Shown here one piece after another: positions 1 through 43,152 of a DNA stretch of 43,152 bases. The stretch comes from a virus. The notes below the pieces were generated by a model that saw only the letters and a program-made list of their open reading frames with translations, did no database searches and had not been told where the DNA came from. The position numbers were made by a program, and so were the translations under genes. Within the stretch, counting starts at the first letter, position 1. Every line of letters begins with the position of its first letter. The DNA is taken from the IMG/VR virus record IMGVR_UViG_3300002917_000003, positions 1 to 43,152 of that record. The stretch is one strand, 5' to 3'.

Positions 1-150
1 TGACCATGCTGCCTCTGCTGACCATGCTGCTGACTCTGCTGCTGACCTTGCTGCTGACTCTGCTGCTAACCATGCTGCTGACTTTGCTGCTGACTTTGCT
101 GCCTCTGCTGACCTTGCTGCTGACCTTGCTAACTCTGCTGCTGACCCGTT
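1..150. repeat. Low-complexity CTGCTGAC(C/T) tandem repeat, left copy
   Basis: Imperfect 12-base units (CTGCTGACCTTG, CTGCTGACTCTG, CTGCTGACCATG) with some 9-base units. They encode Ala-Ala-X-Ser on the minus strand. All unit lengths are multiples of three, so copy-number change keeps the frame. The same repeat lies at 43030-43152; the assembly was evidently cut here. Joining base 43152 directly to base 1 does not keep the frame, so some repeat sequence is missing or collapsed. Confidence 0.9.
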
Positions 151-645
151 CCACTCACCGCTTTTAATAGCATCTTCATATATTTTTAATACTCCTCGAA
201 TAGAATCAACAACTTGTTTTTTAAGCTCATCAGAAATATTATCCAAAGATAAAACCCTATCAATATTTTCTTTAAGTAAATACGTAGAAAATTTCCATTT
301 GACTGGTTCAAGATTCACGCCCACTGGAATTGCTTTAGCAAACTTCTCAGGCCATAACTTGGCTTCTTCAACTGATAATCCTTCAAAAATTCCATCCTCA
401 AGTCGTGCTAACCATTCTGGAATACCAAGTTCTGTTTCGTAAACTGAATGGTCTGAGGTTGAGTAGGTTTTATTCAATCGGATATTTAGTGAATGGATTG
501 AACATCCTACAGCACAACCCTTCCAGATACCGTTTTCTCTGCCGTATGTACCCTGAACAATTTGATCGGCTTTCCGATGTTTAATTATTTCTTCTAAAAA
601 GATTTTCTTTAAATTTTTATCGTTTTTATATGATATTAGATTCAT
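1..645 (-). CDS. Ala/Ser-rich repeat protein, N-terminal part (continues across circle joint)
   Basis: ATG at 645 follows AGGAGGAGG at the end of the upstream gene. The first ~165 residues are a mixed, probably globular region (contains CAVGCSIHS, SDHSVYE, and a Trp-rich stretch). From about residue 166 the protein turns into tetrapeptide-like units A-A-X-S with X = R, K, E or W, running off the window at base 1. The same reading pattern reappears at the right end (42980-43152), where it ends, so this is one gene broken at the repeat. From memory, this layout (short globular head, long Ala-rich helical repeat, short C-terminal helix) recurs in uncharacterised phage and bacterial proteins, some labelled putative immunity proteins. 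Function is unknown; a long charged helix is likely. Confidence 0.75.
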   Translation of the reverse strand, partial: MNLISYKNDKNLKKIFLEEIIKHRKADQIVQGTYGRENGIWKGCAVGCSIHSLNIRLNKTYSTSDHSVYETELGIPEWLARLEDGIFEGLSVEEAKLWPEKFAKAIPVGVNLEPVKWKFSTYLLKENIDRVLSLDNISDELKKQVVDSIRGVLKIYEDAIKSGEWNGSAAELARSAARSAEAAKSAAKSAAWLAAESAARSAAESAAWSAEAAWS

Positions 646-649
646 AAAT

Positions 650-853
650 TCACCTCCTCCTATGATTGTGTATTCTATATTCTATTGCATCATCAATTAG
701 AACATCTACTGTCTCACTGGTCATAGAATCGTTTCTGACGAACAAAGATTCATACCATGTACGTTTTTGTAACTCTGTCCATCCAGAAGCCTCTATGGCG
801 ATTGGAAGGCCTTCTAGAGCCGCTTGATGTAATGCTTCGTCAATGGTATTCAT
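650..853 (-). CDS. Small hypothetical protein, 67 aa
   Basis: Starts at ATG 853 (MNTIDEALHQ). An upstream TTG at 901 would add 16 hydrophobic residues but has no ribosome binding site, so it was not used. The protein is acidic in its first half and ends in His-Asn-His-Arg-Arg-Arg. The three Arg codons AGG AGG AGG at the end also form the ribosome binding site of the next gene, four bases after the TGA stop. No family recognised. It belongs to the run of short early-type genes. Confidence 0.6.
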   Translation of the reverse strand: MNTIDEALHQAALEGLPIAIEASGWTELQKRTWYESLFVRNDSMTSETVDVLIDDAIEYRIHNHRRR

Positions 854-954
854 ATTATTTTTCTCTTTAAATATTGATATAACAAAAAGGGGAATATCCA
901 AAAGGGTAAAAGTATAAATAAATCTTCATAATCCGTATTTTCTATATTATTCTT

Positions 955-1329
955 TCAACCGTCTATTTGTCTCTCCGGTGTATTCATCCAATCGACAAAC
1001 TTACATCCAGATTGTTGACCGTTAATGAATTTATTATTCTCGCATTTAATATATCTGGATCCATCTTTCTTTATTCCGTAGATAAGCTTCCCTCCATCAA
1101 AGCCACAAAGCCTATTAGGTACATACTCGACTGGCTTTACTTCCTTTTTAAATCCTCTTATAACTGGCGTGCCGCCCTTTTCAGCTATTAATTTAATCGC
1201 GTTATCTAATTCGGTAGCAACTTCTTTAAGACTATCCCCCCGTAAAGTGAGTGAAACTTCAAACCCATCGGTTCTCTTATAGTTTGTGAACATCGTCACC
1301 GGAGCTTCCGGTAATGGTAATTTATCCAT
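955..1329 (-). CDS. Hypothetical protein with C-terminal four-Cys region, 124 aa
   Basis: ATG at 1329, one base after the stop of the upstream gene, so probably translationally coupled. Residues 1-55 (TMFTNYKRTDGFEVSLTLRG...) look like a small alpha/beta domain. The C-terminal ~45 residues hold three spaced cysteines (RLCGFDGG, IKCENN, SGCKF), suggestive of a small metal-binding region. About 100 bases without a clear gene follow (854-954). Function unknown. Confidence 0.65.
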   Translation of the reverse strand: MDKLPLPEAPVTMFTNYKRTDGFEVSLTLRGDSLKEVATELDNAIKLIAEKGGTPVIRGFKKEVKPVEYVPNRLCGFDGGKLIYGIKKDGSRYIKCENNKFINGQQSGCKFVDWMNTPERQIDG

Positions 1330-1330
1330 A

Positions 1331-1462
1331 TTATCCTATTAACCTCCCTTTAATATCTTCTAGAAGTTCTTCAATTTTTACCTCTAAGTCTTCATCAGAC
1401 CATTTATCATTTACTTGAACTTCTATTGCAAAATCTTTTATTAAATCTTTTAAGGTTGTCAT
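1331..1462 (-). CDS. Small acidic protein, 43 aa
   Basis: Reads MTTLKDLIKDFAIEVQ... and ends ...LLEDIKGRLIG. Strongly acidic and predicted helical, with heptad-like Leu/Ile spacing. ATG 1462 lies two bases after the TAA of the membrane protein upstream, and its stop is one base before the next ATG, a typical coupled mini-operon. No family recognised. Confidence 0.5.
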   Translation of the reverse strand: MTTLKDLIKDFAIEVQVNDKWSDEDLEVKIEELLEDIKGRLIG

Positions 1463-1463
1463 A

Positions 1464-1628
1464 TTATTTTAATTTAGTAATACAATCCGGTTGATAACCA
1501 TTCACCGCACATACATGAGCATTATATTGATTGAGACGTGGTTGATTTAAAACAATAATTACTATAGAAAGAATTAACAAAATAAAAGAAATAACTATTT
1601 GAAATAAATAAGAATTAAGTAATTTCAT
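1464..1628 (-). CDS. Small single-pass membrane protein, 54 aa
   Basis: Good ribosome binding site (AAAGGAG, five bases before ATG 1628), located inside the end of the upstream repressor gene, so the two overlap by 14 bases. Residues 7-28 are almost all Ile/Leu/Val/Phe, one transmembrane segment or signal anchor. The ~26-residue tail carries two Cys (HVCAV, PDCIT) that could form a disulphide outside the membrane. Possibly a small superinfection or lysis-modulating protein, but nothing proves that. Confidence 0.6.
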   Translation of the reverse strand: MKLLNSYLFQIVISFILLILSIVIIVLNQPRLNQYNAHVCAVNGYQPDCITKLK

Positions 1629-1764
1629 GTTTCTCCTTTAAATATAAATTAACCAACTCTTGAATAATTTGCGAAATGCTTGTGTGATTTCTTGCAGCTA
1701 AAACCTTTAAGTCTATATGCTGCTGAATTTCAAGATAAACTGTTACTTGTTTTACTTCCCTCAT
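1615..1764 (-). CDS. Ribbon-helix-helix DNA-binding protein (Arc/CopG type), 49 aa
   Basis: MREVKQVTVYLEIQQHIDLK starts with a beta strand (KQVTVYL) as in Arc/CopG proteins. Helix 1 (IQQHIDLKVLAARN) follows, then the turn and helix 2 (SISQIIQELVNLYLKE). The length is that of a minimal repressor, which would act as a dimer with the strands in the DNA major groove. ATG 1764 is six bases from a near-consensus -10 box, so the mRNA should be leaderless. A 12-bp palindrome lies between its -35 and -10 boxes and is a natural operator for autoregulation (inference). It is the only transcription factor recognised in the genome. Confidence 0.75.
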   Translation of the reverse strand: MREVKQVTVYLEIQQHIDLKVLAARNHTSISQIIQELVNLYLKEKHEIT

Positions 1765-1770
1765 GAATCT

Positions 1771-1799
1771 ATACTAAACCTTTAATATTAAAATGTCAA
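1771..1799 (-). promoter_or_regulatory. Sigma70-type promoter for the repressor, with palindromic operator
   Basis: On the minus strand: TTGACA (1799-1794), 17 bases, TAGTAT (1776-1771), six bases, then the ATG at 1764, so +1 is expected at or next to the A of the ATG. The spacer contains TTTAATATTAAA (1781-1792), a perfect 12-bp palindrome. The TGA inside TTGACA is the stop codon of the upstream 60-residue gene. Confidence 0.85.
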
Positions 1800-1978
1800 G
1801 GGGCAATTTCAAGTTGCATCTGTGAACCCAAAGAATCGCGCAACCGTTTTTGTTTATCTTTAAGAGCCTTACCTAATACTGCTATGAACTTCCTCTTATT
1901 AGGAGTTGCTAGTAAATACCTCTGTCTTAAATCAATAAGCTTTTTATCTATAACTGATATTTCTTCTATTGCATTCAT
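1796..1978 (-). CDS. Small helical protein, 60 aa
   Basis: MNAIEEISVIDKKLIDLRQR...: a basic, helix-rich protein with heptad spacing over most of its length, so probably a short coiled coil. It overlaps the upstream gene by ATGA. Its stop codon lies inside the -35 box of the repressor promoter. No family recognised. Confidence 0.55.
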   Translation of the reverse strand: MNAIEEISVIDKKLIDLRQRYLLATPNKRKFIAVLGKALKDKQKRLRDSLGSQMQLEIAP

Positions 1979-2154
1979 GGTTGTTTATCGTCTGGTAGAT
2001 CACACTCGTATCCATATTTATGACAAGCGTGATATCTCGGAGCATCTTTAGAAAAGCCTGCTGTTTGATATACATGCTCAAACGTATCATAAATTGTTTT
2101 ATCAATATCTTTTAATATAGCAATTTTAGGTTTATGTTCTTGTAATTCATTCAT
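1975..2154 (-). CDS. Small hypothetical protein, 59 aa
   Basis: Starts at ATG 2154 (MNELQEHKPK). A TTG seven codons upstream would only add a hydrophobic stub. The C-terminal half holds His, Cys and Tyr residues (YHACHKYGYECDLPDD) that could bind a metal. It is the first gene after the 267-base gap. Function unknown. Confidence 0.55.
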   Translation of the reverse strand: MNELQEHKPKIAILKDIDKTIYDTFEHVYQTAGFSKDAPRYHACHKYGYECDLPDDKQP

Positions 2155-2421
2155 AACTATATAAAAATATATCAACCCATATTAGGGCTACGCCCTCTCT
2201 TAGTTCTTTTTTTCGTCCCTCTTCTCACTCCCTCCCTCGCATTACCGCATTCATCCCTCGGTGGTTATCCTTCGTACCCTTTATGTAAAATAGCACGTAG
2301 TACCTTTTATAGTTCCTTGCGTCATAATCTTGTATGACTCAAAGCAAGTTTGCGTATAAAGCTCGGTCGGTCGTTTCGAATGTCAGATTGTTAAGCTATT
2401 CCAGTCCTTTAGGCTGTATAG
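2155..2421. other. Intergenic region with polypyrimidine tract and small inverted repeats
   Basis: No convincing gene. The plus strand from about 2196 to 2245 is almost pure pyrimidine (purine-rich on the minus strand, including GAGGGAGGGAG). A short hairpin AGGGC-TAC-GCCCT lies at 2185-2197. GTCATA-(6)-TATGAC lies at 2321-2338. This is the largest gap and lies between the lysis end of the late genes and the early-type genes, a plausible place for an origin or control region, but no iterons or consensus promoter were seen. Confidence 0.4.
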
Positions 2422-2718
2422 TTAGGTAGCTGACTCCCCATTCGTCTTGTGTTTGTTATGTAAAAACGGGGGAAAAGTTAGTTGGGTTAGTTGGGTTAGT
2501 TGGGCGGATTGTCCTGAAGTAAACGGTTTTGAAAAGTCTAACATATTTGATTTAATGTCTTGCTGGAGATGGACTTGGGGATAGGTAGCTAGTGGATTTC
2601 CCTGATACGCATGATAAGAGTAGAACCCCTGTCCAGTCTGGTTTAATTGTCCCAAACCAACAGTGGGTCCTATGTGTGCTGTGTGTAGATAAATTAAGAT
2701 ATAAAGTATTAAAGCCAT
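2422..2718 (-). CDS. Small protein sharing the GQLNQTGQ motif with the Gln-rich virion gene, 98 aa
   Basis: ATG 2718 directly follows a T6 tract at the foot of a hairpin. Residues 1-16 are hydrophobic (a signal or membrane anchor). The next segment reads PTVGLGQLNQTGQGF...GNPL, matching PTPGMGQLNQSGQAF...GNQL near the start of the 400-residue gene at 9653-10855. Near the end QLT is repeated three times, from a GTTAGTTGG triplicate in the DNA. The shared peptide is the best evidence that this short open frame is real. No classical ribosome binding site is visible. Possibly a virion-associated or export peptide. Confidence 0.5.
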   Translation of the reverse strand: MALILYILIYLHTAHIGPTVGLGQLNQTGQGFYSYHAYQGNPLATYPQVHLQQDIKSNMLDFSKPFTSGQSAQLTQLTQLTFPPFLHNKHKTNGESAT

Positions 2719-2800
2719 AAAAAACCGCTTGGGTCACTCGACTTTGCGTTGGCTCTAGAACGGGCCTAAAGCCGAGCTACCTAAACGGTTTTACGGTTCT
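2719..2800 (-). promoter_or_regulatory. Structured 5' leader: nested hairpins followed by T6 and ATG
   Basis: As RNA, 2790-2780 pairs with 2733-2723 (11 positions, one wobble, one mismatch). Inside it CTCG pairs with CGAG, and a further stem pairs GGCTTTAG with CTAGAGCC (2773-2766 with 2758-2751). The apical loop contains CGTT, complementary to AACG at 2750-2747, so a pseudoknot is possible. The outer stem is followed by TTTTTT and at once by the ATG of the 98-residue gene. It may act as a terminator/attenuator or a translational switch. Confidence 0.55.
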
Positions 2801-2816
2801 AGATTTACGCATTTAT

Positions 2817-2844
2817 ATTATACACTATTCTGTCAAGATAGCAA
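2817..2844 (-). promoter_or_regulatory. Candidate promoter for the 98-aa gene
   Basis: TATAAT at 2822-2817 on the minus strand, 16 bases after TTGCTA (2844-2839). It lies directly behind the intrinsic terminator at 2843-2872 and ahead of the structured leader. The -35 is imperfect; a nearby TTGACA (2836-2831) is too close to this -10. Confidence 0.5.
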
Positions 2845-2872
2845 AAAAGGCAAGGGCTACCTCCTTGCCTTT
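2843..2872 (-). terminator. Rho-independent terminator after the lysis genes
   Basis: On the minus strand, GGCAAGG pairs with CCTTGCC around a seven-base loop and is followed by TTTTTT. It lies 67 bases after the stop of the holin-like gene, so it should end the late transcript. Confidence 0.85.
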
Positions 2873-2938
2873 AATGTCTGCCCAATTGTTGCCCTAGAAA
2901 AAACCTCTATACTTACTAAATACTCTATAACACATTTC

Positions 2939-3244
2939 TTAGGAAATTACAAGTCTACGGATTGCCTCCGCCAAAACCTGTATGCCAAGTGCTACATCGG
3001 GAGTGTATGGACCGTAACTAAAGTGTGCCAGTCCCATTAATAAAGCTTGTGCTCCGGCAATGATAACTTGAAAGATAATTACTTTTAAATCGTGCTTGTT
3101 CCATTCAAATGCGCCTGATTGTGGATTCATAGGATTCACCCCCTTAAGTTTTAGTTGTTTTAGTTGTTGTCGTAATAAATAATTTTCATCTTTTAAGTAA
3201 TTAATTCGTTGGATAATCTTTTTAACAACTTCCTGCTTAATCAT
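2939..3244 (-). CDS. Holin-like membrane protein, 101 aa
   Basis: Residues 1-33 are a charged helix with coiled-coil spacing. Residues 52-75 (LKVIIFQVIIAGAQALLMGLAH) form one strong membrane segment, with a second weaker hydrophobic stretch near the end (VALGIQVLAEAI). ATG 3244 shares one base with the stop of the CHAP endolysin, and the gene is last before a terminator, a typical lysis-cassette position. Holins vary too much for sequence alone to prove the role. Confidence 0.55.
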   Translation of the reverse strand: MIKQEVVKKIIQRINYLKDENYLLRQQLKQLKLKGVNPMNPQSGAFEWNKHDLKVIIFQVIIAGAQALLMGLAHFSYGPYTPDVALGIQVLAEAIRRLVIS

Positions 3245-3978
3245 TACATCGCTTCAAGTTTCTTTATAAGCCACTTGAGGCCTTTAATGAAGTTGGGGAA
3301 GTGAGAGGGGGGTGGAGAATCGAAGACTGAAGGAGGCTGTACTGACAGGGTAACAGTCTCAGGGGTAGGAGTTGGCACTGCAACTGTTGGAGTGCTAATG
3401 ATTGCTACGGGTCTATTCTCAAGTTCGGTTATTTTGTCCGTAAGCTCTTTAATTTTGGTCATTACCTCAGTAGCGTTGTTATAGCCAAGTGCTACGAATA
3501 AGTCATATTGCGTACTTTTGTTTACTAACCTATCAAAGGTTGTTTTATCAACATACGTCCCGCTCAGGGGTTGGGCAGGAAGAATCGGTCTCATCCACCC
3601 CTGAACAAATTGATAGTTATATGTTTTCTTTTGGCAAACACCGCCTACGGGGTCATTCTGTTCAAAAAGATCAAAATTGTTAGTATCACCGATGCCAGTA
3701 CTAATACCAGTATGCCCAACAGTTCCATTAAAATCCCTAGAGAAACAAACAATATCCCCAATCTGAGGAATGTTATCCGGAGTGTTTGGGATGATTTGAA
3801 AATATGTGGTATTTGCATTAGTAAGGAGATCATCGGCATTACCCCAAGTATGACTTAGGCCTAAGAAATCTGTCCAGACTTCAATTAAACCTACACATTG
3901 CGATTTGTTTTCTGTTGTATCCCCAACATCTCCCTGCCCTTCATATTTACCTAAAAATTGATTGAACTTATCTTGCAT
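3244..3978 (-). CDS. CHAP-domain endolysin, 244 aa
   Basis: Residues 1-133 match the CHAP (cysteine, histidine-dependent amidohydrolase/peptidase) fold. The candidate nucleophile is Cys28 in SQCVGLIEVW, the His is in GTVGHTGIS (about residue 92), and FEQNDP follows. The family cleaves peptidoglycan cross-links or the glycan-peptide amide. After it come a short coiled coil (residues 155-190), a Pro/Thr/Val-rich linker, and a C-terminal amphipathic basic helix (FPNFIKGLKWLIKKLEAM) that may bind membrane or wall. It lacks a signal peptide, so release probably needs a holin. Confidence 0.85.
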   Translation of the reverse strand: MQDKFNQFLGKYEGQGDVGDTTENKSQCVGLIEVWTDFLGLSHTWGNADDLLTNANTTYFQIIPNTPDNIPQIGDIVCFSRDFNGTVGHTGISTGIGDTNNFDLFEQNDPVGGVCQKKTYNYQFVQGWMRPILPAQPLSGTYVDKTTFDRLVNKSTQYDLFVALGYNNATEVMTKIKELTDKITELENRPVAIISTPTVAVPTPTPETVTLSVQPPSVFDSPPPSHFPNFIKGLKWLIKKLEAM

Positions 3979-3979
3979 A

Positions 3980-4008
3980 TTGCAATGTATTGGTTATATT
4001 GATATAAT
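3980..4008 (+). promoter_or_regulatory. Consensus promoter for HNH gene 1 (leaderless)
   Basis: TTGCAA (3980-3985), 17 bases, TATAAT (4003-4008), six bases, then ATG at 4015. The expected +1 falls on the A of the ATG. It lies in the gap between the endolysin start (3978) and the HNH gene, facing away from the endolysin. Confidence 0.85.
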
Positions 4009-4014
4009 AACCTT

Positions 4015-4446
4015 ATGGTTAAGAAATTTTGTATTATATGCAAAAAACAATTCTTTGTACATAAATATCGACTTCATACAGCTCTCGCATGTTCTCTTAG
4101 TTGTCGTTCTAAATATATACAAATAACTCACCCTAATCTGCGAAAAACTCTTCCCCATAAATTTGGGAAAGAACATCCTCATTGGAATGGTGGCAAATGG
4201 ACGGATCATCAAGGATATATACACTTGAGATTGCCTAATTATCCACAAAGTAATCCTAGAGGATATTATCGAGAACATCGTTATGTGATGGAACAACATT
4301 TGGGACGTTTTCTTAAAAGATCGGAGCATATTCATCATATAAATGGAAATAAACAGGATAATAGAATTGAGAATTTGGAGCTTTTTAAAAATGCGATGGA
4401 TCATGCCAATCATCATATTTCTTTAAATGGTTCTGCTCATAATTAA
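4015..4446 (+). CDS. HNH endonuclease (HNH_3 type), 143 aa
   Basis: Against the direction of all neighbours. An N-terminal zinc-finger-like part (CIICKKQFF ... ACSLSC) is followed by a target-recognition stretch. The HNH core is at residues 87-127: HRYVMEQHLGR, then HIHHINGNKQDNRIENLEL, with the HH pair, the Asn and the last His region of the beta-beta-alpha metal motif. Such free-standing proteins are usually homing endonucleases that cut sister genomes lacking them. It has its own promoter and no ribosome binding site. It splits the lysis cassette between the endolysin and the coiled-coil membrane protein. Confidence 0.9.
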   Translation: MVKKFCIICKKQFFVHKYRLHTALACSLSCRSKYIQITHPNLRKTLPHKFGKEHPHWNGGKWTDHQGYIHLRLPNYPQSNPRGYYREHRYVMEQHLGRFLKRSEHIHHINGNKQDNRIENLELFKNAMDHANHHISLNGSAHN

Positions 4447-4512
4447 ATATTTATCAGCTATCATATGTTGAGTTTAATACTTTTTTGTCTCATTTGTCAA
4501 ATCAGTGATTAT

Positions 4513-4797
4513 TCAGTGATTATGCTGTAAATAAAAAATAAACAAATATTCTATAACAACAGCAATAATAGCTGATAAAGTTGGGGCGAAAAATTTCCAT
4601 GCATTACTGGATTTCTCAAGTTTTCCAATTCTTGTTTCGGTCTGTTTTGCTACTTCCTGTAGATCTTTACTAGTTGCGTAGACATTTGCAAGAAGCGAAA
4701 TAGAAGTTTTAATATCAGAGATATCACGCTGGACATAACCAATATTGGTTGAGATTACCGCTATCTTTGTTTCTGTTGTTTCTGGAATTTCACTCAT
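4513..4797 (-). CDS. Coiled-coil protein with C-terminal membrane anchor (XhlA-like), 94 aa
   Basis: MSEIPETTETKIAVISTNIG is followed by a long helix with heptads (ISDIKTSISLL ... ETRIGKLEKSS). A C-terminal membrane segment follows (FAPTLSAIIAVVIEYLFIFYL). This is the layout of XhlA/haemolysin-type phage lysis proteins. ATG 4797 is two bases after the TAG of the 1615-residue gene, so it is probably coupled; an upstream TTG at 4848 would overlap that gene and was rejected. The HNH gene separates it from the endolysin. Confidence 0.65.
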   Translation of the reverse strand: MSEIPETTETKIAVISTNIGYVQRDISDIKTSISLLANVYATSKDLQEVAKQTETRIGKLEKSSNAWKFFAPTLSAIIAVVIEYLFIFYLQHNH

Positions 4798-4798
4798 A

Positions 4799-7700
4799 CT
4801 AGACGTAATTATATTTACCATACGTTTTACTATGTTGTCCACCTCCAAGACGTTTTAGATTTACTTTTTGAATTGGTAATTGTTTCATTGCTTGCAAGGT
4901 AGGTTGTTTCATTTTAGTAGTTCCTACTTTGGCACTCAACCCTTTGATCGCTCCTTTTGTCCCTCCGCCGAAAGAAACTTTGGGAGCTTTGGCTTTTGCC
5001 TGTGCATGGGCCTGCATGGTTGCCTGATGACGCGCTTGTATTGCTAGCATCCCTTTTCCTAGCGTTCCTCCGGCAAGCATTTTCCCGCCAGATGATTTGG
5101 CAACACTAGCCAGCTTACCCGTACTACCCGTACCCCCTCCGCCTTTGATGGGAAGGCGGGAACTGGCAGCTCTACTGCTTCCGTATGATTTAGCTCCGGT
5201 TGCTCCCGCTGTTGGAGGAAGCCCCATCGCCTGCAATTGCTGATTGTTATACGCATCTAGGGCGTGAAAGTAATTTTGCACCTGTGGAGCGTTCCACTGT
5301 TTGGCATTCATAAGAGCCTGTGTTTGCGAATCCGCTGTCGGATAGGGTATTGAGGTACTCCCCCCCGTTCCTCCTGTTGCGGTCTGTTGTGGGAGGGTAA
5401 GTGCCCATTGGCTGCGTTGTGATAAGAACTGTTTATACCAGGGGAGTTGCTGGAGCATCGCCGAGTAGGTACTCTTCTGACCAGGTAATTTATCAGCCGC
5501 CGCCATAACCAGATTTCTATATTGGGCTGGTAGATCCCACAAGGGATCATGGTTTGGTTGGCTCTGTTGAAATTTTACTTCCGCTTTCATCACATCCGGA
5601 TGATGCAAAAGAACGTCATATTTATCCGGAGTCATTCGAATAGTTTTATCAATCATCGGATTACCAAAATTGTCTTTTGACTGTGGATGAAGACTGTCAA
5701 AGATGGTTTGGTCGTTAGGGTTTTTTAAACTATCATGTGTCGCTTTAAGCGAGGCAAAGTATTTCATAGTCGGGTCTTGAGCGTTGGTTGTGGTACGAAG
5801 TCCCGCTATTTGAATCGCTGCCTGTTGCGGCGTTATCTTACCCTGCTGCATATTAACAACATTTTGTACGCCGATAGGCAGTTTACTCGTACCGATGTTT
5901 TGAGCCATTTGCAAGGCAGCTGGTGTTTTAGATTGAGGATTAACAATATTGTTTCCGTAATAATCTTTACCTGTTAATGCCCCTTGAGCCCCAGATAGGA
6001 TAGGATTGAGTCTTGCCTGCCCATAATGTTGAAGATTGGTTGTATCGCCTTGCAGCAGTCCCAAAACTGGCTTACTAAATTCGCTAATAAAAGTTTGGGG
6101 TAATACAACATCCTGCTTGTGGCCTTTGGGATTGGTAAGGTCTGTTTGGATTGTCGGATTAGTAGAGTAATTTGTCATTATTTGTTGCAAATTTGGATAT
6201 TGACCCGTTGCTAATTTTGTTCCTAATGTTGCGAGTGTTCCGAAAAGAATTGTTTTTCCTAAGACAGCGCGTCTTGCTAACTCTCCGGCATCGCCACCTT
6301 TTGTAAGCGCGTCTTTAAGCATGGAAGCCTTAGATAAAGTAAACTGTGGAGCAAGGAAAACACGCGAAGCAAGCTTCATCGTATTAGGATTAAGATTCAT
6401 TGTTCGAGGATTCATCTCGCCAATAATTTTTTCTATTTCCTGTCCCGCTTGTCCTCCCTGAAAAGATTCAGGATCTATCTTGCCGGATCCAAATACCTGA
6501 TCGACCAGATTAAGTTTTAGCGTATAGAGTTCACGATCAAACATCGCTTTTTGCATCTCTGAAAATGGATTGAGTTTTGCTAAGCCCCGGTTTGGTAACT
6601 CCCGATCCATTTTAACCCCTGCCCGTAATCCCGCATCAAAAACTGAGTAGTCTTTTCCTTCAATCGTCTTGCTTTTAAAACTATTAATTATCCCCTGTGT
6701 CGCTCTTTCAGAAACATACGAAGGGATAGACTCCAATAGTCCTGTAGTTGCTCGTATTGGATTAAAAATCATTGATCCTGTATAATTTCCAGAAATGTTT
6801 ATAGAATGAAAGCCTGACATGCTAAGCAGCATCCGCTTCATAGGCCCTGACGCTTTATCGTAGAGAGAAGCGATTGTATCTAAGGCTCCCGTGTCCTTTA
6901 ATCCCTGTATTGTTCCCTGTAAAACATTTCCTCCGTTTTCACGTGTAGCATCCTGAATGTGCTGAAATAATAATCCTGTAGTTAATGGTTGATAGCCCTG
7001 TAGTCTTTTGTTTACGTCAGGGTGAAAAGACATTCCTTCTAGTCCTGGAATATTCGAGTTGATAAAGGCTTTTCCTTCCGGTGTCGATCCAACACCTTGA
7101 GAGCTTACTTTATCCGGAACCGCTTGTGTAAGCCCCTGCTTTAGGGCTTGTCTGCTAATTGCATAACTTGCTCCACCATAATCGTCTTTCAAGTCTCCTA
7201 AGATATTCTCATTAAGACGGGTAAATCCTTTGGCTTCTCCCTCAGCGTAGTTATAAAAAACTCTGGGTTGATTAGAGTACCCGTTCCATTTTTGTACTCC
7301 CCGCTGAGTAGCAAGTTCGTTAAACTCTGCCAGTTTCTGCGGGTCAAATAAATTCCATCGTTGCCTAAGATAGTTTTCCCGTACAGGCGTGTCTCCGCCA
7401 ACTGCATGATCTGCTGCGATTCTGAAATCATAGTAGTCAGTAATCTTTTGCATAAAGTTGGTGAATGCTTTGGGGTTCTCCGCCTGTTGGGAAAGGGCTG
7501 CTATTGTCGTAGGGGTCTCGTCTTCTCCTGGCTGCCATTGTTCTGCAAGCTTAAGATCGTTTGGAGAGATTTTTGTTCCAGCTATATACGCATCTTTCCC
7601 TTTGACTTTAATTTCATTAGAGATTCGTTCAGAATTAACTATAGCTGATTGTATTTTTTCGGTATCATTTGAGCCCGAAATCTTAAGATTTACTTGATTC

Positions 7701-9646
7701 TTGGTTCCCCCGCCTGTGGGTGGTACATACCCTGGTGTATTGCCTGTTTTTTGATCTTTTGCTACGACTCCCATATCCTTCTCAAAGCCTGGGATGGTCT
7801 TTCCTTCAGCTTTTGCATCCTGCAGGCCTTGCGCTAACGTTTGTGCCTGCTCCTGTGGCATTTGGGCTGTTGCCTGAGCGTTTGCCTCTTTCTCGGCTTG
7901 TAACTCAGGTGGTGGTTTTTCTCCAGCTTGTGCGCGTATCTCGTGATTAACAATACTCTCTAAGAAGGAGTTAGGATCATGCACTTGCAATTCTCCCCGC
8001 ACCCCATCTTTAACGAAGTCTATATGATAAGCAGAGTAGGTATCCTTGGTCACCTGCTGCTGTTTGAGGATCTTTAGCTCTCCATTTCGCTCCATATCAT
8101 TAATTGCTGAAATGATTTGTCCTTTTTGCTGGGGAGTGTTGGCAATAAACCGACCCCCATAGGGATCGTTGACTCCTTTAGCACTATACTCTTCAGTTCC
8201 TTCTAAGCGGTGTTGGGCAACCTTTTGTACAAACGTATCAGGAGCCTTAACCCTACTTTCAAAATCCGCAAAAGGATTAAGTCCCGCGCTTTCAGCTATC
8301 TTCTGGAAGCTTTCATCTAGGGCAGGTTGAGCATTTTTTGCTTTATCTAAGATACCTTGAACCTTGGCTTTGCCTTTATCGGTTGTAAGTTCTGGTGCTA
8401 ACTCTTTAATTTTATCGGGGGTGAGTGCCGCTTCCCCCCCGATTTGTTCCTTGAGCCCCTGTTGTTCCTGTGTTTGAGACTCCAGATCAAAGCCGCCCTT
8501 AATGTCTACTGGCTTTACGCTTTCGCTCTTAAGGGCGGCATAGACATCTGAAAGTAATGGTGCATCCTTGTGTAAGATAATAGCTGGTACTTTATCAACT
8601 CCTAGTGCCCGTGCTGCTGGTATACCATGATGACGGTCAATAATATCATATGCCGTTGGCATGTCAGGATTGCGCCTCACAATAGCTAACTCCTGGTCTC
8701 CATTATTTGCAGTCCACTGTGTTGCAACCCGATTATCAATAACCGCTGCTGACTGCTTAGGATCCAGGGGAATAGTTCCCCTATCTGTTGAGATATACCC
8801 GATATAACCGTTAAGCTCTCTGAGAGGTTCTGGCCCTTTTCCTATATCAGCATAGGTGTCTCCATGATTATTAATCTCAGGATGTTTATCTAAGAAAGTG
8901 TTCCAGTCTTTTTCAGGAAGAAGCTTATCAGCCAGATAAGAGGAGTTATCATAATTTACTCTATTCTCCTGAATCTTTGGCATCATGCCTTGTACGGTTT
9001 TGGCGGCATCGGGTTCAATTCCTTTCGTGTCTCCAAATGGTAAAAGACCTTTTGTATTCGGAACTGCTTTATTAAGAGCCTGTTTTGCTCTTGCTGTTAC
9101 ATCATTTATTCCACCTATAGCACTTACTCCAAGTCTTGGTTCTTCAATTCCAATGGGTGCAAAGTTTGTTGCAAATTCCTCAGCGGATTGTTGCTGTTGA
9201 GGGGTTTGACCTGCAATAAGACCAGGAAACAGTTGATGTCCTACTTGTTGAAAGGGAACTGCTACCATATTCATTGCTCCTGATGTTTGCGATGATAGTA
9301 ATCCATTCTGTTTTGTTCTTTGTGGAGTCACTTGCGGGGTAATCTGTTTAAGAGCTTGGTCTGCAAGAGAGGGGACTTGTGAAGCAATATTGTAGAAAGT
9401 GTCTGCGACTGGTTTAATGTTTTGATAACCTACATTAGGATTATTAAAAAACGAAGAGGTAATATCTGGCAGGGACTGAGGTAGCTTTTGAATATCTCCT
9501 TCTATTCCCTGAGCGACACTTGAAACCCCCTGTTCAATGGGTTGAGCAATGTGGGCAATAGCAGAGCCAACCTGATTAAAAGCGTTACCAAAATTTTGTT
9601 TCAAAGATTGAAACATCGAAGCGGCTGTTTGTATAGCATTGTCCAT
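4799..9646 (-). CDS. Giant polyvalent virion protein with ParB-like and RelA/SpoT-like regions, 1615 aa
   Basis: Residues 1-200 are low-complexity and helical. At 331-357, AYDIIDRHHGIPAARALG plus VDKVPAII resembles the ParB/sulfiredoxin-like signature (usually IDGHHR...AA..LG...VP). Residues 462-556 resemble a RelA/SpoT nucleotidyltransferase: RVKAP...K475, ND494PYGGR, Y540H541, and GE552LQV matching the catalytic E-x-Q. The middle (about 600-1350) is typical of large polyvalent proteins. The last 200 residues are Gly/Ser/Lys-rich and basic, suggesting DNA or wall contact. Such proteins are thought to be packaged and injected with the DNA. The position between tail and lysis genes fits. Domain calls are by eye. 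Confidence 0.8.
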   Translation of the reverse strand: MDNAIQTAASMFQSLKQNFGNAFNQVGSAIAHIAQPIEQGVSSVAQGIEGDIQKLPQSLPDITSSFFNNPNVGYQNIKPVADTFYNIASQVPSLADQALKQITPQVTPQRTKQNGLLSSQTSGAMNMVAVPFQQVGHQLFPGLIAGQTPQQQQSAEEFATNFAPIGIEEPRLGVSAIGGINDVTARAKQALNKAVPNTKGLLPFGDTKGIEPDAAKTVQGMMPKIQENRVNYDNSSYLADKLLPEKDWNTFLDKHPEINNHGDTYADIGKGPEPLRELNGYIGYISTDRGTIPLDPKQSAAVIDNRVATQWTANNGDQELAIVRRNPDMPTAYDIIDRHHGIPAARALGVDKVPAIILHKDAPLLSDVYAALKSESVKPVDIKGGFDLESQTQEQQGLKEQIGGEAALTPDKIKELAPELTTDKGKAKVQGILDKAKNAQPALDESFQKIAESAGLNPFADFESRVKAPDTFVQKVAQHRLEGTEEYSAKGVNDPYGGRFIANTPQQKGQIISAINDMERNGELKILKQQQVTKDTYSAYHIDFVKDGVRGELQVHDPNSFLESIVNHEIRAQAGEKPPPELQAEKEANAQATAQMPQEQAQTLAQGLQDAKAEGKTIPGFEKDMGVVAKDQKTGNTPGYVPPTGGGTKNQVNLKISGSNDTEKIQSAIVNSERISNEIKVKGKDAYIAGTKISPNDLKLAEQWQPGEDETPTTIAALSQQAENPKAFTNFMQKITDYYDFRIAADHAVGGDTPVRENYLRQRWNLFDPQKLAEFNELATQRGVQKWNGYSNQPRVFYNYAEGEAKGFTRLNENILGDLKDDYGGASYAISRQALKQGLTQAVPDKVSSQGVGSTPEGKAFINSNIPGLEGMSFHPDVNKRLQGYQPLTTGLLFQHIQDATRENGGNVLQGTIQGLKDTGALDTIASLYDKASGPMKRMLLSMSGFHSINISGNYTGSMIFNPIRATTGLLESIPSYVSERATQGIINSFKSKTIEGKDYSVFDAGLRAGVKMDRELPNRGLAKLNPFSEMQKAMFDRELYTLKLNLVDQVFGSGKIDPESFQGGQAGQEIEKIIGEMNPRTMNLNPNTMKLASRVFLAPQFTLSKASMLKDALTKGGDAGELARRAVLGKTILFGTLATLGTKLATGQYPNLQQIMTNYSTNPTIQTDLTNPKGHKQDVVLPQTFISEFSKPVLGLLQGDTTNLQHYGQARLNPILSGAQGALTGKDYYGNNIVNPQSKTPAALQMAQNIGTSKLPIGVQNVVNMQQGKITPQQAAIQIAGLRTTTNAQDPTMKYFASLKATHDSLKNPNDQTIFDSLHPQSKDNFGNPMIDKTIRMTPDKYDVLLHHPDVMKAEVKFQQSQPNHDPLWDLPAQYRNLVMAAADKLPGQKSTYSAMLQQLPWYKQFLSQRSQWALTLPQQTATGGTGGSTSIPYPTADSQTQALMNAKQWNAPQVQNYFHALDAYNNQQLQAMGLPPTAGATGAKSYGSSRAASSRLPIKGGGGTGSTGKLASVAKSSGGKMLAGGTLGKGMLAIQARHQATMQAHAQAKAKAPKVSFGGGTKGAIKGLSAKVGTTKMKQPTLQAMKQLPIQKVNLKRLGGGQHSKTYGKYNYV

Positions 9647-9652
9647 AACATA

Positions 9653-10855
9653 TTATGAAGTTGCCTGTTGGAAAGCGTTCAATGGGTTTTGATTAGGAAG
9701 TGATCCTCTATCTTGTGGTGTTGCTGGTGCATTAACCGTTGTGTTTTGTGAATTAGCAAGTCCTGTGTTCAAGTTGGTAGCCAGTCCCGCACTTTGCGCT
9801 CCCTGTTGTTGAATTTGTGATAAGGCGGATTGTCCTTTCTGTCCATAAATTTTAAGTTGTGTCTGAGCATTTAGGGTTGCGATTGCCCATTGCTGTTGCT
9901 CCTGAGCCCGTTGCGCGTTTATATTAGTAACCGTGTCCTGAAAATGCTGAATGGCTTGTGCGGCCATTTGCGCCTTATTAGATTGGAGCATTGCTTCATT
10001 ACCTTTAATTTGTCCGATAAACTTTTGTAAGTTATCCTGTTCTGTCTGAATCGCCTGATCGAATCTTTCATTTGTCCCCCTAATTGCCAGTTCTCCTGTT
10101 TGTTTTATCTGTGTTATTTTATCGTTAATATCCTGCAGGTGTTGGGAGAGTCCCTGATGCAAGAGGGCGATATTCCTGCCAGTTGATTGTCCCAGTTGTT
10201 CATTAAGAAACGCTCCTGTTCCCGTAGTTGAGCCGTACCGAGCGAGGTTTCCTTGAGACATTTCAGCATACATGCGCTTTGCTTCTTCAACAGCGTTGTT
10301 TGTTTCATCTGTTTGCTGCGTTGTCTGACGGGATAGATCCTGTTGCTGTCCAGCGAATTGCTGGTTCTGAGTATCAAGCTCTGTCTGACGTTGTTTATTC
10401 ATTCCCCCCACGGTATTGGCGGTCGTTTGCTGTTGAGTGCCAATAAGGGATTCGAAGTTTTGGATAACCGGCTCTATCATTTTATCAAAGACGCTGGTAT
10501 CGGGAGCCTGAGGCTGTTGTCCCTTCCACTGGTTAAAAAGATTTTGTTTATACGGATTAGAAAGGTCTGGATGATTAGGATCGCCAAAGCCCCCACCTGT
10601 TGGCGTTTGCCATCCTCCGCCGCCCGAAGGCTTATTTTGCCCTTGTGTGTTTGCTCCTTGGATTTGTCCCCCTCCCCCGCCTCTTTGATTGTTTTGTTGT
10701 GGCTGTTGGTAGCGTAATTGATTACCCGGTTGATTAGAAAAATTATTAAAAGCCTGTCCTGATTGATTTAGCTGTCCCATTCCAGGAGTCGGCCCTGGAC
10801 GAAAAGGGGTTTGAGCGGTAATTCCCATTGAACCGACATTTGCAAAATCTGCCAT
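9653..10855 (-). CDS. Gln-rich coiled-coil virion protein, 400 aa
   Basis: The N-terminal ~110 residues are Gly/Gln/Asn/Pro-rich and disordered, and contain PTPGMGQLNQSGQAF. Residues 110-330 form long helices with heptads and many Gln, as in phage internal or ejection proteins. The tail is low complexity again. It lies just before the giant protein and the two may be co-injected (inference). The ATG follows a promoter, AAGGAGG and then a hairpin with U-tract; the hairpin would have to be looped out to bring the ribosome binding site near the ATG. Confidence 0.7.
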   Translation of the reverse strand: MADFANVGSMGITAQTPFRPGPTPGMGQLNQSGQAFNNFSNQPGNQLRYQQPQQNNQRGGGGGQIQGANTQGQNKPSGGGGWQTPTGGGFGDPNHPDLSNPYKQNLFNQWKGQQPQAPDTSVFDKMIEPVIQNFESLIGTQQQTTANTVGGMNKQRQTELDTQNQQFAGQQQDLSRQTTQQTDETNNAVEEAKRMYAEMSQGNLARYGSTTGTGAFLNEQLGQSTGRNIALLHQGLSQHLQDINDKITQIKQTGELAIRGTNERFDQAIQTEQDNLQKFIGQIKGNEAMLQSNKAQMAAQAIQHFQDTVTNINAQRAQEQQQWAIATLNAQTQLKIYGQKGQSALSQIQQQGAQSAGLATNLNTGLANSQNTTVNAPATPQDRGSLPNQNPLNAFQQATS

Positions 10856-10890
10856 AAAATAAAAAAACTGCCTATTAAGCAGTCCTCCTT
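10856..10890 (-). terminator. Terminator-like hairpin and U-tract between ribosome binding site and ATG
   Basis: On the minus strand AAGGAGG (10890-10884) is followed directly by ACTGC-(7)-GCAGT (10883-10867), then a T-rich run TTTTTTATTTT up to the ATG at 10855. By form it is an intrinsic terminator, but its place inside the translation start region suggests attenuation or folded-spacer initiation. Confidence 0.6.
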
Positions 10891-10908
10891 CTCAGATAAA
10901 CTGCTTTG

Positions 10909-10937
10909 AATGTAACACTACTATATAGAAAAGTCAA
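10909..10937 (-). promoter_or_regulatory. Promoter for the Gln-rich protein and downstream giant protein
   Basis: TTGACT (10937-10932), 17 bases, TACATT (10914-10909) on the minus strand, just after the stop of the upstream tail gene. The leader would be about 47 bases and includes the ribosome binding site and hairpin. Confidence 0.65.
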
Positions 10938-10941
10938 TCGG

Positions 10942-11910
10942 TCACATAAAATAGGCATAATCAATCCCCCGTTTATAGGTAATAGAGAGTTTTGGCGGGT
11001 TTGCTCCTTCAGCAAAGAAAATGCCACACCGGGAATCAGAATTAGTTCCTGGATAACCAGGGTCGACATTGTCTGCGTCATTACTATCCCGTGTGCCAAA
11101 TTTTGTAATTCCAATGGGATTAATATTACCCAAGCCTGTCAAGTTGAGCGTAAAGTCATTATATCCAGCGCTGGCAAAACTGGCTTGAGCCAAATCGGCT
11201 GTAACTTGCGCGGCTGTCCCCAGTTGAGAATAGTCCGCGGCAACAAGAGTTGTATTTGACGCGGGACTTGAAGTGACAATACGCATTTTGAGCGCGTATG
11301 TTCCAGCGTTTAAAGCATTAGTATAGATACTGTAAATCGCGCTATAGATAACAGCGACATTACCTAATGTTGAAGTATCAAATAAGGTAATATCCCGATC
11401 AAATTCCTGATAATTTGACGCTACACCGGCAGTAAAAACCCGAAATGCTGTAGTTGGATTTGCTGTCGTGTGATCCGCCGCTGTGCCAGCTCCAACTCTA
11501 ATTGTTGCCCATGTTTCGCTCACTCCTGCCCGGGTTACGAAGCCATCTGTTGAGGTTGTTTCAGGACTCGCGTTTGGATTAAAGACTGTCGTATCAAAAT
11601 GGAAGCTTCGCAACAACTTAGGTAATCTCCCTCCAGAAAGAAACCACCAGACAATCTCCTGCGCTTCTTGAAAGCTTGTCAACTGATACGCTAAACAGTC
11701 AATCGCAACAAGCGCCTGATATAAAAGCTTCGTATTCACATCTCTTGTATAGACAGTCAGTCGATACGTTTCCTCATCAAGTTGTTTGATAGCGCCGTTA
11801 GGTAAATAAAGAACAGTATCCCGGTCAAACTGTTTGCCTACCCATGTGACTAGCTTGGCATATTTGCGAAAGAGACTTCGAGGATTGTTTGTATAACAGA
11901 GCTCACTCAC
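10942..11910 (-). CDS. Tail/appendage protein with beta-rich C-terminal domain, 322 aa
   Basis: GTG 11910 with AAGGAGG six bases upstream overlaps the preceding gene by four bases. Residues 1-90 are helical and basic (SLFRKYAKLVTWVGKQF, WWFLSGG). Residues 100-320 are Thr/Ser/Ala/Asn-rich beta structure resembling carbohydrate-binding jelly-roll modules of phage fibres (SYNDFTLNLTGLG, then FGTRDSNDADN). It ends a block of three appendage genes. Probably part of a fibre or receptor-binding structure; no exact family recognised. Confidence 0.65.
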   Translation of the reverse strand: MSELCYTNNPRSLFRKYAKLVTWVGKQFDRDTVLYLPNGAIKQLDEETYRLTVYTRDVNTKLLYQALVAIDCLAYQLTSFQEAQEIVWWFLSGGRLPKLLRSFHFDTTVFNPNASPETTSTDGFVTRAGVSETWATIRVGAGTAADHTTANPTTAFRVFTAGVASNYQEFDRDITLFDTSTLGNVAVIYSAIYSIYTNALNAGTYALKMRIVTSSPASNTTLVAADYSQLGTAAQVTADLAQASFASAGYNDFTLNLTGLGNINPIGITKFGTRDSNDADNVDPGYPGTNSDSRCGIFFAEGANPPKLSITYKRGIDYAYFM

Positions 11911-12740
11911 CCCGTCCCTCCTTGAATCGTTAAATCAGTAATTAACCCTGCGCCCGCAAGCATAGAGTCAACAGAGACACTTAAGCGGTCCCCCTGCGCT
12001 AAGTTTTGCGTTGCGATACTGGCAATCGAGACGTAGGTTCCCCCCGCGCCGATGGCTGGCCGGGTAGTGGCATTGGCAAAAATGGAGACACCATTTTTTT
12101 GCATATCAAATCCGATTGAAGTACCGGAGGCCACAAAACGGGTAAGTATTGATATCCACTGCAGGGTTCCCGCGCGAGGCATCGTTAAAATCCCTCCAAT
12201 TAAAGTAGTGGGTCCAGAATAAGAACCGAAGGTTTTCCAGACAGGATATATTCCAAGTCCTGTTACCGAGGCAGCCGACACATCAAGTCTACTCCCAATA
12301 TTAGCAATTCCAACTGATGCAACAGAGGTATATAAAACATTGCTTTGTAACACCGCAACAGAAACAGGAGAAATAATCGCATTTAAGAGGCCATTAGTAT
12401 CAAGCGCGACCTGAGCAATTGTCGTTAGACTGTTCCACATACCAACCGTTAAAATAGTCTCAATTACCGCGCCATCAGCATGCGACCTGGCTGTCCCCCC
12501 ATCCGCGGCTCTTACCACTCCTGTTAATTGACCTCCGGAAACACCAGTAAACGTGATTACTTCACGCGCTCCCGGAGTAGACGTGCCGTTTGCATCAGTC
12601 CTATCAATAATCGCATATCCCGGGCCTTGTAAGTTTGTCGCGCTCGCCAGCGTAATCGTTGTAGCGCCCGTTGTGATAGCGCCTGAAATTGTTGTCTGGA
12701 CAAAATTAGCGGTTGGTGCAAGCCAAAATGTATTTGCCAC
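11907..12740 (-). CDS. Tail/fibre protein, paralogue A, 277 aa
   Basis: GTG 12740 with AAGGAGG upstream. The N-terminal ~110 residues (TTITLASATNLQGPGYAIIDRTDANG, TGVVRAADGG, SHADGAVIETILT) follow the pattern of phage hinge or baseplate-like beta domains. The C-terminal half (GTLQWISILTRF, GGTYVSIASIATQNL) looks like a trimeric beta tip domain. It aligns along its full length with the next gene upstream, so it is a tandem duplication. Confidence 0.7.
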   Translation of the reverse strand: MANTFWLAPTANFVQTTISGAITTGATTITLASATNLQGPGYAIIDRTDANGTSTPGAREVITFTGVSGGQLTGVVRAADGGTARSHADGAVIETILTVGMWNSLTTIAQVALDTNGLLNAIISPVSVAVLQSNVLYTSVASVGIANIGSRLDVSAASVTGLGIYPVWKTFGSYSGPTTLIGGILTMPRAGTLQWISILTRFVASGTSIGFDMQKNGVSIFANATTRPAIGAGGTYVSIASIATQNLAQGDRLSVSVDSMLAGAGLITDLTIQGGTG

Positions 12741-13576
12741 TATAAAGTCCCTCCTTCCCCGACAAGTCCTTGAATGACTGTTATAGGTGCAACACTGGCA
12801 ACATCAACCTGCAATAAGTCTCCTGGATTAATATTCCTTGTTGCAATACTGGCAATCGAGACATACGTACCACCTGCGGCGATAGCCGGAAGAGTGGTAG
12901 AATTAGCAAAGATTGACGCGCCCCGTAGTTTAAAATCAAAGGCAACTGATCCCCCGCTGGCAGGATATTTCGCGGTAATACTCACCCATTGTAATGCCCC
13001 GGGTCGGGGAGCGACAAGTAACCCTCCAACCGCTGTTGTAGGGCCAGAGTAAGCACCCTGCGAAGAGAATGTCGGGATATAACCCCATCCTGTCACTGAG
13101 GCGGTTGAGACATCAAGGCGCGTACTGATTTGTAGTAACGCGAGTGAAGCGATAGAAGCATAAAAGGCATTTGTTTGTATACGCTGAATAGAAACAGGAC
13201 TTGTTATTGCGTTGAGAAGTCCGTTGATGTCCATCCCTTTAGCAAGATTACTTGTTAGACTGTTCCACATACCAGTAGTCCAGACAGTTTCAACCAGTGC
13301 GCCGTCAGCGTGTATTCGGGCAGTATCTCCATCCGCTCCCCTTGTTAAGCCAGTTAAGATATTAATACTGGCAATACTCCCAAAAGCGATTGTTTCCCGC
13401 ACCGATGGGGTTGAAGAAGGCGGCGTACCTGTTGTTGTCCGGTCAATAACGACATACCCGGGTACTTGCAGGCTGCCAATACTTGCTAGGGCAATCATCG
13501 AAGAAGTGGCAGAAACTTGTCCGTTTAAGGTAGTTGAATAAAAATCTGTTGTTGGTGCGACAAAATAACTTGGCAT
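12740..13576 (-). CDS. Tail/fibre protein, paralogue B, 278 aa
   Basis: Same architecture as the neighbour: QVPGYVVIDRTTTG, LTGLTRGADGDTARIHADGALVET, WNSLTSN, GALQWVSITAKYPA, and the block GGTYVSIASIAT(R/Q)N shared exactly. Divergence is greatest in the middle and at the C-terminus (the last ~20 residues), where receptor contact is expected. ATG 13576, with AGAGGAAG upstream. The HNH gene 2 promoter begins five bases before this start codon on the other strand. Confidence 0.7.
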   Translation of the reverse strand: MPSYFVAPTTDFYSTTLNGQVSATSSMIALASIGSLQVPGYVVIDRTTTGTPPSSTPSVRETIAFGSIASINILTGLTRGADGDTARIHADGALVETVWTTGMWNSLTSNLAKGMDINGLLNAITSPVSIQRIQTNAFYASIASLALLQISTRLDVSTASVTGWGYIPTFSSQGAYSGPTTAVGGLLVAPRPGALQWVSITAKYPASGGSVAFDFKLRGASIFANSTTLPAIAAGGTYVSIASIATRNINPGDLLQVDVASVAPITVIQGLVGEGGTL

Positions 13577-13580
13577 ACTA

Positions 13581-13609
13581 TTGACTTCCTCTTAAAGCTA
13601 TGGTATAAT
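13581..13609 (+). promoter_or_regulatory. Consensus promoter for HNH gene 2 (leaderless)
   Basis: TTGACT (13581-13586), 17 bases, TATAAT (13604-13609), seven bases, then ATG at 13617, giving +1 at or next to the ATG. No ribosome binding site lies between. It mirrors the geometry of HNH gene 1. Confidence 0.9.
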
Positions 13610-13616
13610 TGCTAGT

Positions 13617-14189
13617 ATGCGACCTACTCCATTGATCGAACTTACTTGCAAATGGTGTGATAAGCCTTTTAAGGTAAAATTCAAGTACCGAGAACAGAAG
13701 TTTTGTTCTTTGGCCTGCACTGGTCACTATGGCAATAGAAATAAAGTTAATAAGTTTCAGAAACCTTGTAAGATATGTAGTAAACCGCTTACTACTATTC
13801 CTTCCCGCGTTGCTAAGGGTAGAGGAAAATACTGTTCTAAAGAATGTTACACGGTTGCTATGAAAGGTGTACCTCACGCATCTCCTAGTGAAGAAACTAA
13901 AATGAAACTTTCTGAACAAAGACGAGGTAAATTGAATCCAGCTTTTAAACATGGGGAATCGGAATCCATGAGTCAATACAATAGCCGATTCAATAAAATG
14001 CTTAAAGATAAAATTATGACACGAGATAACCACCAATGTAATTGGTGTGGAGTTAAAAATAAAAGATTGGTTGTTCATCATCTTGACCATAATAAATTAA
14101 ATAACGATTATAAAAATTTAATAACTTTATGTATTCATTGTCACTCCAGTTATCATAGACAATACGAGTGGGACAATGGCCTTCGCTAA
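13617..14189 (+). CDS. HNH endonuclease with zinc-finger N-terminus, 190 aa
   Basis: Plus strand in a minus-strand region. Two Cys4-like fingers (CKWCDKPF...FCSLAC; CKICSKPL...YCSKEC) and a basic linker (EETKMKLSEQRRGKLNPAF, of the NUMOD3 kind) precede the nuclease. The HNH core is at residues 131-180: TRDNHQCNWCG, LVVHHLDHNKLNN, LITLCIHCHSSYH. Probably a free-standing homing endonuclease. Its last 63 bases overlap, in antisense, the end of the nozzle gene. Confidence 0.9.
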   Translation: MRPTPLIELTCKWCDKPFKVKFKYREQKFCSLACTGHYGNRNKVNKFQKPCKICSKPLTTIPSRVAKGRGKYCSKECYTVAMKGVPHASPSEETKMKLSEQRRGKLNPAFKHGESESMSQYNSRFNKMLKDKIMTRDNHQCNWCGVKNKRLVVHHLDHNKLNNDYKNLITLCIHCHSSYHRQYEWDNGLR

Positions 14190-16142
14190 TAGGACGAGGA
14201 GTAAGACCTGTTTCCATTGCGAGGGTCTAACTCCACCCCCGATTATATTGGCATCCCCCCGAATACCTAAAAGTTCATAATTATCCGCGCTAGTGGTTGT
14301 TGTAACTGTTATTTGCATAATTCGGGCTATCATATTTAATTCTCTCCATTTGATTGTTTGCTGAGTGTTGATGCCTCCTCCTCCAACTAGACTAGTTCCC
14401 CAGATTGCTGTTCCCCAGATATCCGCCCCCCAGCCTGAATTTCCTGTTACTGGCGTAACGGTAAAGGATTTGGCTGTTACTGTTGAGCCACTTCGCTGTT
14501 CCAGCCGGATAGAAACCGCGACAGATCCGGTAATGTTTCTAAACTGCACAAAGATATTTTTAATGTTCTTAAAGAGCGACCAGTCTCCAAAATCCTCCTG
14601 GCGGGTTCTAAGAATGGTTTGTATCGCCACTCCGTTATCATCAGGAAATGTCTTATTATATTCCTGTACATTTGTATCATTGACATCTCCATAAAGCAAA
14701 TGCTGGTCTGAATTACTATCCGTGTAGACCTCGTAGACATTTGCATCCCGCGTCCATGGCCCCATCCACGCGCTTCTTTCAACGTCATAGGTCATTCCCT
14801 GTCCCAGCCCTGGAAACGCGATGATATACTTTTTTAAGTAATACGCGGCGCAGGCATTTTGTTTCTGCGTTGTTGTTAAATTATCAAAGAACGGCCTGAT
14901 CTTTAAATATAACGGATTGGCTCTAAGTAAATCTGAGAGATATCCTAACTGATATCCAAGGCTGTATAATCCATCCCGCGCCATGAAATAAATATCATTC
15001 TCAACACTGGTAATTGAGCGGGGGGCTACGCATCCATACGATGCGGTAACTAACTGCACAACTGGTACAAGAATTGTGAAATTGCCCGCTGTTATCTCAG
15101 TTAAGAAAATCTGCCAGATACTCCGTTGTTTAAAAACGACAACTCTGTCTCGAAATGCCGCAAGTCCTGTCACATTGTCTCCCGCGTCCGGTTCGATAAG
15201 AATCGAGTTTCCCCCATTAGCAATGTCGTACCGCTCCTGCAGGGGTACGTGACCTGAAATAACAACCATAGAAGGACTGCCTGCGATCCCTGCCATAACT
15301 AGTCTATCCTGCAGTCTGACGATATATTTGGCTGTCGGGCCTCCTGTTGAATCAACTATTGGAGGATAGACAAAGTCTGCCGTATTTACTAAACCAGTAT
15401 CATCATAGGTTGTTGCCTGCGGCCCCACTCCCGCAATAAACTTCTCATTTCCCGGATCACGTCCGTAGACGTTAAATCCCTGCAGGATAGAGGCCGTTGA
15501 AACCCCTGTCCACGTTAAACGAATTGTCCCTCCCGCTACTCCTCCCAGTGCTGCTGGCTGATTGTTAAGGATAAACTCAGTTGATGCAAGCGTTTCCCCA
15601 ACTTGTGAGATAGCGCTCACCCGATATCCTTTACTTGTTGTTCCTGAAGCTCCTGAGAGATTGGTTGCTGAGACAATTACCGGAATAGCAATCGTTGAGA
15701 AACCTACCAGAGTTGGCGAGGAATACTTCGCCAGTGGTCTGACTCCGTCAACCAAATACATGGTGTTATTTAATTGAGCCATATACATATTATTTCCGCT
15801 GGCCCATGATACGCCTGTTAAAGTGCTATAGCTGGCTCCTGATTTTTTGGTCAAATACCCTGCGTCAGTAAAGCCGAGTAATTCATTTGTCCCGTCTGAT
15901 TTATAAAATCCCCTGAGTCCGCGGACTGCTCCGGTGGCCGCTCCTGCCTGATAATACAAGGAGGTTCCCCATCGTTTCGTTGGGACTCCCCGCCCAATAA
16001 GGTATAAATCATCGGCTTGTGCAAGTTCATTGTCTGCAATTTCATTTTCCCGTAATAGCTTATTTAATCCACCAACAAAGGTTGTCCAGTTAAATGGAAT
16101 TAACTTTTTTGGTTTGTAAGTTACTGGTGGTAAAACTATCAT
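14127..16142 (-). CDS. Tail nozzle / beta-propeller protein, 671 aa
   Basis: Starts MIVLPPVTYKPKKLIPFNWT. Repeated blade-like units occur (GVPTKRWGTSLYY, LLGFTDAGYLTKKSG, NNMYMAQLNNTMYLVDG, DRVVVFKQRSIWQIFL, DIYFMARDGLYSLGYQLG), as in the tube or nozzle proteins of SU10- and P22-like short tails. It directly follows the putative adaptor gene, as in those phages. The last ~20 residues (LAKAIVPLVLSMI...) are hydrophobic and are encoded antisense to the HNH gene, so the native C-terminus was probably replaced when the HNH gene inserted. Confidence 0.65.
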   Translation of the reverse strand: MIVLPPVTYKPKKLIPFNWTTFVGGLNKLLRENEIADNELAQADDLYLIGRGVPTKRWGTSLYYQAGAATGAVRGLRGFYKSDGTNELLGFTDAGYLTKKSGASYSTLTGVSWASGNNMYMAQLNNTMYLVDGVRPLAKYSSPTLVGFSTIAIPVIVSATNLSGASGTTSKGYRVSAISQVGETLASTEFILNNQPAALGGVAGGTIRLTWTGVSTASILQGFNVYGRDPGNEKFIAGVGPQATTYDDTGLVNTADFVYPPIVDSTGGPTAKYIVRLQDRLVMAGIAGSPSMVVISGHVPLQERYDIANGGNSILIEPDAGDNVTGLAAFRDRVVVFKQRSIWQIFLTEITAGNFTILVPVVQLVTASYGCVAPRSITSVENDIYFMARDGLYSLGYQLGYLSDLLRANPLYLKIRPFFDNLTTTQKQNACAAYYLKKYIIAFPGLGQGMTYDVERSAWMGPWTRDANVYEVYTDSNSDQHLLYGDVNDTNVQEYNKTFPDDNGVAIQTILRTRQEDFGDWSLFKNIKNIFVQFRNITGSVAVSIRLEQRSGSTVTAKSFTVTPVTGNSGWGADIWGTAIWGTSLVGGGGINTQQTIKWRELNMIARIMQITVTTTTSADNYELLGIRGDANIIGGGVRPSQWKQVLLLVLLAKAIVPLVLSMITGVTMNT

Positions 16143-16148
16143 ACATAC

Positions 16149-16895
16149 TTAAGCTATCCAAGGTTGTCCGTCAGTCGAATCGCCCCAACGAAAATCTCCA
16201 AAACGTGTCTGTTCAATTGTTTTTACCCGATCATAGGTACTTGCTTCACTAAAGGTATTCTCATAATCAATCATTTGTCCTAAGATGCGTTCTGATTCCG
16301 ACTTCATTTCAGGAAATCTGTCATCCTGTCGCACTTCCCATAAGTAAGCCAAAGAACGCTTAATGACATACATAGGGTTAGGGATCTCACAAATATCTGC
16401 AGGGGATGCAAGCGATTGAAAAGATCGGTAGTAAGGCACAAGAACTGACGCGCCGCTTGCTAACGTAGGCGCGTGAATAAACATTGTATAGTTTGCCCTT
16501 GGATTTCCCCATACTTCAACCCATCGATCAGGACTGCTTATACCACCCGTATTCCCTCCCCGATTAGTTAAGGAAAATTGAGACTTTTCCTGCGGTCTGA
16601 CTTCGGGAAAACGATCAGTTGTTGACCCATCCCATACAATAAGGGGGAATGAAGCTATTTTTCGAAAATCCAGAGGCAGAGCAATTGAAGCGTTTCCTGT
16701 TGAGGTTGAAACAAGAACAGAATATTCATTGTATAAAACTTGCCAATCATACGCCTCCTGCCACTCAGTCATGGCCATATTGATAAATTTTAGTCGCAAA
16801 GCATAATCCGTACTTGAAATATCAGAAGTTACGGGGTCTTGATCTGCTAACGCAGCTATGCGACTTTGGATTTCGTCTACGCTGATGACTGACAT
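16149..16895 (-). CDS. Head-tail adaptor protein, 248 aa
   Basis: Start chosen at ATG 16895 (MSVISVDEIQSRIAALADQD), which has GAGG five bases upstream; a GTG at 16961 would overlap the previous gene and lacks a ribosome binding site. The N-terminal helices (residues 1-60: DYALRLKFINMAMTEWQEAYDW) are typical of podovirus adaptors that dock on the portal. A beta domain follows (STGNASIALPLDFRKIASF), then C-terminal helices (YVIKRSLAYLWEVRQDDRFPEM). Its place next to the nozzle supports the call. Confidence 0.65.
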   Translation of the reverse strand: MSVISVDEIQSRIAALADQDPVTSDISSTDYALRLKFINMAMTEWQEAYDWQVLYNEYSVLVSTSTGNASIALPLDFRKIASFPLIVWDGSTTDRFPEVRPQEKSQFSLTNRGGNTGGISSPDRWVEVWGNPRANYTMFIHAPTLASGASVLVPYYRSFQSLASPADICEIPNPMYVIKRSLAYLWEVRQDDRFPEMKSESERILGQMIDYENTFSEASTYDRVKTIEQTRFGDFRWGDSTDGQPWIA

Positions 16896-16953
16896 AATTA
16901 CCTCAATCAACCCTCCACGTATGGGTATGAAGGGCTGAAAGCGATAAGCAAGA

Positions 16954-17343
16954 TCAGCCACGAGCTGCTGCTGTTACTGATCCTGAAGGTAATACTGGAA
17001 TCCATCCAAGCGTTACACCATCGGGATACGCAACACGAATTGCTCCTGTTCCTACAACTGCTCCTGTCGTAAACAGAATAGTGGTACAAGAAACAAAGCT
17101 CTGTCCAAGAAGCTGGAAAGCTGGTGCTGAAGCTGTTGAGCCAAGTCCCAGTGCGAGAAGAGCAACCGTTGGCGAGCCAACAGTCAGTGCTTGCACGCTT
17201 AGTGCGACTCCTTCTGTTGCGCTGGACTTAAAAGTTACACCAGGTGCGACTGATGAGCCTGCATTACCCGCAAGACCAATCATACGCGTATCAGACGTAA
17301 AATCTGCTCCTGGACTTGCTGCTAAGTTTGGTAAATTTGCCAT
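16954..17343 (-). CDS. Small Ala/Gly/Thr-rich structural protein, 129 aa
   Basis: ATG 17343 with GGGTGAT upstream. MANLPNLAASPGADFTSDTR is followed by Ala/Val/Gly/Thr-rich strands (GVALSVQALTVGSPTVALLALGLG) and no charged clusters, like a small beta decoration or tail-knob protein. Its stop overlaps a poor alternative start of the adaptor gene. No family recognised. Confidence 0.55.
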   Translation of the reverse strand: MANLPNLAASPGADFTSDTRMIGLAGNAGSSVAPGVTFKSSATEGVALSVQALTVGSPTVALLALGLGSTASAPAFQLLGQSFVSCTTILFTTGAVVGTGAIRVAYPDGVTLGWIPVLPSGSVTAAARG

Positions 17344-17371
17344 AATGTATCACCCGACCTTTTCCTAAATG

Positions 17372-17668
17372 TTAGGTAAACGTTCCATTTGCATAAAATG
17401 TATGTTCTAATTCATCTGCTCTTGTTGAAGGGCCTGCGCCATTCGCTGCCCAGAAGGTACTCCCCGCGTCAGAGAGTTTTCGATTAACTGTCGCTCCATC
17501 AGTATTCTTATTCTCATAATAAGCGATCTCGTCTGATTTACGTTTAATTCCTCCTGTTTGGGAAAAAAGTGTCTGTTCCATATCATTCATCCGTAAAGGC
17601 GCGGTAGTACCACTCACTTTGCGGGCTAATGCTTCTATTCTTGCTTGGTGGTAGTACGTTAATGCCAT
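17372..17668 (-). CDS. Small virion-region protein, 98 aa
   Basis: Start at ATG 17668 (MALTYYHQARIEALARKVSG). An upstream start at 17686 lies inside the hairpin and was rejected. Helical N-terminus, then polar (MNDMEQTLFSQTGGIKRKSD), and two short similar segments near the end (DAGSTFWAANG, ELEHTFYANG). It sits behind promoter, hairpin and U-tract. The ribosome binding site GAGAAGAAG lies on the far side of the hairpin. Confidence 0.6.
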   Translation of the reverse strand: MALTYYHQARIEALARKVSGTTAPLRMNDMEQTLFSQTGGIKRKSDEIAYYENKNTDGATVNRKLSDAGSTFWAANGAGPSTRADELEHTFYANGTFT

Positions 17669-17699
17669 AAAATAAAATAGCCACACAATTTGTGTGGCT
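17669..17699 (-). terminator. Terminator-like hairpin with U-tract abutting an ATG
   Basis: AGCCACAC-(5)-GTGTGGCT (17699-17679), followed on the minus strand by TATTTTATTTT and at once ATG 17668. It is a textbook intrinsic terminator in form but lies between promoter and gene, as at 10856-10890. The bases before ATGGC are nearly the same in both cases. Confidence 0.65.
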
Positions 17700-17719
17700 T
17701 CTTCTCAAATACCAAGTTA

Positions 17720-17748
17720 TTTATACTCTACTTTTTAATTCCTGTCAA
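17720..17748 (-). promoter_or_regulatory. Strong sigma70-type promoter
   Basis: TTGACA (17748-17743), 17 bases, TATAAA (17725-17720) on the minus strand, starting two bases after the stop of the LamG-like gene. Expected +1 near 17713, with a ~45-base leader that contains the hairpin. Confidence 0.8.
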
Positions 17749-17749
17749 T

Positions 17750-19021
17750 CTAAAAGAAATTTTCAGGACCTTTAATACCGCCTTCTAACCATTTACCAAT
17801 TCCTGCAGGACCACCAGTGCTCGCTACAACCGGTGTTGAATCAACTGATACCCAAACCGTTGAAATATCTGCTGCATTTGTGTTAGTTGTTGAAATATTA
17901 TAGCCAACCTGTGCCGTATCCAACAATGCCTTAGTCCAAGCTGCGGCATCAGGATTTTGATATGTAATAAGAGGATAATTTCTTGGTGCAGCATTTGCAT
18001 TTGTACTCCATGCAGTTTGATTAGGAGTAATAGCAACACTTGAAGAAACTGTACCACCTGTAACTTTTTTAATACGTACTTTGAATGATGCTTCTGAAGC
18101 AGCTACCGCTGCATTATATCTTACGCCAACCATAACAACATTAATCGTATCGCCCGATCCAATAGAGGAAGGAGTTGCAGTCATTTTAAAATCATCAATA
18201 TCGGTATTAAGTACCCCTCCATTATATGAAGTGGCATCATCAGGCGTTACTTCTTTTACCCGAGTATAATTGTTTGCCGCTCCTGCTGTTCCACCGACTG
18301 CTACAGTAAATGAATTATTATCTCCTGCAGCATTAGGCTGAAGATGAACAATCTGTCCAGCTCCTGGGTAGGAAGTTTGATTTGCCCCCGTTGAATCATT
18401 AATAGCTATATCATCAAAAAAGAATACTCCCGCTGTCGCAATATCGTTACTTACGTCTAAATTTCCCCCTATAGAAAGCGAGTTAGGAGCATCACCGCCA
18501 AAAACAGTTATGTTTGAAGCTGTAGCAAAAACTGAATTACTAAGTCTTCCTTCAATAATGGTTGCTCCCGCACCTCCTGTGCCATCAAATTTAATTTCTA
18601 AAGAATACCATGTGTTTGCCGCTAAAACTGAAGACGCAGAACCTATTTGCGTAACACCGATGCTACTGCTTTCATAAACAAGAATAAGAGACCCATTTGT
18701 TTGTAATTTAATCATAGTAGTTGAAGCCCCATTTGCCAACGATCCATCAACCAAACCAAAAATTCCCGTTGTAGCATCAGGAAGAGTTGAATATCTAAAA
18801 TAGACTCGACCAAAAATTGGACCATTTGTAATGCTCGCACTAAATTGAAAATTAGCTCCTCTAGCTGTTGAAGCTACTAAACCATTTGTTGTTAATGCGT
18901 AAACCCCTGTCCTTACTGTTGACGTTTGGATAGAAGCATTGGTAATAGTTGTCCATTCAACGTCCGCCGCTGTACTATTTAATTCAAATCCTGATTGCCA
19001 AATCCTTGCGATATTAAACAA
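17750..19021 (-). CDS. LamG/concanavalin-like tail protein, 420-423 aa
   Basis: Opens with ARIWQSGFELNS and runs through a ~200-residue lectin-like beta sandwich (VYFRYSTLPDATTGIFGLVDG, NTWYSLEIKFDGTGGAGATIIEGRL, AGVFFFDDIAINDS). Such folds bind glycans in tail appendages. The C-terminal 180 residues form a second beta domain. The reading frame opens at TTG 19021, but this touches the ribosome binding site AAGGAGG with no spacer. ATC at 19012, nine bases downstream, has normal spacing and gives MARIWQSGFELNS, a more usual N-terminus. Confidence 0.75.
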   Translation of the reverse strand: MFNIARIWQSGFELNSTAADVEWTTITNASIQTSTVRTGVYALTTNGLVASTARGANFQFSASITNGPIFGRVYFRYSTLPDATTGIFGLVDGSLANGASTTMIKLQTNGSLILVYESSSIGVTQIGSASSVLAANTWYSLEIKFDGTGGAGATIIEGRLSNSVFATASNITVFGGDAPNSLSIGGNLDVSNDIATAGVFFFDDIAINDSTGANQTSYPGAGQIVHLQPNAAGDNNSFTVAVGGTAGAANNYTRVKEVTPDDATSYNGGVLNTDIDDFKMTATPSSIGSGDTINVVMVGVRYNAAVAASEASFKVRIKKVTGGTVSSSVAITPNQTAWSTNANAAPRNYPLITYQNPDAAAWTKALLDTAQVGYNISTTNTNAADISTVWVSVDSTPVVASTGGPAGIGKWLEGGIKGPENFF

Positions 19022-19033
19022 CCTCCTTTCATA

Positions 19034-20479
19034 TTAAGCAAACCTCACATTTAACCCTATACTAACAGTTGCTGTTGAACCATTTATAACTGCGGTTAAC
19101 CCATCATCAGCAAGTCCCCATTGAGAACCACTCTCCCCAAAAAATTCTATAAACCCGCCCGTGGTTGAAAGGGAAGTAAAAGGAATAACTGCAGCTGTAG
19201 CGGTAGCTATATTTGCCCGATAGAATCCAATTTCTCCTCTTCCAAGAGAAGAAACATGAAGAGTCTTAACAAATATTTTCTGTCCTGAGGGAGGGATTAC
19301 AATTGTCGCTACTCCTACTGCTGAAATAATTGTAGCTAGCGAAGTGTAACCGGAAGAGAAAGTGGGAACTGTGGTTACGAGTCCAATAAACCCCTTTGGA
19401 TCAGAAAGGGTAACCGTACCGATACCGCCTACGGTAACTAATCCAATATACGTTTTAGGATCTGGCCATGCCTGACCGTTTACCGCCGTAGTTAAACCTA
19501 TAAAGCCTTTGGGATCTGCTAAGGTAAGGGTTGATATGCCGCCAACGGTTACTAAACCTATAAAAGTTTTTGGGTCAGATGCTGCGCCCGTATTTACAAC
19601 AGCAAAGATCGTGGCAGAAGAAACAAGTGAACTAACGGTAACAAGTCCAATCCATCCTTTAGGATCGGCAGCAACTGTAGTTGTTAGCCCAATAAAACCT
19701 TTAGGATCAGCGAGGGTAACAGTTCCTATGCCTCCAACCGTCACTAACCCGATAAAGGTTTTTGAATCGGCAAGCGTTACTAGTCCCTTAATGCCAGTAA
19801 ATGACCCCGGATCAAGCGTTACGTTACCCGCCGCCTGATTTAACGCACCAGTAATAGTAACAAGCCCAATATATCCCTTAGGATCTGCCCAAGCTGTCCC
19901 TCCACCAATTGTAACCAATCCTATAAACCCCTTGCTGTCAACGATACCCCCGACTGATACGGATCCAATAAATGTCTTAGGGTCTGAAAGCGTTACGTTA
20001 CCGGTAATTCCTGTTTTAGATCCGGCATCTAAGGTAACATTACCACTAAACGTGGTTGAAATTGGCTGGGCAATTGAGACTAAGCCTATAAAGCCTTTGG
20101 GATCTGAGAGAGTTATTTGACTAATCCCGCCAATGGTTACAAGTCCAATAAACCCTTTAGAATCTACAATACCTCCAACGGAAACAGAACCAATGAAGGT
20201 TTTAGGATCAGATAAGGTCACATTTCCTACTGGGGAAACACTTGGTGTATTACCAACTGTTATGAGTCCGATAAAGATCTTAGGATCAACGGGACTAATC
20301 GTCACATTTCCCCGCAAGAAAACATGGGCAGCACCAGAGGCATTAGCTCCTGAATCAACAATCATCCCAACAGTAGCCCCGGAAGAACCATCAACTATCT
20401 TATTATAACCATAGTGAAGACTAGCAATCTGTTCTGTTGCTACAGTAGCTCCACTTCCAACTGATATATTTAATGGAAT
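19034..20479 (-). CDS. Repeat-rich tail protein with ~15 IGLVT units, 481 aa, probable AUU start
   Basis: Coding character extends upstream of the first ATG (20365): 38 more in-frame codons read IPLNISVGSGATVATEQIAS and onward. At their head GGAGG lies eight bases before ATT 20479. The only ATG near the ribosome binding site (20486) meets a stop at once. The body has about 15 repeats of the form (D/S)PK(G/T)(F/Y/W)IGLVT(V/I)GG with GNVTL spacers, probably a beta solenoid or fibre shaft. A ~100-residue C-terminal cap resembles a fibre-tip sandwich (GQKIFVKTLHVSSLGRGEIG). A one-base indel is the alternative to the AUU start. Confidence 0.7.
   Translation of the reverse strand: MPLNISVGSGATVATEQIASLHYGYNKIVDGSSGATVGMIVDSGANASGAAHVFLRGNVTISPVDPKIFIGLITVGNTPSVSPVGNVTLSDPKTFIGSVSVGGIVDSKGFIGLVTIGGISQITLSDPKGFIGLVSIAQPISTTFSGNVTLDAGSKTGITGNVTLSDPKTFIGSVSVGGIVDSKGFIGLVTIGGGTAWADPKGYIGLVTITGALNQAAGNVTLDPGSFTGIKGLVTLADSKTFIGLVTVGGIGTVTLADPKGFIGLTTTVAADPKGWIGLVTVSSLVSSATIFAVVNTGAASDPKTFIGLVTVGGISTLTLADPKGFIGLTTAVNGQAWPDPKTYIGLVTVGGIGTVTLSDPKGFIGLVTTVPTFSSGYTSLATIISAVGVATIVIPPSGQKIFVKTLHVSSLGRGEIGFYRANIATATAAVIPFTSLSTTGGFIEFFGESGSQWGLADDGLTAVINGSTATVSIGLNVRFA
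19370..20300 (-). repeat. Tandem ~39-75 bp coding repeats (DPKxFIGLVTVGG)
   Basis: About 15 imperfect copies of the same peptide block. The DNA copies differ at many silent positions, so the duplication is old or the DNA is selected against recombination. Two longer blocks repeat almost exactly (GNVTLSDPKTFIGSVSVGG followed by IVDSKGFIGLVTIGG, twice). Confidence 0.8.
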
Positions 20480-20500
20480 TTTACATCCCTCCTCTCTAGA

Positions 20501-20860
20501 TTATGTTACATCATTTGCGTATGTCATAGTCATTCCCATCCCGATTGGTATCGGCTGTCCCCGTTTTATATTTACTGGGGGTACTAAAATCGTAATATCC
20601 TGAGCGTATAAAAAGGTTAAGCCCATGCCTATTGGAATAGGCTGTCCCTTCAAAATCTTACGACCTCCGCCTCCACCGCCACTACTTCCCGTATTAAATC
20701 CATAATAGAATGCTCCTAAGAGTTTTGAATATAAGCCATTGGTTACCGCCACCATTGGCGCTTCTGCTTCTCCGTCTAAGGTGAACTGTGGAGCAGGAAC
20801 GCCAATGGTAACAGTAATTTCATCAAACTCTCCCGTTGCCCAATTAAATACATAAGCCAT
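20501..20860 (-). CDS. Small structural protein with duplicated C-terminal motif, 119 aa
   Basis: MAYVFNWATGEFDEITVTIG resembles small tail or capsid decoration proteins. A Gly6 linker at about residues 62-67 leads into two copies of (K/R)GQPIPIGMG followed by a YA(Q/N)D block. The downstream gene's ribosome binding site lies just after its stop. No family recognised. Confidence 0.6.
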   Translation of the reverse strand: MAYVFNWATGEFDEITVTIGVPAPQFTLDGEAEAPMVAVTNGLYSKLLGAFYYGFNTGSSGGGGGGRKILKGQPIPIGMGLTFLYAQDITILVPPVNIKRGQPIPIGMGMTMTYANDVT

Positions 20861-21177
20861 TATGAATACGTGGTTGTTGTTCTATTGTCCCACGCATCTG
20901 TTGCTATTTGAACTAAAATTACTCTATTGGAAGAATCATAAGTTAGCGCTTGTAATAACCAATTCGTATTGCTTGTTGTCGCCCCCATGATATTGTAACC
21001 CACATAAATAGGGTTTGCATCGGTACGAGAACCATAATCAAGTCTTTTCTGTGAAAGTGTTCCAGAAGGCACGTACTGCACTACAGACTTAGCTGCAATT
21101 GAATTTTCACCAAAAGGCATCTTATGCTCTTCGTAATCTATACTGGGCTGGATATTTCCTGAATGCTTTGAACTCAT
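20860..21177 (-). CDS. Small tail-region protein, 105 aa
   Basis: ATG 21177 overlaps the upstream stop by ATGA and is coupled. An internal Met at residue 20 (MPFGENSIAAKS) is an alternative start. The C-terminal part (PIYVGYNIMGATTSNTNWLLQALTYDSSNRVILVQIATDAWDNR) is a clear beta-strand pattern common in small phage structural proteins. No ligand or family assigned. Confidence 0.6.
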   Translation of the reverse strand: MSSKHSGNIQPSIDYEEHKMPFGENSIAAKSVVQYVPSGTLSQKRLDYGSRTDANPIYVGYNIMGATTSNTNWLLQALTYDSSNRVILVQIATDAWDNRTTTTYS

Positions 21178-21554
21178 ATAAGTTGTTGTTGTAATTCAAT
21201 TCTTCTACGTTGTAGATCTAAGTACGACCATTTATAAAGTTTTGTTACCATCTCTTTACCTGTAATATTTAATCCTAAGCGTTTACAAAGATCTTTAATT
21301 GCAAGAGCCTGTGTTAAACGATCATCGCTTTTAGTCTCCTGTTTTGCCCAATCAGTCAGAAAAGCTATTTTCTCCTGAATATGAGGTATTTTACGATCTG
21401 AGTAATCAATATCAAGCGTATCTGCCATTCGGTGATAGTTGATATCGTCTAAAGGGGTTAATACTTCTTGTCTATTAGTAAAAGCTTCTTCTTTTACTTC
21501 CTCTTTAGCTTCAGATTTTACTTCAGCTTGTTCTATTTGTTGTTCGTCTGTCAT
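21174..21554 (-). CDS. Acidic helical protein, 126 aa
   Basis: The N-terminal 25 residues are Glu/Lys-rich (EVKSEAKEEVKEEAF). The rest is helical with a C-terminal coiled coil (YLDLQRRRIELQQQLI). ATG 21554 follows another hairpin with T-rich run (21555-21584). It is the first tail-side gene after the glycosylation cargo. Function unknown; perhaps a chaperone or assembly protein. Confidence 0.55.
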   Translation of the reverse strand: MTDEQQIEQAEVKSEAKEEVKEEAFTNRQEVLTPLDDINYHRMADTLDIDYSDRKIPHIQEKIAFLTDWAKQETKSDDRLTQALAIKDLCKRLGLNITGKEMVTKLYKWSYLDLQRRRIELQQQLI

Positions 21555-21584
21555 AAATAATAAAAGCCACCAATTAAGACGGCT
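21555..21584 (-). terminator. Hairpin plus T-rich run before ATG 21554
   Basis: AGCCGTC pairs with GGTGGCT (two wobbles) around a six-base loop at 21584-21565, followed by TTTATTATTT and the ATG. It is 23 bases after the stop of the upstream glycosyltransferase, so it could end the cargo transcript. A weak promoter (TTGACT 21633-21628, 17 bases, TAAAAA) lies upstream. Confidence 0.5.
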
Positions 21585-21607
21585 TGTTCTACAATACCAC
21601 TCTCTTT

Positions 21608-22357
21608 TTACTCTTTTTCAGCTATATAGTCAAGCTTAAGGTTTTTACCGTTTAGGATATCCTTTGCGTCCTGCTGGTAAAGTTCAATAGCTATTTTATA
21701 CTTGTCGTCCCATTCAGATGACAATCTTGGGTGGGAAATAGCCCGATATTCTAAGCTTTGATCAAGATACAGTTTATATCCAGCTTTCTCGAACCGGAGA
21801 TTAGTAATTTTTTCACTCAAAGCCGCTCCTTTATCATAGTTTTCAGGCATACCCCCAACGTCATAGATAGCCTGACGGGGAAAAGAAGCGATACACCATT
21901 CTATTTCACTTGCTAAAGTTTCGTAATATGCTCCCATGTCTGTACGCTTACGCGGATCCTGCCATACCATATGCTCAGGCTTTCCATTTAGCACTTGATC
22001 GTATTGATTGCCAAGTAAACCAACGACTGATTTAGGGTTGGTTTCATAATGACTCCAGAGTCTCTCTAAAAGATCCGGAGGAAACCATAAGCCATCAGTA
22101 AGAGAGACAATAAGCTCTCCCTGAGCATATCTAAATCCTTGATTCCATGCCTTGTTAAGTCCGTAGTAGTCCCCCTCGTTTTTTAAAGGTTCCCCAACAA
22201 CAATATACTCATATTCATATATTCTATCTACCTCCATAAACAGATACTGAGGGACAACAATGATCCATTCAAAGTCTTTAAATGTTTGTCTTTTGAGACA
22301 CTTAGCTACTATCTCAAGCATTTCTGGACGCACCGAAGGGGTGACAATACTAATCAT
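21608..22357 (-). CDS. Family 2-like glycosyltransferase, 249 aa
   Basis: MISIVTPSVRPEMLEIVAKCL is the GT-A N-terminal strand and helix that binds the nucleotide sugar. FKDFEWIIVVP and KAWNQGFRYAQGELIVSLTDG give the second strand and the metal-site region (SLTDG in place of DxD). WCIASFPRQAIYDVGGMPENYDKG is the acceptor-side loop of GT2 enzymes. No membrane segments, so cytosolic. Last gene of the glycan cargo; starts inside the HNH gene end. Confidence 0.8.
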   Translation of the reverse strand: MISIVTPSVRPEMLEIVAKCLKRQTFKDFEWIIVVPQYLFMEVDRIYEYEYIVVGEPLKNEGDYYGLNKAWNQGFRYAQGELIVSLTDGLWFPPDLLERLWSHYETNPKSVVGLLGNQYDQVLNGKPEHMVWQDPRKRTDMGAYYETLASEIEWCIASFPRQAIYDVGGMPENYDKGAALSEKITNLRFEKAGYKLYLDQSLEYRAISHPRLSSEWDDKYKIAIELYQQDAKDILNGKNLKLDYIAEKE

Positions 22358-22778
22358 ATGATTTTCGTTTTTTCCATATTTCTTTCATAAATTCAGAATG
22401 TTCTTCTCCTTTTTTAAAAGAACCACCATTAGCAGATTGTGTCCCCTTTTTTCCTTTATTCCAAACTTCCCTCCCTTTTAAAGATTTTTTTATTTTGTTA
22501 AGATGTTCCTCTGTTTTTTTATGTCCTTTTTTAAAATAATTATCTTTTCTTTTTAACCATGCCTTATCATATCTTATATGACATTTTGCACATAAATAAA
22601 ACCAATTCTTAAATTCTCTATTATAAATTCCTGTCTTATTAGCTAACTGTACTTTTTTATTTTCATCCTTACAATGTTCACAAAGCTTGGGTTTATTAAT
22701 ATGTCTCCTAATCCAAGCATGTAAGCCTTTATTTCCTACTTTATCCCCTTTCCAGTTGCTGTGTAAGTTGTTGTTCAT
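22350..22778 (-). CDS. HNH-family endonuclease, 142 aa
   Basis: SNWKGDKVGNKGLHAWIRRH is the familiar head of a phage HNH family. It is followed by CEHC (residues 33-36), and by WFYLCAKCHIRYD (CxxCH) that completes the finger. A basic tail with repeated KKG...KGRE...KG motifs resembles a NUMOD3 DNA-binding tail. It overlaps the C-terminus of the upstream methyltransferase by 38 bases and the downstream glycosyltransferase start. Unlike the other three HNH genes it has no clear promoter; a TATAGA box lies only two bases from the ATG. Confidence 0.75.
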   Translation of the reverse strand: MNNNLHSNWKGDKVGNKGLHAWIRRHINKPKLCEHCKDENKKVQLANKTGIYNREFKNWFYLCAKCHIRYDKAWLKRKDNYFKKGHKKTEEHLNKIKKSLKGREVWNKGKKGTQSANGGSFKKGEEHSEFMKEIWKKRKSYD

Positions 22779-23958
22779 AATCTATAATTTTAAATTCTGG
22801 TAAAAATACAATAAATTTACCCCCTGCTATTAAATAATCCTTTTCCCGTTCTAGAAATTCTTTTAGAAAAAACCAAGGGCCAATAATCATAAAATCAGCT
22901 CCATCTTTTCTTGCCTGTTCTTCGGAAATAATAGGAATGCCAATTGAAGCCATTATTTTTCCCCATTTTTCAGGATTGCGTTCAACGGCAGCAACAATTT
23001 GTTTATTATCTAACCCCATATATTGTAACATACTTCCTGATCTGGTGGAAGCCCCATATAGATATATCTTTTTTCCTTTTTTAATTTGTTCATTAATAAA
23101 AGTAACTGCTTTAAGTTTAATGTTCTGTACTCTGAATTTAAATAGTAAGTATGTTCCCCAGTTATCAAGTCTGGCTTTCTTCTCCCACCTGCGAAGACGT
23201 TCAACGGGATTTATAAACTTAATATATGTTCTGAATGATCCACCGTTAATATCATTTAGCTCGACATCGACTATCTCTAAGTCATGCTGGTCTAAGAGAT
23301 ATTCCAGGGACTTTAAACTGTAGTATTCAATATGTTCATGGACAATATTATCAAAAGCGTTCTGTTCAAGCATACTGCCTAAGTAATTCTGTTGGATAAT
23401 AATCACACCATCCTCAGTAAGCGCTTCTGTGAGGTCATGTACGAACTTGTGAGGGTCTTCCAGATCATAAAAGCAGGAAATGACTGTAATTATCTTAGCT
23501 TTTTTGTTTCCCATTTCTTTTTGCCATGCTTCCAGACTCCAGAAATCATTAATAACGTGATTGACAGTTTTCCGACACTCATTAGCCAGCTTCTTAATCG
23601 GTTCGCAGGCCACTTTTGTCAACCAGTAAGGATAAAATTTAAGCAGTGTCCCGTCATTGGCTCCAATATCCAGTACAATATCATCTGATTGTAAAATAGT
23701 ATATTTCATTGCCCGCAGAGCGATTTCTTTCAAATTAGCTTTGATTGTATCGTTGATACCTGACTTATATCCGTAATTCTCGGTATAAAGCTCTTTTTGC
23801 GGGGTAGATTCTTTTAGTTGAACAAGGGTGCAGGTAGAACACATCACCATATCCAAGGGGTACTTACTTGGCTTTTTCCCATCGTTAAATTCGGAGAGAT
23901 ATTGATCTCCAAAGGATGCTATCTCTTTCGTTGGGCCTCCACAATTACGGCACTTCAT
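22741..23958 (-). CDS. SAM-dependent C-methyltransferase with N-terminal zinc domain, 405 aa
   Basis: Three-domain enzyme of the sugar C-methyltransferase type. The N-terminal zinc-binding domain has CRNCGG at 3-8 and CSTC at 36-39. The SAM domain has VLDIGANDGTLL at about 95-106. The C-terminal domain carries YLYGASTRSG (residues ~300-310). This layout acts on nucleotide-linked keto-deoxysugars. It suggests the phage methylates a sugar used by the neighbouring glycosyltransferases (inference). ATG 23958. Confidence 0.85.
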   Translation of the reverse strand: MKCRNCGGPTKEIASFGDQYLSEFNDGKKPSKYPLDMVMCSTCTLVQLKESTPQKELYTENYGYKSGINDTIKANLKEIALRAMKYTILQSDDIVLDIGANDGTLLKFYPYWLTKVACEPIKKLANECRKTVNHVINDFWSLEAWQKEMGNKKAKIITVISCFYDLEDPHKFVHDLTEALTEDGVIIIQQNYLGSMLEQNAFDNIVHEHIEYYSLKSLEYLLDQHDLEIVDVELNDINGGSFRTYIKFINPVERLRRWEKKARLDNWGTYLLFKFRVQNIKLKAVTFINEQIKKGKKIYLYGASTRSGSMLQYMGLDNKQIVAAVERNPEKWGKIMASIGIPIISEEQARKDGADFMIIGPWFFLKEFLEREKDYLIAGGKFIVFLPEFKIIDYEQQLTQQLERG

Positions 23959-24359
23959 AATTTATCTCCTATTTTAGTTAATACACCCGTAATAAATTCT
24001 TTTCTTGTTTTTGTAATATGACCTTTAATTTCATGATTTTCCCACTTTTTTATAACATTACAATTTGCACATAAAAGTTGATAATCTTTTGACCCATTTC
24101 GTACATGCTCTAACATATGTCTAATTTTTCCTTGCCCTGTTCTATTTCTTATTTTTCTACTATTTCCACCACCGTTTACATGATCTATTTGAAAAGCTCT
24201 TCTGTCTTTAAACCCACATTTACAACATTTATCTCCTAATAAAATATAGAGTTCGTTTCTAATACGATAATAATATTCCCTATCATGTTCCCTAGCTTTT
24301 CTTTTGTATTCCTCATAATTATTAATTCTCCATTTATATACGCTAGTTTTAGTTTTCAT
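23955..24359 (-). CDS. HNH endonuclease, 134 aa
   Basis: Basic N-terminal helix (EEYKRKAREHDREYYYRI), then CCKCGF, FQIDHVNGGGNSRK (the DHxxGGG form of the HNH centre) and LLCANCN, then a short tail. Typical phage HNH protein. It lies between two glycan genes in the operon direction but has its own promoter, whose -35 box includes the stop codon of the upstream gene. Its stop overlaps the methyltransferase ATG by four bases. Confidence 0.9.
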   Translation of the reverse strand: MKTKTSVYKWRINNYEEYKRKAREHDREYYYRIRNELYILLGDKCCKCGFKDRRAFQIDHVNGGGNSRKIRNRTGQGKIRHMLEHVRNGSKDYQLLCANCNVIKKWENHEIKGHITKTRKEFITGVLTKIGDKL

Positions 24360-24365
24360 ACCCCC

Positions 24366-24395
24366 AGTATATCATGGATACACATTCCTTGTCAA
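24366..24395 (-). promoter_or_regulatory. Consensus promoter for HNH gene 3 (leaderless)
   Basis: TTGACA (24395-24390), 18 bases, TATACT (24371-24366), six bases, ATG 24359. The +1 should be the A of the ATG. The preceding GGGGG could not act as a normal ribosome binding site if transcription starts at the ATG. Confidence 0.9.
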
Positions 24396-25111
24396 GGCAT
24401 CGGTTTCCACCTTTCCTTCATCTGCTCAGGGTATGTTTTAGCAAAGAGTATATCCGGATACTCTCCAAACTTACTCTTAAAGTATTCTCTCCGCCTCTGA
24501 TCTTCCTTGGCTCTTTCTTCCTGATTTAAAAGATTTTGTGTGGAGCTGTCTTTATGCTGATAAGAAGCCTTATTCGTATAGGCAGTATATAAACCTTCTG
24601 TTCGAACACGATACCAGTAATCGTAATCCTCGTACCCTCCTAAACCATACGCCTCATCGTAAAGAAACTTCCGGTGCGCCGGAGAGAGGACAAAAAATGA
24701 ACTACTGCACCACCGTTCCTTTCCTGTTAATGCGGTCATATCTCCATGATTAAAAGCTTCATCATAAGGAATCATCCTGAAGTGACAGGAATAGGCTTTG
24801 TCATTTAATAAGACCTCTCTTGCTACTTCTTGCCAGTTCGATGAGACACGAATATCGTTATTGGAAATCGCCGTATATTTCCCCAACTCTCCTAACATTA
24901 ACCCTTGATTAACCGCACGAGCGTACCCTAGATTCTCTTTATTTCGAATATAGGTATCAGCAACGGATCTGAGATACCCTCCTCCTACAGTTGACCCATT
25001 ATCAACAACAATAAGATTAACCTCGCCAAAACTTTCAACGGCATTTTTAGTCAGCTCTAAAAGCTCCTCATTGATTATCCAGCAAGGCATCACTACAGTA
25101 AATTCTTTCAT
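24392..25111 (-). CDS. Family 2 glycosyltransferase, 239 aa
   Basis: GT-A pattern: FTVVMPCWIINEEL, LIVVDNGSTVGGG (nucleotide binding), NKENLGYARAVNQGLM, SNNDIRVSS (DxD position), and GLGGYEDYDYWYRVR (catalytic ED loop of rhamnosyl-type transferases). No membrane segments. ATG 25111 overlaps the upstream stop by four bases. It probably adds a sugar in the same pathway as the neighbours. Confidence 0.85.
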   Translation of the reverse strand: MKEFTVVMPCWIINEELLELTKNAVESFGEVNLIVVDNGSTVGGGYLRSVADTYIRNKENLGYARAVNQGLMLGELGKYTAISNNDIRVSSNWQEVAREVLLNDKAYSCHFRMIPYDEAFNHGDMTALTGKERWCSSSFFVLSPAHRKFLYDEAYGLGGYEDYDYWYRVRTEGLYTAYTNKASYQHKDSSTQNLLNQEERAKEDQRRREYFKSKFGEYPDILFAKTYPEQMKERWKPMP

Positions 25112-25911
25112 AGCATTCCTTTCTCTAAATTCTTTGCATAAATCTGTGGCGAGTAATTAGCTAAGATAAATTCCCGTGGAGTATTAAACTCTGAATGAAT
25201 ATACTCCTCAACAAAAGAAAGTGTTCGTACGTTTTTTGGATTAACGCTGGGAACGATATTCATACTCATCGCTTCCAAACAAGTACGTTCCGACCCGTGA
25301 ATGGCAGGAATCGGAACGTACTGTGCTCGGTTATAACAATCTCGTATTACTCCTGGATTTAAGTAGCCTTCTAAAACAATAACACCCGTGTCATCGCAGG
25401 TATGACGTTCTCTTTCTCCATCGGGCTGAACCGTTCCAATACAAACAAGTTCTTTTCCTAGATGCGCTATAGCTGATTGTCGCTTCCAAGGACTAAAGGT
25501 TGCTGGATAAAAATATTTAATATCTTTTTGTACCTGTGTTGGGATATAGAAATCACTATCTGTACCGAACGCCCGAACGGCATGAAGTCCATGAGTTCGC
25601 ACCTGATCGTAAATAGGTTGTGATTCACAATAAACAACATCTAACTTTCTTAAATTATTCCAATTCACAGGATCAGTCGTTAAGATGATACCCTTCTTAG
25701 CAATATATTTGTCTATCTTATCGAAAAAGGGACAGTTAGAATCTCCCCAGAAAAGGAGAAAATCAGCATCGTCTAAAGGTTCGAATTCTCCTAATAAAAT
25801 ATTAACTGTATGCTTCTTCCCTAATTCCATAAGCGCCGCGCGTAATCCATCCTGCCAATTAGGACAAATTTCCGCTGCTCTATTCCAATACCAAAGAAAA
25901 TTAATAACCAT
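25108..25911 (-). CDS. Family 4-like glycosyltransferase, 267 aa
   Basis: Good ribosome binding site (AAAGGA before ATG 25911). Short GT-B-like protein. N-terminal half: NFLWYWNRAAEICPNWQDGLRAAL, DADFLLFWGDSN. C-terminal half: FYPATFSPWKRQSAIAHLG, VLEGYLNPGVIRDCYNRAQYVPIPAIHGSERTCLEAMSMNIVPSV, the donor-binding E-x7-E-like region of GT4 enzymes. Shorter than usual for GT4, but both lobes are recognisable. Confidence 0.7.
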   Translation of the reverse strand: MVINFLWYWNRAAEICPNWQDGLRAALMELGKKHTVNILLGEFEPLDDADFLLFWGDSNCPFFDKIDKYIAKKGIILTTDPVNWNNLRKLDVVYCESQPIYDQVRTHGLHAVRAFGTDSDFYIPTQVQKDIKYFYPATFSPWKRQSAIAHLGKELVCIGTVQPDGERERHTCDDTGVIVLEGYLNPGVIRDCYNRAQYVPIPAIHGSERTCLEAMSMNIVPSVNPKNVRTLSFVEEYIHSEFNTPREFILANYSPQIYAKNLEKGML

Positions 25912-26218
25912 GTTTTCCTTTTATAAAATCTAACATTTTTTTCTGCATTTCTAGTTGCAATACTTGTATTTCCTGCGGATCTATTTGTGATTCTGGAACT
26001 TCACATTCAAATGCTTTCATTAAACGATAATAATTTCTTTTAATTATGCTTTTTGCCTTTCCTAAAGCTTCCTCTTCCGTAGACGCAATTACAACGACTA
26101 CAGTTCCTTCTCCCATATGATACTCTTTCCCCGTAGCTAATAATTGAGGCGCAATTTGCCCTTCAATATAAGGAGACTTATAATTAAAAGCATTAAATTC
26201 ATAATGATAGTGTTTCAT
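25901..26218 (-). CDS. Hypothetical protein, 105 aa
   Basis: N-terminal beta strands (KHYHYEFNAFNYKSPYIEGQI, GTVVVVIASTEEEALGKAKSII), then a helical C-terminus (EIQVLQLEMQKKMLDFIKG). It overlaps the phosphatase-like gene stop by four bases. No recognised family; fixed in the cargo operon between a phosphatase-like and a glycosyltransferase gene. Confidence 0.6.
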   Translation of the reverse strand: MKHYHYEFNAFNYKSPYIEGQIAPQLLATGKEYHMGEGTVVVVIASTEEEALGKAKSIIKRNYYRLMKAFECEVPESQIDPQEIQVLQLEMQKKMLDFIKGKHGY

Positions 26219-26538
26219 ATTTTGTATGCCGCTAAATGTTTATATAGCTTATCAACGAGAGCTGGATGATTTGCCTGATGCCACACGTCATGTCCCACAT
26301 CATAAATAACTACTTTGGGATGATATCTTTGCGGAATAGCCATTTTAAACTCTGCCTCTAATACTACAATCCGATCAGCCCACTTACATAGATAATCAAG
26401 CGTATATGAACTATTACCTTTAATTCCCGCCGCCAGAGCATCATATCTATAGATCCTCCGAAGGATATAAGCGAGCGTAACGGATCGGATATTCCCCCCG
26501 CTACAAACACACAAGATTCTCTTACTCGGCTTTTTCAA
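26215..26538 (-). CDS. Low-molecular-weight protein-tyrosine-phosphatase-like protein, 107 aa
   Basis: TTG start at 26538, six bases after GGAAGGAG. RILCVCSGGNIRSVTLAYIL carries a C-x5-R-S phosphate loop (Cys13 to Arg19) as in LMW-PTP enzymes. The rest is trimmed: WADRIVVLE is present, and the usual Asp near the end is represented by VIYDVGHD. At 107 aa it is shorter than classical LMW-PTPs (~150). It may dephosphorylate a protein or sugar phosphate; bacterial homologues often sit in capsule loci. Confidence 0.75.
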   Translation of the reverse strand: MKKPSKRILCVCSGGNIRSVTLAYILRRIYRYDALAAGIKGNSSYTLDYLCKWADRIVVLEAEFKMAIPQRYHPKVVIYDVGHDVWHQANHPALVDKLYKHLAAYKI

Positions 26539-27172
26539 AAAATGCTCCTTCCCACTCAGATCTCATTCCATCCTTAAAAGGATTATGGTAACACCAATAC
26601 AATTTCTTAAAAGGCCATTTCTTATTATGAAACATATCCATGTACAGTTGTGTTTCCGGTAAGCCTCCTATTCCATCATGGCCTTTTCCCACCCATATTC
26701 CGTCTTTTTCCTCAACAGCAAAATCGTGAAGTGCCAGTAAGCCTCCTTTTTTTAACCGAGGCCAGATGTTATCAACAATAAACTGTGTCACTTCTGCGTC
26801 ATGGTCAGTATCAACAAAAAGGAAATCTAATTCTAGGGGTGCAAGAGTGCTATATTTTGTGATATCTCCTATCATAATTGGGGATCTACCACATTTAGCA
26901 AATACATTTTCCCCTGTCGCTTCCCGTTTATCGTCAAGAAGTTCCGAAGCAATATAATCAAATGGTTTCCCGTTCTTTTGCAAAGCTGACATAATTACAC
27001 ACGCTGAACCCCCAAGCCACGTACCAATAGATAAACATTTCGTTGGTTTATATTTTCTGATAAATGAATACAAAACAGCACTACTATCAGGATCGAATCG
27101 ATGCTCAAATCCGCCTGGAAAGGTATAGTCCCAGTATTTATTTACTAATTGTGCTATTTCTTCATTTGTCAT
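26522..27172 (-). CDS. Class I SAM methyltransferase (CmcI/Methyltransf_24-like), 216 aa
   Basis: CLSIGTWLGGSACVIMSAL is motif I (G-x-W-x-G-G-S). DYIASELLDDKRE and PIMIGDITKY follow. LDFLFVDTDHDAEVTQFIVDNI and GGLLALHDF (motif IV/V) match small CmcI-like methyltransferases that modify sugars or small molecules. ATG 27172. Placed in the same cargo as a second, related methyltransferase. Confidence 0.8.
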   Translation of the reverse strand: MTNEEIAQLVNKYWDYTFPGGFEHRFDPDSSAVLYSFIRKYKPTKCLSIGTWLGGSACVIMSALQKNGKPFDYIASELLDDKREATGENVFAKCGRSPIMIGDITKYSTLAPLELDFLFVDTDHDAEVTQFIVDNIWPRLKKGGLLALHDFAVEEKDGIWVGKGHDGIGGLPETQLYMDMFHNKKWPFKKLYWCYHNPFKDGMRSEWEGAFFEKAE

Positions 27173-27183
27173 ACATTATTCCA

Positions 27184-27777
27184 TCAAATACAGCAAATAC
27201 CGAATCCAGAGTAATGGAGCGGATTTGTTGCTTCATACTTATCATAAGCAAGCTTATCCCAAATAGGCCACAACTCGGGATGTCTGATGTCATCAAATAA
27301 AAGAACTGCTCCTTTTTTAAAGAATGGGGTGTATAAATCAAGCTCTTTCTGTAGTTGCTCGCCTGTATGGAAACTATCAAAGAACCACAGGTCAGTCTTA
27401 CTTAAATCCAATTCTCCCCACTTGGTTAAATCTAAATCATCTCCAACAACAGGATGAAAATTACTATACTTATCAACAACATACGCAAATTCTAATCCCT
27501 GTTCTGCTAGAGTTATACTGTATAACTCAAAATCTCTATAGTTTGCATTCAAAAGCATTAAATCCCACACTCCCATAGCACCGCCTAATTCTACAATTGT
27601 GTGAGGCTGTAAAACCTCTAGAAGAGACGCAGACCATTGATAATACCTGTTGCCATTGGTGTTGAGAACATCCTGCATAGCTCCCTCGTTCAAAGCACGC
27701 AGGGCAGGTAAAACGGGTTTGATATCGTAGCTTTCCCAGATTTTATTTGCTTTTTGAAATAATTCCTTAGCGTTCAT
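27184..27777 (-). CDS. Class I methyltransferase-like protein, 197 aa
   Basis: TIVELGGAMGVWDLMLLNANY is motif I. LYSITLAEQGLEFAYVVDKY and VVGDDLDLTKWG follow. LWFFDSFHTGEQLQKELDLYTPFFKKGAVLLFDDI is the FkbM/Methyltransf_24-like motif IV to V. ATG overlaps the upstream stop (TATGA). Together with its neighbours it points to methylated sugar synthesis. Ends FGICCI. Confidence 0.75.
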   Translation of the reverse strand: MNAKELFQKANKIWESYDIKPVLPALRALNEGAMQDVLNTNGNRYYQWSASLLEVLQPHTIVELGGAMGVWDLMLLNANYRDFELYSITLAEQGLEFAYVVDKYSNFHPVVGDDLDLTKWGELDLSKTDLWFFDSFHTGEQLQKELDLYTPFFKKGAVLLFDDIRHPELWPIWDKLAYDKYEATNPLHYSGFGICCI

Positions 27778-28028
27778 ACTTTTGAACTGTCGTAAGACAT
27801 CCGTAACTCAACGATTCTATTCCTTACTATTTTGAGATAAAGATCTAAATCGTGCACTGATGCTCTGGCATTTCCTAAAGCCTGAAGTAATAATCCAAAC
27901 TCCTGAGACTTTGGTTCATAAAAGGTTGTATCCTTCACTAACCGTAATATCTCATTGATGTACGAACTTTCAATGAGCTCTAACTGTTTAAAAATTAATT
28001 CGTATCGTTGTTTTTCTTCTTCTTTCAT
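27774..28028 (-). CDS. Small coiled-coil protein, 84 aa
   Basis: Starts at ATG 28028 with GAGGTGG six bases before it. Fully helical with many Glu/Lys/Leu (EEEKQRYELIFKQLELIESS). No family known. Overlaps both neighbours by four bases, so it is part of the cargo operon; possibly an assembly partner of an enzyme there. Confidence 0.55.
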   Translation of the reverse strand: MKEEEKQRYELIFKQLELIESSYINEILRLVKDTTFYEPKSQEFGLLLQALGNARASVHDLDLYLKIVRNRIVELRMSYDSSKV

Positions 28029-28240
28029 TTTTTCCACCTCGCAATCTCTTTTAAATCTTCTGTTTTATGCGTAATAGGATCGGTATGTTGTTTCTGCCAT
28101 TTGATATTTGATCCTTGCCATCTGCAGCAAGGCTGTGTCTTTTTAACTCTCTCGCCTTTATTATTAAGAACGAGAAAGGGCGTTTCGATAGTTGGTGTCG
28201 TTGATCCGCAGAACGGACAATGGTATTCGTTATTTGTCAA
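28025..28240 (-). CDS. Small zinc-ribbon protein, 71 aa
   Basis: Start taken as TTG 28240, which has AAGGAGG four bases upstream; the frame is open further but lies inside the preceding gene. YHCPFCGSTTPT and QPCCRW give a CxxC...CC pattern of a one-zinc ribbon. Basic C-terminus. Several such micro-ribbons occur in this genome (28792, 28949, 41082, 41561). Confidence 0.6.
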   Translation of the reverse strand: MTNNEYHCPFCGSTTPTIETPFLVLNNKGERVKKTQPCCRWQGSNIKWQKQHTDPITHKTEDLKEIARWKK

Positions 28241-28823
28241 ATTCCTCCTTCCAAGATTGGGCAATTTTCTCCCAAGAATATTTCTCCTGTGCCCATTTCA
28301 TCATAGCTTCTCTGTCTCCTTCGTTCCAAGGTTTTTTCAAAGCCTCTAGGAGTTGTTGTTTGAACTTATCCTTTGTTTCCTGATCGTAAATATCCCCTTC
28401 AATCTTTTTACCATATTGAACGGTCTCTTTAAGAGCTGCATAATCAATCACAACAGGCTCACACCCGTAGGCTTGTGCTTTGATAGCTGAGATACAATTT
28501 ACCTCTGCGAAGTGAGCCGGATAAGCCCATATGCCTGAAAGCAACATCTCTTCTTTTAACTCATGCTGTGGGATGCGTCCATGATCAGTTACCCCCTCCT
28601 GCTTAAGTAGCTCGCGCATCTTCTCATACCATTTCATTGAAGCGGGATTGTTTTTATAGAATTCCAGAAAGAGTTTCCAGCCATAATAAACGTGGAGCTC
28701 TGCATCGGGTACTTCCTTTCTAATATCAGACCACATACCTAAAAGATGTTCGAGACCCCTATCATAACTGGATGTATAAACAATTTTGTGATTATTCCGC
28801 ATAGTATTTATTGAAATATTCAT
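28230..28823 (-). CDS. Glycosyltransferase family 4, C-terminal (donor-binding) half, 197 aa
   Basis: Reads HKIVYTSSYDRGLEHLLGMW, then DAELHVYYGW, GRIPQHELKEEMLLSGIWAYP and the sugar-nucleotide loop FAEVNCISAIKAQAYGCEPVV. This is exactly the C-terminal Rossmann lobe of a GT4. The N-terminal lobe is not in this gene; it is at the end of the gene at 29101-30957. Two small open frames lie between. ATG 28823 has GAGG six bases upstream, encoded inside the intervening gene, so the half is translated on its own. It probably works as a split enzyme or is decaying. Confidence 0.8.
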   Translation of the reverse strand: MNISINTMRNNHKIVYTSSYDRGLEHLLGMWSDIRKEVPDAELHVYYGWKLFLEFYKNNPASMKWYEKMRELLKQEGVTDHGRIPQHELKEEMLLSGIWAYPAHFAEVNCISAIKAQAYGCEPVVIDYAALKETVQYGKKIEGDIYDQETKDKFKQQLLEALKKPWNEGDREAMMKWAQEKYSWEKIAQSWKEEFDK

Positions 28824-28959
28824 TCATTTCCTCTTCAGTTCTTATATACATTTTTTGTATTTGTCCACAACTATTACATTTATAGACATCTTTTTGGCTA
28901 CCCTTAGATAAGTTATCTTCTATTTTTTTAAAATCATGTTTTTTTGTATCATTTCTCAT
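28792..28959 (-). CDS. Micro zinc-ribbon protein, 55 aa (second of two inside the split glycosyltransferase)
   Basis: Starts MRNDTKKHDFKKIEDN; contains YKCNSCGQIQKM (CxxC) and an acidic C-terminus. ATG 28959 overlaps the end of the other micro-gene; its stop lies 31 bases inside the C-terminal glycosyltransferase half. A codon pair near its end supplies that gene's ribosome binding site. Confidence 0.55.
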   Translation of the reverse strand: MRNDTKKHDFKKIEDNLSKGSQKDVYKCNSCGQIQKMYIRTEEEMNEYFNKYYAE

Positions 28960-29104
28960 AATCTTTATGACATATACACACGCATAATACGGTTCCTTCT
29001 AAGTGCGATTCCTGACAAACCTCGCAACGCATGCCTTCCCGATATTGTTTGCTCATTAACTCTTCGAGAGTTAAAGGTTTTTCCTTGATTATTACTTCGT
29101 TCAT
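28949..29104 (-). CDS. Micro zinc-binding protein, 51 aa (first of two inside the split glycosyltransferase)
   Basis: Starts MNEVIIKEKPLTLEELMSKQ; contains CEVCQESH and LCVCICH, a CxxC...CxCxCH metal-site pattern. ATG 29104 overlaps the stop of the N-terminal glycosyltransferase gene by ATGA, so it is coupled. No family recognised. Confidence 0.55.
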   Translation of the reverse strand: MNEVIIKEKPLTLEELMSKQYREGMRCEVCQESHLEGTVLCVCICHKDYEK

Positions 29105-30957
29105 ATTCCATTACTTGATATCATCACTTTCTCTTCCGGTAAGTCCGGTACATTCTCCCGTTGCCATTTACTAAGAAAAATAGCTTTTGTCATCTTATTA
29201 TACCTTTCTGGTTTCCATTCAAGTGGATTTTGGACATCGTGCGCCCAGAAATAGGTCTTCTTAGCCTTCAAAGGGCTGTCAAAGAGCCCTAACTGTCTCC
29301 AAACGATGAGAATATTGAAATTATCCAAAACATTAAATTTATAATAAGGTAGCCACCGAACACCGTCTATTTCTCCTTCGTCATCCCCTGGATCACAATA
29401 AACAGTTACTTTATAACCCTTTTTCGTTAATTCTTTTGCCATATGGATAACTGCCTCCTCGCTGCCGCCTATAAAACTCTCTCTTGGATTCTCCAGCTTC
29501 TTTGAAGACCACTGAGTAAATCCCGGCCCGCAAAAGATAGCTATCTCGTTCTCTTCCCATGCTGTAGGAGGATTGTTCTTCATATAGAGATCTTGCACAT
29601 AGGGGGTTTCAGCGATTATATTAGGAACTGCTGCTAAAAGGGGTTTGATCTTTGCTCCCTCACCTGTTCTCTGCAAGTAATTAGCCAATTCTCCTACCTT
29701 AAGAACCAAGTCCCGTTGAGTTTTTAATTGTTCAATCATGGTGAGTGCGTTAATGACTGTCTGTTCACCCGGAAAGAGTTCAATCATTTTCGTAGCGGCT
29801 GCCCACGCTTCATCTATTTTATGTAAATTAAGTTGACAGTTAAAAATAATTTCCAGGATTCTCCCCTGCATGTCTTTCACATTCCTAACCAGGGTAGTTT
29901 GTTTATCAGGAACTTGGGTTGCAAGTTTTACCCAATACATCGCTAAATCCCAATTCTGCAGCATAACAAAACAAAGAGCCAAGTTTACATACAGTGACGG
30001 TGCGGGCTCGCAAGGCTCTTCAAATGCCCGTATACATGCTTTGACTGACTTAGGATGGTCTCCCTTACGTCTATAAATCTCCGAGAGGTATTCGCAAGCC
30101 TGTTGTCTCTCCTCCGGCCAGCCGGATTTATTTTCTCCATCCAAGTACTGTTCAATTAAAGGAATACATTTTTCATTATTTTCCGGCGTATTCAAATCAA
30201 AATATGCTTTAGCAAGATAATAAATATGTCGTGGGTCTTTTCCTTGTGTCCGGTAAATAGCAAGTTCTAGATTCTTAAGATTCCTATTAAGAGAAATCAT
30301 CCGGCTATCCATTGCCGCGTGATGAATTACCTCGCAATCCTTGGTATCGGTCTTTCGTGTTGGCCGTTGCTCAATAAGGGTTTCGTGAATAGGAGAAATC
30401 CATTTATACGCGTTGTTATTTCTGACCAGTCTTTCCCGTAGATGCTCGATAATCTTATGTTTCACATTCCCCTGCTCGTCAAACTCAGCCTGATAAATAT
30501 AATTTACATACAAAGCCTCGACATTGTTAGCCTCGCAAAGTTTTGCTAAATCGTGAAGTTTCTCGCCGCCTTTTACGATATCGTCTGAATCCATCCAGAA
30601 AAGCCAAGGATATTCATCTTTGGGGACTTGAGACATATTGAAGTTTCTCGCCCGATCAAATTCAAATATCTTGTCTCCTGATTTCATGTTTGGTTCGTAA
30701 CCTAAAAACTGTTGACACCAGTCGACAACCTCCTGCGTTGCTATTAAATGGAAATTCCCATAGGAGATGTTGATTGGTAAATCATCCCGCTTAAAGCTGT
30801 TAATTACATTCTCTGCTTCGGTTAATAAGTTAGTTGGATCAGTCAAAGTGATATAAACCGCGTCAACATAGGGAGTGATTGAAGTAAGAGCTTGCTTAAG
30901 CTGTTCTTCCTCTCCTTTCCCCCGTGAGATCATGGTTAAAGCAATTTTTTGACTCAT
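29101..30957 (-). CDS. Fused GT2 - TPR - GT4 (N-terminal lobe) glycosyltransferase, 618 aa
   Basis: Residues 1-210: GT2 domain (IALTMISRGKGEEEQ, FDRARNFNMSQ, WLFWMDSDDIVKGG with DSDD metal site, YKWISPIHETLIEQ). Residues 230-450: helical pairs of TPR type (HIYYLAKAYFDLNTPENN, EYLSEIYRRKGDHPKS). Residues 470-618: N-terminal lobe of a GT4 (FCGPGFTQWSS, GGSEEAVIHMAKEL, YFWAHDVQN) ending at the interdomain linker (VMISSNG). The missing second lobe is the gene at 28230-28823. Related full-length proteins continue without a break (from memory). Confidence 0.85.
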   Translation of the reverse strand: MSQKIALTMISRGKGEEEQLKQALTSITPYVDAVYITLTDPTNLLTEAENVINSFKRDDLPINISYGNFHLIATQEVVDWCQQFLGYEPNMKSGDKIFEFDRARNFNMSQVPKDEYPWLFWMDSDDIVKGGEKLHDLAKLCEANNVEALYVNYIYQAEFDEQGNVKHKIIEHLRERLVRNNNAYKWISPIHETLIEQRPTRKTDTKDCEVIHHAAMDSRMISLNRNLKNLELAIYRTQGKDPRHIYYLAKAYFDLNTPENNEKCIPLIEQYLDGENKSGWPEERQQACEYLSEIYRRKGDHPKSVKACIRAFEEPCEPAPSLYVNLALCFVMLQNWDLAMYWVKLATQVPDKQTTLVRNVKDMQGRILEIIFNCQLNLHKIDEAWAAATKMIELFPGEQTVINALTMIEQLKTQRDLVLKVGELANYLQRTGEGAKIKPLLAAVPNIIAETPYVQDLYMKNNPPTAWEENEIAIFCGPGFTQWSSKKLENPRESFIGGSEEAVIHMAKELTKKGYKVTVYCDPGDDEGEIDGVRWLPYYKFNVLDNFNILIVWRQLGLFDSPLKAKKTYFWAHDVQNPLEWKPERYNKMTKAIFLSKWQRENVPDLPEEKVMISSNGI

Positions 30958-31361
30958 ACCGCCTCCCTTACCGCATATTTAGGATATCTCCAGATAAATT
31001 CTTGCCAAAACTCTTTCTGCATGGGTAGTTCGTCTGAATCATAGATTGCACGTATCATATACATAACCTGCTTAGGCATGTCAGCAACGTAGGAGGTTAA
31101 TTGTCCATTCTTAGCCTTGGATACGCCAGAGTATCGTTTATTACCTATATTAGTCACCTTGCGTGTTGCTTTGATATCCTTGAGGTAATGCAGATAAGAA
31201 TCATACTTTGCAGGATGGGTTTTCTCCCAAATCTTAAAACACTCCTCAATTACAGGCCATGGGTCTTGTCCTGACTTCTTTTTAAGAGCGTGGAGTTTAT
31301 TTGCAGCTGAGAATACTGCTGTTTTCCGTTTTATTCCAAATTGATCGTAGATGTATTCCAT
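30954..31361 (-). CDS. Head-tail region protein of unknown function, 135 aa
   Basis: Start taken at ATG 31361 (MEYIYDQFGIKRKTAVFSAAN); the longer frame to 31511 overlaps the capsid gene and is less likely. Helical, with a basic middle (YLKDIKATRKVTNIGNKRYSG) and a Trp/Tyr-rich end (WQEFIWRYPKYAV). It directly follows the capsid gene, where completion or connector proteins often lie. A GAGAGAG/CTCTCTC hairpin precedes the start. Confidence 0.55.
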   Translation of the reverse strand: MEYIYDQFGIKRKTAVFSAANKLHALKKKSGQDPWPVIEECFKIWEKTHPAKYDSYLHYLKDIKATRKVTNIGNKRYSGVSKAKNGQLTSYVADMPKQVMYMIRAIYDSDELPMQKEFWQEFIWRYPKYAVREAV

Positions 31362-31410
31362 ATATGTCGAGAGAGTCGAAAAAGAACTCCGGCTCTCTCT
31401 AAAGCTAGAA

Positions 31411-32325
31411 CTAACCTGCCAGGTTAAATCCTGAACTATACGCGTTTGATCGCTCTGCGAGATACTCAAGTGTTGCTTCTCCAACGATAAGACCGTTATC
31501 ACGATCTCCATCTTTGGCTAGTTCAATTCTTTGAGGTTTCCTAAGATACGCAACTCTCCATTTGTCTTCTCTTAGTCCAAATACTGCCGGACCTGGAGTA
31601 GCTGTTGCTTTTGGAACGTCTTTGTGTCCAAAAATACGATGCACTCCAAAATCGCTTTCGTAGATCATCACTGGACGAACCAATTTCTTGTCCGATGCGT
31701 CTATGTATTTAGTATTACCTGCTGTGAAAGTTGAGATTTTTTGTCTCAACTGAAGCGTTGTTACTATCAAATCAAACACGTCGTCTGATCCAACATCATT
31801 CGCTACACCCAAAACCATTGAGTTAAGGTGAGTTTCTGAGAGTGAAGTACCAGAATTAAGGTTTGTGTAATGAGAGGTAACAATGTTTGCAATACCCGCC
31901 ATTTGCCGACCAATACCTGACGATCCTGAAGCAATAGCTGCGTTTATAAGCGCGTATTCGAGCCTGTTTTTCCAGTCTCGCAATGCTTTTGCTGCCTGAT
32001 AGTCATAAGGATCTCCTTCTGCTGCAATAGCTACTGATCGCTCAGTACCTGTTACACGGAAAGTAACTTGGACGTTTTGTACGATATTGTTTCTTCGTGA
32101 AGGTGCTACTAAATCTGCATAAGTCGCTTGAGCGCCTTCGACACTTGCCGTCACTGATGTAGGACGAGACAAGTAATCTTCACCCCATTCGTGGGTAGTT
32201 GCTTTTGCTGCTGTCGTTGCAAATAAAGTTGAGAGTGGATTGTCATCTGGTGAAACATCACCAATGATATCAATCAAATCCTCACGACGAATCGCTTCCT
32301 GATATGTTTGTAAACCGTATGCCAT
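31411..32325 (-). CDS. Major capsid protein, SU10/DUF5309 type, 304 aa
   Basis: MAYGLQTYQEAIRREDLIDI, then SPDDNPLSTLFATT, TTHEWGEDYLSRPT (the E-W-x-x-D block of this family), RSVAIAAEGDPYDYQAAKALRDWKNRLEYALINA (spine helix) and DLIVTTLQLRQKI. PVMIYESDFGVHRIFGHKDVP and the C-terminal KPQRIELAKDGDRD match HK97-fold capsid proteins of SU10-like phages. ATG with AAAGGAGG nine bases upstream, behind a leader with two competing hairpins. Confidence 0.9.
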   Translation of the reverse strand: MAYGLQTYQEAIRREDLIDIIGDVSPDDNPLSTLFATTAAKATTHEWGEDYLSRPTSVTASVEGAQATYADLVAPSRRNNIVQNVQVTFRVTGTERSVAIAAEGDPYDYQAAKALRDWKNRLEYALINAAIASGSSGIGRQMAGIANIVTSHYTNLNSGTSLSETHLNSMVLGVANDVGSDDVFDLIVTTLQLRQKISTFTAGNTKYIDASDKKLVRPVMIYESDFGVHRIFGHKDVPKATATPGPAVFGLREDKWRVAYLRKPQRIELAKDGDRDNGLIVGEATLEYLAERSNAYSSGFNLAG

Positions 32326-32342
32326 AAATAAATTCCTCCTTT

Positions 32343-32387
32343 CTTACGCCAGATATAAACCTAGCGTAAGCGCATCTCCCGCTAGGT
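32343..32387 (-). promoter_or_regulatory. Capsid leader with two mutually exclusive stems
   Basis: On the minus strand ACCTAGCG (32387-32380) can pair with CGCTAGGT (32366-32359). Alternatively CTTACGC (32370-32364) can pair with GCGTAAG (32349-32343), which sits directly before the capsid ribosome binding site. The two stems share bases 32364-32366, so only one can form fully. The first overlaps the scaffold stop codon. Confidence 0.55.
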
Positions 32388-33167
32388 CTTAGCTTGATTT
32401 TTTAAAGCATTAAGACGAGCCATTGTCGCAACAATACTTTCATTACCTCCACGTCTGGTTGCTTGTCTGACGTCTTCGTAATCAAGTGTTGCTTCCGGTT
32501 CTCGTCTTCCTGAACTTCCAGTTGCTTCAAGCGCAGCCTGTTCTTTAGGACTCAACTGTTCGATTGCTGCTTGTGCTGCATCAGCTTTTACTTGTTCAAC
32601 CTGCTTAAAAGTTAATCCCTCTACAAAACTTGCTGCCCCTTCCAGATCAAGCTGTTTACCTCCGTACCTCTTTGGATCTACCATTGAGGCAAGAGCGATA
32701 GCTGCTGCAAGGTTTGATCGTTTCTCATCGAAACTTTTGCTTTCAGGGTTTGTCCAATCATATTTTTGGTATGCTTTGGCATATTCACCCTGTTGTCTGT
32801 AACTGGACGTTTCTTCTCGTGCTTTCTGAGCTTCGATACGTGCTTCTCTTGCTTCCTTCTGTAGTTTGGTTAACTCATCTGGGTTAATCAAACCAGTTTC
32901 AGGATCATAGATTGGCGTATCTTCCTCTTTATTTTTTGGTTGAAGTAATTGTGTATAAGCGGATTCTATTCGCTCACGGGACTGGCGTTCTTCTCGAAGC
33001 TGTTTTTGTAGTTTCTCAAACTCGCTCTTAGTCCTCCCTGATACTTCCTCCGGCAATCCATCCTTACCTTTCTCAGGCTCTGGCGTTTTTTGATCTTGGA
33101 CACTAGGCATAGATGTCTGCTGAGTTTCGGTCTCAGCCGTTTGTGCCTTTTGTGTATCTTCTGGCAT
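32382..33167 (-). CDS. Scaffolding protein, 261 aa
   Basis: ATG 33167 with perfect AAAGGAGGTG upstream. Acidic, Gln/Glu-rich N-terminus, then a long coiled coil (EFEKLQKQLREERQSRERIE; ELTKLQKEAREARIEAQKAREE). The C-terminus is basic and helical (TRRGGNESIVATMARLNALKNQ), as in scaffolds that bind the capsid shell. It lies immediately before the capsid gene. Confidence 0.8.
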   Translation of the reverse strand: MPEDTQKAQTAETETQQTSMPSVQDQKTPEPEKGKDGLPEEVSGRTKSEFEKLQKQLREERQSRERIESAYTQLLQPKNKEEDTPIYDPETGLINPDELTKLQKEAREARIEAQKAREETSSYRQQGEYAKAYQKYDWTNPESKSFDEKRSNLAAAIALASMVDPKRYGGKQLDLEGAASFVEGLTFKQVEQVKADAAQAAIEQLSPKEQAALEATGSSGRREPEATLDYEDVRQATRRGGNESIVATMARLNALKNQAKT

Positions 33168-33187
33168 ATACACCTCCTTTCAATTGC

Positions 33188-33269
33188 TCATAAGGCGAGC
33201 ATCACCCCAATTTCCAGTTATTAAAGCTGGTAGTAGAATAGAAATCCTGTCTAAACCTCCATTCTACTA
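33188..33269 (-). other. Three consecutive small hairpins between genes
   Basis: TAGTAGAAT pairs with ATTCTACTA (33269-33261 with 33239-33231, loop of 21). CCAG-(9)-CTGG is at 33231-33215. TGCTC-(7)-GAGCA is at 33202-33186. None has a U-tract. They fill the gap before the scaffold gene and may be RNA processing or stability elements. Confidence 0.4.
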
Positions 33270-33551
33270 TCAAATTAATAACTGATCCCCTACATAGATA
33301 TGTCCAGCCTTCAAATGTGTGCCTGGACTCAATGTATAACCAATAGGGCACGATCTACATTTAACAGCCATACTCTCTGTGTGATAGAAAGTATGCGTCT
33401 GGTTGCCATCCTGATCCGTAGGACAAGAAATAGTCTTGGGCTTAAAGGTAATACTGCCTTCCTCTTCCCCTGTCTGCTTACTTCCCTCGCCCGCCGATTG
33501 GCTTGATTGCTTTTGATCCCAGCTTTCCGAAGTTTGGTCTTGCTGCGCCAT
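33270..33551 (-). CDS. Small protein with Cys-rich module, 93 aa
   Basis: Start at ATG 33551 after GAGGTGG. First ~40 residues are Gln/Ser/Glu-rich and disordered. The rest (ISCPTDQDGN, VKCRSCPIGYTLSP, HIYVGDQLLI) has C...CxxC and small beta strands; a small ribbon or decoration protein. Its start overlaps the end of the preceding basic protein gene by 74 bases in another frame. Confidence 0.6.
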   Translation of the reverse strand: MAQQDQTSESWDQKQSSQSAGEGSKQTGEEEGSITFKPKTISCPTDQDGNQTHTFYHTESMAVKCRSCPIGYTLSPGTHLKAGHIYVGDQLLI

Positions 33552-33663
33552 ATCCACCTCTATTCTTATTTACTTGCGGCATACCTTTGCCACCTTTAAG
33601 TTTTGGTATCTTAGCTCCTTTACTCCCGATTGGTTTACTGATGCTTGATTTCTTTGTTGCCAT
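33478..33663 (-). CDS. Small basic Gly/Lys-rich protein, 61 aa
   Basis: ATG 33663 with AAGGTG upstream. MATKKSSISKPIGSKGAKIP is followed by Lys/Gly-rich sequence without hydrophobic core. It could bind nucleic acid inside the head. Overlaps the next gene by 74 bases, so one of the two frames is constrained; still plausible because both have ribosome binding sites. Confidence 0.5.
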   Translation of the reverse strand: MATKKSSISKPIGSKGAKIPKLKGGKGMPQVNKNRGGYGAARPNFGKLGSKAIKPIGGRGK

Positions 33664-33678
33664 ATAATTCACCTTATC

Positions 33679-33828
33679 TTACTTGACCCTTTGACTTTTA
33701 GAAAACTTATTAGAACCGTATTTCTTCTTCGGTCCGTTAGTAAGTGCCTTTTGTACCTTTTTATACGCCTTTGGTGTTTTCACTTTAGGCTTTCCTGGTA
33801 AAAGAGGCTGACTGTTCATTCCTTGCAT
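33679..33828 (-). CDS. Small basic protein, 49 aa
   Basis: MQGMNSQPLLPGKPKVKTPK, then many Lys (LTNGPKKKYGSNKFSKSQRVK). ATG 33828 comes two bases after the stop of the upstream acidic gene. One of a series of very small basic and acidic genes between portal and scaffold. No family known. Confidence 0.5.
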   Translation of the reverse strand: MQGMNSQPLLPGKPKVKTPKAYKKVQKALTNGPKKKYGSNKFSKSQRVK

Positions 33829-33829
33829 A

Positions 33830-34009
33830 TTAAGCTACTGCTGCTCCTTCTGCTGGTTGAACTGGCGTTTGTGGCTCAACTGGCGCCTCTGTAGAAGCAT
33901 CTGGCGTTGGTTCCGCAACAGGTTCTGCTGGTTGTTCTTTGTCAACAAGCCCCTTTTCTACAAGAATTTCATTAACTACGTCTTTAATATAATTTTTAAC
34001 TGCATCCAT
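33830..34009 (-). CDS. Small acidic Pro/Ala-rich protein, 59 aa
   Basis: ATG 34009, ten bases after AGGAG. A short helix (MDAVKNYIKDVVNEILVEKG) leads into a Pro/Glu/Ala/Thr tail (AEPTPDASTEAPVEP). Looks like a small tethering or scaffold-associated protein; function unknown. Confidence 0.55.
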   Translation of the reverse strand: MDAVKNYIKDVVNEILVEKGLVDKEQPAEPVAEPTPDASTEAPVEPQTPVQPAEGAAVA

Positions 34010-34014
34010 AATTA

Positions 34015-34143
34015 TCACGCTCCTATCCCTTTTCCACTTACGGAAAACTTTTGTATTTGCATACCTAGAGGCGTTTTATTCTTCCCTAATTTCATAGCTT
34101 TCTTAAAGCTTTTCTTTTTATTTATTTTTGGTGAGTTTTTCAT
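34015..34143 (-). CDS. Very small basic protein, 42 aa
   Basis: MKNSPKINKKKSFKKAMKLG..., net charge strongly positive, ending SVSGKGIGA. ATG overlaps the stop of the upstream Gln-rich gene by ATGA; its end (GGAGCGTGA) supplies the ribosome binding site of the next gene. Possibly packaged with DNA. Confidence 0.5.
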   Translation of the reverse strand: MKNSPKINKKKSFKKAMKLGKNKTPLGMQIQKFSVSGKGIGA

Positions 34144-34307
34144 AGCTGTTGGGCGAGTTGAAACAACTGTTGAACTAATTGTTGGATTTGTTGTTTTACT
34201 TGGGGATTAGCTCCGCCTCCACCGCCACCCATGCCAGGTTGTCCCCCTGGTCCTTGAAGCATCTGTTGCGCTGCTTGCATTGCATTTGGTTGTGTGTTTG
34301 GATCCAT
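34140..34307 (-). CDS. Very small Gln/Gly-rich protein, 55 aa
   Basis: MDPNTQPNAMQAAQQMLQGP, then a Gly6 linker and a helical Gln/Leu/Val tail (QQIQQLVQQLFQLAQQL) with clear amphipathic heptads. ATG 34307 two bases after the upstream stop. Function unknown; helix could oligomerise. Confidence 0.5.
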   Translation of the reverse strand: MDPNTQPNAMQAAQQMLQGPGGQPGMGGGGGGANPQVKQQIQQLVQQLFQLAQQL

Positions 34308-34309
34308 AG

Positions 34310-34606
34310 TTAAACCCCGCTTGGTTTATATACTTTCGGTTTTGCGTCCTGTTTAAACCCTTTAGGATTCTCATTACCTTCTGAAACCCCACCAAGTCGA
34401 TAATCAATACCTCCCCGATTAGGACTAAAGCCTTTAAAGGTTTTACCATTAGCTGTTTGCTCATTACTGGTATCTCCAAAATAATTACTGGGTGTTTTAC
34501 CGCCAAACCCTTTAGAAGTATTTGGTTGTTCATTATTTACCACTCCACCCCATGGATTAAGATTGGTAACATTTGGTGCTTTATTACCTTTTGTATTTAT
34601 ATTCAT
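34310..34606 (-). CDS. Small Asn/Gly/Lys-rich protein, 98 aa
   Basis: Start at ATG 34606 (MNINTKGNKAPNVTNLNPWG) with AGGTG upstream; the frame is open to 34663 but lacks a better start. No hydrophobic core; repeats of GFGGK, KGFSPN, KGFKQ. Probably a disordered virion or head-assembly peptide. Confidence 0.55.
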   Translation of the reverse strand: MNINTKGNKAPNVTNLNPWGGVVNNEQPNTSKGFGGKTPSNYFGDTSNEQTANGKTFKGFSPNRGGIDYRLGGVSEGNENPKGFKQDAKPKVYKPSGV

Positions 34607-34619
34607 ACTATCACCTGCC

Positions 34620-34865
34620 TTATGCCAATTCAGATCCAAATGGAATTGGATCAGCTGAAACATTAATGGTTGTTCCAGAACCTTCTATTGATATTCCCCG
34701 TCCATCATCTGCAAAATTACGTGTTTCATTGGGACCGAAGTGATATTGATATCCTTCGTTGTCAATTGCTGTACGCTGATCCAGCGAAGTATCAACAACC
34801 TCTGTGAAGTCATCGTCGCCTGCTACTCCTATATTTAATCCTTTCTGCTTAATTCTAACTGACAT
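34620..34865 (-). CDS. Small head-region protein, 81 aa
   Basis: ATG with AAAGGAG upstream. MSVRIKQKGLNIGVAGDDDF, then strands and a hydrophilic loop (YQYHFGPNETRNFADDGRG). Compact beta-rich pattern; could be a capsid decoration or completion protein. No family recognised. Confidence 0.55.
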   Translation of the reverse strand: MSVRIKQKGLNIGVAGDDDFTEVVDTSLDQRTAIDNEGYQYHFGPNETRNFADDGRGISIEGSGTTINVSADPIPFGSELA

Positions 34866-34908
34866 ACTACTCCTTTCCAGTGAACAATAACACTATTTTT
34901 TAATAATT

Positions 34909-35223
34909 TCAACTACCAATATTAAACGGATCTACTCCTTTTCCTTTTTTCTTTGCTTCCAAGGCTAAGCTTTGTTCTTTTTGTTGTTCTACCCACAATA
35001 AGATCTCTGCGCATACTTTCTTAAAGACGCTTGCTACTTTGGCTGCATAAACAAACTCTTCATCCTTCGTAAAGGAGACAGGATCAGGAAAAGACTGATC
35101 GCGCTTTGCAATAAGAAATGGTTTAAATACTTTCTCATAACCTTGCGAGTTTGCCATCTCAGTTATCCATTGACTCTCAGTTAAAGCTTGCTCTTCGTCT
35201 GACGTTAAGATTTTCTCAGCCAT
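34909..35223 (-). CDS. Small helical head-region protein, 104 aa
   Basis: MAEKILTSDEEQALTESQWI..., helical, with a long amphipathic helix (YAAKVASVFKKVCAEILLWVEQQKEQSLALEAKKKG). ATG shares one base with the upstream stop (TAATG). Function unknown; position between portal and scaffold. Confidence 0.55.
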   Translation of the reverse strand: MAEKILTSDEEQALTESQWITEMANSQGYEKVFKPFLIAKRDQSFPDPVSFTKDEEFVYAAKVASVFKKVCAEILLWVEQQKEQSLALEAKKKGKGVDPFNIGS

Positions 35224-35363
35224 TATTTATCTAACCACATAAGAACTAATCCTATTACCATTAATACTGATCCAACAATATTAACCGAAGGAAAACCTGC
35301 AGGATTCCATACCTGAAACGCAATAATAAAAGTAAGTCCTGTCCAAAGTAATTTACTACCCAT
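35223..35363 (-). CDS. Two-helix membrane protein, 46 aa
   Basis: MGSKLLWTGLTFIIAFQVWN followed by a turn with Pro/Gly and a second hydrophobic helix (VNIVGSVLMVIGLVLMWL). One-base TAATG overlap with both neighbours, so translation is coupled to the portal gene. Could be an early holin-like or membrane-targeted head protein; function unknown. Confidence 0.6.
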   Translation of the reverse strand: MGSKLLWTGLTFIIAFQVWNPAGFPSVNIVGSVLMVIGLVLMWLDK

Positions 35364-37399
35364 TACTGAACACCTCCTTGCGGCATTTGTCCATTAGGCT
35401 GTTGTGGTTGACCATTCATTGGTTGCTGTCCGTTCATCGGCATCTGAGGCTGCATTCCAGGCATTTGTGGTTCTCCTGGCTGTTGTCCTAGTATCCCTTC
35501 AATATATTGATCTGCATTCTTAAACCCTAGGTCTTCAGCATAATCAATCATAAGCTCTGCCGCTTTGACTTTCTTTCCTTCCTGTTGAATCATCATATTA
35601 ATTCCCGTTGGTTGTCCTGTCTTTGGGTCCATACCTGTCACTAAGTCAATAAATCTACTCTTAGCAATTTGAAGCATATCGTTCGCATCATTAGACATTG
35701 ATCCCACATCAGGGATATATTTATAGTCTCCTTCCAAATCTCCCTTTTCAATAGTTAATTGTCCATACCCGCTCCCTGGTTCCATTCGAAGTTTTGTTTG
35801 TGTTCCCTCTTTGGTCTTGACAGGAAAGAGAGGCTTTTGTAAATCTTCCGGTCCGACAATTCCTGCCATTGCTGGATCACTCAAGGTTTTAATCGCGTCA
35901 TCGTCCAAGCCTTGTGCATCCAAACCTTGTCCTTGAAAATATGAGAGGGCATCTTTGCCAACGATTGTAATAACCTTTTGTTTATCTTGCTCTGTTGAAA
36001 GCATAAACTGTTGGTTCATTTTATACCAGAACATCATTTGTTTTTGTATTGCTTCACTGAGGAAGATTTGATTAAAGTTGTCTCTTGCATTACGTGATTG
36101 AGCCAAGTCTTTTACTTCTGTTGCAGTCTTGTCACCATTACCTGGTGAAAGTTGTGAAACATCAGCTGAAGTTTCACCTAATGCTTCCTGCATTGAGGAA
36201 ATAAGAAGTCGATAGGTTGTAGCAAACTCGCCAATACCTGAAATGGCTGGTTGATGAGGGAGGACATCTTCTGCCGGATTATTCATTAACCATTTCTTAC
36301 CAGGACCAAACTCTAAGGTGTGCATTTGAACAGCACCATTAGTATTCCTAATTTTAAGAGGAGTATAGAGACTAATATTGATAGCGTCCAGATACTGACA
36401 GAGAGCAGCATTAACTGCGTTCTGAAGCTTTTCAATTGGTTCAATTTCTGAAAGTCCATAGATATCATCGTCTATTGGATAGTATTTTAACTGAACTACG
36501 GGTATTTGTCCATGATTATATGGATTAGGGATGTCTCTGATAACAATACCATGCTTAGGAACGAAAGTAATCCACCGTTCTGGCCGATACTCAGTACACA
36601 CTTCTAGGGTTTTATAGACCTCGTCTTGTCCCAGATAGTCTACAAGTCCTTTAATTGTCTTGTCCCGTACTGAATAGTTAGCGGCCCGTGTATCTCCGCC
36701 CTTACGTCCTGCTTGCATAAGGGAAGTTCGGAGAATATCTAGGTTTTTGTAAATAGGTTTACCTCTCGCGGCATCATTTGTTTCAGTTAATTCCTGCCAG
36801 GTAACATAATCTCGGAGAATAATCCAGTTTTTAACAGTTGGATAGGAAGGATTGTGCAAAACATCCCGATTAGGCCAAGGTTTAAAGTTAGGACCATCAA
36901 AATAGATGACTGATTTACCGCTTTTCTTCTCGCCTGTGGGTTCTATGTCATACTTTTGGTAAACTCTTTGGTAATGCCATTTGCAAAGGCCAAATGATGC
37001 ACCGTATTTGCGTGCGTTCATATCCATCATTGCCCACTTAGCTAACATTGGCGTACTGTCAGCTCTCTCGTTGTCATCCCATTGAAAATTAAGAAGCTCA
37101 TTGTTAATCTTCGCTCCTAGAGCATCACCGCTTTCCCGTGGCAACATCCTTCCTCGCGGCTTGTTTGCAAGAATACGAGATGTCTTCTCAAAGATTGCTG
37201 TGAATACCCTAGGATCAAAGACTTGCGCTCGATAAGGCCAAGAATTCTTAACGATGTAAGAGCGAAAGAGAACATCCCGCTTATCAAAATCTACCATTCT
37301 CTTTCGGAGATCCTGTTGAGACATAATGTAGTGACGATAACATTCGTAGAACGATTTACGTTCCTCATCGTTACCTGCCACAACTACTTCTGATGCCAT
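35363..37399 (-). CDS. Portal protein, 678 aa
   Basis: Large, helix-rich. N-terminal region: YRHYIMSQQDLRKRMVDFDKR, RVFTAIFEKTSRILANKPRG (wing entry). The stem region contains YGLSEIEPIEKLQNAVNAAL, the classic portal block, and GETSADVSQLSPGNGDKTATEV (crown-side helices). The C-terminus is a Pro/Gln/Met/Gly tail. It sits between terminase and scaffold, as in most tailed phages. Length fits SU10/P22-type portals. It would form the 12-fold DNA channel. Confidence 0.85.
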   Translation of the reverse strand: MASEVVVAGNDEERKSFYECYRHYIMSQQDLRKRMVDFDKRDVLFRSYIVKNSWPYRAQVFDPRVFTAIFEKTSRILANKPRGRMLPRESGDALGAKINNELLNFQWDDNERADSTPMLAKWAMMDMNARKYGASFGLCKWHYQRVYQKYDIEPTGEKKSGKSVIYFDGPNFKPWPNRDVLHNPSYPTVKNWIILRDYVTWQELTETNDAARGKPIYKNLDILRTSLMQAGRKGGDTRAANYSVRDKTIKGLVDYLGQDEVYKTLEVCTEYRPERWITFVPKHGIVIRDIPNPYNHGQIPVVQLKYYPIDDDIYGLSEIEPIEKLQNAVNAALCQYLDAINISLYTPLKIRNTNGAVQMHTLEFGPGKKWLMNNPAEDVLPHQPAISGIGEFATTYRLLISSMQEALGETSADVSQLSPGNGDKTATEVKDLAQSRNARDNFNQIFLSEAIQKQMMFWYKMNQQFMLSTEQDKQKVITIVGKDALSYFQGQGLDAQGLDDDAIKTLSDPAMAGIVGPEDLQKPLFPVKTKEGTQTKLRMEPGSGYGQLTIEKGDLEGDYKYIPDVGSMSNDANDMLQIAKSRFIDLVTGMDPKTGQPTGINMMIQQEGKKVKAAELMIDYAEDLGFKNADQYIEGILGQQPGEPQMPGMQPQMPMNGQQPMNGQPQQPNGQMPQGGVQ

Positions 37400-37430
37400 G
37401 AATTGAATTCTACTCCTTTCTTACTTAAAG

Positions 37431-37697
37431 TCAACTTTTAATTGCTGGTTCATTCACTTCTGTACTTGCTTCCGGTTTAATTTGCGTTATCATTCTTGCC
37501 TGCATGAAGATTTGTACCTTACCATATCCATCATAAGTTAAGCTACTGATTGCTCTGATTACTGGAATAACTACCAAAGGATTAACATGTGTTTCATCTA
37601 AGGCAATCTTTATCATATAGAGTGCCGGATCTGATTGCTCTAACATTGAAAGAAACCGTAATTGATTCGCTTGTTGTATTGTTGATAAACTATTCAT
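37431..37697 (-). CDS. Small protein between terminase and portal, 88 aa
   Basis: ATG 37697 with AGGAAG upstream, which is inside the last codons of terL. Helical: STIQQANQLRFLSMLEQSDP, then VVIPVIRAISSLTY. No family recognised; conserved position suggests a packaging or portal partner. Confidence 0.55.
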   Translation of the reverse strand: MNSLSTIQQANQLRFLSMLEQSDPALYMIKIALDETHVNPLVVIPVIRAISSLTYDGYGKVQIFMQARMITQIKPEASTEVNEPAIKS

Positions 37698-37699
37698 AT

Positions 37700-39076
37700 T
37701 TAACTTCCTATATCCCAGTTATCCACAGAGTTATCCACACTACTATTATTCATATCTAATGACCAGTTCTGGTTAGATAAATCATTGGCAGGAACGGTAT
37801 ACTTATTAGCTTTTTTATAACTTACCATAAAGTATCTCAATGCGTCGAGTGCATGGTCATTTGCTTTTTCTGGTACATCCGGTTCGTTGATGTCTTGTGC
37901 TTCTCTGACACTTTTTTCTTTCCAGCGATAAGTTTCAAATTCTCTGATTGTGTTTGTACAAGTTGAAAAAACAAACAATGACGGCATAGCTTGTTCAATT
38001 GAGGATGTATACATGTTTCTGGGTTGTATGATTGGGACGCTTCTTCCTGGTGTTGGTTTAAGATGCTCTGCAACTTTCTCAATTCCCAGTCTGACCCATG
38101 AGTTAAACTGTTGGGTAAGTTCTTTGGTTGCGGGAGTAATCCAGATCTTTCGCCATTCAAATTCTTTAATCCATTGTGCTCCGCTTGGATCTCCAAAGGT
38201 TTGGGTAACTCGTTGCGATAGTGGTCTTGCGTTGATAATGCCAGCATGTTCATCAATAGTCCGATTAGTGGTATAGTACTCATCAGAAATAAAGAAATTA
38301 TAATCACCATCTGTAGCAATCCAGAGACATGTGGTAGGATTAGTAGAGCCGAAATCCATACAACGATAAACATCCCAAGATTCCGGTATATCAAATGGAT
38401 CGATAACGTGTAGTTCTCTTTGAAATCCTTTGTAGACAAGTCCGGTGAACTTCCTGAAATCGGCAAGATATTCCTGAGCAAAAGTATCTTCTGTAAGTTC
38501 TGTTTTAGCATGATCTATTTCCTCTTTCTTGATGTAGGGATTATCATAACTTGTAAAACGCCATGATTTATAATCACTTTGGGAGGTCTGTCCAGCATTA
38601 TAGAGATCGTAAAAGTGGTTGTATCCTTTAGGTGTGGAAATAAAAATAACAGGAGCTTGGTAATCAGTAAGGGTAGCACGTAATACCTCCTGCCAAAGCC
38701 AAGGCCAATTTCGTATAGAAGCGATTTCGTCAATAACCAATCCTCGAAGTTTAACCCCTCGTAAAGCGTCTGGATTCTCTGCTCCCTTGAGTTCGATAGT
38801 TGATCCATTTTTGAGTGTGATTGATAATTCGACTTCATTCTTTTTATCTATCCATGCTATTGGTACAAGCCGTTTAAGTTGTAACCAATGAATTTGCTTG
38901 GCTTGACGATAACTTGGTGAAACAATCCAATATAACCCTTTATTCTTTGTTGCCCATTGTAAGATAATAAGAGCTGAAAGAACTGATTTACCCCACCGTC
39001 TACCTGCACAAATAATTCTGAATCTATGTTCATCTTTTGCAACTTCGAGTTGTCCGACATGGAGTTTAACATTCAT
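37700..39076 (-). CDS. terL: Terminase large subunit, 458 aa
   Basis: ATPase: Walker A AGRRWGKS at about 24-31, Walker B GLVIDEIA at about 114-120 with the catalytic Glu, coupling motif FISTPKG. RNase H-like nuclease: first Asp in YRCMDFGSTNPT, FGDPSG, and NDHALDALRYFM near the end with the last acidic residues. It would pump DNA into the procapsid and cut it. Start overlaps the terS stop by four bases. Confidence 0.95.
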   Translation of the reverse strand: MNVKLHVGQLEVAKDEHRFRIICAGRRWGKSVLSALIILQWATKNKGLYWIVSPSYRQAKQIHWLQLKRLVPIAWIDKKNEVELSITLKNGSTIELKGAENPDALRGVKLRGLVIDEIASIRNWPWLWQEVLRATLTDYQAPVIFISTPKGYNHFYDLYNAGQTSQSDYKSWRFTSYDNPYIKKEEIDHAKTELTEDTFAQEYLADFRKFTGLVYKGFQRELHVIDPFDIPESWDVYRCMDFGSTNPTTCLWIATDGDYNFFISDEYYTTNRTIDEHAGIINARPLSQRVTQTFGDPSGAQWIKEFEWRKIWITPATKELTQQFNSWVRLGIEKVAEHLKPTPGRSVPIIQPRNMYTSSIEQAMPSLFVFSTCTNTIREFETYRWKEKSVREAQDINEPDVPEKANDHALDALRYFMVSYKKANKYTVPANDLSNQNWSLDMNNSSVDNSVDNWDIGS

Positions 39077-39447
39077 TCAAATACTACATTCATATCTTCT
39101 GGATTATTAACCTGAACTAACGTAGTATTATCATTCATTCTTCCTTTTACTTTATAACCTAATTCCAAATATTTAGCTCTTGTTTGATAATCAACGATTA
39201 TATAATCTGGTTCTGTATGAGAGTTAATTACTTTAACTGCTTCTAATCCTTCATTGTGTACTTTAAGTAATTTATTATCTGGTAAGTATTGCTCCATGAG
39301 TTCCTGCCAACCTTTTGATCTAGTTAATTGTTGTGGATTCTTAGCTGTAGTAGGTGGATATCCAGCATCAAGCATAGCCTTACTCACGGCCAACTTACCA
39401 TTGGATTCCAATACTTTATTTATTACCTTACCTTGCCTCGCTGTCAT
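39073..39447 (-). CDS. terS: Terminase small subunit, 124 aa
   Basis: MTARQGKVINKVLESNGKLA and SKAMLDAGYPPTTAKNPQQL form the helix-turn-helix-like DNA-binding head typical of small terminases (GY..ttA..P..). SKGWQELMEQYLPDNKLLKVH is the oligomerisation region. Directly upstream of terL with ATGA overlap. An extended -10 promoter ends nine bases before its ATG. Confidence 0.85.
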   Translation of the reverse strand: MTARQGKVINKVLESNGKLAVSKAMLDAGYPPTTAKNPQQLTRSKGWQELMEQYLPDNKLLKVHNEGLEAVKVINSHTEPDYIIVDYQTRAKYLELGYKVKGRMNDNTTLVQVNNPEDMNVVFE

Positions 39448-39456
39448 ATCGCTGAC

Positions 39457-39487
39457 ATTATATCATACCCTTCTCATTTCGCCTCAA
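39457..39487 (-). promoter_or_regulatory. Extended -10 promoter for terS and the head operon
   Basis: TGATATAAT on the minus strand (TATAAT at 39462-39457) with TTGAGG 19 bases upstream. The +1 should be about three bases before ATG 39447, so the leader would be nearly absent. Confidence 0.55.
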
Positions 39488-39704
39488 TCAATAACGTTTC
39501 TTCCGGCTGCCACCAAATTAGTCTCCATTGATCATATAATTCATTCGCTGGCTCTTCTTTAAAAATAATCGCTTGTGGATGCAAGTATTTCTTAAAATCA
39601 TTAAGAGCATATTCGCTTGCAAACCATCCTTCCCGTATTTCTATCATTTTATTTGTTTTATTCATACTTCGACTAACAAACAGTTTTACACATTTATCTT
39701 CCAT
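39474..39704 (-). CDS. Small hypothetical protein, 76 aa
   Basis: Start taken at ATG 39704 (MEDKCVKLFVSRSMNKTNKM). Six bases upstream is TATATA, with TTTGTA 16 bases further, so this may be another leaderless start. Alpha/beta pattern with Trp-rich end (YDQWRLIWWQPEET). Unknown function. Confidence 0.55.
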   Translation of the reverse strand: MEDKCVKLFVSRSMNKTNKMIEIREGWFASEYALNDFKKYLHPQAIIFKEEPANELYDQWRLIWWQPEETLLIEAK

Positions 39705-39760
39705 AGTTTGTATATATCTTTCAAATCTTGTATACAAAGTACCTTAGTTTGTATCGATTC
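39705..39760 (-). promoter_or_regulatory. Gap with three phased TTGTAT repeats
   Basis: TTGTAT occurs at 39708-39713, 39728-39733 and 39749-39754, spaced 20 and 21 bases (two helical turns); the middle copy is part of the palindrome TTGTATACAA. The gap also holds a candidate promoter for the 76-residue gene. Good operator-like arrangement for a multimeric repressor. Confidence 0.45.
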
Positions 39761-39835
39761 TACAATATTCGATTTTACGTGTTGTTTTGAGATGCGTAAC
39801 CCTCATTTTAACAATGGGAACACTCTGAATGATAT

Positions 39836-40138
39836 TCAGCTTTTTGGCGGTTTGGATTCTAAGAGAGTTAAAACAGAAAGACGTTCTACTAAAACAGGTG
39901 CATCACCAATATCATAAACTATAAATTTTTTTATTTTCTCCTGCAACCCTCTTTCCCATTGTTCTTTTTTAATTACCAATAAGGCCTCAATATCTATTTG
40001 CTCTTTTTCCCACTCGATACGTTGTTGAGAGAGTTCTAATTCAAAAAGTCTTACAATAGCCAAGATATGTAAATCAAGATCATTATGAGCTTGAGCATAT
40101 TGTCTAAGAACCGTAACTATTCTTTCTTTTGATGTCAT
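39836..40138 (-). CDS. Small helical protein, 100 aa
   Basis: Start at ATG 40138 (MTSKERIVTVLRQYAQAHND), two bases after the stop of a 29-residue membrane peptide. The longer frame upstream reads through that peptide and is unlikely. Long coiled-coil stretch (ELELSQQRIEWEKEQIDIEA). Unknown function. Confidence 0.55.
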   Translation of the reverse strand: MTSKERIVTVLRQYAQAHNDLDLHILAIVRLFELELSQQRIEWEKEQIDIEALLVIKKEQWERGLQEKIKKFIVYDIGDAPVLVERLSVLTLLESKPPKS

Positions 40139-40139
40139 A

Positions 40140-40229
40140 CTAAAAATGTAAATGAAAAGAAAGTATAACCAATCCTGCTCCACTTAAGAATCCAGAAAGC
40201 CAAAATAACCATTCTATGTCAATTTTCAT
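40140..40229 (-). CDS. Membrane micropeptide, 29 aa
   Basis: MKIDIEWLFWLSGFLSGAGL...: one hydrophobic helix ending SFHLHF. A purine-rich ribosome binding site (GGAAAG) lies upstream, and the gene is closely coupled to the next one. Very short, so the call rests on spacing and composition. Confidence 0.4.
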   Translation of the reverse strand: MKIDIEWLFWLSGFLSGAGLVILSFHLHF

Positions 40230-40264
40230 TTTCTTACTTTCCTTTCCATAGCAACTAAGTCACA

Positions 40265-40453
40265 TTATTCGGTTCGTAATATTTCTAAAACATCCTTGAT
40301 TGCTCTTTCATAAGCTATTGTTGGAATACTCCAAGAATGCGCTTTACTACTAAGCACTTCTTCTGCTGGCGGATGAACATATACCAATTTACCGCCTACA
40401 AAATCAACGCATCTTTCTTTCAATTCCTCAATTTCTTTTATTTTGTCTTCCAT
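40265..40453 (-). CDS. Small helical protein, 62 aa
   Basis: ATG 40453 (MEDKIKEIEELKERCVDFVG); the frame upstream opens at TTG without a ribosome binding site. Acidic helix then a short alpha/beta part (KLVYVHPPAEEVL). No family recognised. It lies two genes before terS. Confidence 0.5.
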   Translation of the reverse strand: MEDKIKEIEELKERCVDFVGGKLVYVHPPAEEVLSSKAHSWSIPTIAYERAIKDVLEILRTE

Positions 40454-40467
40454 ACTTTTAAAATCAC

Positions 40468-40680
40468 TTATTTGTTGAACCAAACTTGACTATGCCTCAA
40501 AAAATGTAATCTTTCTCCTTTTCGCTCTATCAACCATAGTTCTCGCCAGTAATGTTTGAAGCACCAAACCCATCCAGCCCAATCTCTCAGAAAAGAAATG
40601 TTACGACAACCAGGTGAAAAACAGCTATGCAGTTTTCTCCATTTCAATTCTTCTTTTGATACTTGTGCTGTATTTCCCAT
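40468..40680 (-). CDS. Small Trp/Cys-rich protein, 70 aa
   Basis: Start probably ATG 40680 (MGNTAQVSKEELKWRKLHSC); ATG 40719 is the alternative. Contains CFSPGCRN ... WVWCFKHYWRELW, three Cys and a His that could form a metal site, and a basic tail. Unknown function. Confidence 0.5.
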   Translation of the reverse strand: MGNTAQVSKEELKWRKLHSCFSPGCRNISFLRDWAGWVWCFKHYWRELWLIERKGERLHFLRHSQVWFNK

Positions 40681-40694
40681 ATTACTTCGACTAA

Positions 40695-40901
40695 TCAATG
40701 TTCTTCCACGTGCTTCCATAGCACAATTCTAAATCCGAATAACTCTATTTTAAACAAATACTTAAAATACTCGCTTCCCGTCCACGCATCCAAAGTATTC
40801 TCTGATCTCACATAAAACTTATCCTTTTCAGGAGTTGCGTTTCTAACAGAAGAACGCTCTGGTTCAAATCCTAATGGTGGTTGTCCGTCAAATAAAATCA
40901 T
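40695..40901 (-). CDS. Small hypothetical protein, 68 aa
   Basis: MILFDGQPPLGFEPERSSVR... alpha/beta pattern with many aromatic residues (YFKYLFKIELFGFRIVLW). No ribosome binding site seen before ATG 40901. It overlaps the longer form of the next gene. Unknown function. Confidence 0.5.
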   Translation of the reverse strand: MILFDGQPPLGFEPERSSVRNATPEKDKFYVRSENTLDAWTGSEYFKYLFKIELFGFRIVLWKHVEEH

Positions 40902-40933
40902 ATCTAGTTCTAAAAGGGTCGTTTAGTCTGCGT

Positions 40934-41098
40934 TCATAATGCTTTTATCATTAAACTTGCAATTCCATAAGCTATGAGTCCTGAAACTACCAGAAAGAGA
41001 GCTAATGTAATAAAAATATGTAGCCAAAATTCCCTACGCTGTCTAGCTCGTAATGCGTCTAAAAATTCTTGTAAAGTTATATCACGATAATTTTTCAT
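40934..41098 (-). CDS. Small single-pass membrane protein, 54 aa
   Basis: MKNYRDITLQEFLDALRARQ, then a clear transmembrane segment (FWLHIFITLALFLVVSGLIAYGIASL). Cytoplasmic basic N-terminus. ATG 41098 lies inside the end of the zinc-ribbon gene upstream. Unknown function. Confidence 0.6.
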   Translation of the reverse strand: MKNYRDITLQEFLDALRARQRREFWLHIFITLALFLVVSGLIAYGIASLMIKAL

Positions 41099-41210
41099 AC
41101 TCCCCATCTTCATATTCTATAGATAAACTTGTTACATCTTCACATTTGCCTGAATGGAGTAATTCACCACATTTATCACAAATTGGTTTTTCTTCTTCAT
41201 TTTTACTCAT
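41082..41210 (-). CDS. Micro zinc-ribbon protein, 42 aa
   Basis: ATG 41210 with GGAGGG six bases upstream. MSKNEEEKPICDKCGELLHS, then KCEDVTS: CxxC...C. Acidic C-terminus. The same frame stays open upstream through the inverted-repeat element, so a longer product starting at 41296 (MEAEVSNSARKRVR...) is possible but lacks a good ribosome binding site. Confidence 0.6.
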   Translation of the reverse strand: MSKNEEEKPICDKCGELLHSGKCEDVTSLSIEYEDGEYEKLS

Positions 41211-41228
41211 AATACCCTCCATTCTCAC

Positions 41229-41349
41229 ACATGAACTAATAGTTCCCGACGAGATTCTGACTCGCTTTCTCGCAGAATTGCTAACCTCTGCTTCCATAGC
41301 TCTTAGCAAGCTCTAATCGGATAAACCTACGGGAACTATTAGTTCATGT
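41229..41349. repeat. 121-bp element with perfect 20-bp inverted terminal repeats
   Basis: ACATGAACTAATAGTTCCCG at 41229-41248 is the exact reverse complement of 41330-41349. The 81-base interior can fold further: TTGCTAA with TTAGCAA, and ATTCTG with CAGAAT or CGAGA with TCTCG as competing stems. One arm is inside the C-terminal codons of the gene at 41313-41540, the other just upstream of the micro zinc-ribbon gene. No target-site duplication flanks it. Either a miniature transposable element or a multi-branched RNA. Confidence 0.85.
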
Positions 41350-41540
41350 AAAAGTTTTTCCAGTACCTTTTTATATTTGTAAGTATGATTTGACCAGATA
41401 AAAATAAAATAACTTCCTGATACATTTTTACAAACTTCAAAAGCAACATCCTCCATCCTATACCATGTTTTACTACTGACTCTGTCAGGTAACTCTACAT
41501 GCTTTTTGAATTTTCGTTTTATTCTATGTACTTTACCCAT
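41313..41540 (-). CDS. Small basic protein, 75 aa
   Basis: Start placed at ATG 41540 (MGKVHRIKRKFKKHVELPDR); upstream ATG 41570 or GTG 41582 are alternatives inside the preceding gene. Basic N-terminus, then strands (SGSYFIFIWSNHTYKYKK). Its last 12 codons contain one arm of the 20-bp inverted repeat. Unknown function. Confidence 0.5.
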   Translation of the reverse strand: MGKVHRIKRKFKKHVELPDRVSSKTWYRMEDVAFEVCKNVSGSYFIFIWSNHTYKYKKVLEKLLHELIVPVGLSD

Positions 41541-41560
41541 AATTATATACGCTTTTATGC

Positions 41561-41746
41561 CTAGAGACATGCCTTTCCGCACTCTCTACAGGTATTACTC
41601 TCTATAATGCAATCATATTTATTTTGCATATTTGAATAATGACAAAAACACGTACAAGGTGCGCTTGTCTCAAAAGTATAGTTAGGATATTTCCCTTCCA
41701 TCTTTTTCTTTGTGTCAACAAAATCTTTTATCAGATCTTTACTCAT
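41561..41746 (-). CDS. Cys-rich small protein, 61 aa
   Basis: MSKDLIKDFVDTKKKMEGKY, then CTCFCH ... YDCIIES ... CRECGKAC: seven Cys and a His, probably two metal sites. ATG 41746 five bases after the SpoU gene stop. Belongs to the set of micro zinc proteins. Confidence 0.6.
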   Translation of the reverse strand: MSKDLIKDFVDTKKKMEGKYPNYTFETSAPCTCFCHYSNMQNKYDCIIESNTCRECGKACL

Positions 41747-41751
41747 AAGTT

Positions 41752-42213
41752 CTATTGATTGTCGGCACTCTTAGCCTTGAAAAATCGGTCATAAAGAACT
41801 AGCGAGCCACAAACTGCGACATTCATGCTGAACGGTCTTTCAGTTGGAATATAAACCGTCTGATAGCCTTCTGTAAATTCTTCCGGTATTCCATGATCCT
41901 CCGCACCAAGTAAATAAACTGCTCTTTCGGGATGCGATGCTTCTTTTAACGATTTCGCTTTATCAAGCATTTCTATACAGACCAAACTTGACCCGTCGGG
42001 TAAATGTTTAATAAGATCATCAAAATCCGTATAGTTATACAAAGGCACGTGCAAGGTTGTCTTGGGTGTATCACTCGGTTGCTTCTTGTATCTTGCACCA
42101 ACGGTAAAGATAAAATCTGCACCGAAAAGAAATGCTGAACGCCAAAGCGTACCCATATTTTCGGTTGTTTTCGGTTGATATATTCCTATTCCAAAATAGC
42201 CTAATCTTTTCAT
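41752..42213 (-). CDS. SpoU/TrmH-family RNA 2'-O-methyltransferase, 153 aa
   Basis: All three SPOUT motifs are visible: motif 1 TTENMGTLWRSAFLFGADF (N-x-G-x3-R), motif 2 YLLGAEDHGIPEE (G-x-E-x2-G-I/L-P), motif 3 PFSMNVAVCGSLVLYDRF (deep knot, N-V). Length fits a knot-only TrmL-like enzyme that would methylate a tRNA or rRNA ribose. ATG 42213 after CGGAG. Rare in phages of this size; may protect host tRNA or change translation (inference). Confidence 0.85.
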   Translation of the reverse strand: MKRLGYFGIGIYQPKTTENMGTLWRSAFLFGADFIFTVGARYKKQPSDTPKTTLHVPLYNYTDFDDLIKHLPDGSSLVCIEMLDKAKSLKEASHPERAVYLLGAEDHGIPEEFTEGYQTVYIPTERPFSMNVAVCGSLVLYDRFFKAKSADNQ

Positions 42214-42235
42214 AATTTACGCTCCGAATAATCTA

Positions 42236-42400
42236 TCATTTACCGTCCAGTTCTAATGCTTGTATAAAGCCTAACAACTGACTTAATTTAGAGTTAAATG
42301 CAGGTATTAAATCTGCACCGCTATTAAATTGAGTTTTATCATGTAATTCCTCAACTTGCTTTGCTAATTCTAATAATCGTTTTTTATATTCTTTATTCAT
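42236..42400 (-). CDS. Small helical protein, 54 aa
   Basis: MNKEYKKRLLELAKQVEELH, then an amphipathic helix (PAFNSKLSQLLGFIQALEL). Two predicted helices; no family recognised. 22 bases separate it from the SpoU gene start. Confidence 0.5.
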   Translation of the reverse strand: MNKEYKKRLLELAKQVEELHDKTQFNSGADLIPAFNSKLSQLLGFIQALELDGK

Positions 42401-42432
42401 AACTCTACGCTCAAAAGGAGCTAAAAATCGGA

Positions 42433-42612
42433 TTAATCGACTAGTTCTCCTTCACTCTCTCCAACTAATACATACTTAAATTTTCCTTGTCGTTTCATTG
42501 GTACTTTAATTTTATAAGTATCCTGAATAATATCTTCTACTTCATACGTTTTGTCTTTTTCAAGGGTTATACCTTTATCTATAAATCTATCTTTTAACAT
42601 TCGAATTTTCAC
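42433..42612 (-). CDS. Small beta-rich protein, 59 aa
   Basis: GTG 42612 overlaps the stop of the NinG-like gene (GTGA), giving MKIRMLKDRFIDKGITLEKD; ATG 42600 is the alternative. Strands dominate (KTYEVEDIIQDTYKIKVP, KFKYVLVGESEGELVD), like a small SH3- or OB-like fold. Unknown function. Confidence 0.5.
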   Translation of the reverse strand: MKIRMLKDRFIDKGITLEKDKTYEVEDIIQDTYKIKVPMKRQGKFKYVLVGESEGELVD

Positions 42613-42980
42613 AATTCTTTCAATAACTTACTATAAATCATATAAGCTAACTTCCTATCTTTCTTTGCTGGTGTATTTGCTCTGAGCATTAAAAGATCAA
42701 ATCCTTTCTGTCCGAGTTGTCTAATTTTGAACGATGTATAGGCTGGTCTGTCATCGGTTCCTAATTTTTTATGACATCCTATACAAAAACAGTCAACATT
42801 TTCTTCATCGAAACGAACACTTTCTTTTCTTCTACCATGATAGTGACTCGCTTGGAGTCCGATAATACCTTCTTCTCCCCTCCCCCGTAAACCACAATTC
42901 ATACATCGTTTAGCTTTTAATCGTATATAGCGACTAAATACACTATCGGCTTTATCCCGCTTTACGTAAGACCAAGACAC
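42609..42980 (-). CDS. HNH/NinG-like nuclease, 123 aa
   Basis: GTG 42980 with AAGGAGG seven bases upstream, sharing one base with the upstream stop. RDKADSVFSRYIRLKAKRCM and CGLRGRGEE, then LQASHYHGRRKESVRFDEENVDCFCIGCHKKLG. The DKAD..FS.YIR head and the H-x-H...RFDE-N...C-x2-C-H block resemble the lambda NinG/Rap recombination protein family more than homing enzymes. Probably acts in phage DNA recombination or late replication. Confidence 0.7.
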   Translation of the reverse strand: MSWSYVKRDKADSVFSRYIRLKAKRCMNCGLRGRGEEGIIGLQASHYHGRRKESVRFDEENVDCFCIGCHKKLGTDDRPAYTSFKIRQLGQKGFDLLMLRANTPAKKDRKLAYMIYSKLLKEL

Positions 42981-43152
42981 TACTTAGCCTCCTTAAGAAG
43001 TTTAAGTAATTCCTTAGAGTATCTTGTATTTGCTGACCTTGCTGCTGACTCTGCTAACTCTGCTGCTGACCTTGCTGCTGACCTTGCTGACTCTGCTGCT
43101 GACCTTGCTGCTAACCTTGCTGACCTTGCTGACCTTGCTGCTGACTCTGCTA
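42980..43152 (-). CDS. Ala/Ser-rich repeat protein, C-terminal part
   Basis: Read from the window edge the codons give A-A-(R/E)-S units, with 3-residue (S-A-R, A-E-S) variants, then NTRYSKELLKLLKEAK and stop TAG at 42982-42980. This is the C-terminal end of the gene that starts at 645. Frame at the edge begins with the codon at 43150. Confidence 0.75.
   Translation of the reverse strand, partial: AESAARSARSARLAARSAAESARSAARSAAELAESAARSANTRYSKELLKLLKEAK
43030..43152. repeat. CTGCTGAC(C/T) tandem repeat, right copy
   Basis: Same 12- and 9-base units as at 1-150, here with more of the short units. Supports a circular map with the break inside the repeat. Confidence 0.9.

Follow-up and report, generated by a model that had tools for sequence, protein, structure and literature searches.

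Residues 453–592 of P0001, a phage protein of 1615 residues, almost certainly form a domain of the RelA/SpoT superfamily, and on sequence grounds this domain is closest to the small alarmone synthetases, the compact RelA/SpoT type. In bacteria, (p)ppGpp, the alarm signal of starvation, is the product of a RelA/SpoT-type enzyme domain, and alarmone synthetases are familiar as toxins, as enzymes of the host stress response, and as effectors of anti-phage defense. If P0001 enters the cell with the DNA, the phage itself would pull the stringent-response lever at entry. We give the whole of our main reading, with an alarmone as the product, a probability of roughly 55%, and its strongest-scoring profile is partly circular because it holds sequences first found via weak similarity to P0001.

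The window (the whole stretch of DNA analyzed) is a 43,152-bp virus record with genes for a terminase, a portal protein, a major capsid protein, an SU10-type adaptor, and a CHAP endolysin. The P0001 gene is flanked by tail genes and by lysis genes (endolysin), and it is encoded among the late virion genes. The relevant features are as follows.

3244–3978 (−): CHAP endolysin of the late lysis module, downstream of P0001 (PF05257, 1e-7; PHROG endolysin)
4799–9646 (−): P0001, domain-bearing protein of 1615 aa, putative phage polyvalent/ejection protein; one uninterrupted ORF in late-gene position, with LPD38 in its counterparts
7871–8290 (−): RelA/SpoT-like 3'-pyrophosphokinase (Pol-beta nucleotidyltransferase) domain of P0001, aa 453–592 (hhalign, AF2 with Foldseek, profile search)
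8504–8710 (−): ParB/sulfiredoxin-like segment of P0001, aa 313–381, YDIIDRHHGIPAARALGVDKVPAII (hhalign; PHROG match phrog_4715)
9653–10855 (−): Gln-rich neighbor of 400 aa, kept beside the corresponding slot in the closest relative (G158_11719_12798, E = 1.4e-12)
14127–16961 (−): tail/head-completion gene and SU10-type adaptor, late virion module, upstream of P0001

P0001 joins several unrelated effector domains in one large protein, the RelA/SpoT domain and, with moderate confidence, a ParB-like one. In hhalign against two ParB proteins, the ParB-like segment gave P = 54% and a score of 39.4 (maximum of 20.1 in 60 shuffles), which dropped to 33.6 once a third sequence joined the ParB profile. 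ParB was also the sole PHROGs match of P0001, and a weak one (phrog_4715, E = 0.012). A match of aa 1439–1550 to the ribosomal protein uL4 in the PDB is probably due to the composition of the basic, Gly/Lys-rich tail.

Homology, predicted fold, and catalytic motifs

A profile search of the window placed the domain at 7871–8278. Neither Pfam nor NCBIfam gave a RelA/SpoT family match in P0001, which falls below the curated cut-off of PF04607, a detection threshold and not a defining property of the family. PADLOC reported nothing relevant; its sole weak match was unrelated and lay elsewhere in the record. In hhalign against five RelA/SpoT proteins, aa 452–565 of the 1615 residues were matched with P = 86.7%, E = 4.3e-6, and a score of 52.3, whereas 40 shuffles reached at most 27.6 and twelve other proteins of the window at most 17.3, and the signal was gone once aa 441–590 were deleted. 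This profile is partly circular because finds from weak similarity searches went into it. An independent query supplied 14 cellular small synthetases, selected irrespective of the window, and their profile matched the same region more weakly, with a score of 28.8 (maximum of 22.1 in 100 shuffles) and an hmmsearch E value of 8.8e-4 for one target. P0001 was not matched by a profile built from 31 RelA/SpoT proteins, most of them long enzymes, a negative outcome for membership of the domain in the long RSH group. Since the small-synthetase profile matches and the long-RSH profile fails, the small synthetases are the nearest known group.

Pairwise, the domain aligned by BLASTP with a 198-aa plasmid RelA/SpoT protein (WP_274448674.1; E = 2e-7, 29% over 130 aa). 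phmmer against the PDB gave two weak matches, one of which was YwaC (E = 0.96) with its motifs in register. tblastn gave weak but motif-aligned matches to small synthetases, in phage as well as plasmid records, and to a polyvalent protein of a Helicobacter prophage; the three best plasmid matches are annotated as GTP pyrophosphokinases (E = 3–10), and further weak matches fell in Rhizobium phages and in the dUTPase region of FritzHoffmann. No close relatives of the domain or of P0001 were found among viral contigs. A DNA pattern of the hairpin motif found one Helicobacter phage plus chance matches in the viral scan; in 15 genome stretches it found Helicobacter and a single RelA/SpoT protein from Bacilli.

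The (p)ppGpp-synthetase fold claimed by the first-pass annotation was borne out in the predicted models. AF2 with the single sequence gave a low-confidence model (pLDDT 57, near 80 in the core) with a β-α-β-β-β arrangement, for which Foldseek ranked SpoT, SAS1, and a nucleotidyltransferase of H. pylori highest; Pol mu and further nucleotidyltransferases came lower, amid mixed weaker matches. With eight sequences (seven relatives added), pLDDT rose to 76 with a pTM of 0.64, and the first 45 PDB matches (45 of 45) all belonged to the RelA/SpoT family, the best being RelP (E = 1.4e-6). The eight-sequence model is partly circular because RelA/SpoT rows inform it; the single-sequence model is free of them. 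A check for an unrelated fold led with both models to the nucleotidyltransferase superfamily, and the claim stands. Among the matches in a viral structure library are phage proteins 1,071 to 1,321 aa in length, one with a RelA/SpoT annotation, so that large phage proteins with an alarmone-synthetase fold are already on record.

The motifs lie at aa 465–556 in RelA/SpoT order (RVK...K, DPYGGR, YSAYH, GELQVH), at these positions.

8222–8254 (−): motif 1, R465-x-K467 (8246–8254) ... K475 (8222–8224); Lys columns invariant with eight relatives
8150–8167 (−): D494-P-Y-G-G-R499, canonical DxxGxR (alignment and pattern)
8024–8038 (−): Y537-S-A-Y-H541, Y-x-x-x-H motif (alignment and pattern)
7979–7996 (−): G-E552-L-Q554-V-H556, ExQ motif (alignment and pattern)

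In RSH enzymes, motif 1 binds the donor nucleotide, the Asp of DxxGxR binds metal, Y-x-x-x-H binds the acceptor base, and the Glu of ExQ is catalytic. The combined motif pattern occurred in none of 100,000 shuffles of P0001. Among the 1,501 ORFs of the fetched DNA, it was found in P0001 and 19 others, all RelA/SpoT proteins; this pool is rich in RelA/SpoT by design, and the informative part is that zero unrelated ORFs matched. The motifs had been claimed in the order and spacing of the family, and all of them are present, at coordinates and residue numbers that agreed with those given earlier when the ORF and motif positions were recomputed. In a nine-sequence alignment (P0001, six compact relatives, and two small synthetases), the invariant columns were K467, K475, D494, Y537, H541, E552, and Q554 in P0001 numbering. 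The catalytic Asp and Glu, whose loss had been named beforehand as decisive against the assignment, are thus both kept (D494 and E552). Judged from the alignment, the domain keeps the catalytic Asp, Glu, Lys, Arg, Tyr, His, and Gln. It departs from RxKxxxS in that T471 replaces Ser, it is without the basic KDYI..PK..GY stretch ahead of Y-x-x-x-H, and it reads ELQVH versus canonical ExQ(I/V)R, with His for Arg.

The P0001 slot in related phages

About 45 records of related phages, at 48–73% identity, came from a search with the terminase. The 1615-aa protein had no match at E ≤ 0.01 in any of 42 related records. A RelA/SpoT domain profile was negative in all 33 related records searched, in a search whose positive controls were detected, the weakest being a long Rel enzyme (E = 2.5e-8), and absence of the domain is unproven record by record because several of these records are fragments. 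G158 is the closest relative (portal 6e-231, capsid 1e-134); there, a 1151-aa protein with LPD38 (E = 9e-25), a large polyvalent-protein domain (PF18857), occupies the slot beside the Gln-rich gene. The counterparts in G170 (1309 aa, LPD38 and a weak ParB match) and G175 (1276 aa, putative metallopeptidase domain) were assigned to the slot from closeness to tail genes. BLASTP of P0001 against the proteins of the counterpart region in G158, G170, G175, and G003 gave nothing significant. Phages that share the terminase, and in the closest case the portal and capsid too, differ strongly in the proteins of 1,150–1,600 aa encoded in the corresponding region, a pattern suggestive of a slot that evolves unusually fast or swaps modules.

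The description of P0001 as a virion polyvalent protein was supported indirectly. It is backed by the gene position, by LPD38 in the counterparts, and by the ParB-like segment; no LPD, MuF, or injection marker was detected in P0001 itself, and LPD38, tested separately, was not detected in its scaffold. Because the ParB-like segment is present and LPD38 is undetected, P0001 is called polyvalent by position and architecture and not through a scaffold domain in common with the counterparts. It shares a slot with the LPD38 proteins of related phages, beside the Gln-rich gene in G158, and differs in that it has no detectable LPD38 whereas no RelA/SpoT domain was found in those relatives. Position and family together make it fairly likely that P0001 is packaged and injected.

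Several other genes of the record were noted. Two HNH-endonuclease-like genes, at 4015–4446 (+) and 13617–14189 (+), run in the opposite direction to the late genes; the former has an HNH_3 match, and a related-phage gene (L015, 14351–14902) matches both by BLAST. They are probably free-standing homing endonucleases. A SpoU-type RNA methylase gene is located at 41752–42213 (−) (PF00588, E = 3e-19). A series of glycosyltransferase- and methyltransferase-like ORFs, with translations judged by eye, extends over 21608–30957 (−) within the late region, and glycosyltransferase-like genes likewise lie between structural genes in the related record G003. No tRNA genes were found in the record.

Acceptor choice, alternative readings, and proposed mechanism

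Motifs 2–4 read AVR / SxH / IR in guanosine enzymes and RYT / GxN / YH in Apk2, and exchanging them leaves the substrate unchanged (PMC12226406). P0001 has GGR / AxH / VH, a mixture that appears to lean to the guanosine side: DxxGxR and the His of YxxxH are guanosine-enzyme-like, and the His of ExQVH is adenosine-enzyme-like. As motif swaps do not switch the substrate (PMC12226406), that of the P0001 domain is not firmly predicted. Synthesis of (p)ppApp from ATP, as by the MuF-linked Apk2 and acting chiefly via ATP depletion, seems unlikely. Apk2, a RelA/SpoT-type domain joined to a phage structural domain, has been tested and uses ATP only (PMC12226406), and the ExQVH His recalls the YH of adenosine enzymes, but GGR and AxH are nearer to the guanosine AVR and SxH than to the RYT and GxN of Apk2 (PMC12226406), and no HD-type hydrolase matching PF13328 occurs in the record. 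We are equally doubtful of a pyrophosphokinase aimed at tRNA, of the FaRel2 or CapRel type, which would block tRNA 3'-CCA ends and halt host translation with no alarmone made. In its favor, FaRel2 and 7ztb, a RelA/SpoT-family structure, are likewise matched by the family profile, FaRel2 appears in the fold search too, and tRNA-modifying toxic small synthetases are established (PMC11559606). FaRel2 nevertheless ranks below RelP, SAS1, and SAS2 in both fold and sequence, and a translation block at entry would harm the phage's own early genes too.

The fold might also have been retained with catalysis lost, leaving a structural element or a sponge that binds host (p)ppGpp or GTP. The lost basic loop, the divergence beyond Pfam detection, and the finding of the same domain in 0 of 33 related records are in keeping with such decay, which would be expected to strike the catalytic residues first; because these are intact, they count against it. 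Seven catalytic positions, the Arg of RxK, and DxxGxR are all preserved in P0001, whereas the Helicobacter phage versions are without the RxK Arg and DxxGxR. We consider this reading improbable and expect that the domain is probably catalytically active. That the motifs are scattered by chance over an unrelated fold is extremely unlikely: the region has no database family match and the long-RSH profile is negative, but the shuffle controls, the pairwise E value of 2e-7, and the convergence of both AF2 models on one fold superfamily weigh heavily on the other side. A convergent motif in another fold was rejected in view of the AF2 models and shuffle controls.

Here, we propose the following course for the preferred reading, that of an injected alarmone synthetase. 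P0001, built as a ParB-like module, a RelA/SpoT module, and then a long scaffold, would be made late, probably be packaged in the virion, and enter the host with the phage DNA. The domain would most likely, to judge from its residues, transfer pyrophosphate from ATP to a 3'-OH and make (p)ppGpp or a related product within the first minutes of infection. The product would slow host rRNA and tRNA synthesis and translation while the phage takes over, and its synthesis would drain ATP and GTP during the takeover. More tentatively, the slot may be a fast-changing one in which effector modules are swapped among phages sharing capsid and portal, filled here by a virion-delivered alarmone synthetase that triggers the host stringent response from the particle, before expression and without an immunity gene. 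An HD_4 alarmone hydrolase (PF13328) as immunity gene was absent from the record in a search that detected its positive controls.

Comparison with known systems

Iyer et al. described RelA/SpoT domains in 2017, in polyvalent proteins from (pro)phages of spirochaetes and epsilonproteobacteria and also fused to MuF in phages; the triggering of an alarmone-like response was proposed, and DdrB-like ParB domains accompany RelA/SpoT in the same polyvalent proteins (PMC5512222). The combination of RelA/SpoT with a polyvalent protein is thus already known, and P0001 is a new, diverged example in another phage lineage. The idea goes back to 2017, and proteins of the MuF kind have been assayed; to these, P0001 adds an example from another phage group, whose motifs are nearer to those of guanosine enzymes, in a domain of about 140 aa that is small enough for direct test.

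The Helicobacter prophage proteins (L007/L013, L021, L027, L029, L033) likewise carry the RelA/SpoT domain within a large phage protein, and they have in common with P0001 the compact hairpin H-x-[DN]-x4-G-x3-E-x-Q-x-H, which a single DNA pattern picks out in both. ParB domains are reported for the polyvalent proteins of PMC5512222, and P0001 has its ParB-like segment. The Helicobacter versions belong to another phage lineage and are about 20% identical to P0001, in which RxK and DxxGxR are canonical whereas they are altered in Helicobacter; unlike the Helicobacter-type polyvalent proteins, P0001 has no recognized LPD or nuclease domain. MuF-Apk2 toxins, which make (p)ppApp (PMC12226406), resemble P0001 in bearing a RelA/SpoT-family domain on a phage structural-gene product (PMC12226406, PMC11699363). 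They consist of an N-terminal MuF and a C-terminal synthetase with an adjacent HD immunity hydrolase, whereas P0001 has no MuF match, an internal domain, no HD_4 (PF13328) gene in its record, and motifs 2 and 3 nearer to the guanosine enzymes.

The small alarmone synthetases RelP/SAS2/YwaC and RelQ/SAS1/YjbM share with the P0001 domain the catalytic motifs and, by prediction, the fold (Foldseek E = 1.4e-6, TM 0.64 over the query). These synthetases are free-standing and have the KDYI..PK loop and EIQIR, whereas the P0001 domain sits inside 1615 aa, is missing the loop, and has ELQVH. The best pairwise match, the "GTP pyrophosphokinase" WP_274448674.1 of a Lactococcus lactis LB7 plasmid (L019), passes PF04607 and shares with P0001 the short loop before YxxxH; it differs as a free-standing plasmid protein with ELQIWD at the catalytic Glu, against ELQVH in P0001. 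This 198-aa protein is encoded at L019 2770–3366, on a plasmid with two PF04607 matches of equal score, and is a candidate toxin or abortive-infection gene. In Helicobacter heilmannii (L186), a second RelA/SpoT-like domain of the genome was observed in a 2198-aa ORF (profile E = 4e-25).
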